Shown here: positions 1-64,000 of the stretch, piece by piece
Position numbering within the stretch: the first letter of the stretch is position 1
Layout: every line of letters starts with the position of its first letter
NCBI RefSeq assembly: GCF_034039665.1
Contig: NZ_CP120131.1
Span: 1,784,446-1,848,445 of the forward strand
Length of the DNA: 64,000 nucleotides
Reading direction: 5' to 3'
From: Mammaliicoccus sp. Dog046
GTDB lineage: Bacteria; Bacillota; Bacilli; Staphylococcales; Staphylococcaceae
The notes under the pieces: generated by a model
The model's database searches: none
The model's input: the letters and a program-made list of their open reading frames with translations, nothing else
Told to the model about the DNA's origin: nothing
Translations under genes and position numbers: made by a program

Positions 1-1098
1 TATATTAACTGTTGCTAATAAATCAAAAATTGAATCCATAAATGTTAATCCACCACATAAATAAATATCAACATTTTCATCTGTCCAAGATTTCACTTCT
101 TCGTTTGTGATATAACCTTGGGTTTCTTTTAAGTGATATGTCACTTCTACATTATTGTATTTTTCATTTAAAGCATTTATTTCTTTTTTAAATGGCACGT
201 CCGATTCAGTTTCATTAACATGTACGAAATGAATTTCAGTTCCTTTAGCTGCTTCATCTTCCAACATAGCTAACATTGGTGTTACACCTGCACCTGAAGA
301 TAGTAGTAATAATTTTTTATGATCTTCTGATTCTACTTTAAAGTCTCCAGCTGGTGCAGAGATTTCAATTGAATCGCCTACTGAATATTGATCATGTAAA
401 TCATGTGATACTAATCCTTTTTTATCTTCACTACCTTCACGTTTAACGGCAAATCTAAGTTTACCGTCTTCTTGTACAGAATATAAAGAATAGTGACGTA
501 ATGCTAAGTTATCATCATTTGTAGGTTTAATACGTACAGTAATATATTGACCTGCTACAAGTTTAGGTATATCAATGTTGCCTTCTGGTTCAACTTCAAA
601 TGATTTCATCGTTGTACCTTGTTGTTCGATATTTGTAATTTTAAACGATTTGAAATCATCCCATGCTGCTTGTTCGTACATTGCTTTTTCCATTTGTATA
701 AATACGCTCGCAATTTCCCCATACGTTTGTTCCCAAGCATTCATAATGTCATCCGTTGCAGCATCACCTAATACTTCTTTAATTGCTTTCAATAAGAATT
801 CTCCAACGATTGGATAATGTTCTTCTTTAACTTGTAACGCACGGTGTTTATGCGCAATTTGATTCACATTTGGAACAATTGCTTCTAAATGATCGATATG
901 TTTTGCCGCTGCTAATACTGTTTGTGCTAGTGCAGTTTGTTGTTTTCCTTGCTTTTGATTCGTTTTATTAAAAATATCTAAAAGTTCTGGATGTGCTTCA
1001 AACAATCTTTTGTAAAATACACTTGTAATTTCAGTACCATGCTGCTCAAGAACTGGCACAGTTTGTTTAACAATCTCTTTTGTTTCTTCGGTTAACAT
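1..1098 (-). CDS. hmp: Flavohemoprotein (nitric oxide dioxygenase), 3' end beyond window
   Basis: Oxidises nitric oxide to nitrate with O2 and NAD(P)H in the cytoplasm. 366 codons are visible. The N-terminal globin domain begins MLTEETKEIVKQTVPVLEQH. A ferredoxin-reductase-like FAD domain follows (RHYSLYS, the FAD-binding RxYS motif), then an NAD domain (SSGAGVTPMLAML, and YLCGG near the left edge). Family members have about 380-400 residues, so only some 15-30 C-terminal residues lie outside. The start at 1098 has a GGGGG ribosome site just upstream. It is divergent from nsrR and its promoter carries an NsrR-type operator, so nitric oxide induction is expected. Family assignment is seen in the sequence; the reaction is known for the family. 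Confidence 0.95.
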   Translation of the reverse strand, partial: MLTEETKEIVKQTVPVLEQHGTEITSVFYKRLFEAHPELLDIFNKTNQKQGKQQTALAQTVLAAAKHIDHLEAIVPNVNQIAHKHRALQVKEEHYPIVGEFLLKAIKEVLGDAATDDIMNAWEQTYGEIASVFIQMEKAMYEQAAWDDFKSFKITNIEQQGTTMKSFEVEPEGNIDIPKLVAGQYITVRIKPTNDDNLALRHYSLYSVQEDGKLRFAVKREGSEDKKGLVSHDLHDQYSVGDSIEISAPAGDFKVESEDHKKLLLLSSGAGVTPMLAMLEDEAAKGTEIHFVHVNETESDVPFKKEINALNEKYNNVEVTYHLKETQGYITNEEVKSWTDENVDIYLCGGLTFMDSIFDLLATVNI

Positions 1099-1112
1099 AT
1101 TAATCCCCCATA

Positions 1113-1137
1113 AAAGATATATTTTAAATACATCTTT
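1113..1137. promoter_or_regulatory. NsrR operator over the hmp transcription start
   Basis: Two 12-bp arms, 1113-1124 and 1126-1137, are inverted repeats with 11 of 12 matches around one central base. The right arm read on the minus strand is AAAGATGTATTT. This matches the known NsrR site pattern of AAGATGYATTT arms separated by one base. It covers the predicted hmp start point. Confidence 0.8.
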
Positions 1138-1138
1138 A

Positions 1139-1167
1139 ATTGTAAGTATATTCACAATGTTTTTCAA
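1139..1167 (-). promoter_or_regulatory. hmp promoter
   Basis: On the minus strand, TTGAAA (1167-1162) and TACAAT (1144-1139) are separated by 17 bases, a good housekeeping promoter. The start point would fall near 1132, inside the NsrR operator, which fits repression by promoter occlusion. Confidence 0.7.
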
Positions 1168-1222
1168 TAGATTATCCAAATGTTTACAAAGTCGTCAATA
1201 TTTAATTTGATAAATTGAATGA

Positions 1223-1252
1223 TTGTTTTTTACTACGTTAATTCAGTATACT
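1223..1252 (+). promoter_or_regulatory. Candidate nsrR promoter
   Basis: TTGTTT (1223-1228) and TATACT (1247-1252) are 18 bases apart and lie shortly before the AAAGGAGG ribosome site at 1262-1269. The -35 box is imperfect. No second NsrR palindrome is visible here. Confidence 0.4.
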
Positions 1253-1277
1253 TAATATATTAAAGGAGGCTAAACTT

Positions 1278-1709
1278 ATGAAGCTCACACAATACACCGA
1301 TTATTCATTACGTGTCCTCATCTATTTAGCACAGCAAAATAATCAAACCCAAATAGAAGAAATAGCAAAGTTTTATGGTATTTCTAAAAATCATCTCACT
1401 AAAGTTGTTCATCAACTTGTAAAACTTGGTTACTTAAAATCAATTCGAGGTCGAAACGGCGGTATACGATTGGACCAATCCCCTGCTGATATCAATATAG
1501 GAAAGCTTGTACGGCAAACTGAAGATCATTTTGAACTTGTTGAATGTTTCAACATGGAAACCAATACTTGCCCCATTGCGTTTAATTGTGGTCTTAAAGG
1601 TGCACTGAATCATGCGTTGAATGAATACCTTCTTACTTTAGATCAATATTATTTAATCGATATTATCCCTAAATCCCCACTAAATGACACTAATTACAAT
1701 CTTGGATGA
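1278..1709 (+). CDS. nsrR: Rrf2-family nitric-oxide-sensing repressor NsrR
   Basis: 143-residue Rrf2 regulator. A winged helix begins MKLTQYTDYSLRVLIYLAQQ, with the recognition-helix region ISKNHLTKVVHQL and the wing RGRNGGIRL. Three cysteines in the pattern C-x7-C-x5-C (ECFNMETNTCPIAFNCG) match the Fe-S ligands of NsrR. NsrR represses NO-detoxification genes and is released when NO attacks the cluster. The divergent hmp gene and the NsrR-type palindrome in its promoter support NsrR rather than IscR or CymR. The ribosome site AAAGGAGG is 8 bases upstream of the ATG. S. aureus is not known to carry NsrR, so this gene helps separate the organism from that species. Confidence 0.88.
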   Translation: MKLTQYTDYSLRVLIYLAQQNNQTQIEEIAKFYGISKNHLTKVVHQLVKLGYLKSIRGRNGGIRLDQSPADINIGKLVRQTEDHFELVECFNMETNTCPIAFNCGLKGALNHALNEYLLTLDQYYLIDIIPKSPLNDTNYNLG

Positions 1710-1832
1710 GCATAATCAGTCTTAAGGTCGATGTAAATGTGACAAGATATTGATAATATTTTAATTAATAAGGAATTGACGTCAAAGTCATGTTATTCTT
1801 TCCTTATACAAACAACAAAGGAGTACATAATT

Positions 1833-2738
1833 ATGATGAATAAAATAATGCAGTCTCTTACTGTACTAGGTGTTTCTGCATCATTAGTTACACCTTCATT
1901 AACAGCACATGCAACCGGGAATAGTCTTCCACAAATTAAAGGCGTTGAGGGTGACGTCGTTGAAAAAGGCGCAGACTATGATTTATTAAAGGGAATTAAA
2001 GCATACGATAAAGAAGATGGCGATTTAACAAATAAAATTAAAGTAACTGGCGATGTTGATACATCTAAATTAGGTAAATATAAAGTGCAATATAAAGTTA
2101 CTGATTCAGATGGCGCTTATCGTACTAAATGGCACTATGTATATGTAGTGAAAGATGGTGCTTTAGATGGTACTAAAGACAAAAAAGACGCTAAAGACTC
2201 AGATAAAAAAGAAAAAGCAGAAGTAGCAGACAATAAAAAAACGTCTACTAAAAATTTAGATTCAAATATGCCACTTATTACGGTACCTACTAAAGATTTA
2301 GTATACCAAGGCGATAGCTTCGACCCTATGAAAGGTGTTAAAGCATTAGACAAGAAAGATGGCGACATTACTGATAAAGTAACTGTTAAAGGTGATATTG
2401 ATACATCTAAGACAGGTTTACAATATATTACTTATCACGTTAAAGATTCAGATGGTTACTACTACACTTACAAACGTGGTGTATATGTAAATGACGCTGA
2501 TTTAGCTCCTAAACCAGAATTATCAGGTGTTAAAGATGTAACAATTTCTAAAGGTGAATCATTCGATTTATTAAAAGATATTAAAGCTAAAGATAATTCA
2601 GGAAAAGATTTAACAAAAGACATCGTTACAAGCGGTGACGTTAATACTAAAAAAGCTGGTAAATATAAAGTCGGTTATGCAGTATCAGATGCTGATGGAC
2701 ATATTGCAGCTCAAGGTAGAACGATAACAGTTAAATAA
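1833..2738 (+). CDS. Secreted protein with three DUF5011 (Ig-like) repeats
   Basis: 301 residues. A signal peptide (MMNKIMQSLTVLGVSASLV, cleavage likely after TAHA) is followed by three DUF5011-type beta-sandwich repeats of about 75 residues. The repeats share the phrases KGxDxDLLKGIKAxDKEDGD and GKYKVxYxVxDxDG. A lysine-rich charged linker separates the first two. There is no LPXTG or membrane anchor, so it is probably released or loosely wall-associated. I chose the ATG at 1833 because AAAGGAG lies 9 bases before it; an upstream TTG at 1776 would hide the signal peptide. Function is unknown. DUF5011 domains are common spacer or adhesion modules in Gram-positive surface proteins. Confidence 0.75.
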   Translation: MMNKIMQSLTVLGVSASLVTPSLTAHATGNSLPQIKGVEGDVVEKGADYDLLKGIKAYDKEDGDLTNKIKVTGDVDTSKLGKYKVQYKVTDSDGAYRTKWHYVYVVKDGALDGTKDKKDAKDSDKKEKAEVADNKKTSTKNLDSNMPLITVPTKDLVYQGDSFDPMKGVKALDKKDGDITDKVTVKGDIDTSKTGLQYITYHVKDSDGYYYTYKRGVYVNDADLAPKPELSGVKDVTISKGESFDLLKDIKAKDNSGKDLTKDIVTSGDVNTKKAGKYKVGYAVSDADGHIAAQGRTITVK

Positions 2739-2754
2739 CTCCCCTCTTTTTAAA

Positions 2755-2798
2755 AGCAACATACATTCATTTAGAAAATGATGTATGTTGTTTTTTAT
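2755..2798 (+). terminator. Terminator of the DUF5011 gene
   Basis: The stem CAACATACAT (2757-2766) pairs with ATGTATGTTG (2781-2790) and is followed by a T run. It lies 17 bases after the stop. Confidence 0.8.
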
Positions 2799-3074
2799 TT
2801 TTGTTTATACTTATATTTCTACTATTCGAAAAATACTGATAAATATTGGATTTTTTCAATTAATTGATTGTTTTAATCGCATTTATATGTATTTAAAAAT
2901 GTACACAAAAATTTAACATTTAGACAAAAAGGCGTCATATCAAAGCAATTTAAATACTTTTTTAATTAATAACGCTTACAGTTCAATAAATAGTCTTGTA
3001 AATATGTTTAAATCCTTTAAAATTAAGGTCTAGCCATATATATAGGTATATAGAAATAGTGGGAGGTAAAAAAC
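2799..3074 (+). other. Spacer upstream of qoxA
   Basis: The qox promoter should lie here. The spacer is AT-rich, with a TATATATAGGTATATAG stretch near 3036-3053. I see no confident -35/-10 pair and no clear Rex or other operator. The GGGAGG ribosome site is at about 3060-3066. Confidence 0.4.
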
Positions 3075-4178
3075 GTGGCAAAGTTAAAGTCAATACTTCT
3101 CATGTCAACTCTAGGTTTATTGCTTAGTGGTTGTTCAAATTTAGAAGTATTAAATCCTAAGGGACCGATGGCAGAAGATCAACATTTCTTAATTATTTTC
3201 TCAATTATAATGATGGTTTTCATCGTCGTAGTGGTCTTAATTTTGTTTTTAATATTTATTGCTAAATATAGAAAAAACAAAAACGAAACATCAGGTACAA
3301 TGCATCACAACTTCGTATTAGAAGCAGTTTGGTTTATTATTCCTGTTATTATTTTAGTGGCGTTAGCTATTCCAACCGTTAAATCGCTCTACTCGTATGA
3401 AGAAGCACCGAAATCAGATGAAGATCCGGTAGTTATTTATGCGACAAGTGCAGGATTTAAATGGTTCTTTAGTTATCCAGACGAAAAAATAGAAACAGTG
3501 AATCATGTAACTATTCCAGAAGGTAGACCAGTCGTATTCAAACTTCAATCTATGGATACAATGACAAGTTTTTGGGTTCCTCAATTAGGTGGTCAAAAAT
3601 ATGCCATGACAAGCATGACTATGGATTGGACGTTAAAAGCCAATGAAACTGGTACGTTTAAAGGTAGAAATTCAAACTTTAATGGTGAAGGTTTCTCTAG
3701 ACAAACTTTCAATGTTAACTCAGTAAGTTCTAAAGACTACGATGCTTGGGTTTCTAAATCTCAAAAACGTAAAACATTAGATCAAGATACATTTGATCGT
3801 CAATTATTACCAACAACTAAGAATAAGGAACTTACATATAGCGGAACACATTTAGCATTTGTTGATGCTGCTGCAGATCCAGAATATATCTTCCATGCAT
3901 ATAAACGTTTCCGTTACGTACCAAAAGATCCTAACTTCTATGATGAAAGTAAAGGCGTAACTACAAAACCTGTACTGCCAGGACGTAAAGTTACAGTTAC
4001 AAACCCTAACTATGAGCGTCATGGTATGAAACCTATGATTCTTAAAAACAATGAGAAATATGATAGTGAATTCAAGAAAAAAGAAGACCATCATATGGAT
4101 GAAATGGAAAAAATACAAGATGATGCTAAATCTAAAGAAGAAAAAGCTTCTGATAAAAACCATGGAGGTGACAAATAA
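3075..4178 (+). CDS. qoxA: Quinol oxidase subunit II
   Basis: 367-residue lipoprotein subunit of the aa3/bo-type menaquinol oxidase, the terminal respiratory enzyme. An N-terminal lipobox (LLLSGCSN, Cys near residue 20) is followed by two membrane helices (about 40-65 and 83-105) and an extracellular cupredoxin-like COX2 domain. As in quinol oxidases, the Cu-A ligands are missing. The C-terminal tail is long, charged and Lys/Glu-rich ([12 protein letters not shown]). The start is GTG at 3075, preceded by GGGAGG. The stop overlaps the qoxB start by one base (TAATG), so translation is probably coupled. Confidence 0.95.
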
Positions 4179-6166
4179 TGAATTTTCCATGGCATGAGTT
4201 TCTCTTACAAAATGACTGGATGATTACAATGGCACAAATCACGCTAGTTATAGCGGGTATTGCTGTCGTTGGAGGTTTAACTTACTTTAAAAAATGGAAA
4301 TGGTTGTACTCTGAATGGTTAACTTCAGTTGACCATAAAAAAATCGGTGTAATGTACATCGTATGTGCAATCATCATGTTTTTCCGTGGTGGTTTAGATG
4401 CATTATTAATTCGTTTACAATTAATGGTGCCAAATAATGAATTCTTAGAGTCTCAACATTATAATGAAATTTTCACTACACACGGCGTTATTATGATTAT
4501 GTTTATGGCAATGCCATTTATCATTGGTTTAATGAACGTTGTTGTACCATTACAAATTGGTGCAAGAGACGTTGCGTTCCCAATGCTTAACAACTTAAGT
4601 TTCTGGTTGTTCGCTGCCGGAATGGGATTATTCAATATCTCATTTGTAATTGGTGGATCACCAGCAGCAGGTTGGACAAACTATGCACCATTAGCAACTG
4701 ATTTCAGTCCAGGTACTGGTATTAACTACTACCTAGTTTCACTTCAGATTGCTGGTATTGGTACATTAGCAACAGGGATTAACTTCTTTGTTACTATTTT
4801 AAAATTACGTACTAAATCAATGAAATTTATGCAAATCCCAATGTTCTCTATGACAACATTAATTACGTCATTATTAATCATTTTAGCTTTCCCTATTTTA
4901 ACTGTCGCACTTGCTTTAATGACATTCGACCGTTTAATGGGTACAAACTTCTATGAAATTGCTAATGGCGGTATGCCAATGTTATGGGCGAACTTCTTCT
5001 GGGTATGGGGTCACCCTGAAGTTTATATTCTGGTATTACCTGCTTTCGGTATTTACTCAGAAATTATCCCTACGTTTGCAAGAAAGAGATTATTCGGTCA
5101 TCAAAGTATGGTCTGGGCAATCTGTGGTATTGCATTCTTAAGCTTTATCGTTTGGGTTCACCATTTCTTCACTATGGGTAATGGTGCATTAGTTAACTCA
5201 TTCTTCTCAATTACAACAATGTTAATTGCAGTACCAACCGGTGTTAAAATATTCAACTGGCTATTCACCTTGCATAAAGGTCGAATCACATTTGAATCAC
5301 CTATGTTGTTCTCATTAGCATTTATTCCTAACTTTACATTAGGTGGAGTAACTGGTGTTATGCTTGCAATGGCATCAGCCGATTATCAATACCACAACAC
5401 ATATTTCTTAGTGGCGCATTTCCACTATGTAATTATTGCAGGTGTTGTATTCGCATGTTTCGCAGGTTTAATATTCTGGTATCCAAAAATGTTTGGTTAT
5501 AAATTAAATGAAAAAATCAATCAGTGGTTATTCTGGACATTCGTATTAGGATTTAACGTATGTTTCTTACCTCAATTTATTTTAGGTTTAGATGGTATGC
5601 CACGTCGTTTATACAAATATGTACCTCAAGATGGATGGTTTTCATTAAACTTCATCTCAACAATCGGTGCATTCTTAATGGGTATTGGTTTCTTAGCACT
5701 TGTTTGGAACGTCGTTTACAGCTTCCTTAAAGCTAAACGTGAATCTACAGGTGACAACTGGAATGGCTTAGGTAGAACTTTAGAGTGGGCAACTGCATCA
5801 GCAATGCCACCTCATTACAACTTTGCTATTACACCAGAATGGTATGATACAGAAACATTTGTAGATATGAAGAAAAATGGTAAACACTATCTTGATAATC
5901 AAGATTATAAAGATATTCATATGCCAAACAATACTCATATCGGTTTCTGGTTCGCAGTATTTATTATGTTCGCAGGTTTCTTCGTAATATTTGAAACTTA
6001 CGTTCCAGCAATTATCTTCGGTATTGGTGTTCTTGTTTGTATGTTCTGGAGAAGTTTCGAGAACGATCACGGTTACCATATCCACGCTGAAGAACTGAAA
6101 GAAAACGAAGCTAAATTACGTGAATTACGTGAACAAGAAGAAAAGGAGGACAATAAAGATGAGTAA
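4178..6166 (+). CDS. qoxB: Quinol oxidase subunit I (catalytic haem-copper subunit)
   Basis: 662-residue polytopic membrane protein that reduces O2 to water and pumps protons. Haem-copper oxidase signatures are intact: the haem a histidine in [15 protein letters not shown], the Cu-B His and cross-linked Tyr in [14 protein letters not shown], the Cu-B pair in [10 protein letters not shown], and haem ligands in [11 protein letters not shown]. It has about 14-15 hydrophobic segments and a charged C-terminal tail. The end overlaps qoxC by 8 bases. It is the second gene of qoxABCD and is fed by menaquinone from the men genes near 48-54 kb. Confidence 0.97.
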
Positions 6167-6767
6167 TGAACAACACCAAACAATTGATACTGTTAATGAA
6201 ACAGGACAATTAAATAAACTCGGATTTTGGATCTTTCTTACAGCTGAAGTTGCGTTATTCGGTACGTTATTTGCTACGTTCTTAGTATTACAAAAAAGTG
6301 GTTCATACGGTGGCTTTGAAACACCAGAATTATTTGAACTTCCATTAGTTATGATCATGACGTTCCTACTTTTAGTAAGTAGTTACACTTGTGGTATCGC
6401 AGTTTATTATATGCGTAAACAAAATGTTAAATTAATGATGATTTGGATGATTATTACCTTACTATTAGGTGCTGGATTCGTTGGATTTGAGCTTTTCGAA
6501 TTTACACACTATGTACATGAAGGCGTAACAGCTCAATTAGGTTCATTCTGGTCTGGATTCTTCATCCTATTAGGTACTCACGGACTTCACGTTACTGTAG
6601 GTATCTTCTGGATAAGTGGTATATTAATTCAAATCCTTAGACGTGGATTAACTGAATATAATGCACCAAAAGTATTTATCGGAAGTTTATATTGGCATTT
6701 CTTAGATGTTGTATGGATCTTTATCTTTACACTAGTTTATCTTGTAGGGATGGTGAGTGGATCATGA
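6159..6767 (+). CDS. qoxC: Quinol oxidase subunit III
   Basis: 202 residues, five membrane helices, COX3/CyoC family ([33 protein letters not shown]). The start at 6159 follows AAAAGGAGG with good spacing. A longer reading frame from 6120 would lack a ribosome site and overlap qoxB more. Its length matches staphylococcal QoxC. The last bases overlap qoxD (ATGA). Confidence 0.95.
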
Positions 6768-7057
6768 GTAAAACAGTCATTTCACATACAGTCGGATTAA
6801 TATTTTCAATTGTACTAACATTGTTAGCTGTTTATGTAATGTTATACACTGGCATGTCTCTTCAAGTTAGAACATCAATTATTATTGGATTTGCTTTTGT
6901 ACAAGCATTAGTTCAATTATTAATGTTCATGCATGTTACAGAAGGACCGGACGGCCGTGCAGTAGCCTTTAAAGTATTCTTCGCAGTAGTAATTACTTTA
7001 TTAGTAATTATAGGTACTTATTGGGTTATGGTTGGCGGTCACGCTGCTCACATGTAA
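6764..7057 (+). CDS. qoxD: Quinol oxidase subunit IV
   Basis: 97 residues with three hydrophobic helices, CyoD/QoxD family, an assembly or stabilising subunit. It starts at 6764 within the qoxC stop (ATGA overlap). GGGATGGTGAG is the nearby ribosome site. It is the last gene of the operon, followed by a strong terminator. Confidence 0.93.
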
Positions 7058-7073
7058 TATATCTATATATAAA

Positions 7074-7111
7074 GAAGAAGCCGAGACTTTAAGTCTCGGC
7101 TTCTTTTTGTT
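7074..7111 (+). terminator. qox operon terminator
   Basis: AGAAGCCGAGACTT (about 7077-7090) pairs perfectly with AAGTCTCGGCTTCT (7091-7104), followed by TTTTT. Confidence 0.92.
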
Positions 7112-7156
7112 TGTTCTGAATAACCAATAAATATACTATAGAACAGCTTTAAATAC

Positions 7157-7192
7157 GCTAACGAGATTGTCTCCTAAAACTATCTCGTTAGC
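7157..7192. repeat. Dispersed palindrome, CTAACGAGAT family
   Basis: Perfect 11-bp arms GCTAACGAGAT and ATCTCGTTAGC around 14 bases. The same palindrome recurs several times in the 28.9-29.3 kb array. It sits in the spacer after qoxD. Confidence 0.7.
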
Positions 7193-7235
7193 CACATACC
7201 TAAATCATTTTTTGCGCTGACGCCTTAGGGAAAAG

Positions 7236-7384
7236 TATGAGTGAGATACTACAGGCTCGAACTATACCCTAGGCACGCACGAACAAAATCGTAGATTATA
7301 AAAATAACATCTCATTATATGCTGAATAAATCAGTAAAATGAGATGTTATTTATTTTGAGTTAGGATTTATGTCCCAGACTCTT
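7236..7384. repeat. ~150-bp interspersed repeat, copy 1
   Basis: Nearly the same sequence recurs in the same orientation at 9965-10117. Shared landmarks are TACAGGCTCGAAC, GCACGAACAAAATCGTAGAT, a hairpin (AATAACATCTCATT with AATGAGATGTTATT) and ATGTCCCAGACTCTT at the right end. The hairpin lies just downstream of the leftward AlaX gene and could end its transcript. The rest of the 7111-7411 spacer holds nothing else I can name. Confidence 0.8.
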
Positions 7385-7411
7385 AAATATTGGCTACTTT
7401 CTATCTTTAAT

Positions 7412-8137
7412 TTAAGTGATAACAACTTTAATGCGTTTCTTTAGTCGCCCTTTGCTTTTTAATTGTTCTATTTGAAAAGAACCTATTTCTTTAATATTTG
7501 ATACATGCGTTCCAGCACAAGCTTGTTTGTCTACCCCTTCAATTTCAATTAATCTTATATTGTTAATTTGTTCTGGAATTAAATTTGTATAAGTTCTTAT
7601 TAATTCATTATTCTTCTCAAGATCTTTACGTTTAACATATTTGATGTTTACTGGAGATTCATGTGTAATTAGCTCTTCTATTTTATTATTCAATTTTTCT
7701 TTATTTAATTCATCCGGTAAACAGTCTTCTGAAAAAGTTACTTCTAGACGTGCATAGCCTTTTTCAATTTGGCTACTAGTTGCCAAAGCCCCATATGTTA
7801 AGTACAAATAGCCAGATATTAAATGTAATAACGTATGATAACGCATATTTTTATACCTATGTTCCCAATCTATATGCATAGTTACTGTCCTTATATCAGT
7901 GGGTAAGGGAGTACTTAACCTATAAATATATTGTTGATTTTGATCTAATTCTATATTTTCAATTACATAATGATTCCCATTATGTTCAATGTACCCAATA
8001 TCTTTAGGTTGACCACCCCCTCCAGGATAAAAAATCGTTTTGTCTATACAGATACTTCTCCTGTCTTCACTTATAGAATTTATATTAATAATACAGTTAT
8101 TTTTATAACTATCTAATAAATATAGTTCTTCATTCAT
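7412..8137 (-). CDS. AlaX-like alanyl-tRNA editing protein
   Basis: 241 residues, stand-alone tRNA-editing domain related to the AlaRS/ThrRS second additional domain. Both zinc-site motifs are present: HTLLH (HxxxH, near residue 100) and CAGTH (CxxxH, near residue 207). The N-terminal half has the AlaRS-C-like FYPGGGGQPKDIG motif. Family members hydrolyse Ser-tRNA(Ala) or Gly-tRNA(Ala). The length fits the medium AlaX class. GAAGGG precedes the ATG. It lies 27 bases downstream of the threonine-aldolase-like gene and is presumably co-transcribed from the MarR-controlled promoter. The substrate in this setting is unknown; a non-proteinogenic hydroxy-amino acid is possible. Confidence 0.85.
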   Translation of the reverse strand: MNEELYLLDSYKNNCIININSISEDRRSICIDKTIFYPGGGGQPKDIGYIEHNGNHYVIENIELDQNQQYIYRLSTPLPTDIRTVTMHIDWEHRYKNMRYHTLLHLISGYLYLTYGALATSSQIEKGYARLEVTFSEDCLPDELNKEKLNNKIEELITHESPVNIKYVKRKDLEKNNELIRTYTNLIPEQINNIRLIEIEGVDKQACAGTHVSNIKEIGSFQIEQLKSKGRLKKRIKVVIT

Positions 8138-8164
8138 TTATATCCCTTCTTTTTAAAATTATTT

Positions 8165-9190
8165 TTACAATAAATCTATTAAAAAGTCCACATTTTCTTC
8201 TTTAGTTGCCCAGCTAGTAGCAAAACGGATAACTGTATGTTCCTCATCATACTTTTCCCAAAAAGAAAATTTAATTTTTTCTTCTAATTCTTGCAATTTA
8301 CTATTATTAACAACAATAAATTGCTGATTTGTAGGAGAATCGTAATAAAGCTTATACCCTTTTTGTAATAATGATTTTTTTATTTTTAATGACATATCTA
8401 CTGCATGTCGACTAATTTCAAAGTATAGATTATTATTGAACAATTCTAGAAATTGAATACTAACTAATCTACTTTTAGCTAAAAGAGCACCATGTTGTTT
8501 TATCAATGTTGTAAAATGACTTGGTTCATTTTTATTAGTAAATACAACAGCTTCTCCACATAAAGCGCCAATTTTCGTTCCACCAATGTAAAAAATATCA
8601 CTATATTTAGCAATATCTTTTATAGTCAATTCACTTTCATAACTTGCTAAACCATAACCTAAACGTGCTCCATCTATATATAATGGTAAATCATGTTTTT
8701 TACATATATTAGATATCGTTATCAATTCTTCTCGACTGTATAATGTACCGTATTCTGTTGGAAAAGAAATATAAACCATACCTGGAAAAACCATATGTCT
8801 GTAATTTTTATCGTTATAAAAATCTCTTACTAGATTATCAATATCTATAGCTGTAATTTTCCCCTCATTAGAAGGTATGCTTAATATCTTATGACCCGTA
8901 TATTCAATGGCACCTGCTTCATGTGTACTGATATGGCCTGTGTCTGCAGCAATAACACCTTCATATGGCTTCAAGATAGAATTAATAACAACTTGATTCG
9001 TCTGTGTACCTCCTACTAAAAATTTAACTGTAGCTTCAGGACAATCAATTACATTTTTAATTTTTTCTTTTGCTCTAACAGTAAAATTATCCATACCATA
9101 TCCAGACTCTTGTATCATATTTGTTTTTACTAATTGTGCTAACACATTAGTATGTGCTCCTTCAAGATAATCATTTTCAAATGAAATCAT
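8165..9190 (-). CDS. Threonine-aldolase-like PLP enzyme
   Basis: 341 residues, fold-type I PLP enzyme of the beta-eliminating lyase/low-specificity L-threonine aldolase family. Visible features are EAGAIEYTGHKI near residue 90, LPLYIDGARLGYG with the PLP-contacting Asp and Arg (about 170-182), and the Schiff-base lysine in YIGGTKIGALCGE near residue 206. It would cleave threonine or another beta-hydroxy-amino acid to glycine plus an aldehyde. The ATG directly follows the marR stop codon, with GGAGG inside the end of marR. Pairing with AlaX suggests both act on related hydroxy-amino-acid substrates; that is inference. Confidence 0.85.
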   Translation of the reverse strand: MISFENDYLEGAHTNVLAQLVKTNMIQESGYGMDNFTVRAKEKIKNVIDCPEATVKFLVGGTQTNQVVINSILKPYEGVIAADTGHISTHEAGAIEYTGHKILSIPSNEGKITAIDIDNLVRDFYNDKNYRHMVFPGMVYISFPTEYGTLYSREELITISNICKKHDLPLYIDGARLGYGLASYESELTIKDIAKYSDIFYIGGTKIGALCGEAVVFTNKNEPSHFTTLIKQHGALLAKSRLVSIQFLELFNNNLYFEISRHAVDMSLKIKKSLLQKGYKLYYDSPTNQQFIVVNNSKLQELEEKIKFSFWEKYDEEHTVIRFATSWATKEENVDFLIDLL

Positions 9191-9634
9191 CTATCTTTCC
9201 TCCAGTTCATTAGTAACAACTTTATTTAAAATACTTTCTATAGATACCATTGATCTTTTTAGTTCTTGAATTTCAGAATTTTTTAGAGGTTTTAAAAGGT
9301 CGACTACTTTTCTATCAGATTCTATTTCCACATACTTATTTAGTTCTTCTCCATCATCAGTAAGAAATAAATGATAAACTCTATTATCGTCTTCATTTTT
9401 TTCCTTATATATGAGTTGATTGTTAATAAGTTTACTTAGAATACGACTTAAATATCCCTTATCAATCTTTAAATACTTGCATAGATAATTCCCAGTGATT
9501 CCTTTATTCCTTCCAATTTCACCTAAAGTTCTCATTTCAAGTAGTGAATAGTCTAATTCAAATACACTTTCGTCAAATACACCTAACACACGTGTATAAA
9601 ATCTATTAAATCTCCTAATATCATTAACTTCCAT
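9191..9634 (-). CDS. MarR-family transcriptional regulator
   Basis: 147 residues. Winged-helix DNA-binding domain with ITGNYLCKYLKIDKGYLSRI as helix-turn-helix (about 46-66) and a wing ending in EDDNRVYHLFLTDDGEEL, typical of MarR. It is first in the leftward three-gene module. GGAGG lies 8 bases before the ATG. Two matching inverted repeats in its own promoter suggest autorepression with the two enzymes. The ligand is unknown. Confidence 0.88.
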   Translation of the reverse strand: MEVNDIRRFNRFYTRVLGVFDESVFELDYSLLEMRTLGEIGRNKGITGNYLCKYLKIDKGYLSRILSKLINNQLIYKEKNEDDNRVYHLFLTDDGEELNKYVEIESDRKVVDLLKPLKNSEIQELKRSMVSIESILNKVVTNELEER

Positions 9635-9650
9635 ATTACATACCTCCTAA

Positions 9651-9696
9651 TAGTTGACAAAAACAACTATATGTCAATAAGTTGCTTATGTCAACT
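9651..9696 (-). promoter_or_regulatory. MarR-module promoter with two operators
   Basis: On the minus strand, TTGACA (9694-9689) and TATAGT (9671-9666) are 17 bases apart, a near-consensus promoter. Two inverted repeats of the form AGTTG-N7-CAACT overlap it: 9651-9669 on the -10 and start region, and 9680-9696 on the -35. Their centres are 28 bp apart. This is the layout expected for autorepression by the MarR dimer. Confidence 0.75.
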
Positions 9697-9964
9697 ATAA
9701 TACATTAATTTATTCTTTCCCTTAAAGAATAATATTAAGAACAATTAATATGATCCTTCTTCACAAAAACCTATACTTATCTTTACAGGAATTTAACTGA
9801 AATCTACCATTAGAAATCTTATAATTTAATCAGAAATATTGATTGAGATATTTCTAATGTTCAATACCAATGACCTCTGAAAGCACTCTTAATAACCTGG
9901 GTTGTTTTCCATTTGTCATTTTAAGGAATTAATACTTCAATATTTAGTGGAAAAGTATTTGGGA

Positions 9965-10117
9965 TATGAGTGAGGGACTACAGGCTCGAACCATACCCTA
10001 ATAAGCATGCACGAACAAAATCGTAGATTATAAAAAATAACATCTCATTTTATGCTGAATAAATCAGTAAAATGAGATGTTATTTTTTTTGAATTAGGAA
10101 TTATGTCCCAGACTCTT
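9965..10117. repeat. ~150-bp interspersed repeat, copy 2
   Basis: Direct repeat of 7236-7384 with a few substitutions and small indels. It holds the same hairpin (AATAACATCTCATT arms) and ends ATGTCCCAGACTCTT. With copy 1 it encloses the marR/aldolase/alaX module. The remaining spacer from 9700 to 9964 shows no gene or clear site. Confidence 0.8.
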
Positions 10118-10125
10118 TTTTTGTT

Positions 10126-10407
10126 TTATAATAATACACGTTCAAATTTATGACTAACTGTTTCTACTTTCTCTGAGTTCCCTACTTCTCGATAATATAA
10201 AATTGCTTTTTGATACATTTCGAGTGCTCTTTTTCTCTTTTTTAAGGACACGTATAAATCAGCAAATTGATTGAATCCGTCTCCCATTATTTCAAAGTCG
10301 TATCTCATAACGTTTGTTTCAATATCCCTTAATAACATCATCGCTTCTTTATCATTGCCTTCTTCTATAAAAGCATGAACGCGATTAATTCCCTTATGTA
10401 TATACAT
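10126..10407 (-). CDS. Small TPR-like protein of unknown function
   Basis: 93 residues, probably cytoplasmic, no signal or membrane segment. The pattern of helices (FIEEGNDKEAMMLLRDIE; FADLYVSLKKRKRALEMYQK, then ILYYREVGNSEKVE) resembles one and a half to two tetratricopeptide-like hairpins, a protein-binding scaffold. AAGGAG precedes the ATG. It stands between a repeat element and the glycopolymer operon and has no obvious partner. Possibly a fragment of, or adaptor related to, larger TPR regulators. Confidence 0.6.
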   Translation of the reverse strand: MYIHKGINRVHAFIEEGNDKEAMMLLRDIETNVMRYDFEIMGDGFNQFADLYVSLKKRKRALEMYQKAILYYREVGNSEKVETVSHKFERVLL

Positions 10408-10525
10408 TGTATCTATTACTCCTTCTATTCCCGTCTATATTTTTTAGAATTAGTTTTATAATTGTAATCCCTATGTATATAAAATACAAGTGTCAATATC
10501 TTCATTAATTTCATTAATACGAAAA

Positions 10526-10553
10526 CGAACAAAGATGACTTCATCTTTGTTCG
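10526..10553 (-). terminator. Terminator of the glycopolymer operon
   Basis: CGAACAAAGATGA (10526-10538) pairs with TCATCTTTGTTCG (10541-10553). Read leftward, the stem is followed by TTTTCG. It lies 8 bases after the stop of the last glycosyltransferase gene. Confidence 0.75.
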
Positions 10554-10561
10554 CTAAATGA

Positions 10562-11887
10562 TTATACTTCTTTATTCAATGAAATGTGTTTAGGTATTGG
10601 AAGAAACTGATTATAAATATTGATGAGTTTCGATCTTTCATTATTCCAATTGTAAATTTCTTTAGCTTGCTTTGTATTTTCACTTAATTGATTTCTTAAC
10701 GCTTCATTTTCTACTAGTTCATTTACAGCTTGAGCAATTGAAGAAGCGTCGTGTGAGTCCACTATTAGTCCTGTTTCTGTTTCTTCGACAACTTTTTTTA
10801 TTTCAGGAAAATCACAACTAATGACTGGTACATGTGCCATCATATATTCAAATAGTTTATTTGAACTTGCTGAATAATGGTTAAAGCATATGTTCTGCAA
10901 CACTTGAAATCCTAGATAAGCTTCACGTGTATATGATGGTAGTTCTTGAAATGGTACTTTATCTAAAAAGTGTATTCTATTAGATTGTTCAGATTGCTCA
11001 CTTTGTTGTTTTAAGGTTTGAGTTAACTTTCCTCCACCTATAAACAATAAATGACCTTCTTTAATTTCATCCATAGCTTGAATTAATAATTCAAGTCCTC
11101 TACCTTGTTGTAAACCACCTTGATAAAGTAAGATTTTTTCATTTTCAGGAATACCTATTTTCTGATGTAAATTAATTTTTGGTTTGTCATTGATATTATA
11201 TTTTTCAGAGTAATTGTATAACGTTTTTGGATAAAAACCATAAATCTTTTCATTATATTGAGCTCGTGTATGATTTTCTACAATCATTTGATTCACAAAC
11301 TTTAACATGAAAGATTCGATTTTTTTAATTCGATCTTGATTATATCCTGTTCGGTCTGATTGAACTTCATGACTATCATAAATTAATGGTCTAGGTTTTA
11401 GTCTTAACTTTGAACAAACAATTGCTTGTGGCAATGTATTTAAATCGTTAGCATGATAAATATCTGCATGCTGGAAATAACCTTTCACAATCATTCTTGT
11501 AATGATTGCGCCATTAATAACCCACTTCCTTACTTTCTTTACTTTTATAACACCTGCTGCAACAATAAGCGCCATGAAATAGGCTGCCATTATTGTGAAG
11601 CTAATATAAAATAAACTTGGTATTATGGCAACTTGTACACCAGCAACGACAAGTAAAAACTTTTTACCATGGTCTTGATAAGCTTGTAATATCCATGGAT
11701 ACCTCTTTACTCTATGAACTCTAAAGGAATCTGATATTTCCTCATACGCTGATATAGCCGCATTTTTCGGATCGTTAATCGCGATTAAATTCACATCATA
11801 TCCTGAATGTGCTAACGTTGTACATTCGCGATTCACTCTCGCATCATTCGTAAAGTGATTCCATACAAACATTGTGACTTTCTTCAT
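10562..11887 (-). CDS. GT4-family glycosyltransferase with membrane segment
   Basis: 441 residues, GT-B fold. The N-terminal domain begins MKKVTMFVWNHFTNDARVN. A hydrophobic hairpin at about residues 80-115 may attach it to the membrane. The C-terminal glycosyl-transferases-group-1 domain has LLYQGGLQQGRGLELLI and the acidic ExxE-like region SSNKLFEYMMAHVPVIS. It is last gene of the leftward operon that includes a TagGH-like exporter, so it probably adds a sugar to the exported polymer or its lipid carrier. Donor and acceptor are unknown. Confidence 0.8.
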   Translation of the reverse strand: MKKVTMFVWNHFTNDARVNRECTTLAHSGYDVNLIAINDPKNAAISAYEEISDSFRVHRVKRYPWILQAYQDHGKKFLLVVAGVQVAIIPSLFYISFTIMAAYFMALIVAAGVIKVKKVRKWVINGAIITRMIVKGYFQHADIYHANDLNTLPQAIVCSKLRLKPRPLIYDSHEVQSDRTGYNQDRIKKIESFMLKFVNQMIVENHTRAQYNEKIYGFYPKTLYNYSEKYNINDKPKINLHQKIGIPENEKILLYQGGLQQGRGLELLIQAMDEIKEGHLLFIGGGKLTQTLKQQSEQSEQSNRIHFLDKVPFQELPSYTREAYLGFQVLQNICFNHYSASSNKLFEYMMAHVPVISCDFPEIKKVVEETETGLIVDSHDASSIAQAVNELVENEALRNQLSENTKQAKEIYNWNNERSKLINIYNQFLPIPKHISLNKEV

Positions 11888-11917
11888 GCTCTAACCTCTT
11901 CCATTTCAATGATTTAT

Positions 11918-12835
11918 TTATAAAATGCCTATTTGGAATAGCAAGATATAGAACCAAGCGACACTAAATACGCCAATCGTTGCTAATAATCCTATTGGTC
12001 TTTTTTCTTTATGAATTAAACTTTCATCTACCTGCTTTTGACGTTGCTGTTGAATTTTAATACGCTTATATTCTAATTGTTCCTTTTTTGATTTCTTTTT
12101 AAGTTTTTGGATTAAATGAACATAACGTCCTATAACATCATTCACTTCACCATAAGCAACCATTTCACCATAATGTATCCAAATCGCTTTTTTACACATT
12201 TTTTTAATTTGTCCCGCTGAATGCGAAACAAAGAAAATGGTTTTACCTTGTGCTTGCAAGTCATGCATTTTATCAATACATTTATTTGAAAATGTTTCAT
12301 CACCTACTGATAAAGCTTCATCTACAATTAATATATCCGGATCAGTATGTATTGCAATGGCAAATCCTAATCTTGACTTCATACCACTTGAATAGGATTT
12401 TAACGGTTGATAAATAAATTCATCTAATTCACTAAATTGAACGATGTCGTCAAATTTATCATTAATCTCTTTCTGAGTCATACCGTGCATTAAACATTTA
12501 TAATGAATATTTTCTTCACCAGTAAAGTCGGGATTTAGTCCTGCACCTATAGCAATTAATGATGGCTTTCCATTCGTATATACTGAACCTGATGATGGTT
12601 CAACTACGCCACCTAATATGTTAGATAACGTTGATTTACCTGAACCATTTAATCCTAGTATGCCGACAGATGTACCTTCCTCAACTTCAAATGATATATC
12701 ATGCAAAGCATAATAAGGTTTTGATTTATAGCTTAGACCAAACGTAAATAAAGAAAGTAATTTATCTTTCCTATTCACATTTAAATCATAAACTTTTGAG
12801 ACATTTTCACATTTTATTTTGTATGTTTTTGTCAT
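11918..12835 (-). CDS. Polysaccharide/teichoic-acid ABC exporter ATPase (TagH-like, second copy)
   Basis: 305 residues. ABC ATPase with Walker A GLNGSGKST (about 60-70), signature YSSGMKSRLGFA (about 155), Walker [15 protein letters not shown] and switch His in FFVSHS. A charged linker of about 50 residues and one C-terminal membrane helix (GLLATIGVFSVAWFYILLF) follow, a TagH extension absent from the shorter paralogue at 33.2 kb. The ATG at 12835 is chosen for the AAGGTGA before it; it overlaps the upstream gene by 29 bases. With the 14.0-kb permease it forms an exporter for the polymer made by this operon. Confidence 0.88.
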   Translation of the reverse strand: MTKTYKIKCENVSKVYDLNVNRKDKLLSLFTFGLSYKSKPYYALHDISFEVEEGTSVGILGLNGSGKSTLSNILGGVVEPSSGSVYTNGKPSLIAIGAGLNPDFTGEENIHYKCLMHGMTQKEINDKFDDIVQFSELDEFIYQPLKSYSSGMKSRLGFAIAIHTDPDILIVDEALSVGDETFSNKCIDKMHDLQAQGKTIFFVSHSAGQIKKMCKKAIWIHYGEMVAYGEVNDVIGRYVHLIQKLKKKSKKEQLEYKRIKIQQQRQKQVDESLIHKEKRPIGLLATIGVFSVAWFYILLFQIGIL

Positions 12836-14030
12836 CTTCTTCACCTTTTCTTAAAAACGTTATTAGCTTTTCAATATTATCTTCCCAAATCAGATGTTCA
12901 TCACGATATTTTTTGGCATTTTCTTGTTTTCTTATCAACGCTTTTTCGTCATTTTTTAATGACACAATTTCATTAACCATTGTGTCAATTGATGCTTGTT
13001 TTCTCGCAAAACCAATATCATATTTTTGAATGAGTGCCTCTGTTGGTCCGCTTATGTTAGAGATTGGTGGTGTACCTACACCGATGGAATCAACTATTTT
13101 TCCTGGCATTACATTCATAAATACATCTGATGATTCTAAAATCGAAATAGATAAATGATGTTTCGCAATTTCAGCAAGACAAGACACGCGATCCATTGGC
13201 TTTTTCACAAAAATATATGAACAATTTTTAACAGCCTTTCTAAATTTGTCTGCTTGTACACCGTAAACGACTGCTGTTACATATATTTGCTTATTATTTA
13301 GCGCAATACAAAGCGCAATTAGTTTATCAACGTCTTGAGCATATCCAATATTGCCAGTATAAATCACACTGAACGATTGATATTTTTGTTCAGTAATCAA
13401 CTCACTTTTAGATAATCCGTTAGGCAAATAAAAGATTGGTATCTTACTTTCTAAATTCTTCTGTATATGTGACCTAAAAGCTTCATTATTGATAACGATT
13501 TTATCTGCAGAATTGTACATTTTCTTCTCTAAGTATTTCAATACAGGCATAAAGAGACTTATATTTACATGCTTTAAACCATGTACGCTATCTGGCCAAA
13601 GATCTCTAATTTCAAGTACGTAAATGGGATGTTTTGCTTTTTTGAAAAAAAGCGTTGCCCATGCAAGAAAAATATTCGGACTAGAAACATAAACAATATC
13701 ATAATCTGCATCATGCATTTTTATAAAGACTCTTAATCTAATATATTGTTCAATATAGTAAATCAGTCGCATAAATAGATTGCTATTTTGTTTGTTTCCA
13801 TGCATTTTCATGCGTATAATTTTCTTTTTTTCTAATTTATTTAAAGTTTCATCAGTAAAATAAGCATCATCTTCAAATAAATTTCTATTTGGATATGTTG
13901 GCTCTGTTGTTAATATTGTTGGATCTGCACCAATTGATTTGAATGCTTTGAACATCATCTTCATTCTATTAGCTGCTGATCCCAGTTCTGGATAAAAATT
14001 TTGTGAAATCATTAATAACTTTTTCGTCAT
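12807..14030 (-). CDS. GT4-family glycosyltransferase (WbuB-like)
   Basis: 407 residues, GT-B fold. The N-terminal domain begins MTKKLLMISQNFYPELGSAA (glycine/serine-rich nucleotide-sugar loop). The C-terminal domain has VIYTGNIGYAQDVDKLI and MPGKIVDSIGVGTPPIS. It resembles WbuB/Cap-type L-fucosamine or amino-sugar transferases of capsule and O-antigen loci; this similarity is from memory of the family. It sits between the permease and ATPase genes of the exporter, so it takes part in making the exported glycan. The substrate is unknown. Confidence 0.8.
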   Translation of the reverse strand: MTKKLLMISQNFYPELGSAANRMKMMFKAFKSIGADPTILTTEPTYPNRNLFEDDAYFTDETLNKLEKKKIIRMKMHGNKQNSNLFMRLIYYIEQYIRLRVFIKMHDADYDIVYVSSPNIFLAWATLFFKKAKHPIYVLEIRDLWPDSVHGLKHVNISLFMPVLKYLEKKMYNSADKIVINNEAFRSHIQKNLESKIPIFYLPNGLSKSELITEQKYQSFSVIYTGNIGYAQDVDKLIALCIALNNKQIYVTAVVYGVQADKFRKAVKNCSYIFVKKPMDRVSCLAEIAKHHLSISILESSDVFMNVMPGKIVDSIGVGTPPISNISGPTEALIQKYDIGFARKQASIDTMVNEIVSLKNDEKALIRKQENAKKYRDEHLIWEDNIEKLITFLRKGEEDDKNIQNKM

Positions 14031-14041
14031 ATTTGAACACC

Positions 14042-14854
14042 CTATAAGTAGTCTAGTAATCTTCTCTTAAATCTTGTATGAATTAATGAACCTATTAGTA
14101 ATAATATGATCGTTATTAACCAAAAATAGATGTGATCATGCCAATGACCGTATACATTAACATGGCCATGTACAAAGGCTGTTCGATAAACACCGATTAA
14201 ATAAGCAAATGGATTTAAACTTGCCAGTCTTTGCAATATGCCATGTGCCTCTTCCATTGCCCAAAATATTGGTGTCATGAAGAATAGCATTCTGATTACA
14301 TTTTGTAATAAGTTCTTTGTGTCTCTCACGATGATAATTAATGTACTCATTATTAATGAAATACCAAAAATGATCGCATATGATGCAACTAAGAAGTAAA
14401 TAAACCAAAAGTAATGCCACCATGGTACATATCCATTGATTAATGAAATGACAAATAATATGGATGAAGTAATCATCAAGTTAATCATATTGTTTGTTAA
14501 AGCGATAGATATGAAAATTGAGGACGGGAATTTCATTTTAGATAGCAGTCCTACATTCGCCTGAATTGCCGTTGCACCAGTGTTAATACCTTGTGAAAGA
14601 AACAACCAAGGAAACAGTCCTGAAATGAGGTGTATTAGAAATGGAACCCCAACGACTTGTGCACTCGCATCTCCTCTTAAACCTAAACCAAATACAAGAT
14701 AGTAAACAGCAACTTGTAGTATCGGTTGTAATATATTCCAAAATACGCCAAGATAATGATTGGCGTATTGACTTTTCATATTATAAATTGCTAACTTAAA
14801 TATTTTAGGTAAATGATTAAATTGTTCTTTAAAGATTTCTGTAACTATCTTCAT
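14042..14854 (-). CDS. Polysaccharide/teichoic-acid ABC exporter permease (TagG-like, second copy)
   Basis: 270 residues, ABC-2 type permease with about six membrane helices and the family phrase QYANHYLGVFWNILQPILQV near the N-terminus. It ends with a basic segment. It pairs with the ATPase at 11.9 kb. A separate TagG at 32.1 kb belongs with the wall teichoic acid genes, so this copy probably serves a different undecaprenyl-linked polymer. Confidence 0.88.
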   Translation of the reverse strand: MKIVTEIFKEQFNHLPKIFKLAIYNMKSQYANHYLGVFWNILQPILQVAVYYLVFGLGLRGDASAQVVGVPFLIHLISGLFPWLFLSQGINTGATAIQANVGLLSKMKFPSSIFISIALTNNMINLMITSSILFVISLINGYVPWWHYFWFIYFLVASYAIIFGISLIMSTLIIIVRDTKNLLQNVIRMLFFMTPIFWAMEEAHGILQRLASLNPFAYLIGVYRTAFVHGHVNVYGHWHDHIYFWLITIILLLIGSLIHTRFKRRLLDYL

Positions 14855-14878
14855 ATTTTAACGACCTACTTGATTATA

Positions 14879-16699
14879 TTATTTTTCAATAAGTTCAAAT
14901 TCTGATGCTGTAGTCCAAGACGACTTTTCAAAATTTTTATTGGCATATATTGAAATAGATTGAGTAGATTCTGGATTTATGTTGATAACAAATCCTTCAT
15001 TACTTAAATCGACTAAGTCCACCACTTGATTATCAAATTCAAAGTATATGAACCCTTTGCCTTGTTTATTTTTATAAAATGTTTTAATTTCAATATTTAA
15101 AATTTGATTTGTCTTATTCGTTAAGTATAGTACTTTTTTAGTTTCACTGCTAAATGCATTCGATAATGCCCTAAATCTTAATCCCTTTTCTTGGTGAACT
15201 TGATAGAAATCTTTCGTTTCAATAGTAAGATTTGCTTTATCTTGCTTTTCTGGTTTGTTCTGATTTTCTAACTCAATAATATAGTCTTCTAACGTTTTCG
15301 TTGAATTCACCTGAAAATAATTTAAAATCGGCCAATTTTTTTGAATAATTAGCTTATGTAATTTATTTTCACTTTTGTCTTCTGGTTGTATGTTTAACAA
15401 TTCAAATAATATGTGCCTTGAATTAATTAAACTAAACACGTCGATATAAGGATCACTTTCTTGAATGATTGCACTATGCCATCCATTCATCCTCGCTTCA
15501 TAATAAAGTATTTCAAATGGATGATAACCTAATTCAATCGTCTTCTCAATCTCATTTCGTTTAATGAAATCTGTTAAGTAATCTTGTACATCACCATTTT
15601 CAAAAGGAAAATCTTTAGCCCATCTTTTTATAAATTGTGCATAAGGTAAAAAATCATCTTTTGAATGGATACTTTTTGGAATAATTGCTTTAGCTAACTC
15701 GAAAATTGTAGATTTAAGATGAATCACATTTTGAAAATCATGATCATAATGATAATAATTAATGAGTTGAATACCGTGACTCGTTTCATAAAGTTCATAA
15801 TCACGCTCAACCTCTTCTGCTAAATCATATGCATCCATATTAAACAGTGTGTGATTCAAGTTTAAATTCTCAGCAATTTGTTTAATCGCCGCTTCATCCA
15901 CTTGATATATCTTCACAGCTTGCTCATTCTGTATCATCTCTAAATCCTTTGTATACGTAAAAAACTTAACTTTATCTAAATGATTTTTCAAAAAGGATAA
16001 TGACACCCGTGAATCATGTCCAGCTGTGATTGAGCATACAATGTCTTTATCAAAACGAAACAAAGCATTCACAGAAGCAACCATTTCATCATAAATTAAA
16101 TTTAATACTTCCTCTGCTGATTTTTCTTGATATGCATTTATTGGGAAAATCCGTTTCACTTTATGATTCGTTAAATCAAATCGTGTGTTCGAATTAAATT
16201 TATAAATATGTTCATATTTACTATAATCTAAAAATCCATTCGATTTATAAGCAATTCTGTTACTTTTCATATTGTATAAATGTTGTAATAATTGCTGCAC
16301 GAGTTCAGAGTGACTTGCATAAATGGATTTCTCCGAATGATAATACATGGATAAAAATGATGTTGCATCATTATAGAAATAGAGATTATCATCCTTCTCT
16401 ATAAAAATGCCATATCTGCCATTAAAGTAACTCATTTCTTCAAGAAACTGAGTAGAATCTAATGAATATGATAATAAACGCGTGAAGATTTCGGAATAAT
16501 TTAAATCACTCTTTTTAGTATGGACAAAATGACCTAATAACAATATTTTCATACCATCAATTGTTATTTGAAATGTCGACATATCTTGTGAATAGTAAAC
16601 ATTAAAATGACTAAATTCAATCTTATCTTGATCATTGAACTGATATTCATGAGGTATGACCATAAAAGATTTATGAAATGGTGCTAATATATTATCCAT
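14879..16699 (-). CDS. Asparagine-synthase-like protein lacking the N-terminal cysteine
   Basis: 606 residues. The central part carries an ATP-pyrophosphatase (PP-loop) motif in CSITAGHDSRVSLSFL (about residues 235-250), as in asparagine synthetase B. The N-terminal ~150 residues resemble the class II glutamine amidotransferase fold (LLLGHFV; NGRYGIFIEKDDNLYFYND), but the protein begins MDNIL, so the catalytic Cys2 needed for glutamine hydrolysis is absent. A C-terminal beta-rich domain of about 130 residues is unlike AsnB. It could amidate a uronic acid with free ammonia, or have another adenylating role in the polymer pathway. The ATG at 16699 follows GGAGGGG. Confidence 0.65.
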   Translation of the reverse strand: MDNILAPFHKSFMVIPHEYQFNDQDKIEFSHFNVYYSQDMSTFQITIDGMKILLLGHFVHTKKSDLNYSEIFTRLLSYSLDSTQFLEEMSYFNGRYGIFIEKDDNLYFYNDATSFLSMYYHSEKSIYASHSELVQQLLQHLYNMKSNRIAYKSNGFLDYSKYEHIYKFNSNTRFDLTNHKVKRIFPINAYQEKSAEEVLNLIYDEMVASVNALFRFDKDIVCSITAGHDSRVSLSFLKNHLDKVKFFTYTKDLEMIQNEQAVKIYQVDEAAIKQIAENLNLNHTLFNMDAYDLAEEVERDYELYETSHGIQLINYYHYDHDFQNVIHLKSTIFELAKAIIPKSIHSKDDFLPYAQFIKRWAKDFPFENGDVQDYLTDFIKRNEIEKTIELGYHPFEILYYEARMNGWHSAIIQESDPYIDVFSLINSRHILFELLNIQPEDKSENKLHKLIIQKNWPILNYFQVNSTKTLEDYIIELENQNKPEKQDKANLTIETKDFYQVHQEKGLRFRALSNAFSSETKKVLYLTNKTNQILNIEIKTFYKNKQGKGFIYFEFDNQVVDLVDLSNEGFVININPESTQSISIYANKNFEKSSWTTASEFELIEK

Positions 16700-16726
16700 A
16701 TTATTCCCCTCCACGCGAATGATTTA

Positions 16727-19372
16727 TCATTGATTAACTTGTAATTGAACTTCTTGCTTTAAATTCTCAATATAACGATTTAAGTCTTGATCTTCAGGTC
16801 TTTGATATTCATCATATAAATGATATATTTCTAAAAATCTTTCTACAGCTTCTTTTCTTTCTTCTGGTTTCACTTTTTCAAGTCTTGGTAAATACCAGCC
16901 TTTAACATAGAAATTAAATCTATGATCTAAATAGGATTGAAGTAAACCATGTTTTTCATAAAACGGTATTCTTTCAATTTCCAATGTGTAATATTTATCA
17001 AATAACTTTTTAGAAATTGAATTCGTTACTGAGCCTGAAACTGCTGCATAGTACATATGAATTACATCTGTAACTGCTTGTACTTTCTTGGAATTAATCA
17101 TTAATTCTTGGAAGAATAATGTATCTTGTCCAGCAGCACCTTCAACCATTTTTATATTATTTCCTTTAATAATCTCTGATTTAATAACTAAAGCTTGAAT
17201 ACTTTGTGCTCTTAAACCACATTTTTTCATATACTTTTTAGGATCATCAATCAATAATTTTCCATCGTTATATTTCATTACAGTACCAGCGTAATTAAAT
17301 AATGCTCTACGTTTATTGTCTTCTTTAATGATATTACCGACAACCATGTCTACATCTTTATTAGATTGAATTTCTTCTAATAATGTCGCATATCCATCTC
17401 CAGTAGCTTCGTTATCTGGATCTAAATAAGTAATATATGGTGTTGAAGCAAGTTCAGCGCCTTTATTTCTTGGTCTTGAGGCACTACCTGAACCTTTTTC
17501 ATATTCAAAGTATACAATTTCAGGGAAACGTCTTCTCAAACGGTTAATGATTGAAATTGTCTCAGAATCAGTACTACCATCATTTACAAATATGATTTCC
17601 ATTTCATTAAATATTGAAGATCTGCGTAAACTTCTCATACACTTATCTTCTAAGTAAGTTCCATTGTTATGAATTGGAATAATCACACTTAATTTTTTCT
17701 TTTTATTATTTTGACCATATAAATCAGACGTATAAATTTCAGATTGATCTAAATTATAACCTTTGCTTGATTGATTCAAATTGAATTGGTCATCAAACAT
17801 ATCACGATGATACATCGTTAAATATTTATCTGCATGTTTATCAACAAATTGATGTGCCTCATGCTGCTTATCTTTCGTTACGAAATCAACATTAGCATAT
17901 TTAAATGCTGATAATAAGTCTTCTAAATAATATTCTTCGTATTCAATTGCGTCTTTCATAAATGTTACAAACGTATAGTCTTTATTTTGCTGTGATAGAT
18001 TTTGCGCTTCTACCGCTTCAAAATCAACATGCAGTTGACGATTTAGTATATCCGTCATTTTATCTGTCATTTGGTCAACGACAACAAGAACTTTATGTTC
18101 CTTCTGACTAGGTTCTATATCAATATAAGTTAATACTTCATCTAGCCTATGGTAAGTTGTGCCATTTCTCATCACACTTCTAATACTCTTCGCTTGCATG
18201 TCTTCTAATTCGTATTCTTTATACTGATTCATAATTGGCGCTACATCGCTTTTATGGTTAATCATAAATACATTAGGAAACTGATTATTAATACCCACTG
18301 AATAATTAGATAATATTAAATTCCCAAACGCCTGTAATTCAAATATTCTATTAGCAAACATTGTTTCTGAATATTTTACTGAGTTGACATTAACTGCCCA
18401 TCGATAAATTTTGTGTAATTTCATTAATTCATTATGATCAACTGGCATTGTTAAAAATGGAATATACTTCATTGGAAATTGATATCTTGCACGTCTTAAT
18501 GGCAAGTTTCTATCAATAATCGTTAAATCATTCTCATTATTAATCAATTCATCAAACATTCTTGCTGATTCTTGATTTCTAACTGGATACTTTTCAGTCC
18601 AACTACCAGCAAATATGACATCATTTTTAAATGATTGATTATACTGACTTCTAGTGCCAATAGGATTATGGTAATGTGGGTTAATTCCAAATTGTAATAC
18701 ATGGACCCTATCGTTTTGACAATATTCTTTATAATCATCTACAACTTCTGCTGCAGAAGTTAAAATAATATCACATTCAGTAGCAATATCTTTGAACAAG
18801 TGGAAATTCACAGGATCTTCTTTTGAGTAAAACACAATTGGAATGTTTAGGTTTTTCGCTTTTTGAATACCATCAATTAGCTTTCTTCGTTTTTCACTAT
18901 TTACTGAAGCTAAACCTGTCCAACTGCCATCAATACCTCTCCATGCTGTAGCAACGATAATGACATCCATATCTTTACTTAAGCTCGTGAATTCACTATC
19001 GATATACACGATATTACCGATATCTTTAAAGGAATTATATAAGAATTCATCTGCAATCAGTCCAACTTTATAATCATTTTTAACAAATACTTTTGATTCA
19101 TCTCCATGATTCAATTGTTCAAGTTGTTGATGATGATTTTCCAAGAAGTCTAATTTCGCTTCTTCGGCTACTTTCTTATAATAATTATGATGATTTGTAT
19201 AGTCTTTAACTTTTTTTAATTTATACAGTCCATACATATAATCTTGTTCGACGATATCCAATACTTCTTCAAGTTGTTCAGCTTTTGACTTATCATCAAA
19301 ATTTACTAATTCATCTTTTGTAGATTGTAATGATTGACTGCGATTTTTGTTAGTTGGTTCATTTGAAGACAT
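16727..19372 (-). CDS. Large two-domain glycosyltransferase (CgeB-like plus GT2)
   Basis: 881 residues. The N-terminal half resembles CgeB/glycosyltransferase-1-like proteins (DVIFAGSWTEKYP; RIFELQAFGNLILSNYSVG). The C-terminal half, from about residue 560, is a GT2 domain beginning KKKLSVIIPIHNNGTYL, with FVNDGSTD and the DPDNE metal-binding region. It ends in a helical charged tail. Such bifunctional enzymes often add two sugars or act as a polymerase. The start overlaps the stop of the upstream gene (TAATG) and AGGAGG lies 8 bases before it. No membrane segment is seen, so it is probably cytoplasmic and works on the membrane face. Confidence 0.82.
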   Translation of the reverse strand: MSSNEPTNKNRSQSLQSTKDELVNFDDKSKAEQLEEVLDIVEQDYMYGLYKLKKVKDYTNHHNYYKKVAEEAKLDFLENHHQQLEQLNHGDESKVFVKNDYKVGLIADEFLYNSFKDIGNIVYIDSEFTSLSKDMDVIIVATAWRGIDGSWTGLASVNSEKRRKLIDGIQKAKNLNIPIVFYSKEDPVNFHLFKDIATECDIILTSAAEVVDDYKEYCQNDRVHVLQFGINPHYHNPIGTRSQYNQSFKNDVIFAGSWTEKYPVRNQESARMFDELINNENDLTIIDRNLPLRRARYQFPMKYIPFLTMPVDHNELMKLHKIYRWAVNVNSVKYSETMFANRIFELQAFGNLILSNYSVGINNQFPNVFMINHKSDVAPIMNQYKEYELEDMQAKSIRSVMRNGTTYHRLDEVLTYIDIEPSQKEHKVLVVVDQMTDKMTDILNRQLHVDFEAVEAQNLSQQNKDYTFVTFMKDAIEYEEYYLEDLLSAFKYANVDFVTKDKQHEAHQFVDKHADKYLTMYHRDMFDDQFNLNQSSKGYNLDQSEIYTSDLYGQNNKKKKLSVIIPIHNNGTYLEDKCMRSLRRSSIFNEMEIIFVNDGSTDSETISIINRLRRRFPEIVYFEYEKGSGSASRPRNKGAELASTPYITYLDPDNEATGDGYATLLEEIQSNKDVDMVVGNIIKEDNKRRALFNYAGTVMKYNDGKLLIDDPKKYMKKCGLRAQSIQALVIKSEIIKGNNIKMVEGAAGQDTLFFQELMINSKKVQAVTDVIHMYYAAVSGSVTNSISKKLFDKYYTLEIERIPFYEKHGLLQSYLDHRFNFYVKGWYLPRLEKVKPEERKEAVERFLEIYHLYDEYQRPEDQDLNRYIENLKQEVQLQVNQ

Positions 19373-20316
19373 TACAGATTCCTCCTCTTTCTCCAACTCC
19401 AGTATTTCGTTTGAATTTTTCCTAATTTAGAATTTCTTAAGTTGTTATATAGTCTTTCATATTGTTTTGTATCTTCTTTTACTGTTGTCTTCTGAAGCGC
19501 AATGTTTTCATTAATCAATCTAACGATCGCTGATTTTGATTCTTTTCTTTCTTCTTGAAAGTTTGTAATCGTATCTAACTGTTCCAGCTCTAAGTCATTA
19601 TATTGTTCGTAATTCATACTCTCTAATTGCGCAATCATTGTATCGTCTATAATATCCGAAAGATTCATCCAATATTTTTTCTTTTTAATCGCTACTCTTG
19701 CTGATCTTGCTTTTAAAAACACCATATTGATATTCACATTTTCAAAATCAAATCTTTCTTGATCTAAATCAAGATCAATCGTCTTATTTAAAGCACTATC
19801 TTGATAAAATACTGTCCCACTATTGATAGAAACTTTCGTATTTAATGTGATTGCACGGTCAATATCTTTTGTATGCACAAAACCTGTAAATGTACCTTTA
19901 TTAAATATTGCTTCTAAAATTTCTCCATTATGCTTATAAATCGCTCTTGATGAGAAATTCTTCTCTTGAAATAGTAAATGGTAATCTACTTTAAAACCAA
20001 GGTCTCTATTTATTTGAGGTGCACTAAAGTCTTTTAAATCTACTCGAATTGTATCAATAGGTTTAGATATCAATTTGATAGAATCTTGGAGTTTAGTCCA
20101 TCCAATAATGTTAGAACCTCGAACAAGTAATCCATATAACTCACTTTCAATTTCTTTAACTGATATTACTTTTAAAGCTTTATTTAAATGGTCAGATACG
20201 TGACCAACCGAAATTTCATCATTATCGACATCAAATATGTCTTGATTCTCTGGTTCTATTAAAATAATTTGAAAGCTTAGTCCGCTTTGAATAAATGGAC
20301 TTTTTACATCAATCAT
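19372..20316 (-). CDS. Hypothetical protein of the glycopolymer operon
   Basis: 314 residues, not recognised. It looks like several beta-rich modules (QIILIEPENQDI; VISVKEIESELYGLLVRGSN; IGWTKLQDSI) that recall SH3/GW-like units, then a C-terminal coiled region rich in Glu/Lys and a basic end (YWSWRKRRNL). No signal peptide or membrane helix. GAGGGG 7 bases before the ATG at 20316 favours that start over 20331. It overlaps the large glycosyltransferase gene by one base, so the two products probably work together, perhaps as a binding or scaffold subunit; this is a guess from context. Confidence 0.55.
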   Translation of the reverse strand: MIDVKSPFIQSGLSFQIILIEPENQDIFDVDNDEISVGHVSDHLNKALKVISVKEIESELYGLLVRGSNIIGWTKLQDSIKLISKPIDTIRVDLKDFSAPQINRDLGFKVDYHLLFQEKNFSSRAIYKHNGEILEAIFNKGTFTGFVHTKDIDRAITLNTKVSINSGTVFYQDSALNKTIDLDLDQERFDFENVNINMVFLKARSARVAIKKKKYWMNLSDIIDDTMIAQLESMNYEQYNDLELEQLDTITNFQEERKESKSAIVRLINENIALQKTTVKEDTKQYERLYNNLRNSKLGKIQTKYWSWRKRRNL

Positions 20317-20335
20317 ATGAAGACCCCTCATTCTT

Positions 20336-21619
20336 TTACTTATTAAATGAATATGCTAGTTCTTTTCCAAAAGTATATAGATTACCGTAATTGTAGTATT
20401 CAACTTGTTCAAACTGTGTTTGCACTACGTTTTTAGTATCAAAAATCACTTTATCTTTCATACCTTCGAAATCTTGATCCATCAATTGTTTAAATTCAGA
20501 ATGATCACTCAATATTAATACTAACGATGCATCTTGAACGGCTTTTTTAATATCTTTTTCAACAAATCCTAATTCAACATGTGGATCGTATGCTTCAACG
20601 ATAATATCTTGTTCTTTTCTTAAGTCATTATAAATATCAAATGCAGGTGATTCTCTTACATCATCAACGTCACCTTTATACGTTAAACCGAACACGACTA
20701 CTTTTTTACCGTTTAATTGTTTTAAAATCTTTTTCGATTCTTCTATAACATAATTTGGCATTGAACGGTTAATACGTCTGCCTTCTTGAATAAGTGTTGT
20801 TGTTTCTGGATCTTTCGCAATAATGAAATATGGATCAACTGCTAAACAATGTCCACCTACACCTGGTCCAGGTAAATGAATATTTACACGTGGATGCTTG
20901 TTTGCCATTTTTATTACATCAAGTACATTAATATCTAAATGGTTACACACCATAGCAAGTTCATTTGCTAATGCGATATTTAAATCACGGTACGTATTCT
21001 CCATCAATTTACTCATTTCTGCTGTTTTAGCATTTGTTTCAATCATTTCACCTTGAACAAATGTTCCATAAACACGTTTACCTGCTTCAACACATTCAGG
21101 TGTAATACCACCAATGATTCTATTATTATGAATTAATTCATGCAGAATCTTACCTGGTAGTACACGTTCAGGACAATGTACTAAGAATATATCTTCACCA
21201 ATCACAAAACCTTGTTCTTCTAAATAAGGTTTAACATGATCGTCTGTTGTACGTGGTGCAATTGTTGATTCCACAATTACTGTATTACCTTTTTCTAAAA
21301 ATGGGACAATCGATTCTACTGCACCCATCACTAATGAAATATCACATGATTCGTATTGATCATCATTATTTGGTGTTGGCACTGCAATGATAAATGTGTC
21401 TGCTTTTTCTGGTTTTAAGCTTGCTTTAAATTTATTTTTAGCTAACACTTCTTCGTATGCTTCTTGTAAACCAGGTTCTTCAATATGAATTTGTCCGTTA
21501 TTTAATTTATCCACTGCTTCTTTATTTATATCCACACCAACAACATCTACGCCGTGCTTAGCAAACATAATAGAAGTTGGTAATCCGATGTAGCCTAATC
21601 CAATAGTAGTTAATTTCAT
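20336..21619 (-). CDS. UDP-N-acetylmannosamine-type dehydrogenase
   Basis: 427 residues, UDP-sugar 6-dehydrogenase family. NAD-binding GLGYIGLPTSIMFA (about 7-20), the loop EEPGLQEAYEEVL, VHCPERVLPGKILHEL, and the catalytic cysteine in GPGVGGHCLAVDPYFI (near residue 257). The pattern GLGYIGLP and CPERVLPG is typical of WecC/CapO-type enzymes oxidising UDP-ManNAc, rather than of UDP-glucose dehydrogenases; UDP-GlcNAc remains possible. It is first gene of the leftward operon and supplies an acidic sugar. It implies that the polymer is teichuronic-acid-like. The ribosome site is AAAGGATGG. Confidence 0.88.
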   Translation of the reverse strand: MKLTTIGLGYIGLPTSIMFAKHGVDVVGVDINKEAVDKLNNGQIHIEEPGLQEAYEEVLAKNKFKASLKPEKADTFIIAVPTPNNDDQYESCDISLVMGAVESIVPFLEKGNTVIVESTIAPRTTDDHVKPYLEEQGFVIGEDIFLVHCPERVLPGKILHELIHNNRIIGGITPECVEAGKRVYGTFVQGEMIETNAKTAEMSKLMENTYRDLNIALANELAMVCNHLDINVLDVIKMANKHPRVNIHLPGPGVGGHCLAVDPYFIIAKDPETTTLIQEGRRINRSMPNYVIEESKKILKQLNGKKVVVFGLTYKGDVDDVRESPAFDIYNDLRKEQDIIVEAYDPHVELGFVEKDIKKAVQDASLVLILSDHSEFKQLMDQDFEGMKDKVIFDTKNVVQTQFEQVEYYNYGNLYTFGKELAYSFNK

Positions 21620-21778
21620 ATGATATCCATCCTTTAATAATTAATTGTTAAACTATTACTTACGTAATGTTAAGTTCATTGTAACGATAATTAAAGTAAT
21701 AAACAGGTGATTAACAGATACTTAAGGAAGGGTTTACATACTTTTATTAAAGTTTACAATTGCTAAATAATTCAAAAA

Positions 21779-21810
21779 GAAAAAGAACTCAATATCAATT
21801 GAGTTCTTCA
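21779..21810 (-). terminator. Terminator overlapping the acyltransferase stop codon
   Basis: AAGAACTCAAT and ATTGAGTTCTT form a stem with four loop bases, followed leftward by TTTTTC. The TGA stop (21797-21795) lies within the loop, so the gene's last codons form half of the terminator. Confidence 0.75.
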
Positions 21811-23780
21811 AAATATTTATCAATATCCTTTTTAATTTTAGGTCCTAATGTTTTTGAGAAGCTATTTGTAAGGTGACCTTTATCCATATATACAATGACA
21901 TTTCCTACTACAGGAACAAACTTACCGTCTTTTTTAAAGTAATTTGTATAATCAACATAGTGTGTATCTTTTGGTTTTTTCTCTAATTGATCCCATTTTG
22001 AAGTTTCCGGTAACCTTGGTTTCGCATTCATTTTCTTTATCGTTTCTTCTTCACCAAACTTATCTAATGTTTCAGGAACATTAAATTGAAACCTTGGGTT
22101 ATCTCTAATAGCAAAAATAGGTGTCTTCGTATTGGTGATATTATCGAATTGTTTAAGTTGTAATGGGTCAATTTGACCATTAATATCATTAGCCGAATCA
22201 GCAGTTGTTACAACTAAATCAATATCTTGCTTCTCTATTTCTTTAATGACATTCTTATTCCACTGTTCACAATCTTTGGCACTATCTTTCGTTTTTAATT
22301 CACAACCACTTTTCGTCATACTTAATATTCTATAATTACTATCTTTGGCTGCTGATTGTAAAGCACCTAACCAATGTTGCGCATGAGAACTTCCGACTAA
22401 TGCAATCGTCTTATCATAATTCTTTTTATGTCCATATGTTCCGACAAGTACTTTAGATTCTCCAATTTTTTGGTGTACTTGATCTCTCGTTGAATCTGGA
22501 GACTCATTTCTTATTTCTGAGAATTCAGGTATTGCTTTAACACCTGTATTTACACTGACACCTTTTTCAGTTGCCATTGCACCTGGATAATCTTTACTTA
22601 ATGCTGTTTTTTCCTTTTCAAATGGATTATTGAATAATATGAAGTATATCGATGCTAATGCAATTAGATTAATCAACAATCCTGTACCTAGTTTTTTGAA
22701 AGCTTTCTTATTAGAAGAAGCACTTCGAATTGGTGTCTCAATAAACTTAGTCATGATATAAGATAATAACCAAGATAGTAATATCATACCTACACCTAAA
22801 ATAATACCTGGTCTACCATTATTATGATATTGCCAGAAGGATAATATCACCCAATGCCATAAATACAATCCAAATGATAATCCACCTAATTTAACCATAA
22901 GCTTTGAACCGAGTATCGATTTCACACCAAATTTTGTTTCATAATTTCCAGATAATAATATAAACACGGCACAAAGCATTGGCCATAGCGCGATATATCC
23001 TGGGAACATCGTTGATACATTGAAAATAATACCCGTCAGTATCAAGCCAGCTAAACCAATCCAACCAATGATACTCGCAATGAATTGGTTGATTTTTATT
23101 TTAGATAAATTCATTGCTAATAATCCACCTAATGAGAATTCCCACACGCGAGTAAATGTATGAAAATATGCCCACGGTTGATTTACATTTGTTAAATAAA
23201 CAGAATATGTGAATGACGCGATAAATATACTAGCTAAACAAATATTGATTAGTTTAATCACATCTAACTTACTGTATTTCTTGAAAATCATAAAAATAAA
23301 AGCAAACAGTAAAAACCAAATGATATAGAACTGTCCTTGAATAGACATTGCCCAAAAATGTTCTATCGGTGTTTTCATTTGGTCTTTATTTAAATAGTCA
23401 GTACTTGAAAAAGCCAATTGCCAATTCTGATAATAAAATAAAGAAGCAATCGTTTCTTTAATCGTTTTACCTAAAATAGATTGTGGTAACCAAATAAAGC
23501 TTAATAAGACGGTTATAAATAAAACCGTTAATACTGAAGGGAATAATCGCTTGATCAAACCTTGAATATAAGGTAAGAACTTAAATTCACCTTCTCTATT
23601 GAATCTGGAAATAATAGAAGTTGTTATTAAAAATCCAGAAATAACGAAGAATACATCTACACCTCCGGAAACCTTGCCAAACCAAATATGATATATCGCA
23701 ACTAATAATGCTGCAACTACTCTCAAGCCTTCTATTTCAGGTCTAAATTTCTTTTCTATATCTATTGTCTTCATCTGCAT
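21795..23780 (-). CDS. OatA-like membrane O-acyltransferase
   Basis: 661 residues. The N-terminal acyltransferase-3 domain of about ten membrane helices starts EGLRVVAALLVAIYHIWFG, with the conserved HFWAMSIQGQFYIIW. A C-terminal extracytoplasmic SGNH esterase-like domain has the nucleophile in VGSSHAQHW and the Asp-His pair in YMDKGHLT. This architecture transfers acetyl groups to peptidoglycan MurNAc (OatA) or to surface glycans. Location between glycopolymer genes makes either substrate possible. It is a separate transcription unit: terminators flank it on both sides. AAAGGAG lies 8 bases before the ATG. Confidence 0.85.
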   Translation of the reverse strand: MQMKTIDIEKKFRPEIEGLRVVAALLVAIYHIWFGKVSGGVDVFFVISGFLITTSIISRFNREGEFKFLPYIQGLIKRLFPSVLTVLFITVLLSFIWLPQSILGKTIKETIASLFYYQNWQLAFSSTDYLNKDQMKTPIEHFWAMSIQGQFYIIWFLLFAFIFMIFKKYSKLDVIKLINICLASIFIASFTYSVYLTNVNQPWAYFHTFTRVWEFSLGGLLAMNLSKIKINQFIASIIGWIGLAGLILTGIIFNVSTMFPGYIALWPMLCAVFILLSGNYETKFGVKSILGSKLMVKLGGLSFGLYLWHWVILSFWQYHNNGRPGIILGVGMILLSWLLSYIMTKFIETPIRSASSNKKAFKKLGTGLLINLIALASIYFILFNNPFEKEKTALSKDYPGAMATEKGVSVNTGVKAIPEFSEIRNESPDSTRDQVHQKIGESKVLVGTYGHKKNYDKTIALVGSSHAQHWLGALQSAAKDSNYRILSMTKSGCELKTKDSAKDCEQWNKNVIKEIEKQDIDLVVTTADSANDINGQIDPLQLKQFDNITNTKTPIFAIRDNPRFQFNVPETLDKFGEEETIKKMNAKPRLPETSKWDQLEKKPKDTHYVDYTNYFKKDGKFVPVVGNVIVYMDKGHLTNSFSKTLGPKIKKDIDKYFEELN

Positions 23781-23879
23781 ATGTAAAACTCCTTTTATTA
23801 ATATACAAATGTAAGTATATAGTTCATATTTTTTATAAGAAAGTCATTATCGAATATTTACAATATTTTTACATTAAAT

Positions 23880-23914
23880 TAAAATCCCTTAACAATTAAA
23901 TTGTTAAGGGATTT
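23880..23914 (-). terminator. Terminator of the TagF-like/GT4 operon
   Basis: AAAATCCCTTAACAATT pairs with AATTGTTAAGGGATTTT over 17 bp. It lies just after the leftward gene ending at 23926. Confidence 0.85.
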
Positions 23915-23925
23915 TGCTAAGAATA

Positions 23926-25089
23926 CTATTTGCTGATCTGAATGTCTTTTATAAATTGATCGTAAATAGCTGTATCTTCAAATTGTGTTGTTTTTTGTTG
24001 TGCATTTTTTATCATCGCTTGTATCTCGTTACTTTCGTAATGATCAATGATATATCCAAGATCATGAGCAAATTCTTCACTATTTTGTGGTTCTGCTAAA
24101 AAGCCATTTACTTTTTCATCAATTAAGTATTCTGGACCATAGCATCCTTTATAGCTCACAACGATACTATTTTGATACATAGCTTCTAATATAACTAAGC
24201 CAAAGCCTTCAATACGAGATGGGACGGCAGTTATTTTACTTGATGACAATACTTTAGATAAGTGATTTGTCGTTGGTTTCAATTGTATAATGTCATTAAG
24301 TTGATAGTGATTGATCAGTGAATTTAACGTCTCTTTTTCTTGTCCATCACCATATATATCTAACACATAATGTTTTTCTCTCATTTTATCCGCTATGATT
24401 TGAATACTTTCAATTAATAAATCAAAGCCTTTTTCTTTTTCAAATCGTCCTGCAGCGACAATTGTATTTTTCTTTTCAAGATTATATATCGTCTCTTTAA
24501 TAATATTAGGCACTATAATCACTTTAGTTTGTGACAACTGTGCTTGATAATCTTGTTGATCCTCTTTAGTCAAAGTTGTAACTAGATCTAGTTTACTATA
24601 TGCACTTAAAATATCTTGTTGATAGCGTTCATCGTGTGCTTTTAAATACATATGCTCCATGCCTATTTTGAAAATGTCTTTCTTCGCATAGTGAGCCACA
24701 AGTAAATTATAACTCGCACGGGTACCTACAATAATATCTGTATCCACTTCTTTAATTTTTTGTATAATCTTCTTTTCTATATAGCTTGAAAATTGATTCA
24801 ACCCTGGTTCTGACGGATGTATATACTTTGGTTTAAGTAAAGGTGTGAATTTATTTATTCTATTGAACAGAATATGTTGTAAGCCTTTAATTGATTTTCC
24901 ATACTCAATAATAGGTTCTATTTCTATATCTTCATGCAGATTAAAATAGGGTTGTTCACTCGCTTTAAAAACTGAAATAATCTTAACAGTGTGCCCTTTT
25001 TCTTTTAAAATATTGGCTAAATTAGAAATAGATTTCGTCGTTCCACCCATGTGATAAATATTATGAACTAAAAATGTAAATGACTTCAC
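23926..25089 (-). CDS. GT4-family glycosyltransferase, probable teichoic acid glycosyltransferase
   Basis: 387 residues, GT-B fold. The N-terminal loop is HMGGTTKSISNLANILKEKG. The C-terminal group-1 domain has VAAGRFEKEKGFDLLIESI and the donor-site motif SRIEGFGLVILEAMYQ. It immediately follows the TagF-like gene with translational coupling, so a TagE-like role glycosylating the glycerol-phosphate chain is likely. I place the start at the GTG at 25089, six bases after AGAGGGG. The ATG at 25095 is too close to that site, and the TTG at 25107 overlaps the upstream stop. Confidence 0.75.
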   Translation of the reverse strand: MKSFTFLVHNIYHMGGTTKSISNLANILKEKGHTVKIISVFKASEQPYFNLHEDIEIEPIIEYGKSIKGLQHILFNRINKFTPLLKPKYIHPSEPGLNQFSSYIEKKIIQKIKEVDTDIIVGTRASYNLLVAHYAKKDIFKIGMEHMYLKAHDERYQQDILSAYSKLDLVTTLTKEDQQDYQAQLSQTKVIIVPNIIKETIYNLEKKNTIVAAGRFEKEKGFDLLIESIQIIADKMREKHYVLDIYGDGQEKETLNSLINHYQLNDIIQLKPTTNHLSKVLSSSKITAVPSRIEGFGLVILEAMYQNSIVVSYKGCYGPEYLIDEKVNGFLAEPQNSEEFAHDLGYIIDHYESNEIQAMIKNAQQKTTQFEDTAIYDQFIKDIQISK

Positions 25090-25103
25090 TTGCATCCCCT
25101 CTT

Positions 25104-26774
25104 TCAAATCATAGATTGCTCGATTAATTGTGTGATTGTTTCATATGAATGATTCGATTTATTTATAAAGGTATCATCTTGTTTATTATATTGCTTTTCA
25201 TAAATAGCTGTAAACAAGGTTTCACTATCAAAATATTGATTTTGATTAATTGAGTCATATACTGTTCGATAAAGCCCTCTCTGTTCATTATACACTTCGA
25301 AATCTGGTGTATATAAATAAACGTGCTTATCTATTGTTAAGGCATCAAACACGGTTGATGAATAATCGCTAATTACAATATCAGCAACTAACAAAAGTTC
25401 TTGTGTATCAAATTGATTGATGTTTTGTTGTGAATTGGTTTGTTGAGACATATCCTCTTCATGAAGTTTATAAATAATATTATAATTGTCTTTAATTTCT
25501 TCTGGGAAATCTAATAAATAATGATCGCCTTCTATATCTCTCCATGTTGGAACATATAAAATGGTTTGTTTTTCATCGTCTAAATTCAAAGCTTGTTTTG
25601 TCTCATTGATTACAGTTTTATCATCGGCATGTTCTAACAAATACTGATTTCTAGGATAACCACAAGGTATGATTTTAGTTTCTTCCATTGGAAATGCTGA
25701 TTGAAATTGTGAATTGATTGTTTCAACATCCGTTATAAAATAATCTTGTTTTTTTAATTTATTATATTTACGCGCTCTATAATTATAAATACTTCCATTC
25801 TGCTTTGGTTCTTTACTATCTAAAAATAACTGCTTCATTGGTGTGCCGTGCCATAATTGAATGATCGTACCATTCGGTTGTAAATGATCAGGCAAATAAC
25901 TTTCTAGAACAACGACACCTGCTTGTTCAATGATTGATTGCGTATCTATATCATTTGGTTTAATAAAATGATTACCCGTTTTTTCTTCAGTGACAAAATA
26001 AACGGTATATTTCGGATATTGTTTAGTTATATATTCAAATAAATATTTGGAATTTCCTCTATAACCATAATCAAATCCTAAAAATACAATGTAAGGTTTT
26101 ACTTGTTCTTGTTTCTTTTCATAAATATTAATGGACTGCATTTGATGATTTAGCGTCTTTTTATAAAGTTGTTGATATGTGCGATTTGGTAATTTAAATT
26201 TTGTTTTAAATAGAATCTTGTCTAAAGTTCGCGCATATGGCGGTAAACTTACTTCTTTCGTACGATAAATTGGCTGATACCCGTTTAGCACAGCTAATTT
26301 ATTTAATTGAAATTTCGTTTCATTATCTTGAATGTTTGTTTTCGTCGCTAATAACACCATTTCACTTGGTGCGTATTTCTTCTGAAAATCAAACACGACA
26401 TGTGTATCAATTTTTATATCTTTAAGATGAAGTAGCGCATTCAAGGTAATATCAAATGTGTTTTCCCATTTGAATTTTGATACTAGCCACTTCAAATCTT
26501 CAATTTCAAAAATGATATTTGGTTGTAATGTGATGTTGTTAAACCAATCTTTAATATTGATAAAAGTTTGGCCCATATATTTACTATCGTTCGTATAATA
26601 ACCTTCATTTGTATAATCAACAACATACGAACTCTGATCCAACTCTAATCGTGCTATTACATTTTCTTTCACTTCTGTATATTGATCTTTCAATATTATA
26701 TGACTCGCTTCTATATTAGAATTAAGTATCGATTCTAAATTTGGTTGCGCATGAATATCTATAATTTTTATCAT
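25104..26774 (-). CDS. CDP-glycerol glycerophosphotransferase (TagF/TarL-like polymerase)
   Basis: 556 residues. An N-terminal region of about 200 residues is followed by a Glyphos_transf domain. Family motifs are IQLWHGTPMKQLFLDS (catalytic His near residue 295) and IVISDYSSTVFDALTIDKHV near residue 470, then the NEQRGLYRT loop. It would polymerise glycerol phosphate from CDP-glycerol onto the lipid-linked primer at the inner membrane face. Divergent tarD, which makes CDP-glycerol, supports this. No ribitol enzymes (TarI/TarJ) are in the window, so poly-glycerol-phosphate is the simplest inference. GAGGTG precedes the ATG. Confidence 0.88.
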   Translation of the reverse strand: MIKIIDIHAQPNLESILNSNIEASHIILKDQYTEVKENVIARLELDQSSYVVDYTNEGYYTNDSKYMGQTFINIKDWFNNITLQPNIIFEIEDLKWLVSKFKWENTFDITLNALLHLKDIKIDTHVVFDFQKKYAPSEMVLLATKTNIQDNETKFQLNKLAVLNGYQPIYRTKEVSLPPYARTLDKILFKTKFKLPNRTYQQLYKKTLNHQMQSINIYEKKQEQVKPYIVFLGFDYGYRGNSKYLFEYITKQYPKYTVYFVTEEKTGNHFIKPNDIDTQSIIEQAGVVVLESYLPDHLQPNGTIIQLWHGTPMKQLFLDSKEPKQNGSIYNYRARKYNKLKKQDYFITDVETINSQFQSAFPMEETKIIPCGYPRNQYLLEHADDKTVINETKQALNLDDEKQTILYVPTWRDIEGDHYLLDFPEEIKDNYNIIYKLHEEDMSQQTNSQQNINQFDTQELLLVADIVISDYSSTVFDALTIDKHVYLYTPDFEVYNEQRGLYRTVYDSINQNQYFDSETLFTAIYEKQYNKQDDTFINKSNHSYETITQLIEQSMI

Positions 26775-27075
26775 TCTACACCTCGTACAGACTTATCTCA
26801 TGGTATAAGTCTTCAATTTATTGTAAATAAATGTTTTACAATACTTTTTTTTATAATTCCCTTTTTTCTACTGTTCTAACTTTTTAACATTCTCATGTTA
26901 ATTTGAACCGATATTGATTTTATCTTATATGAAGTTATCGAATCAAGAATAATATACCCATTTAATGAATTGTAAAATAAAAAATTAACATTTACTTTAC
27001 ATTATAAGCAAACAGTTTACATTATTACCTTTATATATTAAGCTTATGTTGTATCGAAAAAGATGGGGTGAAAAA
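26775..27075. other. Divergent spacer between the TagF-like gene and tarD
   Basis: About 300 bases, very AT-rich, holding promoters for both directions. TTTACA occurs twice upstream of tarD (about 26995 and 27015), but no -35/-10 pair stands out. No palindromic operator was found. Confidence 0.4.
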
Positions 27076-27468
27076 ATGCGTAGAGTAATTACTTATGGAA
27101 CTTATGATTTATTACATTACGGCCATATCGAGCTGTTAAGAAGAGCTAAGCAAAATGGTGACTATTTAATTGTTGCTTTATCGACAGATGAATTTAATAA
27201 GTTGAAAAATAAAAAATCATATTACAATTATGAACAAAGAAAAATGATGCTTGAATCTATTAGATATGTTGACCTTGTAATTCCTGAGAACAATTGGGAA
27301 CAAAAAACAGATGATGTTTTAAATTACAAAGTAGACACTTTCTTAATGGGTCATGATTGGGAAGGCGAATTTGACTTCCTTAAAGAACATTGTGAAGTCA
27401 TTTATCTTAAAAGAACTGAAGGTATCTCAACTACTCAAATTAAAAAAGAATTATACGGTAACGAATAG
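27076..27468 (+). CDS. tarD: Glycerol-3-phosphate cytidylyltransferase
   Basis: 130 residues, nucleotidyltransferase superfamily. It carries the HxGH motif (LLHYGHIELLRRAK, near residues 14-17) and the RTEGISTTQIK motif near the C-terminus. It makes CDP-glycerol from CTP and sn-glycerol 3-phosphate for wall teichoic acid. Length matches TagD/TarD (about 130). The ATG at 27076 follows GGGGTG; the longer frame from 27046 lacks family similarity. It is monocistronic, with its own terminator, divergent from the polymerase. Confidence 0.95.
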   Translation: MRRVITYGTYDLLHYGHIELLRRAKQNGDYLIVALSTDEFNKLKNKKSYYNYEQRKMMLESIRYVDLVIPENNWEQKTDDVLNYKVDTFLMGHDWEGEFDFLKEHCEVIYLKRTEGISTTQIKKELYGNE

Positions 27469-27495
27469 AACACTTAATTGTGTTCTTTTTTTCGC
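27467..27495 (+). terminator. tarD terminator
   Basis: GAACAC and GTGTTC arms around TTAATT, followed by seven T's, immediately after the tarD stop. Confidence 0.8.
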
Positions 27496-27557
27496 ATACA
27501 AATGTAAATATTTAACATAATTGTATTTATAAAGTAAATAAACATCAGGAGTGACAA

Positions 27558-28684
27558 ATGAAAAAATTACTTTTACTTACATTCATTTTATTTATCATTG
27601 GTTGTATTTTCTTAAGTATGCGTATATTTATATTCAATGATAATCAAAATCAGTATACACATCCAAAAAATACACCTAATAAAAACATTTCAAAGCAACA
27701 ACAACTATCCACTCAAAAAAAGGTTGATAACATAGACAACTATTTAAAAAGCATTTATTTTACTGGGAATATTACAGTATATGAAAAAATAAACGAATTA
27801 TGGATAGAGCTTATGGTTATAGAAACTATGAACTTGGCATTAAGCACGATTCGGAATCCATGTATTTGCTTGGATCTGCGAATAAATTTGTGACAGGTAT
27901 GATTATTAAACAGCTTGAAGAAGAAGGAAAAATCCACTTAGATGACAATGTAAATCGTTATATACCCCTATTCCATCTTCAACAGAACTATCCAATTACA
28001 GTACGTGATTTAGTCTTACATACAAGCGGATTACCTAAACTGAAAGCTAATCCCCTTACGCACGGTCTAGATAGCGCTATTGAAGATATTAAAGCAAAGG
28101 ACTTTGACCCTTACACGTATCATCTATACAACTATAATGATGTGAACTATATTGTATTAGCTAAGATAATTGAAAATGTCACCCACCAACCCTTTCAAAA
28201 AAGTTTAGATAAATATATTATTCAGAAACTCAATTTGAAACATACATCTTTATTTGACTCAACTCAGCATCATACTTTGTTTGTAAAAGGTTATGAACTT
28301 AAAAATAATCAAGTGACATACACGCCAACACGCTATTTAGACAAATATTATGGTGCAGGCAATGTTTATATTTCGACTAATGATATGGCTAAAATCGTTT
28401 TAAATTTCAAAAATGGACATTTATTAAATAAAAACTCTACACAAAATTTATTAGCGCCCGCTAAATTCAACCTGTACCCTGGAACATATCGATACGGATT
28501 TTATAATTATCCAAAACATCAAAGATATAGAGGGCTCTTCTACAAAAATGACTTCGTAACCTATTCCAATAAAAATTACGTTGTTTCAATTGCTAGCAAT
28601 AAATTACCTCAACCTTATGATGGTCAATTAGAAAAACATTTAAAACACATTTTCACAAAAATATTAAACCAAAAATTATCTTAG
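27558..28684 (+). pseudogene. fmtA-like serine esterase/penicillin-binding protein, frameshifted
   Basis: Two reading frames (27558-27893 and 27800-28684) together encode one protein of about 375 residues. The first gives a signal-anchor (MKKLLLLTFILFIIGCIFL), a polar linker and the start of the beta-lactamase fold (YFTGNITVYEK). The second continues RAYGYRNYELG and has the catalytic SxxK (YLLGSANKFVTG) and a YxN-like region (YNYNDVNYI). FmtA of S. aureus removes D-alanine from teichoic acid and has the very similar GSAQKF. The break is at six A's (27784-27789); one more A would restore the frame. It may be a real inactivation, a phase-variable tract or a sequence error. Confidence 0.75.
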
Positions 28685-28704
28685 ATATAACAAAGGTGCA
28701 GAAT

Positions 28705-28872
28705 GGGAGCGGGACAGAAATCTTATTAATATAAAAAAGATTTCGTAGTCCCGCCCCGGCAAGGATGACTAGAGTTGAAAAAAGTTTGATACAAGCGCAT
28801 TTTCAACTCAGTCATCTACTGCCGAGATACCAAAAGATCCTGAGACATTATATTATGTCCCAGGATTATTTT
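28705..28872 (+). repeat. ~165-bp GGGAGCGGGACAG element, left arm of an inverted pair
   Basis: It begins GGGAGCGGGACAGAAATCT, contains AGATTTCGTAGTCCCGCCCC, which pairs with its own beginning as a hairpin, then CATTTTCAACTCAGTCATCT, and ends in ATTATGTCCCAGGATT. The same element occurs reversed at 29791-29951, and its first 60 bases at 37127. Staphylococcal spacers commonly hold elements with this beginning; that is from memory. It can terminate the fmtA-like transcript. Confidence 0.8.
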
Positions 28873-28933
28873 TTTGCGCATGCTTTCCGCGGGCACCGCG
28901 GGAGTCAGCGCAATAAATGCTTGTGATAATACG

Positions 28934-29266
28934 CTAACGAGATAGTTCTGGGAAACAATCCTGTTAGAAATTCTAACGAGATAGAAAGTGGAAACAATCT
29001 CGTTAGCGGTTCAATTTGCGATTTTAGTGTGTAAAAAACGACAAAATACATCCAAATAGCGCTCTAACGAGATAGTTCTGGGAAACAATCCTGTTAGATA
29101 TTCTAACGAGATAGAAAGTAAAAACAATCTCGTTAACGGTTCAATTTGCGATTTTCGTGTGTAAAAAACAAAAAAATACATCCAAATAGCGCTCTAACGT
29201 GATAGTTCTAGGAAACAATCCTGTTAGATATTCTAACGAGATAGAAAGTAAAAACAATCTCGTTAG
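28934..29266. repeat. 130-bp tandem repeat of paired palindromes
   Basis: Units begin at 28934, 29064 and 29194 (the last partial), exactly 130 bp apart. Each has two hairpins with CTAACGAGAT on the left and AATCYYGTTAG-type right arms, then GGTTCAATTTGCGATTTT and ACATCCAAATAGCGCT. The same palindrome occurs alone at 7157-7192. There are no ORFs of substance and it appears noncoding. Before it, 28873-28933 holds a GC-rich CCGCGGGCACCGCGGG hairpin. Confidence 0.8.
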
Positions 29267-29273
29267 CCATGCT

Positions 29274-29790
29274 CAATGTTGCATGTCGACCTCCACTTGC
29301 AATGTTCAACGCTCCAATGTTGCATGTCGACCTCCACTTGCAATGTTCAACGCTCCAATGTTGCTTGTCGACCTCCACTTGCAATATTCAGAGCCTCAAT
29401 GTTGCATGTCGACCTCCACTTGCAATGTTCAGCGCCTCAATGTTGCATGTCGACCTCCACTTGCAATGTTCAACGCTCCAATGTTGCATGTCGACCTCCA
29501 CTTGCAATGTTCAACGCTCCAATGTTGCTTGTCGACCTCCACTTGCAATATTCAGAGCCTCAATGTTGCATGTCGACCTCCACTTGCAATGTTCAACGCT
29601 CCAATGTTGCTTGTCAGCCTTCACTTGCAATGTTCAGCGTCCCAATGTTGCTTGTCATCCTCCACTTGCAATATTCAACGCTTCAATGTTGCTTGTCGAC
29701 CTCCACTTGCAATATTCAACGCTCCAATGTTGCTTGTCAGCCTCCACTTGCAATATTCAGCGCTCCAATGTTGCTTGTCGAAAGTTAAAA
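29274..29790. repeat. 41-bp tandem array, 12 copies plus a partial
   Basis: Units start at 29274 and every 41 bases to 29766. Each contains CAATGTTGC, then TGTCGACCTCCACTTGCAAT, then a TTCARMGC end. Variants alternate (GCATGTCGAC or GCTTGTCGAC; CAATGTTCAACG or CAATATTCAGAG), suggesting multi-unit duplication. Because 41 is not a multiple of three and the unit has few stops, all three forward frames stay open, creating spurious overlapping ORFs of 170-216 codons. No ribosome site or bias supports coding. Confidence 0.9.
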
Positions 29791-29951
29791 GAGGCTGGGA
29801 CATAATATATGTCTCAGCCTCTTTGAGTACCTTGGCAGTAGATGACTGAGTTGAAAATGCGCTTGTATCAATCTTTTTTCAACTCTAGTCATCTTTGCCG
29901 GGGCGGGACTACGAAATCTTTTTTTATAAATTAGATTTCTGTCCCGCTCCC
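29791..29951 (-). repeat. ~160-bp GGGAGCGGGACAG element, right arm of the inverted pair
   Basis: Reverse complement of 28705-28872 with small differences. It has its own hairpin GAGGCTGGGACATAA/GTCTCAGCCTC at the left end and the GGGCGGGACTACGAAATCT hairpin at the right. It ends two bases before the stop of the leftward tarX-like gene and so may terminate it. Confidence 0.8.
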
Positions 29952-29953
29952 TT

Positions 29954-31006
29954 TTAATGTGATATTTTTTTACTTTTATTTCTAACACTTCGTAAGTTCA
30001 TTTTAGTTATAAGTTTGATTCGTTTCATTTTATAATGTCTAAATGTTTTCTTATCTGTATTTTCATTTATTTGTGTTGCTACTTGAACATATGATTGATA
30101 ATTTTTTGTTGTAGCTATCGTCAATATTAATGATTTTAATTCTTTCACATGTTTAGTGTCTATATGCTCGATAACCTCAAAATATGATATTGCTGCATTT
30201 AATAATTGGTCAATATCTTCGACTTTCATAAAATTATTACGAATTAGGAAGTAAATGATTAAATAGTCCATTCTATAGCTATAATAATTTCCTACTTTTT
30301 CTTTTAATTCGTTTAAAATTATTAATGACTGTTTTCTCACTTCTGTTGCATCGTTCAAATATTTTTCAATGTTTTTATAACTCGTAGCAATGATGGAGTC
30401 TTCAACACCAATATTATAAAGATACGATACGTGATCAATAACTGTGATTTTACTTTTCGCCCAAGCTTTTAAATTAAATGTATGTTCTTCACAGAATGTA
30501 ATGCCTTCATCAAATTTAATATCTGATAATATTTCACGTTTATATAATTTACCGTATGGACCAATGGATTGAATGACTTCAGGTGTACGATTTAACGTCG
30601 TTCTTTCAACTGGTTTCAAATCATTATATGTTTGAATTGTTCTAACTTCGTCGCCAATTAAATGTGCTACTTTACCAACGACTATATCAGTATTATGTAA
30701 TTTAATCGTATCTACCATTTGATCAATGACATCTGCACCAAGTTTATCATCTGCATCACAGAACATGATATACTTTCCTTTAGCGATACGTATGCCTTCA
30801 TTTCGTGTTGCTGCGGCACCTTGGTTTTCATTATTAACTAATACGATATTTGGATTATCGATATTACTAATCACATCTGCACTGTTATCAGCAGACCCGT
30901 CATTGATACAAATGATTTCATGTGCATACTTACTCTTAATAGATTGTATCGTTTCTTCTATCGTCTTCTCCGCATTATAAACCGGTATAATAACACTAAC
31001 TTCCAT
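29954..31006 (-). CDS. tarX: GT2-family glycosyltransferase, TarX-like
   Basis: 350 residues. N-terminal GT-A/GT2 domain: MEVSVIIPVYNAEKTIEETI, ICINDGSADNSA, and the metal-binding region MFCDADDKLG near residue 90. A helical C-terminal part of about 150 residues follows, with a basic end. Order and strand after tagG-tarB match the staphylococcal tagG-tarB-tarX-tarD locus (from memory), hence the symbol. Its precise role in wall teichoic acid assembly is not established. The ATG overlaps the tarB stop (TAATG). Confidence 0.75.
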   Translation of the reverse strand: MEVSVIIPVYNAEKTIEETIQSIKSKYAHEIICINDGSADNSADVISNIDNPNIVLVNNENQGAAATRNEGIRIAKGKYIMFCDADDKLGADVIDQMVDTIKLHNTDIVVGKVAHLIGDEVRTIQTYNDLKPVERTTLNRTPEVIQSIGPYGKLYKREILSDIKFDEGITFCEEHTFNLKAWAKSKITVIDHVSYLYNIGVEDSIIATSYKNIEKYLNDATEVRKQSLIILNELKEKVGNYYSYRMDYLIIYFLIRNNFMKVEDIDQLLNAAISYFEVIEHIDTKHVKELKSLILTIATTKNYQSYVQVATQINENTDKKTFRHYKMKRIKLITKMNLRSVRNKSKKISH

Positions 31007-32082
31007 TAGTTATTCTCCTTTTTAATAAAATCAATTAGTTTTTCTGTTGCATTAAATGTCGTATATTGATGCCACATTGGCTTAATTTGATCATTCAATT
31101 CCGCTTCATTCACTAAGTTATATAAAGCATCTAAATTAAATGCTTTATTCACTTTCGTCATTTCATAATAATACGTATTTAAACCACGCATTTCATTATA
31201 TTTTTCTTCATCATAGCAATAAAATATTATAGGCTTATCTAATATTGACGCCTCTATACTTAACGAGCTATAGTCCGTTATAATCACATCTGCCATTTCA
31301 ACGAGTGTTTGTATATCTCTAGAATCAGATTCTGAATGATTAATACTTGGATGTAGCTTAGTAATTAAATTATATTCTGGGCAATTTTGTTCGAATGCTT
31401 TTTGATCAATTGTATGAATCTCATTCGTATAATCTCTGTACGTCGGTACATATAATGCGATTTTCTTACCTGTTTGATTAGATTGCGTATGTTCTGCGTA
31501 TTTATCTAAACGAGGTAACCCAATAGGCAATATTTGATCTTCTTTAGCATCTAAACTATCTATAAATATTTGTTTCATAATATCTGAACTTACTAAATAG
31601 TAATCCGTAAAATGATATACAGATAAATAATTATTAATGAGTTGTTCATTGGATTGATCAATACTATTATCTTCAAGACCAAATTTTTTCAAAGCACCTG
31701 CAGCATGCCATGTTTGAATAACAGTTTGATTATTGTGCTTACTGATACTCCCTAATAATAAATAATATGTATCAATTATGACTGTTTTACTTGTCTTAAT
31801 TGCTTTTAATTGTTGAAAGACATATTTATTTCTTAGATTAATTACACGATCAACGTTCAGCGATTTCGCGTATTCAATCCATTTTGGATGAGCAATAATC
31901 GTAATTTGAAATTTTTCTTTCTTTAAAGCTTCAATGATTGGGCTAATATCTTCTTTAAAAGTCATAAACACAACGACATGATTATCATTAATATTATGTT
32001 TGAAACATGTATCAAACACTTTAATTCCTGTTAGATACATTTGCTTAACTATATTTCTAATCACTTTGACACTTCCTAACAT
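31006..32082 (-). CDS. tarB: Teichoic acid glycerol-phosphate primase
   Basis: About 358 residues, Glyphos_transf family. Motifs are IQTWHAAGALKKFGLED (catalytic His near residue 140) and VIITDYSSLSIEASILDKP, then NEMRGLNTYYYEM. It adds the first glycerol phosphate to ManNAc-GlcNAc-PP-undecaprenol on the cytoplasmic membrane face. A longer frame starts at 32115, but its first codons lie in the terminator hairpin of tagG, so I prefer the ATG at 32082. The ribosome site is weak and the exact start is uncertain. Confidence 0.85.
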   Translation of the reverse strand: MLGSVKVIRNIVKQMYLTGIKVFDTCFKHNINDNHVVVFMTFKEDISPIIEALKKEKFQITIIAHPKWIEYAKSLNVDRVINLRNKYVFQQLKAIKTSKTVIIDTYYLLLGSISKHNNQTVIQTWHAAGALKKFGLEDNSIDQSNEQLINNYLSVYHFTDYYLVSSDIMKQIFIDSLDAKEDQILPIGLPRLDKYAEHTQSNQTGKKIALYVPTYRDYTNEIHTIDQKAFEQNCPEYNLITKLHPSINHSESDSRDIQTLVEMADVIITDYSSLSIEASILDKPIIFYCYDEEKYNEMRGLNTYYYEMTKVNKAFNLDALYNLVNEAELNDQIKPMWHQYTTFNATEKLIDFIKKENN

Positions 32083-32102
32083 TCTCTTAATCTTTATAAA
32101 AT

Positions 32103-32132
32103 AAGGCTGGGACATAAATGCCTCAGCCTCTT
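32103..32132 (-). terminator. tagG terminator
   Basis: AAGAGGCTGA and TCCCAGCCTT arms read leftward, followed by ATTTTA. It separates tagG from tarB, so read-through or a hidden promoter must supply tarB. Confidence 0.6.
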
Positions 32133-32146
32133 TAGTTATTTAAATT

Positions 32147-32950
32147 TTAAATGAAATCAGCAAATCTTTGTCTGAATTTAACATGTAGAATTGAACCTAC
32201 TACAAAGAATAATAACGTCACGCAAACATTATATAATGCTAATTGCCAATGATCTATGATATACCAATTATTATATAAAATTGCAGCTCTATATCCTTCT
32301 GCAAAGAAGAAGACTGGATTTAATTTCATAATCATTTCTACAACAGATCCCTTGTCTGGAATCCATAAGATTGGTGATAAATAGAATAACATTCTTAACA
32401 ATGCTTGCATCGCCATTTGCGTATCTCGAATGAGCACGCCAAGTGTTGATGTTAATAATGAAACTGAAAATGCAAATATATAAACGAACGGCATTAATAT
32501 GATTAATTGTATAACATAAATTGATGGTACGATACCTGATGCCATACATATAAGCATAATCACGATCACTAATATAATATGGCCATAAAATCTACTTGTT
32601 AAAATATAAGCTGGTATTGCGGACAACGGGAAGTTCATCTTGGCTACTTGATTAAATCTTGAACCAATCGATTTCGTTCCTTCAAGTACACCTTGGTTCA
32701 CAAAGAACCACATACTAATTCCGACTAACAAATATAAAATAAATGGTACGCCATCTATTGGAGCATTTTGTCTAATACCAAATCCAAAGGCAAACCAATA
32801 TACAAAGATTTGTAAAATAGGATTAATAAGTTCCCACGCTAGCCCAAGATAATTATCATGGTTAGATATTTTCAACTGGAACTGTGCCAACCTTTGTATT
32901 AAATAAAAGTTTTTTAAGTGCTCTTTAATCACTGTAAATACAGCATGCAT
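32147..32950 (-). CDS. tagG: Wall teichoic acid exporter permease
   Basis: 267 residues, ABC-2 permease with about six membrane helices and the family phrase NHDNYLGLAWELINPILQI. It exports lipid-linked teichoic acid with TagH, encoded divergently at 33.2 kb. The ATG at 32950 gives a protein of usual length (about 270) and has GAGAGTG upstream; the longer frame to 32986 adds a non-conserved polar extension. The neighbours tarB and tarX make the exported polymer. It is distinct from the second permease at 14.0 kb. Confidence 0.93.
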   Translation of the reverse strand: MHAVFTVIKEHLKNFYLIQRLAQFQLKISNHDNYLGLAWELINPILQIFVYWFAFGFGIRQNAPIDGVPFILYLLVGISMWFFVNQGVLEGTKSIGSRFNQVAKMNFPLSAIPAYILTSRFYGHIILVIVIMLICMASGIVPSIYVIQLIILMPFVYIFAFSVSLLTSTLGVLIRDTQMAMQALLRMLFYLSPILWIPDKGSVVEMIMKLNPVFFFAEGYRAAILYNNWYIIDHWQLALYNVCVTLLFFVVGSILHVKFRQRFADFI

Positions 32951-33115
32951 GAATATCACTCTCTCGCTTCGACATTTATTACTCATTCAATAATATAGCA
33001 TCATTTCACATAAGATGATATATTTATCTTTAGGTAAATCTGATAATTATAGAACATATTTAATTTACATGATTCCAACAAAATTTACAATAAATTTACT
33101 AAACTCTCAAAATAA

Positions 33116-33952
<837 letters not shown>

Positions 33953-33958
33953 TTATTA

Positions 33959-33996
33959 AAAAGCGTAGTGATGAAATATCATCACTACGCTTTTTT
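33959..33996. terminator. Bidirectional terminator between tagH and the vra operon
   Basis: AAGCGTAGTGATGA (33961-33974) pairs perfectly with TCATCACTACGCTT (33979-33992). T runs lie on both sides as read from either strand. Confidence 0.9.
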
Positions 33997-34248
33997 GATT
34001 GTTATTTTAAGTTCCCCATATTCATTTACACATTTAATGTGATCTTTTTGTATATCCTTAAACAGTTTTTCTCCCATATAAATAGATTTTTTATATTGAA
34101 TTGTATACGATGGCCATTCGATTCCTAATAACAACCATTCACATACAAGTTGACCTGGTACTACCTCATCGTGTACAGGATTTTGATCATTGATTAAGTT
34201 CAAATAGTTATGTACATATTCGCTATTAAATATCATTTCATCACTCAC
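33985..34248 (-). CDS. Small MaoC-like hot-dog hydratase subunit
   Basis: 87 residues. The phrase NLINDQNPVHDEVVPGQLV holds the D-x-N-P-[LIV]-H catalytic pattern of MaoC/(R)-specific enoyl-CoA hydratases, followed by the usual PG turn. The protein is half the length of a stand-alone hydratase. The GTG start at 34248 overlaps the vraC stop (GTGA), so the two are translationally coupled; ATG at 34236 is an alternative. It matches in position the small gene after vraC in S. aureus (from memory). It probably pairs with VraC to form one hydratase; that is inference. Confidence 0.65.
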   Translation of the reverse strand: MSDEMIFNSEYVHNYLNLINDQNPVHDEVVPGQLVCEWLLLGIEWPSYTIQYKKSIYMGEKLFKDIQKDHIKCVNEYGELKITIKKA

Positions 34249-34601
34249 TGTTCTATAAATATTTGTTTTATTTCAATATATTGTTCACCTTCTTTTGAAA
34301 TTGTTAAAGTAAATTGATGTACTCGAAATTGTTTAATTTGTTTCGTGTAGTTATGTATTAAAGTAGCTTTATATTTTGTATCTATTTTGAGCTTTTTAAT
34401 GCGACGAATATTTGATTCTTTTAACAATACTTTACGGTGAATAAATGGTTTAAATAATTCGAATGATGGCCATACTTTAGCAATATAAAGATCAGGAACG
34501 TCATCTGTATTTAAATTTAGCAATGTTTTATATGCTTGTATTTCTTTTTTCGTAAATTCAATGTGCTTTGTCTCTATGCCATCTTCTAAAGAGTGCTGCA
34601 T
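34245..34601 (-). CDS. vraC: VraC-like protein, probable non-catalytic hot-dog partner
   Basis: 118 residues, similar in length and operon position to S. aureus VraC, a protein of unknown role in the vancomycin-responsive vra operon. It contains TKKEIQAYKTLLNL and VWPSFELFKPFI, reminiscent of the N-terminal hot-dog half of MaoC-like dehydratases, and a beta-rich end. It has no D-x4-H catalytic pair. The ATG at 34601 has GGAGGTGG eight bases upstream; GTG at 34613 is possible. It overlaps vraB by 44 bases and the next gene by 4, a tight operon. Confidence 0.6.
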   Translation of the reverse strand: MQHSLEDGIETKHIEFTKKEIQAYKTLLNLNTDDVPDLYIAKVWPSFELFKPFIHRKVLLKESNIRRIKKLKIDTKYKATLIHNYTKQIKQFRVHQFTLTISKEGEQYIEIKQIFIEQ

Positions 34602-35712
34602 GTCCCATTCCACCTCCGATTCCCATAGTTACGATTCCATTGTTTATCTCTTCCATATGAAATAGTCGTGTCACGAGCTGTGCACCACTTGCACCATATG
34701 GATGACCGATAGCTATTGCACCACCATATTTATTAAATTTCTCATCTGGCATATTTAATTGTTTCTTACTAGCGAGAACTTGTGAACTAAATGCTTCATT
34801 AAATTCAATCGCATCTATATCTTCAATCGTCATTTTATTTTTGTTTAATAATTGTGAAACAGCTGGCACTGGTCCTACACCCAATATATTAGGGTCTACA
34901 CCTTTTACGACACTATCAACAAATGTTATTCCTGTTTGATACCCTAAAGAAATCGCCTTTTCTTTACTCATAACGAGTAGTAAAACTGCACCATCATTTT
35001 TCATACAGCTATTGCCTACAGTTACAGTACCCTCCTTTATAAGTGGTTTAAACCGAGATAAAGTATTTAAATTTAATCTTGGTTTTACACTTTCATCGTT
35101 GCTAATCCATTCATTTCTCACTTTAATAGGCAATATTTCGCGTGATAAAAATCCATTATTTAATGCATTGAAGGTCTTTTGGTGACTAAAATATGCATAT
35201 TCATCTTGTTCTTCTCTTGTAACATGGTAAACTTGAGCGACATTTTCAGCCGCTTCTATCATGGACGGATCTTCCCCTTCAGGCGCAAATGGTGCTCTTT
35301 CGAAGAACTCAGGTGTATCTGAGGGATATAATGATTGTGGTCGTTTCATCTTCCACGGTGCACGACTCGTACTTTCTACGCCACCTGCGATATAAACATC
35401 TCCAGCTCCTGCTTGAACCATTCTACATGCATATGTAACTGCTTCTAATCCTGAACCACATTGTCTATCAATGGTTACTCCTGGTATTGACTGAGGTAAT
35501 GATGCTTCTAGTAATGATTTTCTAGCTATGTTACCTCCATTGCCAATAACATTGCCTAACACAACCTCTTGCATATTCTGTAGTGCATCTGTATGTTCTT
35601 CTTTAAAATATTCAAATAGTGGTTTTAATAACATCTCAGGTTCCAAATGTTTAAACACACCTCCATATTTTCCAAAAGCTGTTCTTTTAGCTGCTACAAT
35701 AATTGCTTCCAT
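34558..35712 (-). CDS. vraB: Acetyl-CoA C-acyltransferase (thiolase), VraB-like
   Basis: 384 residues, thiolase family. The nucleophilic cysteine is in TIDRQCGSGLEAVTYA (near residue 85), the catalytic His in IEFNEAFSSQ and GGAIAIGHPYGASGAQ (near 340), and the final Gly-rich TMGIGGGMGHAALF. The usual second active cysteine of the CxG motif is replaced: the end reads GGGMGHA where CIGGGMG is common, so the general acid Cys seems absent. It overlaps vraA. GGAGG is 6 bases before the ATG. Role: fatty acyl-CoA cleavage or condensation with VraA. Confidence 0.88.
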   Translation of the reverse strand: MEAIIVAAKRTAFGKYGGVFKHLEPEMLLKPLFEYFKEEHTDALQNMQEVVLGNVIGNGGNIARKSLLEASLPQSIPGVTIDRQCGSGLEAVTYACRMVQAGAGDVYIAGGVESTSRAPWKMKRPQSLYPSDTPEFFERAPFAPEGEDPSMIEAAENVAQVYHVTREEQDEYAYFSHQKTFNALNNGFLSREILPIKVRNEWISNDESVKPRLNLNTLSRFKPLIKEGTVTVGNSCMKNDGAVLLLVMSKEKAISLGYQTGITFVDSVVKGVDPNILGVGPVPAVSQLLNKNKMTIEDIDAIEFNEAFSSQVLASKKQLNMPDEKFNKYGGAIAIGHPYGASGAQLVTRLFHMEEINNGIVTMGIGGGMGHAALFRRWHRDKAH

Positions 35713-37067
35713 TCTTTACCTCCATTCTGATACGCACACTTCATTTTGTATCTTGAAATTTTACCGCTTTCTGTATAGTTCATTTTTCTAACACGCGTTA
35801 ATTTAGAAGGTATTTCATATCGACTTAATCCTTTACTCAACAACAACTTTCTTAAATCTTTATATTTGATTTCGACATCCCCTCTATAGATTAATACAGC
35901 GATTTCTCCAAATTGATGATGATCTTCACCAATAACAATCGCTTCGAACACGTCATCAATACTAAGTACAGATTGTTCGATGACTTCTGGGTAAATATTT
36001 TTACCGCCGATAATTAAACGCTCACTATCTCTACCATATAAACGCAATTCTTGTTGTTCATTAATCGATGCCCAGTCACCTACTTCTATCCATGAATGAT
36101 CATTGTCGCTATTTAAATATCCACTAAAAATCATGTCACTACTCACAAACAATTTCCCAATTTGATCAGTACCTTTATTTTCTAGCTTTATTTTCACACT
36201 TGGAAATAAATATCCAACTGTATCTATAGGTGCTTTACCATTTAAGTTATAACTAATAAAACTCGCTTCTGAACTTCCAAAGAATTCAATGATGTCTATG
36301 AGTGGATATTTCGTTTTTAATTTTTCAAATATTGCCCTAGGTAACTTCGCACCTGATGAGTACATACTGGATAAATTCTTTAAATTTACACCTTCATTTA
36401 ATATGCTATAAATCATTGTAGGTACAACAAACAATGTTTTATTTTGCTCTAAACGATTCAACTCTTGAACTAACTTTTGAGCATTAAAAGAATATTGGCC
36501 ATAAAAACATTTTCCTCGGCATAACGCATAAATCATCACATAAAGAGATAAAGAGTGTGAATGCGGTCCAGGAGCAGCATATACTTTAATGTTTTCGTTC
36601 ATAAATGCATCATTATATTGAAAAGACTTCATCCATGACATGTGACTACGTACATACGCTTTAGGCATACCTGTTGTTCCAGAAGTAAATCCTATATGTA
36701 AAGTATCGTGTGGCAATGATTGTACCTCCACCTTCTCCATTACTATGATTTGTTCAGTTTTATCAATGTAGATAGGAATGTGATTAATCGTTAGTACATC
36801 ACGGATATGATTATCTTCCCGAGATGCATCGATCACACATGGAATTTGATGATTGATTAATGCTCCGATATACCACTTTATAAACTGAATCGGATGCTTT
36901 ATCGCGATTCCAATTTTCGTTCCCTCATCATGACAGCTCAATTGCTCTGAACATTCATGACTTTTTTGCCATAACTCTTGATATGTTATCTCTTGTCCGT
37001 CAGCATAAACCGCAATTTCGGCTTTATTTTGTTCTACTTGTTGTTTGATTAAATCTAGAATTGTCAC
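35694..37067 (-). CDS. vraA: Acyl-CoA synthetase (AMP-forming), VraA-like
   Basis: 457 residues, ANL superfamily. ATP-binding P-loop-like HIGFTSGTTGMPKAYVRS (about 140-155), FFGSSEASF in the A5 position, YGRDSERLIIGGKNIYPEVI (A8 hinge) and the catalytic lysine near ESGKISRYKMK at the end. It activates a fatty or carboxylic acid to its CoA ester. GTG at 37067 follows GGAGGGG; the frame from 37091 has no such site. First gene of vraA-vraB-vraC plus a MaoC-like gene. In S. aureus the homologous operon responds to vancomycin (from memory). Confidence 0.85.
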   Translation of the reverse strand: MTILDLIKQQVEQNKAEIAVYADGQEITYQELWQKSHECSEQLSCHDEGTKIGIAIKHPIQFIKWYIGALINHQIPCVIDASREDNHIRDVLTINHIPIYIDKTEQIIVMEKVEVQSLPHDTLHIGFTSGTTGMPKAYVRSHMSWMKSFQYNDAFMNENIKVYAAPGPHSHSLSLYVMIYALCRGKCFYGQYSFNAQKLVQELNRLEQNKTLFVVPTMIYSILNEGVNLKNLSSMYSSGAKLPRAIFEKLKTKYPLIDIIEFFGSSEASFISYNLNGKAPIDTVGYLFPSVKIKLENKGTDQIGKLFVSSDMIFSGYLNSDNDHSWIEVGDWASINEQQELRLYGRDSERLIIGGKNIYPEVIEQSVLSIDDVFEAIVIGEDHHQFGEIAVLIYRGDVEIKYKDLRKLLLSKGLSRYEIPSKLTRVRKMNYTESGKISRYKMKCAYQNGGKEWKQLL

Positions 37068-37126
37068 AATGCCCCTCCAATCGTTAATCAAATTATATCA
37101 TTAGTTAACAATAGTCATAAAGAAAA

Positions 37127-37187
37127 GGGAGCGGGACAGAAATCTAATTTATAAAAAAGATTTCGTAGTCCCGCCCCGGCAAGGATG
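37127..37187 (+). repeat. Partial GGGAGCGGGACAG element
   Basis: About 60 bases nearly identical to the first part of 28705-28872 (GGGAGCGGGACAGAAATCTA through CCCGCCCCGGCAAGGATG). It lies between vraA (leftward start) and the tarA terminator, so the vraA promoter must be within or near it. Confidence 0.75.
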
Positions 37188-37197
37188 TCTATATACT

Positions 37198-37232
37198 AAA
37201 AAAGCTGAGACATTATTTCAGTCTCAGCTTTA
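37198..37232 (-). terminator. tarA terminator
   Basis: AAAGCTGAGA and TCTCAGCTTT arms around a 12-base loop. Read leftward, the stem is followed by TTTTAG. Confidence 0.8.
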
Positions 37233-37238
37233 TCTGTA

Positions 37239-38087
37239 TTATCTATTCTTCATATAGTCATATTTATTTTTCTTAGGTGTGATTGTTTTTTGAAATTGTA
37301 CTTCTTTCAAGAATAATGGAATTTTTAGTGCGCGATTCACACGTTGTAAATCAGTACCGATTCTATACAACCACTCAAGGTTCATTTTAATAAAGAATTT
37401 TGGAGCACGTTTCACATTTCCGCTTATTACATCAAAAGAACCACCCACACCCATTAATACAGTGTGTTTAAAGTGACTTCTATTGTAGTAAATCCAATCT
37501 TCTTGTTTAGGGAACCCCATAGCAACAAAGATAAAATCAGGTTCAAATTGTTTGATTTTTTTCGTTACTTTATAATCTAATACATGTTTATAACCATGCT
37601 TATGATCAAATGTAACGTTTGGATAATGTTCTTCTAAAATTTTACGTGTTTCCTTAACGCCTTCCTTAGATGAACCTAATAAGAATACACGCTTACTGCT
37701 TGCATTCGCAATATTAAGCATTTCTTCCATTAATTCTATACCAGGTACACGTTCTTTTAATGGTGTTTTTAAATATTTCGCTGCTTTAACAATACCTATT
37801 CCGTCAGGTACGATATAATCTGCATGTTTAATTCTTCTTTGATAATGATTGTTATGATATGCGTAATGTGCAATTTCAGGATTCGCTGTTACGATAAATA
37901 AATTATCCACAGTTTCCTGGTTTACAAAATATTTCACACGCTCAACCATTTCATTAGCCGTTAGGTTTGCAAATGGCAAACCTAGAACGTTAATTGTTTG
38001 TGGTTTAATTACATCATAGGAAGGTTCCTGACTTACTTTAATCTGTTCTCTTACTCTACTTAAATCTTTTTCTAGTACTTTTGCCAT
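37239..38087 (-). CDS. tarA: N-acetylglucosaminyldiphosphoundecaprenol ManNAc transferase
   Basis: 282 residues, WecG/TagA/CpsF family. Signature regions are TANPEIAHYAYHN, DYIVPDGIGIVKAAK (catalytic Asp region), VFLLGSSKEGV and FVAMGFPKQEDWI. It adds ManNAc to GlcNAc-PP-undecaprenol, the committed step of wall teichoic acid synthesis. The ATG at 38087 follows AGGTG by six bases; the alternative GTG at 38096 overlaps that site. Divergent from the LCP ligase gene, with about 200 bases between them. Confidence 0.92.
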   Translation of the reverse strand: MAKVLEKDLSRVREQIKVSQEPSYDVIKPQTINVLGLPFANLTANEMVERVKYFVNQETVDNLFIVTANPEIAHYAYHNNHYQRRIKHADYIVPDGIGIVKAAKYLKTPLKERVPGIELMEEMLNIANASSKRVFLLGSSKEGVKETRKILEEHYPNVTFDHKHGYKHVLDYKVTKKIKQFEPDFIFVAMGFPKQEDWIYYNRSHFKHTVLMGVGGSFDVISGNVKRAPKFFIKMNLEWLYRIGTDLQRVNRALKIPLFLKEVQFQKTITPKKNKYDYMKNR

Positions 38088-38289
38088 TTGTCTCACCTCT
38101 CTTATACTTCACTATAATTTACACCATTTCTATATAATTTACAACAAATTTACATTAGGACTTTAGACTGAGATACACATAATTCATTTAATTTGTTGAA
38201 TTTTACTTGTATAATCATATATGATGTATAATATGCAAAAAAGTAGAATTTAAAATCACAATACGATATAGAAGGGTAAATACAAAATT

Positions 38290-39573
38290 ATGAAGAAATT
38301 TTCAAAGATAGGTTTACTACTACTGTCAATCGTTCTTATGATTCTTCCTGTAGTATTTGGATTAATGCTTTATCTTGAAACAAAAGGTGCAATTAAAGAC
38401 TCTTTTCTTGATTCAAATAAAAGCAAATCATCTTTACGAGATAAACCAGTAGATCCAAGTTTAAATCACGTTTCTGTACTATTTCTCGGCGTAGATGATA
38501 GTAATTCAAGACGTGAAGGTGGACAAAAGGCAAGTCAATCACGAACAGACGCAATGATTTATACAACTTTTAATAAAGATAAAAAACAAATCCGCATGGT
38601 CAGCATTCCGCGTGACACGTTAAGTTATATTCCAGCAGTTAAATACTACGACAAAATAACACACGCACATGCAATTGACGGTCCTAAAGGTTCAATGGAA
38701 AGTGTCGAATCTACATTAAATGTTCCAGTTGATTTTTATGCAAGAATTAATATGGAAGCTTTCGTTGAAGTTGTAGACGAACTTGGTGGTATTGAATATG
38801 ATGTTCCATTTAATTTAAATGAACCGAACACTGAGGACAAAGGTAGAATCAAAGTTAAAAAAGGTAAACAAACATTAACAGGTGACGAAGCACTTGCAGT
38901 CGTTCGATCAAGAAAACAAGATTCAGATTTAGAACGCGGTAAACGTCAAATGGAAATGATAAGAGCCATTATAAGAAAAGCGCAAGAAACGAATTCAATC
39001 AATAAATTAGATGATTTAGTTAAGATCGTTGGTAAAAACGCTAAACATAATTTAACATTCGAAAATATTCAAACATTAGCAACAACATATTCATCAAGTA
39101 AAGTTAAAATTAAAACAGAACAAATTAGTGGTACAGATGCTAATTTCAATGGTGTTTACTTCTTCAATCCTGATTTAGATAACTTATTACAAGTATCAAA
39201 CACATTAAGAAAAGACTTAAAACTACCAAAAACGAAAAAATCACAAATGATGAACTACATGATGTTACGTGAATATGGTGATTTAGTACCTTATATCGAA
39301 GTATCAAAGAAAAGCTTAAATAAAGGCCAATCTAATACTAATGAAATCGATACAACTGAGACAGTAGAACCTGCTGTGCAGCCTGATACTGAAGAATCTT
39401 CACAACAAGCACCAGTTGAACAACCTCAACAACAACCGGTAGAACAAGCACCATCAGAAGAAGCACCTACGCAAGAAGCACCAGCACAGCAACCAGCAGC
39501 ACAAGAACAACCAGCGCAAGATAATCAAGCAGTTGATCCAAATGCACAACAACCTGGTTCAGATGTATACTAG
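38290..39573 (+). CDS. LytR-CpsA-Psr (LCP) wall polymer ligase
   Basis: 427 residues. One N-terminal membrane helix (LLLLSIVLMILPVVFGLML) precedes an extracellular LCP domain: VLFLGVDD, SQSRTDAMIYTTFN with the conserved Arg-Asp, MVSIPRDTLSY, ITHAHAIDGP and VRSRKQDSDLERGKRQ. It transfers teichoic acid or another glycopolymer from its lipid carrier to peptidoglycan MurNAc. The last 80 residues are a Gln/Pro/Ala/Glu-rich low-complexity tail, probably disordered within the wall. It occupies the position of an LCP gene near atl in S. aureus (from memory) and is next to tarA here. Confidence 0.9.
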   Translation: MKKFSKIGLLLLSIVLMILPVVFGLMLYLETKGAIKDSFLDSNKSKSSLRDKPVDPSLNHVSVLFLGVDDSNSRREGGQKASQSRTDAMIYTTFNKDKKQIRMVSIPRDTLSYIPAVKYYDKITHAHAIDGPKGSMESVESTLNVPVDFYARINMEAFVEVVDELGGIEYDVPFNLNEPNTEDKGRIKVKKGKQTLTGDEALAVVRSRKQDSDLERGKRQMEMIRAIIRKAQETNSINKLDDLVKIVGKNAKHNLTFENIQTLATTYSSSKVKIKTEQISGTDANFNGVYFFNPDLDNLLQVSNTLRKDLKLPKTKKSQMMNYMMLREYGDLVPYIEVSKKSLNKGQSNTNEIDTTETVEPAVQPDTEESSQQAPVEQPQQQPVEQAPSEEAPTQEAPAQQPAAQEQPAQDNQAVDPNAQQPGSDVY

Positions 39574-39588
39574 GAAAGGAGGCATATA

Positions 39589-40062
39589 ATGATTAAACGT
39601 AAAACTTATGAAAAGTACGAACAAATTAATTCAATGTTTGACGCTTTGGAAGAACAAATCGTTCATTCTGGAGACTTAGCCCATTTCAGACAAAATTTGT
39701 ACTATGTAAATCATGAACATCGTGAAAATTATGAAGCCTTATTGCTTTATTACAATCAAGCTAATAACGATCCAATTATGGATGGTGCTTGCTATATCAT
39801 TGCAATTCCAGAAATATTTAATGTCGTCAATATTTTCGATAATCCCCTTCCTTTCTCATGGGTGTATACAGAAACAGGATTGACAGAAGAAATGAAATCT
39901 TTAAGTGTTCATATGCAATATCTTGTAGCAGCTGCGTTAGAAACAAGCCAAATCCAAATATTCACACCAAGTGGATATACAATGGGAATCACAAATTGGA
40001 ATATGTTCCAGTTACGACTCTTTTGGCAATATACAGCAATAGTAAGAAGAGAAGCATTATAA
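39589..40062 (+). CDS. DUF2538-like protein
   Basis: 157 residues, soluble, no signal peptide. It begins MIKRKTYEKYEQINSMFDAL and contains YYVNHEHRENYEALLLYYN. I recall a DUF2538 family of this length encoded next to the LCP gene in staphylococci; its function is unknown. GGAAAGGAGG precedes the ATG, only 15 bases after the LCP stop, so the two form an operon that ends at the terminator at 40061. Confidence 0.65.
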   Translation: MIKRKTYEKYEQINSMFDALEEQIVHSGDLAHFRQNLYYVNHEHRENYEALLLYYNQANNDPIMDGACYIIAIPEIFNVVNIFDNPLPFSWVYTETGLTEEMKSLSVHMQYLVAAALETSQIQIFTPSGYTMGITNWNMFQLRLFWQYTAIVRREAL

Positions 40063-40095
40063 AAAAATCCAAACCGAGAGGTTTGGATTTTTTTA
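40061..40095 (+). terminator. Terminator of the LCP/DUF2538 operon
   Basis: AAAAATCCAAACC pairs with GGTTTGGATTTTT around GAGA. Confidence 0.88.
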
Positions 40096-40111
40096 TGTTT
40101 AATATGTGCAT

Positions 40112-40240
40112 CCTTATTTGCACGTTTACCTCTTCTTGCTAATAACAACACCCTTATTTGCACGTTTACCTCTTCTTGCTAATATACCACTCCTTATTTG
40201 CACGTTTACCTCTTCTTGCTAATATACCACCTCTTATTTT
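40112..40240. repeat. 40-bp tandem array, three copies plus a partial
   Basis: Units start at 40112, 40152 and 40192 (exact 40-bp period), each CCTTATTTGCACG, then TTTACCTCTTCTTGCTAATA. The third runs into a degenerate fourth. Noncoding, just after a terminator, about 120 bases before the GNAT gene. Confidence 0.85.
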
Positions 40241-40318
40241 AATAAACTTCCTACTATTGATTAATTCTCACTTTATAATTATCATTTGAAGACACACTAA
40301 AATAGCTGGAGGTTAATT

Positions 40319-40744
40319 ATGATTAAAATAGTTGAAACAGAAAAAGAAATGCAAGATGCCTTAAGTGTTAGAAAATCCGTATTTGTTGATGAACAAGGCG
40401 TATCATTAGAAGCCGAAATTGATGATCTCGAAGATATTTGCAAACACGTTATTTTGTATGAAGATAATAAACCTGCAGCTGTAGGAAGATATAGATCTTA
40501 TGAAAGTGGTCTCGCTAAAATTGAACGAGTCGCTGTAATGAAACCTTATAGAAAATATGGTTTTGGTAAAGTAGTCATGGATTTTATAAATTCAAACGCT
40601 AAAGAAGAAGGTTTTCGAGGATCAATATTAAATGGTCAAACGCATGCTAAAGGTTTTTATAACAAGTTAGGATACCAAGTCGAGGGTGAAGAATTTTTAG
40701 AAGAAGGCATTCCTCACTACAAAATGAAATTAATATACGAGTAA
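40319..40744 (+). CDS. GNAT-family N-acetyltransferase
   Basis: 141 residues with the GNAT fold. The acetyl-CoA loop is VMKPYRKYGFGKVVMDF (about 73-90, the Q/R-x-x-G-x-G/A equivalent RKYGFGK), followed by LNGQTHAKGFYNKLGYQVEGE. It resembles ElaA/YjcF-type enzymes with unidentified substrates. GGAGG lies 7 bases before the ATG. The same kind of gene precedes atl in S. aureus (from memory). Confidence 0.82.
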   Translation: MIKIVETEKEMQDALSVRKSVFVDEQGVSLEAEIDDLEDICKHVILYEDNKPAAVGRYRSYESGLAKIERVAVMKPYRKYGFGKVVMDFINSNAKEEGFRGSILNGQTHAKGFYNKLGYQVEGEEFLEEGIPHYKMKLIYE

Positions 40745-40855
40745 ATTCTACAAAAACTCAAATATTAAAGTTACATTACAAATTAAACAATTATAATCCT
40801 TTGTTCTAAAAAGAAAGTATAATGTAACAAAATACCTATTCAAAGGAGATTGTTT

Positions 40856-43800
40856 ATGGATAAAAAATTCTATTACAAAACACCAACGCTTGTCGCGATG
40901 ACTTTAGCTGGATCAACACTCGTAACGCATCAGGTAAATGCCGCTGAAAATGCCAATAACGACAATACTAACATCATTGATCAACATGACAATGCTAGTC
41001 AAATCCAAAATAAACAAAAAGAATTAAAAAGCCAATCTTTAAACGTTTCAGGTACCAAAGAATACAAAGACCCTTCAATAATTGAAGACCCTAATCTAAA
41101 CAAAGAGAATACGGTAACTGACAATACTCAAGCAACTGATTCTTCTCAACCTGTTGCTGACGACAACACTCAAGATACTACAGCTACTGATGAACAGTCT
41201 AATGTAGATGATTCTACTCAAGCTAGTACTGATACTACTCAACCTGTTGCTGACGACAACACTCAAGACACTACAGCTACTGATGAACAGTCTAATGTAG
41301 ATGATTCTACTCAAGCTAGTACTGATACTACTCAGCCTGTTGCTGGCGACAACACTCAAGACACTACAGCTACTGATGAACAGTCTAATGTAGATGATTC
41401 TACTCAAGCTAGTACTGATTCTACTCAACCTGTTGCTGACGAAAACACTCAAGACACTACAGCTACTGATGAACAGTCTAATGTAGATGATTCTACTCAA
41501 GCTAGTACTGATACTACTCAGCCTGTTGCTGACGACAACACTCAAGATACTACAGCTACTGATGAACAGTCTAATGTAGATGATTCTACTCAAGCTAGTA
41601 CTGATACTACTCAGCCTGTTGCTGACGACAACACTCAAGATACTACAGCTACTGATGAACAGTCTAATGTAGATGATTCTACTCAAGCTAGTACTGATTC
41701 TTCTCAACCTGTTGCTGACGAAAACACTCAAGACACTACAGCTACTGATGAACAGTCTAATGTAGATGATTCTACTCAAGCTAGTACTGATTCTTCTCAA
41801 CCTGTTGCTGACGACAACACTCAAGATACTACAGCTACTGATGAACAGTCTAATGTAGATGATTCTACTCAAGCTAGTACTGATTCTTCTCAACCTGTTG
41901 CTGACGAAAACACTCAAGATACTACAGCTACTGATGAACAGTCTAATGTAGATGATTCTACTCAAGCTAGTACTGATACTACTCAACCTGTTGCTGACGA
42001 AAACACTCAAGACACTACAGCTACTGATGAACAGTCTAATGTAGATGATTCTACTCAAGCTAGTACTGATACTACTCAGCCTGTTGCTGGCGACAACACT
42101 CAAGACACTACAGCTACTGATGAACAGTCTAATGTAGATGATTCTACTGATGCTAGTGCTGAAACAGATACTTATAGCACTGACTATGATGATTCAGATG
42201 AAATAGCTGAAGACGATAATCAGTCAGTACAATTAGAAACTGCTGATATTCAACCGCGTTCATTTGCTTTGAGATCGGCTAGCTATGCTCCTACTGCTAA
42301 GAAAACTGCAGTTTCAAGTTATGCACCAAGTGTAAGCTCTACAATAAATAATCAAATTAGAACTAATAATTATACTGTTCCAACTTATGTTGAAGATTTT
42401 TCTAGTCATATTCCTAAAATGCCTTACCGTAATGGTGTAGGTAAACCTGAAGGAATTATTGCACATGAAACAGCAAATCCAAATTCAACTATTCAAGGCG
42501 AAGTTGCATATATGAAGAACAACTACCAAAGTGCATTTGTTCATGCTTTCGTAGATGACAACAACATTATTGAAGTAGCACCAACTGATTACTTAGCTTG
42601 GGGTGCTGGTGGTGTTGCCAATGAACGATTCATGCACGTTGAGTTAGTACGTGTTTATGGTAGTGATCGTTTTGCTAAATCTATTAATAACTATGCTGAT
42701 TATTTAGCAACAAATCTAGCCTATTATGGATTACCTTTAGATAGTGCTGAAAATGACGGTGTAGGTACATTATGGTCACATGATGCTGTATCTAGATATT
42801 TAGGTGGTACAAACCATAGTGATCCTTATGGATGGTTTGCTGAAAATAACTATACTTTCAATGAACTTGTTGATTTAGTTCGTGAGAAATATTTATATAA
42901 AACAGGTAACCTTAGTGCGCCTGCCGTTTCTAAACCGAAACCAACTGCTCCTACTGTTACTAAACCAAAACCAACAAAGCCAGTTGTTTCTAAACTGAAG
43001 CCAACCGCGCCTACTGTTGCTAAGCCGAAACCAACAAAACCGGTTGTTTCTAAACCAAAACCAACCGCGCCTACTGTTGCTAAACCGAAACCAACTACAC
43101 CTGTTGCTAGTAAACCTGTAACAAGTGTTCCAAAAACTGTAGCTGTAAAATACAAAGGTACTGTAAAACCTACTGTATCTGGCGTTTATACTTCAGTTTA
43201 TGATCAAACAGCTAAATCTGGAGCTAATAAAGCTGGTAAAACATTTAACATTGGTAAACAATCTACATTTAATAATCAAATTTATTACTTGTTACAAGAT
43301 AATAACGGAACACCTTTAGGTTGGGTTAAATCTACAGATGTTCAAATGCAGGCAACACCAACTAAAGTAACAAAACCAGTTGCTAAGCCTACTGCATCTT
43401 CTTCTGTGAAACCGAAGCCAGTTGCTAAGCCTACTGCGTCTTCTTCTGTGAAACCGAAGCCAGTTGCTAAGCCTACTGCGTCTTCTTCTGTGAAGCCAAA
43501 ACCAGTTGCTAAGCCTGCTGCGTCTTCTTCTGTGAAGCCAAAACCGGTTGTTAAGCCTGCTGCGTCTTCTTCTGTGAAGCCAAAACCGGTTGTTAAGCCT
43601 ACTGCGTCTTCTTCTGTGAAGCCAAAACCGGTTGTTAAGCCTACTGCGTCTTCTTCTGTGAAGCCGGCTAAAACAACTAGAGTTAATTATGTTGGTAAAG
43701 TAAGCAAAAACATTTCAGGAGTTTATACTTCTGTTTATGATCAAAAAGTAGTTCCAGCAATTAATAAAGCTGGTAAAACGTTCAAAATAGGAAAACAATC

Positions 43801-44944
43801 TGTTTATAATAATCAAACTTATTATTTACTACAAGATAATCAAGGTATTCCATTAGGTTGGGTTAAGTCTAGCGATATTCAAGTGCAAACTGCACAACCT
43901 AAAGTTGTAAATCAAACAACTAAAGTAACACCTAAGAAAACAAATGCAATTAAATCAAGTAGTATCAATAACAAAGCAATTGCATTAAAAGACAAGTATA
44001 CAAATTATTTAATCTTTGATAATACTGGTTATTTCTATAGCGAACCAAATGTATCTAAAAAGACATTATTAGGTTCACTTCAAAATTATCAATACGCATA
44101 CTTTAAAGTTATTTCTTCACAAAAAATTGGCGATATAACTTGGTATAAAGGACTTCTTAATGGTAAAACTGTATGGATTAGTGAAAAATATTTACAACTT
44201 GCTCAAGAGTCTACTAACATTTCAACTAGTCCTTATACATTAGACCAAGCTGTAGATAAGCAAATGGCTTTAACAAATGGTTCAGAACCTAAAAAAGTCC
44301 TATCTACCGGTGTAAGAAAAGCAACTAGAGCTGAAGTAAAAGATACTATGGATACATCAAAATATGTAAATGATCCAGTTCAAAAGTATCAATTTTTAGA
44401 TTTAAATAAATCTCAAGACATTCCAGCTTCTAAACTTAATGACTTATTGCGCGGTAAAGGTATTTTAGAAAATCAAGGTGATGCCTTTAGACAAGCTGCA
44501 AAATCTGTTGGCGTAAATGAAATTTATTTAATTTCACATGCCCTTCTAGAAACTGGAAATGGTACAAGTCAATTAGCTAATGGTGGTTCAATTGATAAGG
44601 ATGGTAATGTAGATTTAGATTCTAAAGAGAAGTATTATAATATGTTTGGTGTAGGTGCAATTGATAAACAAGCATTATATGGTGGAATCAAATATGCACA
44701 ACAAGCTGGTTGGAATACCCCTGAAAAAGCAATTCTCGGCGGTGCTCAATTTATAGCAAATAACTACATTAAATCAGGTCAAAACACACTTTATAAAATG
44801 CGTTGGAATCCACAAAGTCCTGGAACTCATCAATATGCTACAGGCATAGACTTTGCCAAATCAAATGCTAAACGTATAAGCGATTTCTATCAACAAATTC
44901 AAACTGATGGGCAATATTATGACGTAGATCAATATAAAGGATAA
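40856..44944 (+). CDS. atl: Bifunctional autolysin (amidase and glucosaminidase)
   Basis: 1362 residues, secreted peptidoglycan hydrolase for daughter-cell separation. Signal peptide to about residue 29 (cleavage after VNA). Residues 95-435 are eleven 31-residue repeats (TQDTTATDEQSNVDDSTQAS). Amidase_2 domain about 500-680, with zinc ligands in IIAHETANP, LWSHDAVSR and NHSDPYGW. Next come Pro/Lys linkers, GW modules (ending LGWVKS twice), seven 14-residue KPKPVAKPTASSSV-like repeats, a third GW unit and a C-terminal glucosaminidase from about 1127, with the catalytic Glu in ALLETGNGTSQ. As in S. aureus Atl, cleavage between the catalytic halves is expected. AAAGGAG is 7 bases before the ATG. 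Slightly longer than S. aureus Atl (about 1256). Confidence 0.95.
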   Translation: MDKKFYYKTPTLVAMTLAGSTLVTHQVNAAENANNDNTNIIDQHDNASQIQNKQKELKSQSLNVSGTKEYKDPSIIEDPNLNKENTVTDNTQATDSSQPVADDNTQDTTATDEQSNVDDSTQASTDTTQPVADDNTQDTTATDEQSNVDDSTQASTDTTQPVAGDNTQDTTATDEQSNVDDSTQASTDSTQPVADENTQDTTATDEQSNVDDSTQASTDTTQPVADDNTQDTTATDEQSNVDDSTQASTDTTQPVADDNTQDTTATDEQSNVDDSTQASTDSSQPVADENTQDTTATDEQSNVDDSTQASTDSSQPVADDNTQDTTATDEQSNVDDSTQASTDSSQPVADENTQDTTATDEQSNVDDSTQASTDTTQPVADENTQDTTATDEQSNVDDSTQASTDTTQPVAGDNTQDTTATDEQSNVDDSTDASAETDTYSTDYDDSDEIAEDDNQSVQLETADIQPRSFALRSASYAPTAKKTAVSSYAPSVSSTINNQIRTNNYTVPTYVEDFSSHIPKMPYRNGVGKPEGIIAHETANPNSTIQGEVAYMKNNYQSAFVHAFVDDNNIIEVAPTDYLAWGAGGVANERFMHVELVRVYGSDRFAKSINNYADYLATNLAYYGLPLDSAENDGVGTLWSHDAVSRYLGGTNHSDPYGWFAENNYTFNELVDLVREKYLYKTGNLSAPAVSKPKPTAPTVTKPKPTKPVVSKLKPTAPTVAKPKPTKPVVSKPKPTAPTVAKPKPTTPVASKPVTSVPKTVAVKYKGTVKPTVSGVYTSVYDQTAKSGANKAGKTFNIGKQSTFNNQIYYLLQDNNGTPLGWVKSTDVQMQATPTKVTKPVAKPTASSSVKPKPVAKPTASSSVKPKPVAKPTASSSVKPKPVAKPAASSSVKPKPVVKPAASSSVKPKPVVKPTASSSVKPKPVVKPTASSSVKPAKTTRVNYVGKVSKNISGVYTSVYDQKVVPAINKAGKTFKIGKQSVYNNQTYYLLQDNQGIPLGWVKSSDIQVQTAQPKVVNQTTKVTPKKTNAIKSSSINNKAIALKDKYTNYLIFDNTGYFYSEPNVSKKTLLGSLQNYQYAYFKVISSQKIGDITWYKGLLNGKTVWISEKYLQLAQESTNISTSPYTLDQAVDKQMALTNGSEPKKVLSTGVRKATRAEVKDTMDTSKYVNDPVQKYQFLDLNKSQDIPASKLNDLLRGKGILENQGDAFRQAAKSVGVNEIYLISHALLETGNGTSQLANGGSIDKDGNVDLDSKEKYYNMFGVGAIDKQALYGGIKYAQQAGWNTPEKAILGGAQFIANNYIKSGQNTLYKMRWNPQSPGTHQYATGIDFAKSNAKRISDFYQQIQTDGQYYDVDQYKG
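41138..42160 (+). repeat. Eleven 93-bp repeats within atl
   Basis: Eleven in-frame units of 93 bp with near-identical DNA; differences are mostly GAC/GAA/GGC at one codon (VADDN, VADEN or VAGDN) and ACT/TCT at the DTTQ/DSSQ position. The near-identity suggests recent expansion or gene conversion. The opposite strand is also open for about 335 codons here, a by-product of the repeat. Confidence 0.95.
43369..43665 (+). repeat. Seven 42-bp proline/serine-rich repeats within atl
   Basis: Units of 14 residues (KPKPVAKPTASSSV, with VVKP and PAASS variants) between the first and second GW-containing regions. They are probably an extended wall-spanning linker. Copy number is likely to vary between strains. 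Confidence 0.85.
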
Positions 44945-44960
44945 TCTATTCATATTAATG

Positions 44961-45018
44961 AAGGTAAGACAACAAAATCTAATGACACACTTAGATTGGA
45001 TGTCTTACCTTTATTTTT
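44961..45018 (+). terminator. atl terminator
   Basis: AAGGTAAGAC and GTCTTACCTT arms enclosing an inner AATCTAA/TTAGATT hairpin, then TTATTTTTT. Confidence 0.85.
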
Positions 45019-45110
45019 TAGGTTAATAAATATTTATATTTGTACTTTATAAAAAATTAATTTATAATCTAAATTTCAATTTACATATTCGACTTAGAGG
45101 AGCTTATTCC

Positions 45111-46112
45111 ATGGTAAAAGAAAAAGAAAGAGACCATTATTTTGACAATGCTAGGTTCTTCCTAATTGTTCTAGTAGTATTTGGTCATTTAACACGATCA
45201 TATGTGAATGATACACATATTTTTAAAGCACTATATATGTTTATATACAGTTTCCATATGCCTGCATTTGTACTCATATCTGGATTCTTTGCTAAAGGTG
45301 TTGGAAAACCTCGTTACATAAAAAAAGTAACAATTAAACTTTTAGTCCCTTATCTTATCTTCCAAATATTTTATGGATTATATTACTATTACATAGACCG
45401 AGATGACACTTTAAATATAAGTCCATTTGATCCTCAATGGGCAATGTGGTTCTTAGTCAGCTTATTCTCATGGCATGTGATCCTTCACTTTGTAAGAAAC
45501 TTTAATCCTTATATTACATTTACAGTTGCGATAATACTTGGTTTAGTCGTTGGTTATTTCGACTTTATAAACGGTAAGTTAAGTTTATCTAGAACCTTTG
45601 TATTCTTTCCAATTTTCTTATTAGGCTATTATATTAATAAAGAACAGTCACTCATTTTAAGAAACAAGAAATATATTTGGCTATCTATATTGAGCTTGCT
45701 TGCTATATTTATCGCGTATTACCTAACAGACTATAATTTCGAATGGCTATTTGGAAGTAAACCATACTCTGCACTTGAACCAGACGTTGATGTATATAGT
45801 GCAATGAAACGACTATTCATATATGTAGTTATTTTTGTTTCAACATTAAGTTTCATGAATTTAATACCTGAACGAAAATTACCTCTCACATATATTGGTT
45901 CAAGAACAATGTTTATATATTTACTGCACGGATTATTCGTTGGACTATTTCGTTCTCAAGAATGGGATCGCGTACTCATTGATAAACCATATGTATGGAT
46001 TGCGATTATATTAATCACAATTATTATTGTTTACTTCTTTAGTAGTGATATTGTTAAACATTATGCAAATCCTGTGGTCAATGTTAAAAAGCCACCTAAA
46101 ACTAAAGAGTAA
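45111..46112 (+). CDS. Membrane acyltransferase (acyltransferase-3 family)
   Basis: 333 residues with about ten membrane helices. Family features are YFDNARFFLIVLVVFGHL (the conserved Asp-Arg and His), YSFHMPAFVLISGFF, and WFLVSLFSW. It transfers acyl groups, often acetyl, to an unknown surface or small-molecule acceptor. It lacks the SGNH domain of OatA. Located just after atl, as a related gene is in S. aureus (from memory), so a role in wall modification is plausible but not shown. GAGGAG precedes the ATG. Confidence 0.8.
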   Translation: MVKEKERDHYFDNARFFLIVLVVFGHLTRSYVNDTHIFKALYMFIYSFHMPAFVLISGFFAKGVGKPRYIKKVTIKLLVPYLIFQIFYGLYYYYIDRDDTLNISPFDPQWAMWFLVSLFSWHVILHFVRNFNPYITFTVAIILGLVVGYFDFINGKLSLSRTFVFFPIFLLGYYINKEQSLILRNKKYIWLSILSLLAIFIAYYLTDYNFEWLFGSKPYSALEPDVDVYSAMKRLFIYVVIFVSTLSFMNLIPERKLPLTYIGSRTMFIYLLHGLFVGLFRSQEWDRVLIDKPYVWIAIILITIIIVYFFSSDIVKHYANPVVNVKKPPKTKE

Positions 46113-46116
46113 TAAA

Positions 46117-46155
46117 AAAAGAATCTGGGTTCTATCCCAGATTCTTTTTTTCGTT
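46117..46155. terminator. Terminator between convergent genes
   Basis: AAAGAATCTGGG pairs with CCCAGATTCTTT around a short loop, with A's before and T's after, so it can work in both directions. Confidence 0.85.
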
Positions 46156-46212
46156 TGATGAGAAGTTATATCGTGCGATTGACACATAATCGCACGATAT
46201 CTCATCATCAAA
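46155..46212. repeat. Palindromic spacer repeat, ATCGTGCGATT family
   Basis: Perfect 13-bp arms ATATCGTGCGATT (46168-46180) and AATCGCACGATAT (46188-46200) around GACACAT, framed by TGATGAGA and CTCATCATCA. Shorter relatives are at 60802-60832 and 60858-60880. Confidence 0.75.
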
Positions 46213-46241
46213 TTTGATTCTCATTTTAATATTTAACTAAT

Positions 46242-46778
46242 CTACCTTATTAATGAATCATACGAAATTGTTCCTACAAACTTTTCATCCTGATTGAGTA
46301 AATACGCAGGTATTTGCACTTGTTTATGTGTAATCGGCGCTAATGTTTCGTTGTTATTGTATAAAGGCTCTAGTACTTCATAACTTGCACTTAATAAATA
46401 TGTTAAATAATCTATCCATTCTTGTGTATATGGTGTATCTGACTGTATAAATAGAACTGGATTTTCTTTCTTTTCTGTAGGTTGCATAAAATCTGAAACA
46501 AACCTTCTCTCATCCATCGATAACTCAGATTTTTCCTTAAATTTAATATGAAATTGCACATGCTTAATAAGGCGATGATCTTCCCCAAAGTAATATCGAT
46601 GGAAATGTGGCAGTTGATGTTCTGCTCGGCAAATATGTATGTTATCTTCTTCAAATGATATCATCCATTGCTCATCATTATTTTGAATAAGCACAAAAGT
46701 CGGATGTGGTAACCATTCAAATATATTTAAAGAAAGTAATAGCTTTAACTTCTGATTCATATTATTTAAATTCACCAT
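46242..46778 (-). CDS. Hypothetical protein
   Basis: 178 residues, soluble, not recognised. It is rich in aromatic and His residues (LPHFHRYYFGEDHRLIKHVQFHI) with an acidic middle (DERRFVSDFMQPTEKKEN). No signal peptide, membrane helix or known catalytic motif. GGGG lies 7 bases before the ATG. Convergent with the acyltransferase and divergent from the aminotransferase. I recall a conserved hypothetical in this interval in S. aureus, but give no function. Confidence 0.6.
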   Translation of the reverse strand: MVNLNNMNQKLKLLLSLNIFEWLPHPTFVLIQNNDEQWMISFEEDNIHICRAEHQLPHFHRYYFGEDHRLIKHVQFHIKFKEKSELSMDERRFVSDFMQPTEKKENPVLFIQSDTPYTQEWIDYLTYLLSASYEVLEPLYNNNETLAPITHKQVQIPAYLLNQDEKFVGTISYDSLIR

Positions 46779-46904
46779 ATAAACATCCCCTATTATTGTA
46801 ATGTTTCTCTAATTGTATTACGAATGCTAAATTTTATCTATAACCATTTATTTGTACAATATTTATCTGTATAATTAACTCATCGTACATAAGAGGTGAA
46901 TATC

Positions 46905-48062
46905 ATGCAACTACCATTAAATAAATTCGCATCTCAATTACAAGTATCTGGAATAAGAGCTATTTCAAATCGTATACCTGAAATTGATGATGTTATCAAC
47001 TTAACCGTTGGGCAACCTGATTTTCCTGTTCCTACACGTGTAAAAAATGCAATGAAAGACGCAATTGATCACAATTTTACATCTTATTCTCATAACGCAG
47101 GATTATTAGAACTTAGAAAAGTTATCAAATCCTATTATGAAAATCGATTTAATGCTCATTTTGATACGAACGAAATATTGGTTACTAACGGTGCCAGTGA
47201 AGCTTTAGATACCGCTTTACGAGGTATTATAGAGCCTGGTGACGAAGTATTAATACCATCACCGGTTTATGCAGGCTACGTGCCTTTAATTGAACTATTA
47301 GGTGCAACACCAGTATATATAGATACTACCCAAACTGGATTAAAAATAACACCTGAACTTGTTAAATCTCATATTACTTCTAAAACAAAAGCCATACTAT
47401 TGAATTATCCAAATAATCCTACAGGTATTACTTTGAATAAGCAAGAAGTAGACGATTTAGTTAACGTTTTTGAACAGTATCCTATTTTTATCGTCAGTGA
47501 TGAAATTTATGCTGAAAATACATTTAATCAAATACATACGTCATTTGCTTCATATGACTCCATTAAAGATAGATGTATCTTATTAGGCGGATTGAGTAAA
47601 TCTCATTCTATGACAGGTTTAAGAATTGGTTTTTTACTTGGACCTGCGTATGTGATGAAACAATTAACATTTGTTCATGCCTATAACTGTATTTGTGCTA
47701 ACGTACCTAGCCAATACGCAGCAATTGAAGCACTCACTCATTCTATAGATTCACCAAAAGAAATGAACAAAGCTTATATCGAACGTCGTGACTACGTTTA
47801 TGATCGATTAATAAATATAGGATTTGAATTAGATGAGAAGCCACAAGGTGCATTTTATATCTTCCCTAAAATTTCACACTTTGGTATGGATGATTATGAC
47901 TTTTGCATGAAAGCATTAGAAACGTATCACGTGGCAATCGTTCCAGGTTCTGCATTCACGCATATAGGTAAAGGTTATATCCGTATTTCTTACGCCTATA
48001 ATTTAGAAGCGTTAGAAGAAGGTCTTAACCGTTTAGAACGTATGGTTAAAGATTTATTTTAA
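46905..48062 (+). CDS. PLP-dependent class I/II aminotransferase
   Basis: 385 residues, fold-type I. LTVGQPDFPVPTRVK at the N-terminus, LNYPNNPTGITL (about 165), IVSDEIYAE with the pyridine-contacting Asp, the Schiff-base lysine in GGLSKSHSMTGLRIGF (near 230), and YIRISYAYN with the carboxylate-binding Arg. It resembles PatA-type aminotransferases acting on N-acetyl-LL-diaminopimelate or aromatic amino acids. The exact substrate cannot be told from sequence. GAGGTG lies 6 bases before the ATG at 46905. Confidence 0.85.
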   Translation: MQLPLNKFASQLQVSGIRAISNRIPEIDDVINLTVGQPDFPVPTRVKNAMKDAIDHNFTSYSHNAGLLELRKVIKSYYENRFNAHFDTNEILVTNGASEALDTALRGIIEPGDEVLIPSPVYAGYVPLIELLGATPVYIDTTQTGLKITPELVKSHITSKTKAILLNYPNNPTGITLNKQEVDDLVNVFEQYPIFIVSDEIYAENTFNQIHTSFASYDSIKDRCILLGGLSKSHSMTGLRIGFLLGPAYVMKQLTFVHAYNCICANVPSQYAAIEALTHSIDSPKEMNKAYIERRDYVYDRLINIGFELDEKPQGAFYIFPKISHFGMDDYDFCMKALETYHVAIVPGSAFTHIGKGYIRISYAYNLEALEEGLNRLERMVKDLF

Positions 48063-48083
48063 ACTTAATCACCACAAAAATAA

Positions 48084-48136
48084 AAAAAGCACTCATGTCC
48101 AAGATTTTAAAAATCTTAACATGAGTGCTATTTTTA
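48084..48136 (+). terminator. Aminotransferase gene terminator
   Basis: AGCACTCATGT and ACATGAGTGCT arms with an inner AAGATTTT/AAAATCTT stem, then TATTTTTATT. It may also serve the convergent menB transcript. Confidence 0.88.
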
Positions 48137-48167
48137 TTGTAAGGATATCATTATCCTTATTTATGTT

Positions 48168-48986
48168 TTAAGGAAACTTAGGGAATTGATCGAAGTCTGG
48201 TTGACGTTTTTCTTTAAATGCGTCACGACCTTCTTTCGCTTCATCAGAAGTGTAATATAATAATGTTGCGTCACCAGCAAATTGTTGTAAACCTGCAAGG
48301 CCGTCTGTATCAGCATTCATTGCTGCTTTTAAGAATCTTAATGCAGTTGGTGAATGTTGCATCATTTCTTTACACCATTGTACTGTTTCATCTTCAATTT
48401 TATCTAAAGGCACAACTGTGTTAACTAAGCCCATATCGATTGCTTCTTTAGCATCATATTGACGACATAAGAACCAAATTTCACGTGCTTTTTTATGGCC
48501 AACGATTCTAGCTAAATAACCTGAACCGTAACCAGCATCAAATGAACCTACTTTTGGTCCAGTTTGTCCAAAACGTGCATTCTCTGCAGCAATTGTTAAG
48601 TCACATACGATATGTAACACATGTCCTCCACCAATCGCATAGCCTCTAACCATCGCTACAACTGGCTTAGGAATAACACGAATTAAACGTTGTAAGTCTA
48701 ATACATTTAATCTTGGAATTTGGTCATCTCCAACGTAACCACCATGTCCACGGATAGATTGATCTCCACCTGAACAGAATGCTAAATCGCCTTCACCTGT
48801 TAAAATGATTGAACCAATTCTTTGATCATCTCTTGCTCTTGAAAATGCATCTATCATTTCTTGTACTGTTAAAGGTGTAAATGCGTTACGTACCTCTGGA
48901 CGGTTTATAGTAATTTTAGCGATACCTTCGTAAAATTCATATTTAATTTCTTTGTATTCTTTTATCGTTTCCCATTGTCTTGACAT
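48168..48986 (-). CDS. menB: 1,4-dihydroxy-2-naphthoyl-CoA synthase
   Basis: 272 residues, crotonase superfamily. Oxyanion-hole and active-site phrases are [39 protein letters not shown] and [15 protein letters not shown]. It closes the naphthoquinone ring from o-succinylbenzoyl-CoA in menaquinone synthesis. Length matches MenB (about 273). Last gene of the leftward menF-menD-menH-menB operon, overlapping menH by 25 bases. GGAGG precedes the ATG. Confidence 0.97.
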
Positions 48987-49783
48987 AATTTGCCTCCTAA
49001 AATAAATTCTATTACTATTGTATCAAATTTTGTTGGTTGTTCCACATGAATTGTGTGGCCAGCACCTTGCACCATATGAAAAGTACTTTTTTTCATCAAT
49101 TGATTCATACGTTGACCAATATTAATGAATTTAGCATCCTTCTCACCAACAATGATGCAAGTTGGCACATTGAATTGATGTAACACTTCCCAATATGAAG
49201 GTTGCGCACCTGTACCATAATCGACAAGTGCTTTACATAACCCTTTTGGTTGTTGTGATAATCTCATTAGTTCTATGCGCTGTTTTTCTGTATCTGTAAG
49301 TACCGATTGGCTATCAAATAAAGGTAATTTGGACCATTCTTCAACAAACTGTTTTAATCCAACTTCTTGAATATATGATGCTCTATTTTTATCTACTTCT
49401 ATGCGCGCTTGTTTATCAACATCATTCGAAATGCCTGGACTTGCACTTTCTAAAATAAGGCCTTCTATCAATGTTGGGAATTGATTTGCGAAGCTTAACG
49501 CTACACGTCCACCCATAGAATAACCATGGATATAAACTTTTTTAAGATTGTAATGCATAATTAAAGACTTGATTTGATCAGCTATATAAGCCATATCCCA
49601 CGTTAAATCATCATTTGAATTGTCATTCCCATGTCCTGGTAAATCGACTGTAATAACATTGATACCTTGATTGATCAATGTTTCTTCAACTAAATGAAAA
49701 GTCGTATGATCACTTATAAATCCATGTAATAAAATTAACGTTGGATTTTCTGAATTTGTCAGCTTAGCGTAGTGTGTTAACAT
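48962..49783 (-). CDS. menH: 2-succinyl-6-hydroxy-2,4-cyclohexadiene-1-carboxylate synthase
   Basis: 273 residues, alpha/beta hydrolase. Oxyanion HGFISDH, nucleophile [14 protein letters not shown] (Ser near residue 93), and catalytic His in [11 protein letters not shown] at the end. It eliminates pyruvate from the MenD product. Placement between menD and menB, with overlaps on both sides (20 and 25 bases), supports MenH over a generic esterase. Confidence 0.93.
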
Positions 49784-51443
49784 ACTGAATGCCTTTCATT
49801 TTGTTGAAAAGTTCACGATGTGTTTCTGTATTTATTTCTCGATTTGTTACTATTTCATATAAATAAGATCCAAATTGAGGTAAATTCTGACGTTTATAAT
49901 CTGATACATCTTCGAATTTTTCATAACCTAGTTCATATAAATGCGCAACATGTTGAAAATCAAGATTCAATGGTGTACCGAAGAGTTTCTCAAAGTGTTC
50001 AGGCGCTTCTTCTTTAGGTGCTAAATAATTAAATATGCCTCCACCATTGTTGTTCATGCATATGATAGTAATATCTAAATCATGTAATTTACTCATAATA
50101 AGTCCATTCATATCATGGAAAAATGATATATCACCAATGATTAATGTTACTTTTTTGTATACTGCCATTCCTAATGCTGTAGATACAACACCATCTATAC
50201 CATTTGCACCTCTGTTGGCCGCAATTTCAGCTTTAGAACCAATATTAAATGTATCCACATCTCTAATTGGCATACTATTACCAACAAACAATGTATCTTT
50301 TGAGGTCAATTTCTTAAGAATATTCCCCATCGCTGCACCTTCATCTGTTTCTTCTTCAATATACTGTTCAATTAATGATTTCGCTTCATTTTCCATTGTA
50401 ATCCACTTATCAAGCCAGTTTTTATTTTGAGTTGGTGTGACATCTTGAGCTTGTCTAAAGAAATCATTAGGACTCATTTCCACAGATAATGTTGGTACTT
50501 TTGGATAAGCATCAGGTGTATCATTATTTTGCACAAGAATTTGCGGACATTTAACAGATTTAAGCCAATTATTTAAATGCTTCGAAACAACTGGTTGTCC
50601 AACTCTTATAATAAATTGAGGTTCAATACTTAAACCACCTTTAAATAATGCATCATAAGTTGAAATGACATTAGGATGATTTAATCTTCTCAAATTACTT
50701 AAAGGGTCTGCTAAGATTGGTATATTATGAATCGCTGAATACGTTAAAATTTGTGATAAATCTTGTCCTTGTGTATCACCTACAACAACGACACCTCTAG
50801 GTTTTTCAATGTAAGTTTGTACATTAGAAAAATCAATTGATTTCTGGTACTTCGTTTCTACCTTTCGCTTAGATGAGAGATAGCGTCTAAGTTTCACATT
50901 TGGTATTAACGGTTCTCTAAATGGAAAGTTAAAATGTACTGGCCCTCTTTGTGGACCGACAAAATGTTTTTCCGCTTTAATCATATTGATATGAATCGCA
51001 TTTAACGTTTCTTCCGTTTCATCAGCAATCGGCATATCCATTTGGAATTTCGTGAAATTTTGGAACATATTTACTTGATTAATGGCTTGTGGCGCACCTA
51101 CGTTTCTTAATTCATGCGGGCGGTCACTCGTTACTACAATAAGTGGTAACTTGCTGATAAAAGCTTCAGATACAGCTGGTGTATAATTTGATGCTGCAGT
51201 TCCAGAAGTACAGATGATTGCTACTGGTCGTTGATTTCCTTTAATAATACCTAGAGCAAAGAAAGCTGCACTTCTCTCATCAGGATGAATCCACGTCTTA
51301 ATATGTGGATGTCTTTCACATGCAATGGCTAATGGTGTTGATCTAGATCCTGGGCTAATAACGACATCATCAACGCCATATTCATATAACTTTGATACAA
51401 ATGTAAATACTTGTTTCGTAAGACTCTCTATATGCGTACTCAA
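49764..51443 (-). CDS. menD: 2-succinyl-5-enolpyruvyl-6-hydroxy-3-cyclohexene-1-carboxylate synthase
   Basis: 559 residues, thiamine-diphosphate enzyme. N-terminal VVISPGSRSTPLAIA with HPDERSAAFFALG, middle ICTSGTAASNYTPAVSEAF, and ThDP motif GDISFFHDMNGL followed by MNNNGGGIF. It condenses isochorismate with 2-oxoglutarate. Two bases downstream of menF, overlapping menH, so co-translated. Length is normal for the family. Confidence 0.97.
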   Translation of the reverse strand: MSTHIESLTKQVFTFVSKLYEYGVDDVVISPGSRSTPLAIACERHPHIKTWIHPDERSAAFFALGIIKGNQRPVAIICTSGTAASNYTPAVSEAFISKLPLIVVTSDRPHELRNVGAPQAINQVNMFQNFTKFQMDMPIADETEETLNAIHINMIKAEKHFVGPQRGPVHFNFPFREPLIPNVKLRRYLSSKRKVETKYQKSIDFSNVQTYIEKPRGVVVVGDTQGQDLSQILTYSAIHNIPILADPLSNLRRLNHPNVISTYDALFKGGLSIEPQFIIRVGQPVVSKHLNNWLKSVKCPQILVQNNDTPDAYPKVPTLSVEMSPNDFFRQAQDVTPTQNKNWLDKWITMENEAKSLIEQYIEEETDEGAAMGNILKKLTSKDTLFVGNSMPIRDVDTFNIGSKAEIAANRGANGIDGVVSTALGMAVYKKVTLIIGDISFFHDMNGLIMSKLHDLDITIICMNNNGGGIFNYLAPKEEAPEHFEKLFGTPLNLDFQHVAHLYELGYEKFEDVSDYKRQNLPQFGSYLYEIVTNREINTETHRELFNKMKGIQYVNTLR

Positions 51444-51445
51444 AT

Positions 51446-52798
51446 CTACATCACTCCTAGTGCTTTTAACATTGGTTTAAATTTCAAATCTGTTTCTTCA
51501 AATTCTGAAATTGCATTTGAATCTTTAACGATTCCACAACCGGAATATAACGTAGCTACTTTATCTTTAACAAGCATTGATCTAATAGAAACAACAAATT
51601 CACCATTGTTATCTAAATCCATATACCCAAGCGGCGCACCATAAAATCCTCTTGTACCAAATTCTTCATGTTCTATATATTTTATCGCTTCTACTTTTGG
51701 AAAACCACCTAATGCAGGTGTCGGATGCAATTGATTAACGATGTCTAGTACATTTTCCGAAAGTAAATCTGCTTGGATATTCGTATATAAATGATACAAA
51801 TGTTTATTTGTTAAAATCGTTGGTCTTTCATCATATTTTAAATGTTTCGTAAATGGTTTAATATCATGAATGATACTATCCACTACATAACGATGTTCAA
51901 ACTGATTCTTAGCATCGTTTAATAATTCATCTTTATAAACTTGGTTCTGTCCTTCATCATCTGATCTTGCAATCGTTCCCGCAATTGCATTCGTAAACAA
52001 TTTGCCGTTGTCTATTTGACATAACTGCTCAGGTGTTTGAGAAATGAATTGTGATTTGCCTGATTCAAATAATAATAAATAGCTTGATTCATGGCTATCT
52101 AAAGATCTTTGTAAAGCATCTTCAACATTTACATGCTCATTAAATTCAATTTTTCTTCTTCTTGCTAGTACGACTTTTTGTAATGCAACTGATGCATTCA
52201 TTAATGATACAGCTTTCGTCACTAGATCTTTCCATGCTTCACTTTGAATATCATAATTATCAACAACTTCTGGTGTATGTTCAATCGTAGATGTAACACG
52301 AGGTTTTATCTTTTCTACCATTTGATATAATTGTTCTATATCAAATTGATTACTGTGATCCGTATACGTTAAATAACTACGGCCATTCTCAATCGTAATC
52401 ATAAATTTAGGTAAGACAAAATGGCTCATCCCGAAGTCTTGCCATTCATTTGTTAGAGCATGTTCTGAAAATTGAAAGCCACCGAAAAATTTCAAATGAT
52501 GCTTTTCTTCATGATCTTTGTGGGCATCTAACTGTTCTTTAATGTTCTGCCAACAATCATATATTTCATCGTGTTTTAAATGTGAATATCTCGCTTCTAA
52601 CAAATAACCGATACCGCACATTTCTAATTTGTAATCCTTAGACTTGTAATAAAAACGTTGTCCTTTTAAATTAATTTCTTCTCTTAATAAATGGATTATA
52701 TTTGGTTGATCTTGAAGCTCAATTTCAACTGAAATATAATTTTTATTTACGTCGATTTCAGAAATTATTTTTTGCTTCAAATCCGTCCTCAAGGCCAT
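51446..52798 (-). CDS. menF: Isochorismate synthase
   Basis: 450 residues, chorismate-binding family. C-terminal catalytic domain signatures are KVVLARRRKIEF, FESGKSQFISQTPEQL, NAIAGTIARSDDE, LHPTPALGGFPKVEAI and YSGCGIVKDSNAISE. It commits chorismate to menaquinone. First gene of the leftward men operon, with menA divergent about 190 bases away. The ribosome site before the ATG is weak (AAGTGAG). Confidence 0.95.
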   Translation of the reverse strand: MALRTDLKQKIISEIDVNKNYISVEIELQDQPNIIHLLREEINLKGQRFYYKSKDYKLEMCGIGYLLEARYSHLKHDEIYDCWQNIKEQLDAHKDHEEKHHLKFFGGFQFSEHALTNEWQDFGMSHFVLPKFMITIENGRSYLTYTDHSNQFDIEQLYQMVEKIKPRVTSTIEHTPEVVDNYDIQSEAWKDLVTKAVSLMNASVALQKVVLARRRKIEFNEHVNVEDALQRSLDSHESSYLLLFESGKSQFISQTPEQLCQIDNGKLFTNAIAGTIARSDDEGQNQVYKDELLNDAKNQFEHRYVVDSIIHDIKPFTKHLKYDERPTILTNKHLYHLYTNIQADLLSENVLDIVNQLHPTPALGGFPKVEAIKYIEHEEFGTRGFYGAPLGYMDLDNNGEFVVSIRSMLVKDKVATLYSGCGIVKDSNAISEFEETDLKFKPMLKALGVM

Positions 52799-52984
52799 CT
52801 CACTTCCACTTCTTTCCGATAAATATCTATCTACCTATTTTATCATTTTTTATCATAACATGTGCTAATATTGCTTTTAGAAAAGCGAATATATATTAAA
52901 ATTTTACACAATTACAGTGATTGACCAATTGAATCTGAAAGCATATACTAATACTGTCAAAAATATTATTATAAGAGGTACAAT

Positions 52985-53923
52985 ATGTCACAAAATTTAT
53001 CTCAGCATTCTGGATTAAAAAAATATTACCATCTAATGAGACCACATACGCTCACTGCTTCATTTGTACCCGTCTTATTAGGTACAGCAGCTTCAAAAAT
53101 ATTTTTAACTGGTGCTGAATCTTCAATCAAAATTTCGGTTGTCCTTGCAATGCTTTTAGCAAGCATACTTATACAAGCAGCAACCAACATGTTCAATGAA
53201 TATTTCGATTATAAACGCGGACTCGATGACCATACTTCAGTTGGTATCGGTGGTGCAATTGTTCGAAACGGCATGTCACCTAAATCAGTCTACAACATAG
53301 CAATTGTCTTTTATATTATATCTATATTTTTAGGTATTTATATTTGTATGCAAAGTACTTGGTTACTAATACCAATAGGACTTGTTTGTATGGCAATTGG
53401 TTATTTATATACAGGCGGACCATACCCGATTTCTTGGACACCATTTGGAGAAATCTTTGCCGGATTCTTCATGGGCTTTGTTATCGTTATGATATCCTTC
53501 TATATTCAAACAGGTCATTTAAGCTTCTTCCCTGCATTACTTAGTATCCCAGTTTCTATTACTATTGGTCTAATTAACTTAGCAAATAATATTAGAGACC
53601 GCGAAAAAGATAAATTAAGCGGAAGAAAGACTTATGCAATATTAGTTGGAAAAAGATTTTCAATCATGACTATGGCTATTTTATATATCGTTGCATATGT
53701 CATCGTTATATACTTAGCATTATTTAAACCATATGGATCAATATTATGGCTACTCGTATTAATTTCAGTACCATTCCCAATTAAAGCAGTAAGACGCTTT
53801 AATAAGAATGACACACCACAATCTATGATGCCCGCTATGGCAGCAACAGGAAAAGCAAATACAATATTCGGTCTTTTATTAGCACTTGGTGTATACATCA
53901 GTGGACTACTAGGCGGTATGTAA
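52985..53923 (+). CDS. menA: 1,4-dihydroxy-2-naphthoate polyprenyltransferase
   Basis: 312 residues, UbiA family, about eight to nine membrane helices. The first Asp-rich motif is in NMFNEYFDYKRGLDD and the second in NLANNIRDREKDKLSGRKT. It prenylates DHNA to demethylmenaquinone in the membrane. Divergent from menF. Its product feeds Qox, encoded near 3-7 kb. AGAGG precedes the ATG at 52985. Confidence 0.96.
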   Translation: MSQNLSQHSGLKKYYHLMRPHTLTASFVPVLLGTAASKIFLTGAESSIKISVVLAMLLASILIQAATNMFNEYFDYKRGLDDHTSVGIGGAIVRNGMSPKSVYNIAIVFYIISIFLGIYICMQSTWLLIPIGLVCMAIGYLYTGGPYPISWTPFGEIFAGFFMGFVIVMISFYIQTGHLSFFPALLSIPVSITIGLINLANNIRDREKDKLSGRKTYAILVGKRFSIMTMAILYIVAYVIVIYLALFKPYGSILWLLVLISVPFPIKAVRRFNKNDTPQSMMPAMAATGKANTIFGLLLALGVYISGLLGGM

Positions 53924-53925
53924 AT

Positions 53926-53975
53926 AAAACCTGAAGATAAAGTTCAAAACGAACTTTGTCTTCAGGTTTTTTATT
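53926..53975 (+). terminator. menA terminator
   Basis: AAAACCTGAAGA-AAAGTTC pairs with GAACTTT-TCTTCAGGTTTT, followed by TTATTT. Confidence 0.9.
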
Positions 53976-53989
53976 TGAATTTATTTAGC

Positions 53990-54470
53990 GAGTTAATTCA
54001 CGACTTTGGCTATCTCTTGGATTAACTTCGGTGTTAACTCACGACTTTGGCTTTCTCTTGGATTAATTCCGGAGTTAACTCACGACTTTGGCTTTCTCTT
54101 GGATTAATTCCGGAGTTAACTCACGACTTGGCTCATCTCTTGGATTAACTTCCGCGTTAACTCACGACTTTGGCCGTTTCTTGGATTAACTTCCGAGTTA
54201 ACTCACAACTTTGGCTATCTCTTGGATTAATTCCAGAGTTAACTCACGACTTTGGCTATCTCTTGGATTAATTCCAGAGTTAACTCACGACTTAGCTCAT
54301 CTCTTGGATTAATTCCGGAGTTAACTCACGACTTTGGCTTTCTCTTGGATTAATTCCGGAGTTAACTCACGACTTGGCTCATCTCTTGGATTAACTTCCG
54401 CGTTAACTCACGACTTTGGCCGTTTCTTGGATTAACTTCCGCGTTAACTCACGACTTGGCTCATCTCGTC
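53990..54470. repeat. 41-bp tandem array, 11 copies plus a partial
   Basis: Units begin at 53990 and every 41 bases to 54441; the last is truncated and degenerates by about 54470. Each unit has GTTAACTCACGAC, then a variable TTTGGCTATC / TTGGCTCATC segment, then TCTTGGATTAA and TTCC. Length is kept at 41 even where the middle differs (an extra base in one place is balanced by one lost in another). The sequence is unrelated to the 29.3-kb array of the same period. The rest of the spacer to 54542 shows no gene. Confidence 0.92.
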
Positions 54471-54542
54471 GCTTAATTCATAACTTAATCTACGACTCAC
54501 GCAATTTCCCTACTCAACTTCCAAGCCCAGCTACTTCAACAC

Positions 54543-55268
54543 CTACGTTCGCAAAATTCCCATTATATCTTGTTCAATTTTTTCGTGATCTTCACTACGT
54601 GTCATTAGATGTGATGCGTTTTTATATTCTTTTAATGTTTTATCTTCAGTAGCCACATTATTATAAATATATTCTGCACTTTCTTTATATAATTGTTGGT
54701 CTTGACCACCATACATAATTGAAATTGGATTTTTAATTTCTTTTAAATCGTTCATTATTTCAACGATGAATGCTGTAAATAATTTAGCACCTTGATCATA
54801 ATCTTCTATTAAAGCAAGCTGTCTCTCACTTTCTTCTTGATTTAATCCTTGAATTTCGTTCATTTTCTTACCATAACGTTTTAGTCTACTTTTGATATCT
54901 TCACCATAGCGTTCTTGCGGCGTCGACATGGCAATGCACTTATTTATTTTATGTGTTTCTGAAAGTTTTAATGACATTAATCCGCCTAATGATACGCCTA
55001 GCACATTAATCACTTCATAACCTTCATCTATTAAAAATTGATACGCCGCTTCAACTTGTGCCCACCAATCTCTAACGTCATACGCTAAAAATGATTCGAT
55101 ACTTAATCCATGTCCTTTATAAGCAGGTACATAGCATGTAAATCCTACCTTATGTAATATTTCTGCAAGGTCTTTCACATCTCTAATCGTTCCTGTGAAA
55201 GAATGTAAAAGTAATACCGCTTCATTACCACCTTTCAAATAAATATTTCTAGATTCTTTTAATTTCAA
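54543..55268 (-). CDS. Carboxylesterase (Est30-like alpha/beta hydrolase)
   Basis: 241 residues. AVLLLHSFTG oxyanion region, YVPAYKGHGLSIESF, nucleophile in NVLGVSLGGLMSLKL (Ser near residue 93) and catalytic His in NASHLMTRSEDHEKI. It resembles the small carboxylesterases of Bacillus and Geobacillus (Est30). TTG at 55268 is the preferred start: AGG lies 6 bases upstream, and the distance to AVLLLH then equals that of Est30 as I remember it. The track-length GTG at 55280 has no ribosome site. Substrate unknown; monocistronic. Confidence 0.85.
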   Translation of the reverse strand: MKLKESRNIYLKGGNEAVLLLHSFTGTIRDVKDLAEILHKVGFTCYVPAYKGHGLSIESFLAYDVRDWWAQVEAAYQFLIDEGYEVINVLGVSLGGLMSLKLSETHKINKCIAMSTPQERYGEDIKSRLKRYGKKMNEIQGLNQEESERQLALIEDYDQGAKLFTAFIVEIMNDLKEIKNPISIMYGGQDQQLYKESAEYIYNNVATEDKTLKEYKNASHLMTRSEDHEKIEQDIMGILRT

Positions 55269-55348
55269 CAACTTCCTCACTCCATCATTTTAATTCATTT
55301 GTTTAATCATACCACCTTAGTCTTCTTTTACCTTATTCTCATTAAAAA

Positions 55349-55388
55349 TAACCATCCTAAATTATAAAAATTTAGAGATGGTTATCTT
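55349..55388 (-). terminator. xyl operon terminator
   Basis: ATAACCATC and GATGGTTAT arms with an inner CTAAAT/ATTTAG stem. Read leftward, the stem is followed by TTTTTAATG. Confidence 0.82.
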
Positions 55389-55416
55389 TTTCAATTTGCA
55401 ATATGATTGCTACATT

Positions 55417-56763
55417 TTAATTCAATAATTTTGTTTTATTTTCTATTAATGCATGTTCAATTTGTTCTAACGTATGGCCTCGTGTTTCAAATACAAAGTA
55501 TTTCACAAACAATGCTGCAATCACACAAAAGATACCAAATATGCTAAATAAGACAATATCTCCTAAAGATGCTTCTAATGCTGGAAAACTTACTGATACT
55601 GTCCAGTTAGCTACCCAGTTTACTAAAGAAGCAATCCCTACTGCTAGTCCTCTAATTTTAAGTGGGAATACTTCTCCAATCATGATCCACATCACTGGCC
55701 CCCATGTTGCACAGAAACTTGAAATGTATGTAGCTATAAATACAAATGTCCAAATATGAAATCCTTCTTTACCCGCTTCAAAATGAAATGCCAATGCTAA
55801 AGCAAAGAATGAAACGCCCATCGCAATTGCGCCTACCATTAATACGGTTCTACGTTTAAATCTATCCATAAATATTGTCGCTACAACTGTCACAATCACA
55901 TAGAATACACCTAATAAAATTTGAGTCTTAATTGCGGTCGCTGCGTCCGTTCCGCCACTCATTAAAATACGTGGTGCGTAATAAAACACAGTATTACATC
56001 CCATCCATTGTTGCAAAATCGCTAATCCAAATGCAACAACTAATGCAGGTCTTATCCATTTTGAAAATACATCTCTAAATGTACCTGTCGCTTGAGCATT
56101 TTGTTCTTGTATATCATTAATTTCTTTATCAGCTTCTTCTTTAGTTAACACATTATTTAATATGTCTAACGCTTGGCTTATTTTACCGTTCTTCACCAAA
56201 TACCTAGGGGATTCCGGTAATAATACTGCTCCTATAAATAAAATTAAAGCCGGAACAGCTGCAAATCCAAGCATTAAACGCCAGCCAATTGCTGAATCTT
56301 GCCACACAAAATTGGCGATATATGCAATTAACATACCTGTCATAATCATTAATTGGTTTAATGCTGTTAATCGTCCTCTATCTTTTGCTGGTGCAAGTTC
56401 TGCTAAATACATTGGCACTAAAGCACTTGCTCCCCCAACTGCGATACCTAAAAATAATCGAGAAATATTTAAGACAACAACATCAGGTGCTAATCCACAA
56501 CCAATTGCACCTATAAAGAAGATAAATGCTGTAACCATCATCATCTTCTTGCGTCCATATTTATCTGCTAGTGGCGAAATTAATACCGCACCAATTACTG
56601 CACCGATTAATACGCAACTTACTACAAATCCAATTTGAGATTCATTTAACTTTAATTCTTCTTGAATAAATATTTGGGCTCCTGCTATGACACCCGTATC
56701 ATACCCAAATAATAACCCTCCTAAAGCACCAAAGAAAAATATCATTGATTTTGATAATTTCAT
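55417..56763 (-). CDS. Sugar:proton symporter (MFS sugar porter), probable xylose transporter
   Basis: 448 residues with 12 membrane helices. Sugar-porter signatures are GGLLFGYDTGVIAGA, DKYGRKKMMM, YLAELAPAKDRGRLTALNQL, PESPRYLVKNGK and, near the end, FETRGHTLEQIEHAL. It lies 13 bases downstream of xylB in the same direction, so xylose is the likely substrate (XylE/XylT/AraE type), although arabinose or another pentose cannot be excluded from sequence. Confidence 0.88.
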   Translation of the reverse strand: MKLSKSMIFFFGALGGLLFGYDTGVIAGAQIFIQEELKLNESQIGFVVSCVLIGAVIGAVLISPLADKYGRKKMMMVTAFIFFIGAIGCGLAPDVVVLNISRLFLGIAVGGASALVPMYLAELAPAKDRGRLTALNQLMIMTGMLIAYIANFVWQDSAIGWRLMLGFAAVPALILFIGAVLLPESPRYLVKNGKISQALDILNNVLTKEEADKEINDIQEQNAQATGTFRDVFSKWIRPALVVAFGLAILQQWMGCNTVFYYAPRILMSGGTDAATAIKTQILLGVFYVIVTVVATIFMDRFKRRTVLMVGAIAMGVSFFALALAFHFEAGKEGFHIWTFVFIATYISSFCATWGPVMWIMIGEVFPLKIRGLAVGIASLVNWVANWTVSVSFPALEASLGDIVLFSIFGIFCVIAALFVKYFVFETRGHTLEQIEHALIENKTKLLN

Positions 56764-56776
56764 CTTTATCCCTCAT

Positions 56777-58279
56777 TTACTCGTATTTTATTATTGTTTG
56801 TAATGAATGACTCATATTTTTTGTCTGTGCATAAGCTGTTTTCCAAATTGAATAGACACGTTCATAATGTTCAACTGCTTTTTGATTAGGTGTAAATACT
56901 GCTGATTTATAATTCACCCATTCTTCAATCGCTTCATCTGCTGATACAAACCATCCTTGTCCAATCGCTGCAATCATACATGCACCTAACCCTGGACCTT
57001 GTTCTACTTCTAGTCGGATAATATTTTTATTGAAGATATCTGCTTGAATTTGCATCCAATCTGGATTTTTTGATCCTCCACCTACAGAAATCAAACGATC
57101 TATATGATCATCATTTAATTGGTTATAGATAACTTGGCTATCTTTCAAACTAAACGTGATTCCTTCTAATACCGCACGTGAAAAGTGTTTTAATTCATGA
57201 TGTGTATCGATACCGATGAAACTACCACGTATTTGACTATCATAATGTGGAGAGCGTTCACCTACGATATAAGGTGTAAAGAGCAATCCTTCTGATCCAG
57301 GATTCACAGTATATATTTCATTTAATAATGCTGAAAAATCTTGCCCTTTCGCAAAAGTGTTTTTAAACCAATTCAATGAATTACCTGCCGCTAAAGTAAC
57401 ACCCATAGAATAATATTGATTCGGAATGACGTGATTAAAGAAATGTAATTGTCCTTTATAGTTTTTTACTTCTGGTTCAATTGCACTAAAGACGCCACTC
57501 GTACCAATAGACACAAGTCCAGTATCACTTGATAAACCAGCCCCAAGTGCAGCACATGCATTATCCGCACCACCAGCATAAACGTTCACATCGTTTGTTA
57601 AATTGAAACGTTCTTTAATATCTTCACGAACTTGACCCACTAATGCGAATGATTCTAGTAATTTAGGCAATTGATCGTTATCAATATCAAAGTGACTCGC
57701 CATTTCTTCAGACCACGTATTTGTCTCTCCATCTAATAAAAGTGTGCCTGCAGCATCACTAAATTCAGTGTAATAAACACCTGTAAACCAATGACCAAGA
57801 AAATCTTTAGGCATCATGATTTTTTTAACTTTGCTCCAAGTTTCTGGTTCATTTTTTTGTAACCACAGAATTTTAGGTAAAGTAAATCCTTCAAGCACTC
57901 TATTCTTCGTAATTTTAAATAAACGTTCACCTAGTTTATCTTCAATGACTTTACATTCATCAGTCGTACGAACATCATTCCATAATATTGCAGGATAGAC
58001 AGGACGATGATCTTCTCCTAATACGACAAGTGAGTGCATTTGTCCTGAAAAGCTAATTGCTTCTAACTTTGAGCCAAAGTCTTTCACATCAATTGTTAAT
58101 TGCGTTAATACTTTTTCACAAGCAAGTATCCAACAATCTGGATGCTGCTCTGCATATCCAACACTTGGCGTGTCTAAAGGATATTCACTACTACTTTCAG
58201 CAACAACTTCTCCGCTTCTGTTCATCAAAATACCTTTCAAACTACTTGTTCCTAAATCTATGCCTAATACGTAACTCAT
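56777..58279 (-). CDS. xylB: Xylulokinase
   Basis: 500 residues, FGGY kinase family. N-terminal GIDLGTSSLKGILMN (phosphate-binding loop), SFSGQMHSLVVLG, catalytic Asp in YAGGADNACAALGAG (near residue 238), and C-terminal LISVGGGSKNPDWMQIQADI. It phosphorylates D-xylulose to xylulose 5-phosphate, the step after xylose isomerase. AGGTG lies 6 bases before the ATG. A hairpin separates it from xylA. Confidence 0.95.
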   Translation of the reverse strand: MSYVLGIDLGTSSLKGILMNRSGEVVAESSSEYPLDTPSVGYAEQHPDCWILACEKVLTQLTIDVKDFGSKLEAISFSGQMHSLVVLGEDHRPVYPAILWNDVRTTDECKVIEDKLGERLFKITKNRVLEGFTLPKILWLQKNEPETWSKVKKIMMPKDFLGHWFTGVYYTEFSDAAGTLLLDGETNTWSEEMASHFDIDNDQLPKLLESFALVGQVREDIKERFNLTNDVNVYAGGADNACAALGAGLSSDTGLVSIGTSGVFSAIEPEVKNYKGQLHFFNHVIPNQYYSMGVTLAAGNSLNWFKNTFAKGQDFSALLNEIYTVNPGSEGLLFTPYIVGERSPHYDSQIRGSFIGIDTHHELKHFSRAVLEGITFSLKDSQVIYNQLNDDHIDRLISVGGGSKNPDWMQIQADIFNKNIIRLEVEQGPGLGACMIAAIGQGWFVSADEAIEEWVNYKSAVFTPNQKAVEHYERVYSIWKTAYAQTKNMSHSLQTIIKYE

Positions 58280-58297
58280 ATTTTCACCTCTAAAAAA

Positions 58298-58340
58298 ATC
58301 TAACTATCCAAATATCATTAGATAGTTAGATATATTTTTT
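58298..58340 (-). terminator. Intercistronic hairpin between xylA and xylB
   Basis: Perfect 11-bp arms ATCTAACTATC (58298-58308) and GATAGTTAGAT (58321-58331), with T's on the downstream side read leftward. It could partly end transcripts or stabilise the xylA message, so that xylA exceeds xylB. Confidence 0.65.
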
Positions 58341-58342
58341 GC

Positions 58343-59650
58343 TTAAACTAAGTAGTCATTAAATTTAGATTTAACTAATTCAATATGACTAGATTTAAGC
58401 TCTACATCATCTAAACTGAATGCATGTTCAGTCAATGAATCAAAGTCCTCTTTATCTTCTACGATACGCGCACCTATACCTGTTTTAAATGATGCATATC
58501 GTTCTGCAATCAAGTCTTCAAAGAAACGATCATTCATTAAGCGCTCTACAGATTTTAAAGCACGGGCATAAGTATCCATACCTGCAATATGTGCAAGAAC
58601 TAAATCTTCCATCTCAAATGATGAACGACGTACTTTAGAATCAAAGTTAATTCCTCCTGGTTCTAATCCACCATTACGAACTACTTCTAACATTGCTAAA
58701 GTTGCAGCGTGAATGTCTGTAGGGAATTCATCTGTATCCCATCCTAATAACAAATCACCTTGGTTAGCATCGATTGAGCCAAGTGCATCATAGTTTCTTG
58801 CAACATTTAGTTCGTGTTCAAATGTATGCCCAGCTAACGTTGCATGGTTAGCTTCTAAATTCAATTTAAAATCATCTTCTAAATCATATTGCTTTATAAA
58901 TGCAATTGTAGTCGCAGCATCAAAATCATATTGATGTTTTGAAGGTTCTTTCGGTTTAGGCTCTAATAAAAATTGAGGCTTATGACCAATTTTCTCAGCA
59001 TATTTAACTGCCATTTTGAAAAATCGAGCAATGTTATCTTGTTCAAGTTTCATATCTGTATTCAGTAATGTTTCGTAACCTTCACGGCCACCCCAGAATA
59101 CATAGTTTTTTCCACCTAATTTTTTAGAAAGATCTAAACCTTTTTTCACTTGTGCCGCTGCAAAAGCAAATATATCTGCATTATTCGTAGAAGCTGCTCC
59201 GTTGTTATATCGAGGATGTGTAAACATATTCGCTGTATTCCATAATAATTGAATACCTGTTTCATCCATTTTCTCTTTAATTAAGTCTGTAATAACATCC
59301 AAATTATCATAGAATTCTTGAAGTGAATTACCTTCAGGCGCAATATCTACATCATGAAAACAAAAATATTTAATACCCACTTTGTCCATAAATTCAAAGA
59401 ATGCTTCAACACGATTTTTAGCTGTTTGCATCGGATCTTCATCAAACCAATTACGCGTATTAACTGCACTACCAAATGGATCAGACCCATCTTGTGTCAT
59501 TGTATGCCAATATGCAGCAGCAAAACGTAAATGTTCTTTCATCGGTTTACCCAATACCTCTTCTTCAGTATTGTAATGTCTAAAAGCTAACGGATTGTCC
59601 GTATTAACACCTTCATATTTAATTTTTTCTATGTTTTCAAAATAAGCCAT
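58343..59650 (-). CDS. xylA: Xylose isomerase
   Basis: 435 residues, class II xylose isomerase. Active-site regions are [14 protein letters not shown] (catalytic His), [29 protein letters not shown] (metal Glu and catalytic Lys), [13 protein letters not shown] and [18 protein letters not shown]. It converts D-xylose to D-xylulose. Length matches the longer class II enzymes (about 440). GGAGG lies 8 bases before the ATG. First gene of xylA-xylB-transporter, divergent from the AraC-type regulator. Confidence 0.97.
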
Positions 59651-59680
59651 AGTTCATTCCTCCAAATATTATTATTTTTA

Positions 59681-59709
59681 TTGTTTATATAAATGATTAA
59701 GTCTATATT
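59681..59709 (+). promoter_or_regulatory. Candidate promoter of the AraC-type gene
   Basis: TTGTTT (59681-59686) and TATATT (59704-59709) are 17 bases apart, giving a leader of only about 16 bases. The opposite-strand xylA promoter must also lie in this 81-base spacer but shows no good boxes, as expected of an activator-dependent promoter. Confidence 0.45.
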
Positions 59710-59710
59710 T

Positions 59711-59733
59711 ATTGATAAGAGGTGATTATCAAT
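59711..59733 (+). promoter_or_regulatory. Inverted repeat enclosing the ribosome site of the AraC-type gene
   Basis: Perfect 8-bp arms ATTGATAA (59711-59718) and TTATCAAT (59726-59733) flank GAGGTGA. The loop is the ribosome site, and the right arm contains the first two bases of the ATG at 59732. It may be a DNA operator, an RNA hairpin limiting translation, or both. Confidence 0.6.
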
Positions 59734-60661
59734 GAAAAGTGAATACGAATTAATTGAGCATCAAAAAATAAATGACATTAAAATATTTTTGATTGAAATC
59801 AATTATAGACGCCCACATTTACATACTGATTTAGAAATCATCTATGTAGTTGATGGTTCACTTACGGTAAATTTAGAAAATCAGCAGTTAGAAGTTAAAA
59901 AAGATCAATTCATCATTTTGAATACTTGCCAACTACACGAATTCATTTCAGATAGCACTGCCCAATTACTCATATTGCAATTCAATACAAAATCCATTGA
60001 GCATGTATTCCCCGAAATAAACGAAATCCTATTTGATAACCAACCTATCAATCCAAATCAATCACAGACACTTATGGATAACTTTATTTCAATGTGCTTT
60101 TTATATTTTCAAGAAAAAGATAATTTCCATCTATCATGTTACGGTTATGCAATCTTAGCGTTGAATGAACTGTTAAACATCGTACCTTACACACAAATTT
60201 CTAATAATGAACGGGATCGTTTGCTATCAAGAAATGAACGCATCACTAGAATTAGTCAGTTTATAAATCGTCATTATCATGAAAAGATTAGCCTAAGTGA
60301 ATTAGCCGAGAATGAAAATTTAAGCACGGCCTATTTATCAAACTTTATAAAAACGCATTTTGGTTATACTTTTCAAGATTTAGTCAATTATGCACGATGT
60401 GAGAAAGCAAAATATTTACTAAGTAATACTAAAAATAATTTACTAACCATCAGCCAAACAAGCGGCTTTTCAGATGTACGATATTTAAATAAAACATTCA
60501 AAGAACTATTTGGCATGACACCACAACAATTTAGAAGCATTCAATCAGAAAATGAACTAACACCACAATCTATTGAAAGCCCTACATTAGATATACAAAA
60601 CGTATTAACTAAAGATAGAAGTTTGGAAACATTAAAGAATCATTTTTCAGTTGAAAAGTAA
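59732..60661 (+). CDS. AraC-family regulator of xylose genes
   Basis: 309 residues. An N-terminal cupin-like sensing domain (RRPHLHTDLEIIYVVDGSLT, about 25-50) is joined to a C-terminal pair of helix-turn-helix motifs (ISLSELAENENLSTAYLSNF and ISQTSGFSDVRYLNKTFKEL, then GMTPQQFR) at about 165-270, followed by a 40-residue tail. By position, divergent from xylA, it should activate the xyl operon in xylose. S. xylosus instead uses the ROK repressor XylR (from memory), so control here differs. Confidence 0.87.
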   Translation: MKSEYELIEHQKINDIKIFLIEINYRRPHLHTDLEIIYVVDGSLTVNLENQQLEVKKDQFIILNTCQLHEFISDSTAQLLILQFNTKSIEHVFPEINEILFDNQPINPNQSQTLMDNFISMCFLYFQEKDNFHLSCYGYAILALNELLNIVPYTQISNNERDRLLSRNERITRISQFINRHYHEKISLSELAENENLSTAYLSNFIKTHFGYTFQDLVNYARCEKAKYLLSNTKNNLLTISQTSGFSDVRYLNKTFKELFGMTPQQFRSIQSENELTPQSIESPTLDIQNVLTKDRSLETLKNHFSVEK

Positions 60662-60708
60662 GCGCTTACTCCATAAATAGAGAATACACTTAAATAAAAG
60701 CGCTTTCA
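60657..60708. promoter_or_regulatory. Two cre-like palindromes at the end of the AraC-type gene
   Basis: AGTAAGCGCTTACT (60657-60670), a perfect palindrome over the stop codon, and TAAAAGCGCTTTCA (60695-60708), 13 of 14 positions of the consensus TGAAAGCGCTTTCA. They lie about 25 bases apart. No gene starts soon after, so their target is unclear. Confidence 0.5.
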
Positions 60709-61203
60709 CACACTATCTTTATATTTGGAGACGACATTTTTAAGATAAAGAATAAGGCTAGGACAAAGTTGTCCTAGCCTTTTCGAATTTTAAATAAAAG
60801 ATATCGTGCGATGGTTGTCGAAACGCACGATAACTCGGCACATACCCCCAACTCTTCGTGCGATTGATACTGAATCGCACTATTTCTCAGCTCTATATAC
60901 TGCCTACCAATACACTTAGGAACTAAAAAAGGACAGTTAGGAACTATATAACATCATATAATCATTTTATATTATAATTTTTAAGTAATAAAAATATACT
61001 ATTTTAATATATAAGATGAAAAAAGTTTATTTCATTTTTTAAATAGTATCTCTAATTTTAACTGTGTGTAGAATAGCTGATGAACAAATATTAAGGCTTA
61101 ATTTGGAGATAACTCATTTAATATCAGATAATTTAGCAGTAAGATTTATACGCATTCTAAATTGAAGCGTTAAATATATAATTTTAATAAAGGTGAGGTA
61201 AAA
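60709..61203. other. Spacer with terminator and palindromes
   Basis: A terminator at 60752-60785 (AAGGCTAGGACAA with TTGTCCTAGCCTT, then TTTT) ends the AraC-type transcript. Two small ATCGTGCG palindromes follow (60802-60832, 60858-60880). From 60885 to 61203 it is AT-rich and holds the promoter of the next gene, but I see no convincing boxes and no ORF. Confidence 0.6.
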
Positions 61204-61851
61204 ATGAACAATGAAGAAATAAGCTCTAAAGAGTGGGAAGAATTTGAGAAGTACAAAAATAAAAAGAAATCTAACAAAAATAAATGGATTTGGGGTTGTA
61301 GTGGTTGCTTAGTTGTATTCATCATTTTAGCAATTATTTTTGGAGGTTGTGTTGCTTTAATTAGTGATAGCAATTCTAAATCTAGCCTTTCATCAAAGGT
61401 AAACAAGTATAAAACATATAAAGTTGGCGATTCTGCTAAAAATGGCGATTTAGAGGTCACTGTAAATTCAGTAGAAGTAGCAGACCAAGTGGGTCCTTCT
61501 TTAGCACCTACAAAAGCGAAAAACTCATTTGTAATTGCTGATATAACAATAAAAAATAACGGAACTAAAAGTCTTACTGTCGATGAAAATATGTTCAATA
61601 TTAAATCAGGAGATAAGGTAGCGGACACTGATACCATGGGTTCACTTAGCGCAAGTCAAGGTGAAGGTGAAGGTTATTCAACAGATAAATCATTCTTATA
61701 TCAAAAAATAAACCCAGACAGCACTATGGACGGAAAAATTGCATTTGATGTATCAGATAACATCGTAAATGATGATAAGAAAAAATTGATTATTAAATCA
61801 GCAATGTTTAGTACCAATAAAGTTATGTTTGATATGAACGATAACAACTAA
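61204..61851 (+). CDS. Membrane-anchored DUF4352-like protein
   Basis: 215 residues. A short charged cytoplasmic N-terminus (KEWEEFEKYKNKKKSNKNK) leads into one membrane helix with several Cys/Gly (WGCSGCLVVFIILAIIFGGC), then an extracellular beta-sandwich: YKVGDSAKNGDLEVTVNSVE, FVIADITIKNNGTKSLTV, typical of DUF4352. Function unknown; such domains occur in Gram-positive surface and lipoproteins. AGGTGAGG precedes the ATG. It heads a small cluster with the lipoprotein 33 bases downstream, probably co-transcribed. Confidence 0.72.
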   Translation: MNNEEISSKEWEEFEKYKNKKKSNKNKWIWGCSGCLVVFIILAIIFGGCVALISDSNSKSSLSSKVNKYKTYKVGDSAKNGDLEVTVNSVEVADQVGPSLAPTKAKNSFVIADITIKNNGTKSLTVDENMFNIKSGDKVADTDTMGSLSASQGEGEGYSTDKSFLYQKINPDSTMDGKIAFDVSDNIVNDDKKKLIIKSAMFSTNKVMFDMNDNN

Positions 61852-61884
61852 GAAAAAAACATATGTATATAAGGAGATTTTTAA

Positions 61885-62475
61885 ATGAAAAAGTTATTAG
61901 CAGTAACGTTAGTCGGAACTATATTATTAAGCTCATGTGGAAATATCACTAAAGATAACGATGAAAAGACACATAAAAATGAAACAAAAAGTAGTAAAAA
62001 TGAAGATGGCGATTACAATAAAGAACTAAGAAAATACTTTAGAAAAGATATACCAACATTAGATCGTATGTTTAAATATATGTCTTCTCATCCAGATGAA
62101 GCAGCCAATCCTCAAGATACGATAGATGCATATAAACAATATGCGAAGGAAATTGACGATAATCTAAAAATTCATAAAGATAATCTAAAAAACTTTAAGG
62201 CTAATGGTAAAGAAAAAATCGTGGGTGATTATTTTATTACTCTAAATGAAGTTTTCTCAACATACCTTAAAGGAATAATAAAAGACTTAGAAAAAATTCA
62301 ATCTGGTCAAGATACTAACCCTGAAGTTTATAAACACATGGGCAAGTTATCCGATAAGTTTAATGAGGGTACGAACAAAGTAGATGAAGAAAGCGAAAAA
62401 GTATCTGATTCTGAGTTGAAAAAAATCATTGGTAATGACTTATATAAAAAATACAACGATGCAATGAGTCAGTAA
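61885..62475 (+). CDS. Putative lipoprotein, copy 1
   Basis: 196 residues. A lipoprotein signal with lipobox LLSSC (MKKLLAVTLVGTILLSSCGN), then a charged linker (DNDEKTHKNETKSSKNEDGD) and a helical domain ending in KKIIGNDLYKKYND. Anchored to the outer face of the membrane. No recognised function; conserved staphylococcal lipoproteins of this size are common. AAGGAG is 8 bases before the ATG. A paralogue of the same length lies 232 bases downstream. Confidence 0.75.
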   Translation: MKKLLAVTLVGTILLSSCGNITKDNDEKTHKNETKSSKNEDGDYNKELRKYFRKDIPTLDRMFKYMSSHPDEAANPQDTIDAYKQYAKEIDDNLKIHKDNLKNFKANGKEKIVGDYFITLNEVFSTYLKGIIKDLEKIQSGQDTNPEVYKHMGKLSDKFNEGTNKVDEESEKVSDSELKKIIGNDLYKKYNDAMSQ

Positions 62476-62537
62476 ACATATGATCAAAGATCTATTCTCA
62501 TTTTCTTAATAAACATAAAATAGAGTAAAGATACTAA

Positions 62538-62576
62538 AAGCGGCTGAGACATTACATTATGTCCCAGTCACTTTTT
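62538..62576 (+). terminator. Terminator after lipoprotein 1
   Basis: AGCGGCTGAGACATTA and TATGTCCCAGTCACT arms, then TTTTTT. It is of the same imperfect type as the GACATTATATGTCCCAG hairpins elsewhere in the window. Confidence 0.75.
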
Positions 62577-62650
62577 TGACACTTTCAATAAAAAAGCTTC
62601 TATCCTTTAAATTCTGCTACTACATTTTACAGACAATCTTTTAATGTCAT

Positions 62651-62690
62651 CAGCACTATGGACGATAACATCTAAACAAATATAAATGAT
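62651..62690 (+). pseudogene. Relic of a second DUF4352 gene
   Basis: CAGCACTATGGAC (62651-62663) followed by GATAACATC repeats pieces of the DUF4352 gene (61719-61731 and a site about 35 bases later) with the intervening bases deleted. It sits directly before lipoprotein copy 2, as the intact gene sits before copy 1. This suggests that a gene pair was duplicated and one member mostly lost. Confidence 0.55.
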
Positions 62691-62707
62691 TATAAGGAGG
62701 TTATTAA

Positions 62708-63298
62708 ATGAAAAAATTATTAGCTGTCACGTTAGTCGGAACTATATTGTTAGGTGCATGTGGACCTATCACTAAAGAAAACGATGAAAAGACACATAAA
62801 AATGAAACAAAAAAGAGTAAAAATGAAGATGGTGATTACAATAAAGAACTAAGAGAATTCTTAAGCAAAGATATACCTACAACAGATCGTATGTTTAACT
62901 ATATGCTTTCTAGTTCTGATGAAACAGCTAAACCTCAAGTTGCGATAAAAAAATATAAACAATATTCGAAGGAATTTGACGATAACCTAAAAATTCATAA
63001 AAAGAATCTTAAAAATTTTAAGGCTAATAAAAACGAAAAAATAGTGGGAGATTTTTTCATTACCTTTAATGAAGCTAGCTCAACCCACCTTAAAGGATTA
63101 ATAACAGACTTAGAAAAAATTCAATCTGGTCAAGCTACTGCATATGAACTTGTAGAACACATGTCAAACTTAGATAATAAGTTTACCGAAGATGTACTCA
63201 AAGCTAATAAAAAATTTAAAAAAATACCTAATTCTGAGCTTAAAAAAATCATTGGTAATGATTTATATAAAAAATTAGATCGTACATTAAATAAGTAA
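62708..63298 (+). CDS. Putative lipoprotein, copy 2
   Basis: 196 residues, closely similar to copy 1. Same signal with lipobox LLGAC, same linker (NDEKTHKNETKKSKNEDGD), same ending KKIIGNDLYKK. The middle differs more (FLSKDIPTTDRMFNYMLSSS), suggesting divergence after duplication. Anchored to the outer membrane face; function unknown. AAGGAGG is 8 bases before the ATG. Followed by its own strong terminator. Confidence 0.75.
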   Translation: MKKLLAVTLVGTILLGACGPITKENDEKTHKNETKKSKNEDGDYNKELREFLSKDIPTTDRMFNYMLSSSDETAKPQVAIKKYKQYSKEFDDNLKIHKKNLKNFKANKNEKIVGDFFITFNEASSTHLKGLITDLEKIQSGQATAYELVEHMSNLDNKFTEDVLKANKKFKKIPNSELKKIIGNDLYKKLDRTLNK

Positions 63299-63317
63299 AC
63301 AAATAAACATAAAGTCG

Positions 63318-63357
63318 AAAAGTGTAAAGAGCATAATGCTCTTTACACTTTTTTTGA
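63318..63357 (+). terminator. Terminator after lipoprotein 2
   Basis: AAAAGTGTAAAGAGCA pairs with TGCTCTTTACACTTTT over 16 bp, then more T's. It can also act on the convergent small-protein genes. Confidence 0.9.
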
Positions 63358-63419
63358 TAATTTCAATAAATAGGATTTCTACCATTTAAAGTCTGTCTGC
63401 TACCTTTATTTCCAGGTGT

Positions 63420-63614
63420 TTAATCTAGGATTTCAATAGATTTTATTTGGCTTTCATCAAAATCATATAATGATTTTCCGTCATCCAAGTTTATTGAATC
63501 CTCTCCAGATTCGTTTTCTACTTCATCATCGAAATTTGTAACTTTTCCAATAAATTCTCGTCCGTTAATTAACGTTACCAAAACATTTTTCCCAACGTAA
63601 GTCCATAGTTTCAT
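63420..63614 (-). CDS. Small Sm-like protein, copy 1
   Basis: 64 residues beginning MKLWTYVGKNVLVTLINGRE. The pattern of five short strands (KNVLVTLINGREFIGKVTNF; SINLDDGKSLYDF; IKSIEIL) resembles an LSM/Sm-like or SH3-like barrel. Related short proteins are common in staphylococci in toxin-immunity gene clusters (from memory), so an immunity role is possible but not shown. The ATG at 63614 follows GGAG by 7 bases; the longer frame to 63668 includes repeated spacer sequence and is unlikely. Confidence 0.6.
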   Translation of the reverse strand: MKLWTYVGKNVLVTLINGREFIGKVTNFDDEVENESGEDSINLDDGKSLYDFDESQIKSIEILD

Positions 63615-63696
63615 CGCATATCTCCATCCCTTTTCTGAATAACGTGATTCCCTTAGAATAATTCCCACTCTTTATTAGATATTTTCATCTGATTGC

Positions 63697-63891
63697 TTAA
63701 TCTAAGATTTCTATATATTTAATTTCACTTTCATCGATATCATATAAAGATTTTCCAACTTCCAAAATTATTGAATCTTCACCAGTTTCGTTATCTACTG
63801 CATCATCATAATGTGTAACTATTCCATTTAATTCTTCGCCGTCTTTAAACGTTATCATTACTTTTTTACCAATATACGTCCATAATTTCAT
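63697..63891 (-). CDS. Small Sm-like protein, copy 2
   Basis: 64 residues, paralogue of copy 1 (MKLWTYIGKKVMITFKDGEE; SIILEVGKSLYDIDES; IKYIEILD). The stop codons of the copies lie exactly 277 bases apart, and the spacer upstream of each ATG (AACGTGATTCCCTTAGAAT on the plus strand) is nearly identical, so the whole gene plus leader was duplicated. Confidence 0.6.
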   Translation of the reverse strand: MKLWTYIGKKVMITFKDGEELNGIVTHYDDAVDNETGEDSIILEVGKSLYDIDESEIKYIEILD

Positions 63892-63973
63892 CGTATATCC
63901 CCTTCCCGTTTCTGAATAACGTGATTCCCTTAGAATAATTCCCACTCTTTATTAGATGTTTTCATCTGATTGC

Positions 63974-64000
63974 TTAATCTAGGATTTCTATATATTTAAT
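63974..64000 (-). CDS. Small Sm-like protein, copy 3 (only the end is in the window)
   Basis: The last nine codons encode IKYIEILD and a TAA, identical to the end of copy 2. Its stop is again 277 bases further on. The series therefore continues past the window edge. Confidence 0.6.
   Translation of the reverse strand: MKYIEILD

Follow-up and report, generated by a model that had tools for sequence, protein, structure and literature searches.

Among the closest described systems are those of certain O antigens. The WbdD of E. coli O9a and Klebsiella O3/O5 is catalytic at its N-terminus; its coiled coil determines chain length, its C-terminal region brings in WbdA, the dual-glycosyltransferase polymerase, and an ABC transporter exports the product (PMC11231755, PMC3482155). 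The WbdD of E. coli O8 carries a methyltransferase only (PMC11231755, PMC3482155), and in WbbB of Klebsiella O12 and ORF6 of O7 the terminator, coil and glycosyltransferase parts occur in one chain (PMC11231755).

For other polymers the arrangements differ. The B. subtilis tua and S. aureus Ssc systems depend on a flippase together with a polymerase of the Wzy type (PMC11841062). The teichuronic acid of Micrococcus luteus is a Glc-ManNAcA polymer, made by a synthetase with subunits of 52.5 and 54 kDa (PMC3005890). LCP enzymes join polymers to peptidoglycan (PMC12220298).

Here we describe an operon of eight genes, called A to H, from the genome of Mammaliicoccus sp. Dog046 (2.57 Mb, a single contig). 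The stretch of DNA analysed, of 64,000 nucleotides, is referred to as the window. Its very probable role is the synthesis and export of an acidic sugar polymer destined for the cell wall. The reading that we prefer is that the product is an ABC-exported ManNAcA wall polymer, and that B is a coil-and-tail adaptor of the polymerase C. The polymer pathway alone is likely; the statement as a whole is somewhat probable; and a role of B in chain length is suggested tentatively. Literature searches, which did not take in the 2019 survey of Mann, Kimber and Whitfield (where Gram-positive cases may be mentioned), found no prior work specific to this locus.

Organization, setting and distribution of the operon

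The operon runs leftward from 21619 to 10562 (all coordinates below are on the minus strand unless stated otherwise). The coordinates and strand of all eight ORFs were verified, so that the preliminary description of eight leftward genes with overlaps or short gaps is borne out. From A to H the intergenic spacings are 4, -25, 12, 24, 11, -38 and 30 bp, the B and C ORFs sharing 25 bp. Terminator-like hairpins, both of them consensus matches only, are located upstream of A (21782..21809) and after H (10524..10555). The operon is real, as seen from the tight spacing, the hairpins at both ends, and a gene set that is kept in relatives.

The preliminary description had proposed a search for the same gene set in other Staphylococcaceae, and it does recur across the family, which means that the grouping of eight genes is not due to chance. 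Gene H (10562..11887), a GT4 glycosyltransferase by Pfam and NCBIfam, was used as the marker of the core pathway. At E<=1e-80 it has a match in 39 of 108 Staphylococcaceae genomes, among them each of the eight from Mammaliicoccus. With its order partly changed, the gene set is also present in Macrococcus/Macrococcoides and in certain Staphylococcus species, for example S. pseudintermedius, S. intermedius and S. massiliensis. Gene C is also found in a neighbouring family of the same order, whose named records belong to Salinicoccus and Jeotgalicoccus. Many Bacillaceae have a module of F, H, A, E, G and C in varying order, and Clostridia and Micrococcaceae have more remote versions of it.

A gene for an AT3-SGNH acyltransferase, recognized by domain search (21795..23780), adjoins A in every Mammaliicoccus locus examined, and could be responsible for O-acylation of a wall polymer. 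The separate tag genes of the window, at 25-38 kb, were confirmed. They include the tagGH pair at 32-34 kb that had been assigned to wall teichoic acid, although these two genes proved to be divergently transcribed. An LCP ligase is encoded elsewhere in the window (38290..39573, plus strand), and in most of the loci from Staphylococcus and Macrococcus its homologue adjoins the operon.

The operon might alternatively decorate ordinary wall teichoic acid and make no polymer of its own. It adjoins the tag genes in Mammaliicoccus, and the GT2 part of one C homologue resembles the TarP/TarS folds. However, it has a full ABC exporter of its own (E and G) besides the host's tagG and tagH, and in many other species it lies away from the tag genes and beside LCP. 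Decoration of teichoic acid is thus quite improbable. With the TagGH export of wall teichoic acid the operon shares a TagG/TagH-like transporter, but it contains no polyol-phosphate polymerase.

The predicted acidic sugar, the enzymes and the exporter

Protein A (20336..21619) is a three-domain dehydrogenase, closest to characterized UDP-ManNAc enzymes by Pfam and NCBIfam. It matches S. aureus Cap5O (PDB 3ojl) over its full length, with E=1e-215. It scores 408.6 bits against the UDP-ManNAc dehydrogenase model, short of the 459 set as the WecC equivalog cut-off, and 145 bits against the TuaD model, for a cut-off of 700. There are two UDP-GlcNAc 2-epimerase genes elsewhere in the host genome. 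Because of the Cap5O match and the 2-epimerase genes, UDP-ManNAcA is the most likely product of A, and ManNAcA the likely acidic sugar in the putative composition of the polymer. Heparinase II/III-type proteins (lyases) are encoded within some homologous operons (L136, L143, L160 and L187), and these fit a uronic-acid polymer.

These results agree with the suggestion in the preliminary description of a distinct, exporter-linked polymer containing an acidic sugar, separate from tagGH. The label teichuronic-acid-like, in the sense of Tua, has to be dropped: no flippase (Wzx) or Wzy-type polymerase was found by Pfam and NCBIfam among the eight operon proteins, the dehydrogenase is of the UDP-ManNAc type and not the TuaD type, and the exporter is an ABC transporter. 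What the operon shares with tua and Ssc is the GT4 enzymes and the expectation of a phosphate-free polymer. The Cap5/Cap8 capsule of S. aureus uses the Wzx/Wzy pathway. It has in common with the operon the Cap5O-type dehydrogenase and a likely attachment by LCP, but has other glycosyltransferases, and differs also in that the operon's export is by ABC transporter.

A further suggestion is that the operon makes a second wall polymer of the teichuronic acid type, perhaps when phosphate is short, which could be chemically like the Glc-ManNAcA polymer of M. luteus. In favour of this are the UDP-ManNAc dehydrogenase of the operon and the remote homologues that A, C, E and G have in loci of Kocuria and Arthrobacter. 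The two synthetase subunits of M. luteus are however unlike C, a protein of 889 aa, and we consider this explanation unlikely.

For the CgeB/GT2 enzyme, the permease, both GT4 enzymes and the TagH-like ATPase, Pfam and NCBIfam agree with the original assignments, as they do for the dehydrogenase. The second GT4 enzyme is F (12807..14030), which is WcaI-like. The permease E (14042..14854) is of the ABC-2 type, TagG/Wzm-like (PF01061, E=2.7e-11). The ATPase G (11918..12844, 308 aa) ends in a hydrophobic segment, which is the membrane tail of the original description (residues 284-302, 11939..11995, Kyte-Doolittle maximum 2.2), and carries no carbohydrate-binding domain like that of the O9a Wzt.

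Protein C (16727..19396) has two glycosyltransferase parts and is the proposed polymerase. The GT2 domain covers residues 570-697 (17306..17689; PF00535, E=3.2e-17), and the CgeB-type part (Glyco_trans_1_2) is a sub-threshold match. Some systems that glycosylate proteins or the spore surface include CgeB-like glycosyltransferases, and this gives some reason to consider that the operon might glycosylate a surface protein. Such a role is very improbable indeed: Pfam and NCBIfam show no oligosaccharyltransferase among the eight proteins, and in relatives the LCP neighbour and the heparinase lyases suggest a polymer that is free or bound to the wall.

Protein D (14879..16714, 611 aa) is the product of the most variable gene. 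It had been described as asparagine-synthase-like. The PP-loop region matches PF00733, but below threshold (E=0.041), and D has no Pfam hit. The PP-loop itself (CSITAGHDSR, residues 227-236, 16007..16036) follows the pattern T-G/A-G-x-D-S-R/K, which is kept in 17 homologues; the N-terminal Cys of a glutaminase is absent from D, and no such Cys is conserved among the homologues. A standard asparagine synthase was considered and rejected, with no PDB match and GATase_7 in only one of 22 members. Within the genus D is 53-59% identical, compared to 76-94% for most of the other operon genes, and it is absent in M. lentus and in a second Mammaliicoccus genome, both of which keep the rest of the operon. 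D may be an enzyme for a type-specific, ATP-dependent modification, possibly amidation, which the preliminary description had raised for a uronic acid, or the amide linkage of an amino compound.

Protein B and its conserved tail

Protein B (19372..20331, 319 aa) had been listed as an unknown protein. In sequence it gives a weak match to GW/SH3, and it is the most informative part of the operon. An AlphaFold2 model (mean pLDDT 84) has three small β modules, a helix of 54 residues and a short final helix. The β modules (residues 14-227, 19651..20292) are matched by Foldseek to GW-type structures (5jqc, E=4.4e-8; 1m9s, E=3.8e-5), and VIA gives a Z of 10.2, with a large rmsd over several modules. 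Their likeness is to GW modules from Listeria, those of the autolysin and of InlB, and to the SH3-like C-terminal domain of B. subtilis TagH, and on the basis of the model and the fold matching this part of B has a tandem SH3-like GW fold. No catalytic domain was found in B by Pfam or in the GW/SH3 fold. The long helix (residues 246-299, 19435..19596, pLDDT 68-85) was modelled as a monomer and is a proposed coiled coil. It is followed by the tail (residues 300-319, 19375..19434; NSKLGKIQTKYW), which is conserved in relatives and has the consensus NSKLGKxQ/TxKYW. The possibility that the tail is an amphipathic membrane helix was rejected, as the hydrophobic moment was no better than that of shuffled sequences for five of six tails.

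GW/SH3 modules are known as wall-binding parts outside the cell. No signal peptide was evident in B on inspection of the sequence by eye. If our reading of B is correct, such modules also work inside the cell.

The tail profile was used to scan 3332 ORFs from 79 loci, which had been picked by the C gene and not by the tail. There were 66 matches: 62 immediately precede C, one immediately follows it, two are fused to it and one is elsewhere; the count is not independent, because the profile was partly built from the same proteins, but the placement is. Thus 65 of the 66 either neighbour the CgeB-GT2 enzyme or form one chain with it. Genome-wide, the tail is found in 39 of the 108 Staphylococcaceae genomes, and these are the same 39 that hold gene H (hypergeometric 2.6e-30, a calculation that treats genomes as independent although they are related by ancestry). 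In Bacilli, 33 of 299 genomes have the tail. Inspection of 22 tail loci (Bacilli and Staphylococcaceae) placed most of them beside recognizable pathway genes; some are without C, which is therefore not the sole partner of the tail proteins.

The part that precedes the helix, the head, is much less constant. It is GW/SH3 in most Staphylococcales. Among 33 sampled tail proteins it is a SAM methyltransferase in 17 and a GT4 glycosyltransferase in two, and in several genera there are tail proteins of 88-98 aa with no head. The coil-and-tail module accompanies this pathway in Gram-positive bacteria, and the heads are interchangeable.

These observations bear on what B does. It could serve only to anchor the polymerase, at the membrane or in a complex, within a plain ABC-exported ManNAcA pathway, with a GW/SH3 part that binds substrate without setting length. 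We rate this almost as an even prospect. The only invariant part is the coil and tail, the forms of 88-98 aa have no further domain, and the B of the window has no catalytic domain. On the other hand, the methyltransferase found in about half of the sampled relatives is at the far end of the helix, which is a better fit to a terminator.

Proposed mechanism and comparison with O-antigen systems

For the adaptor reading, the roles that we infer for the enzymes are as follows. A would provide UDP-ManNAcA. F and H would prime the chain on a lipid carrier inside the cell, C would polymerize it through its two glycosyltransferase parts, and D would add the type-specific modification. B would hold C, its tail either binding C or bringing C to the membrane, a recruitment suggested by gene adjacency and fusion. 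The helix would be a spacer, and the GW/SH3 modules would contact the growing chain and so could influence its length, as WbdD does with WbdA. The finished chain would be exported by E and G, the operon's own ABC transporter, and then joined to the wall, most likely by an LCP ligase. If this is correct, the tail of B is a conserved and removable part that allows direct tests of chain-length control in a wall polymer of the staphylococcal family.

The operon has several features in common with the WbdD-WbdA-Wzm/Wzt systems. Export is by an ABC transporter, here E and G, and the gene for a dual-module glycosyltransferase neighbours that for a protein with a conserved C-terminus and, as proposed for B, a coiled coil. 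As in the WbdD of E. coli O8, the coil proteins of Bacillaceae carry a methyltransferase. The differences are that the host is Gram-positive and its polymer probably contains ManNAcA; that neither a kinase nor a methyltransferase occurs in B, which has GW/SH3 modules and a short helix; and that G is without the carbohydrate-binding module present on the O9a ATPase. When loci were compared by eye, ATPases with a long C-terminal domain showed no correlation with a B that carries a methyltransferase. WbdD was absent from the listed PDB sequence matches of one methyltransferase-type relative of B.

The relatives of B reproduce layouts of the WbdD and WbbB type, a resemblance that concerns layout. 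B itself is not classed as a WbdD, because its catalytic head is missing and the likeness is one of layout; for lack of a catalytic domain, chain termination by B is also not directly supported. A broader suggestion is that this is a widespread Gram-positive counterpart of the O-antigen terminator/ruler assembly, for an ABC-exported ManNAcA wall polymer, in which a coil-and-tail adaptor holds a dual-glycosyltransferase polymerase, and interchangeable heads (methyltransferase, glycosyltransferase or cytosolic GW/SH3 polymer sensor) set or cap chain length. This is possible, but we regard it as doubtful.

Single-chain forms are also found. The relative L193 is a natural fusion, and L196, from an uncultured Eubacteriaceae, unites C with a tail, a coil and a methyltransferase-like motif in 1347 aa. 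Like WbbB of O12 and O7 ORF6 this is a single chain with two glycosyltransferase parts, but the glycosyltransferase families are different, and it is not the layout of the window itself. The stretch before the tail that is free of Pro and Gly-Gly, which is a rough measure only, ranges from about 16 to about 350 residues.

The tail of B in other proteins

The conserved C-terminal tail of B, the proposed polymerase adaptor, is also present at the C-terminal end of GT4 proteins, which are found in L217 (37-1677), L142 (16209-17879) and L071 (7746-9362). A genome search for C, the proposed polymerase, did not find this gene in the source genomes of L071 and L217. Three loci from Salinicoccus and Jeotgalicoccus (L149, L151 and L172) contain B-like proteins that have a long coil and no tail, as well as duplicated B-C gene pairs.

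Variants of C and D

At L053, in the Mammaliicoccus genome G019, the C gene and the adjoining acyltransferase gene are each broken into two ORFs (11144-13777 and 16255-18222), which may represent frameshifts, sequencing errors or decay. The PP-loop protein D has a stretch in common with a heparinase II/III protein (L187, 12747-17120), perhaps a shared β domain near the C-terminus of D.

Teichoic acid exporter and LCP genes of the window

The wall teichoic acid exporter genes tagG and tagH (32147-33952) are divergently transcribed. TagH has a length of only 274 amino acids, and lacks the SH3-like C-terminal domain that is present in B. subtilis TagH.

Genes for LCP, DUF2538, a GNAT acetyltransferase and a 1364-residue ORF are consecutive at 38290-44944. 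This group is located 17 kb from the operon, whereas in many Staphylococcus and Macrococcus genomes the homologues of these neighbours flank it.

Follow-up and report, generated by a model that had tools for sequence, protein, structure and literature searches.

A probable split, HadAB-like hydratase encoded by vraC and vraP in a staphylococcal acyl-CoA operon with a BirA-type operator

VraC and VraP of the Staphylococcaceae very probably act together as a single heterodimeric enzyme, an (R)-specific enoyl-thioester hydratase or 3-hydroxyacyl-thioester dehydratase similar to HadAB and placed in a VraA-VraB acyl-CoA pathway with BirA-type control. This reading is built on homology, predicted folds, conservation, gene fusions, synteny and an operator sequence, from which we infer activity, substrate, direction and pathway. 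The locus lies in a stretch of 64,000 nucleotides from Mammaliicoccus sp. Dog046, the whole of which is referred to here as the window. An 87-codon open reading frame downstream of vraC had been singled out there as a possible half of a split hydratase, with VraC as the other half; this frame is VraP, already reported together with VraC. In S. aureus the two proteins are reported to alter the expression of cell-wall genes and the susceptibility to antibiotics that act on the cell wall, and VraCP is described as promoting cell-wall gene expression; the available summaries, which include those of Wang & Sun 2021, assign them no biochemical activity (PMC10620731, PMC11278659). We found no printed hydratase assignment for VraC or VraP in the open-access literature searched.

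The operon is carried on the reverse strand in the order vraA, vraB, vraC and the 87-codon frame, followed by a terminator candidate facing tagH (Table 1). The two frames of the original prediction are present as described, and position 34601 is an in-frame ATG inside the VraC frame. The four-base overlap claimed for them is seen with the GTG start of vraP, but homologues give that start no support: a Met aligns with window codon 5, corresponding to the ATG at 34236, in 41 of the 64 VraP homologues. This ATG is likely the true start; the product would then have 83 aa, with 8 bases separating its frame from the stop codon of vraC, and a gap of 8 bases is also present in M. sciuri and M. fleurettii. 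The vraP stop codon, as read from the sequence, falls within the stem of an inverted repeat between vraP and the convergent tagH, a probable bidirectional terminator common to both genes. As for the surroundings, vra lies among tagA, tagH and tagG in all six other Mammaliicoccus loci, as it does in the window (31006-38096), and thiD is near vra in 50 of the 61 remaining loci checked, with ung also near in 40 of those 50. Mammaliicoccus genome G005 carries a second and diverged VraC-like gene (L024:5784-6155), a few kb away from both thiD and ung, with no VraP detected.

Table 1. Features of the vra locus (positions in the window)
Feature	Position	Strand	Description
VraP (vraP)	33985..34248	-	87 codons, GTG start; compact predicted hot-dog half with D21-x-N23-P-V-H26 and P31-G32
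VraC	34245..34613	-	122 codons, GTG start; ATG alternative at 34601; predicted HadA-like hot-dog half without catalytic dyad
VraB	34558..35712	-	thiolase-fold enzyme; Cys85, Asn305, His337 present, Gly364 at second catalytic Cys position
VraA	35694..37067	-	acyl-CoA synthetase (AMP-binding); start GTG 37067 preceded by GGAGGGG site
BirA-type operator (predicted), TTGTTAAC-N15-ATTAACGA	37081..37111	-	immediately before vraA; TATAAT inside operator
Inverted repeat with A/T runs	33958..33996		between vraP and convergent tagH; read from sequence

Conservation was assessed in 67 loci, comprising the window and 66 fetched out of the 80 other genomes with a profile match. Named relatives are M. lentus, M. 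sciuri and M. fleurettii together with 26 Staphylococcus records, and the link to S. aureus is only through gene names and the gene order given in the literature. VraP frames were obtained from 65 of the 67 loci and, with the degenerate L059 dropped, 64 are intact; the broken L060 and L061 gave none. In the genomes concerned (G084, G085 and G079 for L059, L060 and L061) VraP looks decayed by stop codons. Residues D21, N23, H26, P31 and G32 are identical in all 64 intact frames, and P24 is conserved in 60, whereas most other positions vary; in a 41-row alignment of VraP homologues the lowest identity to the VraP of the window is 30%. The region concerned reads Y-L-N-L-I-N-D-Q-N-P-V-H-D-E-V-V-P-G in the window, and VraP holds the only occurrence of D-x-N-P-[LIV]-H in a six-frame translation of the window (mean in shuffled windows, 0.05). 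The Asp and His of the core hydratase-2 motif are 5 apart, as in VraP, and the full motif given in PMC4491049, [YF]-x(1,2)-[LIVG]-[STGC]-G-D-x-N-P-[LIV]-H-x(5)-[AS], differs from VraP at three positions. The MaoC hydratase signature first reported in the 87-residue protein stands as a core followed by PG, but VraP falls short of both the strict motif and Pfam.

The VraP of the window reaches no Pfam or NCBIfam model, including PF01575 at its gathering cut-off, and VraC gave only chance matches to these collections, none above cut-off. Searches of PDB sequences with staphylococcal VraC and VraP, using phmmer and profiles, yielded nothing usable. In the absence of a direct family match the link was made through relatives in other Bacilli, in which the matching operon was located with NF005212, a model for VraB-type thiolases. 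Thirty-two loci outside the family were fetched, and 28 of them contain a VraA-like ligase. Ten (L176, L178, L189, L191, L195, L196, L197, L200, L202 and L204) have, directly after the thiolase, a gene of the VraC-like type and then one for a MaoC protein, matching the vraC-vraP order. Pfam was applied to seven of the ten VraC-like proteins, all of which match PF13452 (FAS1_DH_region; five over the cut-off and two just under), and to six of the ten MaoC proteins, all of which are over the PF01575 cut-off. The operon pattern is therefore ligase-thiolase-PF13452-PF01575(-SDR), SDR being a short-chain dehydrogenase. When 3499 frames were searched with hidden Markov models built from the Bacilli genes only, staphylococcal VraP was matched with E values from 1.6e-8 and staphylococcal VraC with E values from 9e-6. 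In profile-profile alignments, each a single comparison, VraP matches the operon-linked MaoC proteins at 96% (E 4.7e-9) and MaoC proteins chosen outside the operon at 92% (E 6.5e-7), and VraC matches its Bacilli FAS1_DH-type counterpart at 95.7% (E 9.8e-9, 110 columns). A comparison of VraP with VraC gave 77% over 37 columns only and was set aside as evidence. At three further loci with VraA, VraB and SDR and no adjacent split pair (L177, L203 and L206), an opposite-strand frame some kb away matches both the VraC-like and the MaoC profiles and is perhaps a single-chain form.

AlphaFold2, with inputs of the window plus 28 and the window plus 29 rows of related loci, did not return the non-hot-dog folds named beforehand as contrary evidence: the models of VraP (pLDDT 94.7, pTM 0.84) and VraC (pLDDT 87.1, pTM 0.78, residues 1-10 disordered) are each one single hot-dog domain. 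The best matches of the VraP model are PhaJ (1iq6; Z 10.8, 1.8 A, 87 residues), human HTD2 (3ir3; 10.6), AF1124 and HadB chains (9.9-10.2). Residue 1 of the model pairs with residue 11 of the 1iq6 chain and, if the alignment is ungapped, D21 and H26 fall on residues 31 and 36, which we take to be the catalytic dyad of PhaJ. Ranks 1-9 for the VraC model are chains of HadAB, HadBC and HadBD entries (Z 12.2-12.7), taken as HadA, HadC or HadD from entry titles, numbering and the HadB and Rv0504c labels, the fold tables themselves naming no subunit. These chains are the non-catalytic ones, and D-x-N-P-x-H is absent from the VraC alignment and present in VraP, placing the dyad in one subunit only, in keeping with the comparison of VraC to a catalytically empty hot-dog half.

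Hot-dog thioesterases are also numerous in both structural lists, as expected were VraCP an acyl-CoA thioesterase of this superfamily rather than a hydratase, a reading we regard as very improbable. They rank after the hydratases and dehydratases, which hold the top places; D-x-N-P-x-H combined with an asymmetric pairing of catalytic and non-catalytic subunits belongs, in the account of PMC4491049, to hydratase 2 and HadAB; and the Bacilli counterparts score PF01575 MaoC far above 4HBT. Another possibility is a hot-dog pair without catalytic activity, VraCP serving as an acyl-CoA sensor or as a regulator or scaffold for cell-wall gene expression. It would fit the deletion phenotypes and the changes in expression described in the literature (summarised in PMC10620731 and PMC11278659), and the fold is indeed used by the regulator FapR, which is among the VraP matches (Z 8.4-8.8). 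We nonetheless consider it improbable, given the invariance of Asp, Asn, His and the PG pair among otherwise variable positions, the acyl-CoA enzymes of the operon and the full MaoC subunits at the same place in relatives. Nor do the VraC and VraP models include a DNA-binding domain joined to the hot-dog as in FapR, and no Pfam DNA-binding family is over the cut-off (TrmB, E 0.18, is under it).

The two genes are closely associated: of 65 loci, 63 have VraC beside VraP or fused to it, and the exceptions are one contig end and one degenerate locus. In three genomes the pair forms a single frame with the VraC part N-terminal (L055, 206 aa; L056, 228 aa; L184, 228 aa). One MAFFT alignment of the fusions and of stop-read-through chains placed the VraC rows over the VraP half and was set aside. 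Co-transcription of vraC and vraP and a possible stable VraC-VraP complex have been reported by others, as summarised in the literature. The fusions and the reported complex speak indirectly for a putative 1:1 double hot-dog. Adjacency, fusion and the reported complex make it extremely improbable that the two single-domain proteins act separately.

The predicted arrangement resembles that of HadAB, with two hot-dog subunits encoded by adjacent genes, and the dyad, the profile-profile matches, the predicted folds with their complementary matches, the fusions and the syntenic operons all argue for a split hydratase, as the original prediction proposed. The catalytic dyad (Asp21 and His26) would come from VraP, as would Gly32, where the central helix begins, and most of the acyl-chain pocket would come from VraC. 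Against this stand the lack of a Pfam or NCBIfam match, the departure from the strict motif, the published cell-wall role, a VraB without a second Cys and, in the alignment, the absence from VraP of about 12 residues found between the catalytic His and Gly of MaoC proteins.

HadAB, HadBC and HadBD, the mycobacterial (3R)-hydroxyacyl-ACP dehydratases, likewise consist of two hot-dog subunits with an Asp-x4-His dyad in only one. In HadAB the dyad is Asp36/His41 of HadB, 5 apart, and the acyl channel is in HadA (PMC4491049); D21 and H26 of VraP have the same spacing, Asn23 and Gly32 correspond by motif to Asn38 and Gly59 of HadB, and VraC, judged by its nine best matches, is the proposed counterpart of HadA. 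VraP differs in its length (83-87 aa versus about 142 for HadB), in the missing residues after the catalytic His and in having PG where HadB has HG; unlike the Had genes, vraC and vraP are in an acyl-CoA ligase/thiolase operon, and sequence identity to Had is about 8-17%. The (R)-specific enoyl-CoA hydratase PhaJ (1iq6, 5cpg) and human HTD2 (3ir3) share the fold of VraP and provide its best structural match, but are single MaoC subunits of 122-155 residues, whereas VraP is the shorter protein and is paired with a diverged subunit that has no dyad. The actinobacterial split MaoC hydratase ChsH1-ChsH2 is a split pair too, with chains among the matches of both models, but is less similar to VraC (Z 10.5-10.6) than HadAB is and belongs to a pathway different from the vra setting. 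If the proposal is correct, VraP would be an unusually small catalytic MaoC-type subunit, and could help to find out which parts of the fold catalysis needs.

The substrate of VraCP would be an acyl-CoA made by VraA, which family models identify as an AMP-binding acyl-CoA synthetase, beside the thiolase-fold VraB. The first, nucleophilic Cys of VraB (Cys85 in the window) is present in 63/63 Staphylococcaceae and 32/32 Bacilli copies, and VraB-type thiolases also retain His337 and Asn305. The position of the second thiolase Cys (CxGGG) is Gly in all 62 scorable Staphylococcaceae copies (one is gapped) and in the 28 Bacilli loci with VraA, and is Cys in the four Bacilli loci without VraA. VraB therefore does not have the classical thiolase Cys pair, and normal beta-oxidation or thiolysis is not to be assumed. 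A reductase, noted earlier as missing, adjoins the split pair as an SDR in five of the ten Bacilli operons (L176, L178, L200, L202 and L204), and the 3-oxo/3-hydroxy step would fall to a FabG-type SDR, whose gene would in staphylococci lie elsewhere. The fatty-acyl-CoA pathway first suggested for vra is supported in part, by the SDR of these five operons, but weakened by the missing Cys of VraB.

The palindrome before vraA (Table 1) conforms to an operator consensus that we take to be BirA-type. The pattern occurs at three places in the genome: before vraA, before bioY (PF02632) and within a sucrase-like gene, the last (L238:1501-1530) probably by chance. Immediately before VraA, 38 of 64 family loci (5/7 Mammaliicoccus including the window, and 33/57 others) reach an operator score of 13/16 or more, against 7 of 3599 control windows; three loci without VraA and the short L067 fell outside this sample. 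The other 26 of the 64 lack the operator, and none of the 28 Bacilli loci has it in the 90 bases upstream of VraA, so BirA-type control is not universal. In two g3 loci (L057 and L058) bioY is upstream in the same cluster. Where it is present, the predicted operator suggests that the vra operon is probably under BirA control and probably induced when biotin is short.

The yhfT-yhfS operon of S. aureus is repressed by BirA (PMC6391492, PMC7235819), as is that of B. subtilis; it encodes enzymes of the VraA and VraB types (with an NF005212 match in B. subtilis) and has a BirA-type operator, and the passages describing it mention neither a hydratase nor vraC or vraP. We infer that S. aureus yhfT-yhfS is vraA-vraB, and found no print source joining the two sets of names. 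If so, two literatures, one on vra and the cell wall and the other on yhfT-yhfS and BirA, would describe one operon. A role of vra in biotin synthesis through pimelate was considered and rejected. Of the 95 genomes with bioB, 70 have an intact VraP, as do 8 of the 13 without (Fisher P 0.34; the G089 fusion, L184, was missed by the VraP profile and counted as VraP-absent), and vra is therefore not simply a pimelate route.

Hydratase-like halves in an operon with a BirA-type operator imply that VraCP may act through lipid chemistry and not as regulators; the published 'regulator' phenotypes may then be metabolic, and a regulator reading is unneeded to explain them. A possible, though doubtful, scenario is that vra is a BirA-controlled acyl-chain module switched on at low biotin, in which VraA makes acyl-CoA, VraB (Cys-His-Asn) performs non-classical C-C chemistry closer to that of KAS III, and VraCP with a FabG-type SDR processes the beta-carbon, the module supplying or remodelling acyl chains when the biotin-dependent acetyl-CoA carboxylase is limiting. 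What has been read as regulation by VraCP, its effects on the cell wall and on antibiotic susceptibility, would then follow from changes in lipids. Were VraCP a HadAB-like hydratase encoded in an acyl-CoA operon under biotin control, the phenotype would become a testable question of lipid metabolism.

Among other features of the window, we note a repeat-rich segment at 29199-29849 in which three forward-strand frames are open (216, 178 and 170 aa) and a short Cys-rich peptide is repeated; it probably consists of non-coding tandem repeats.
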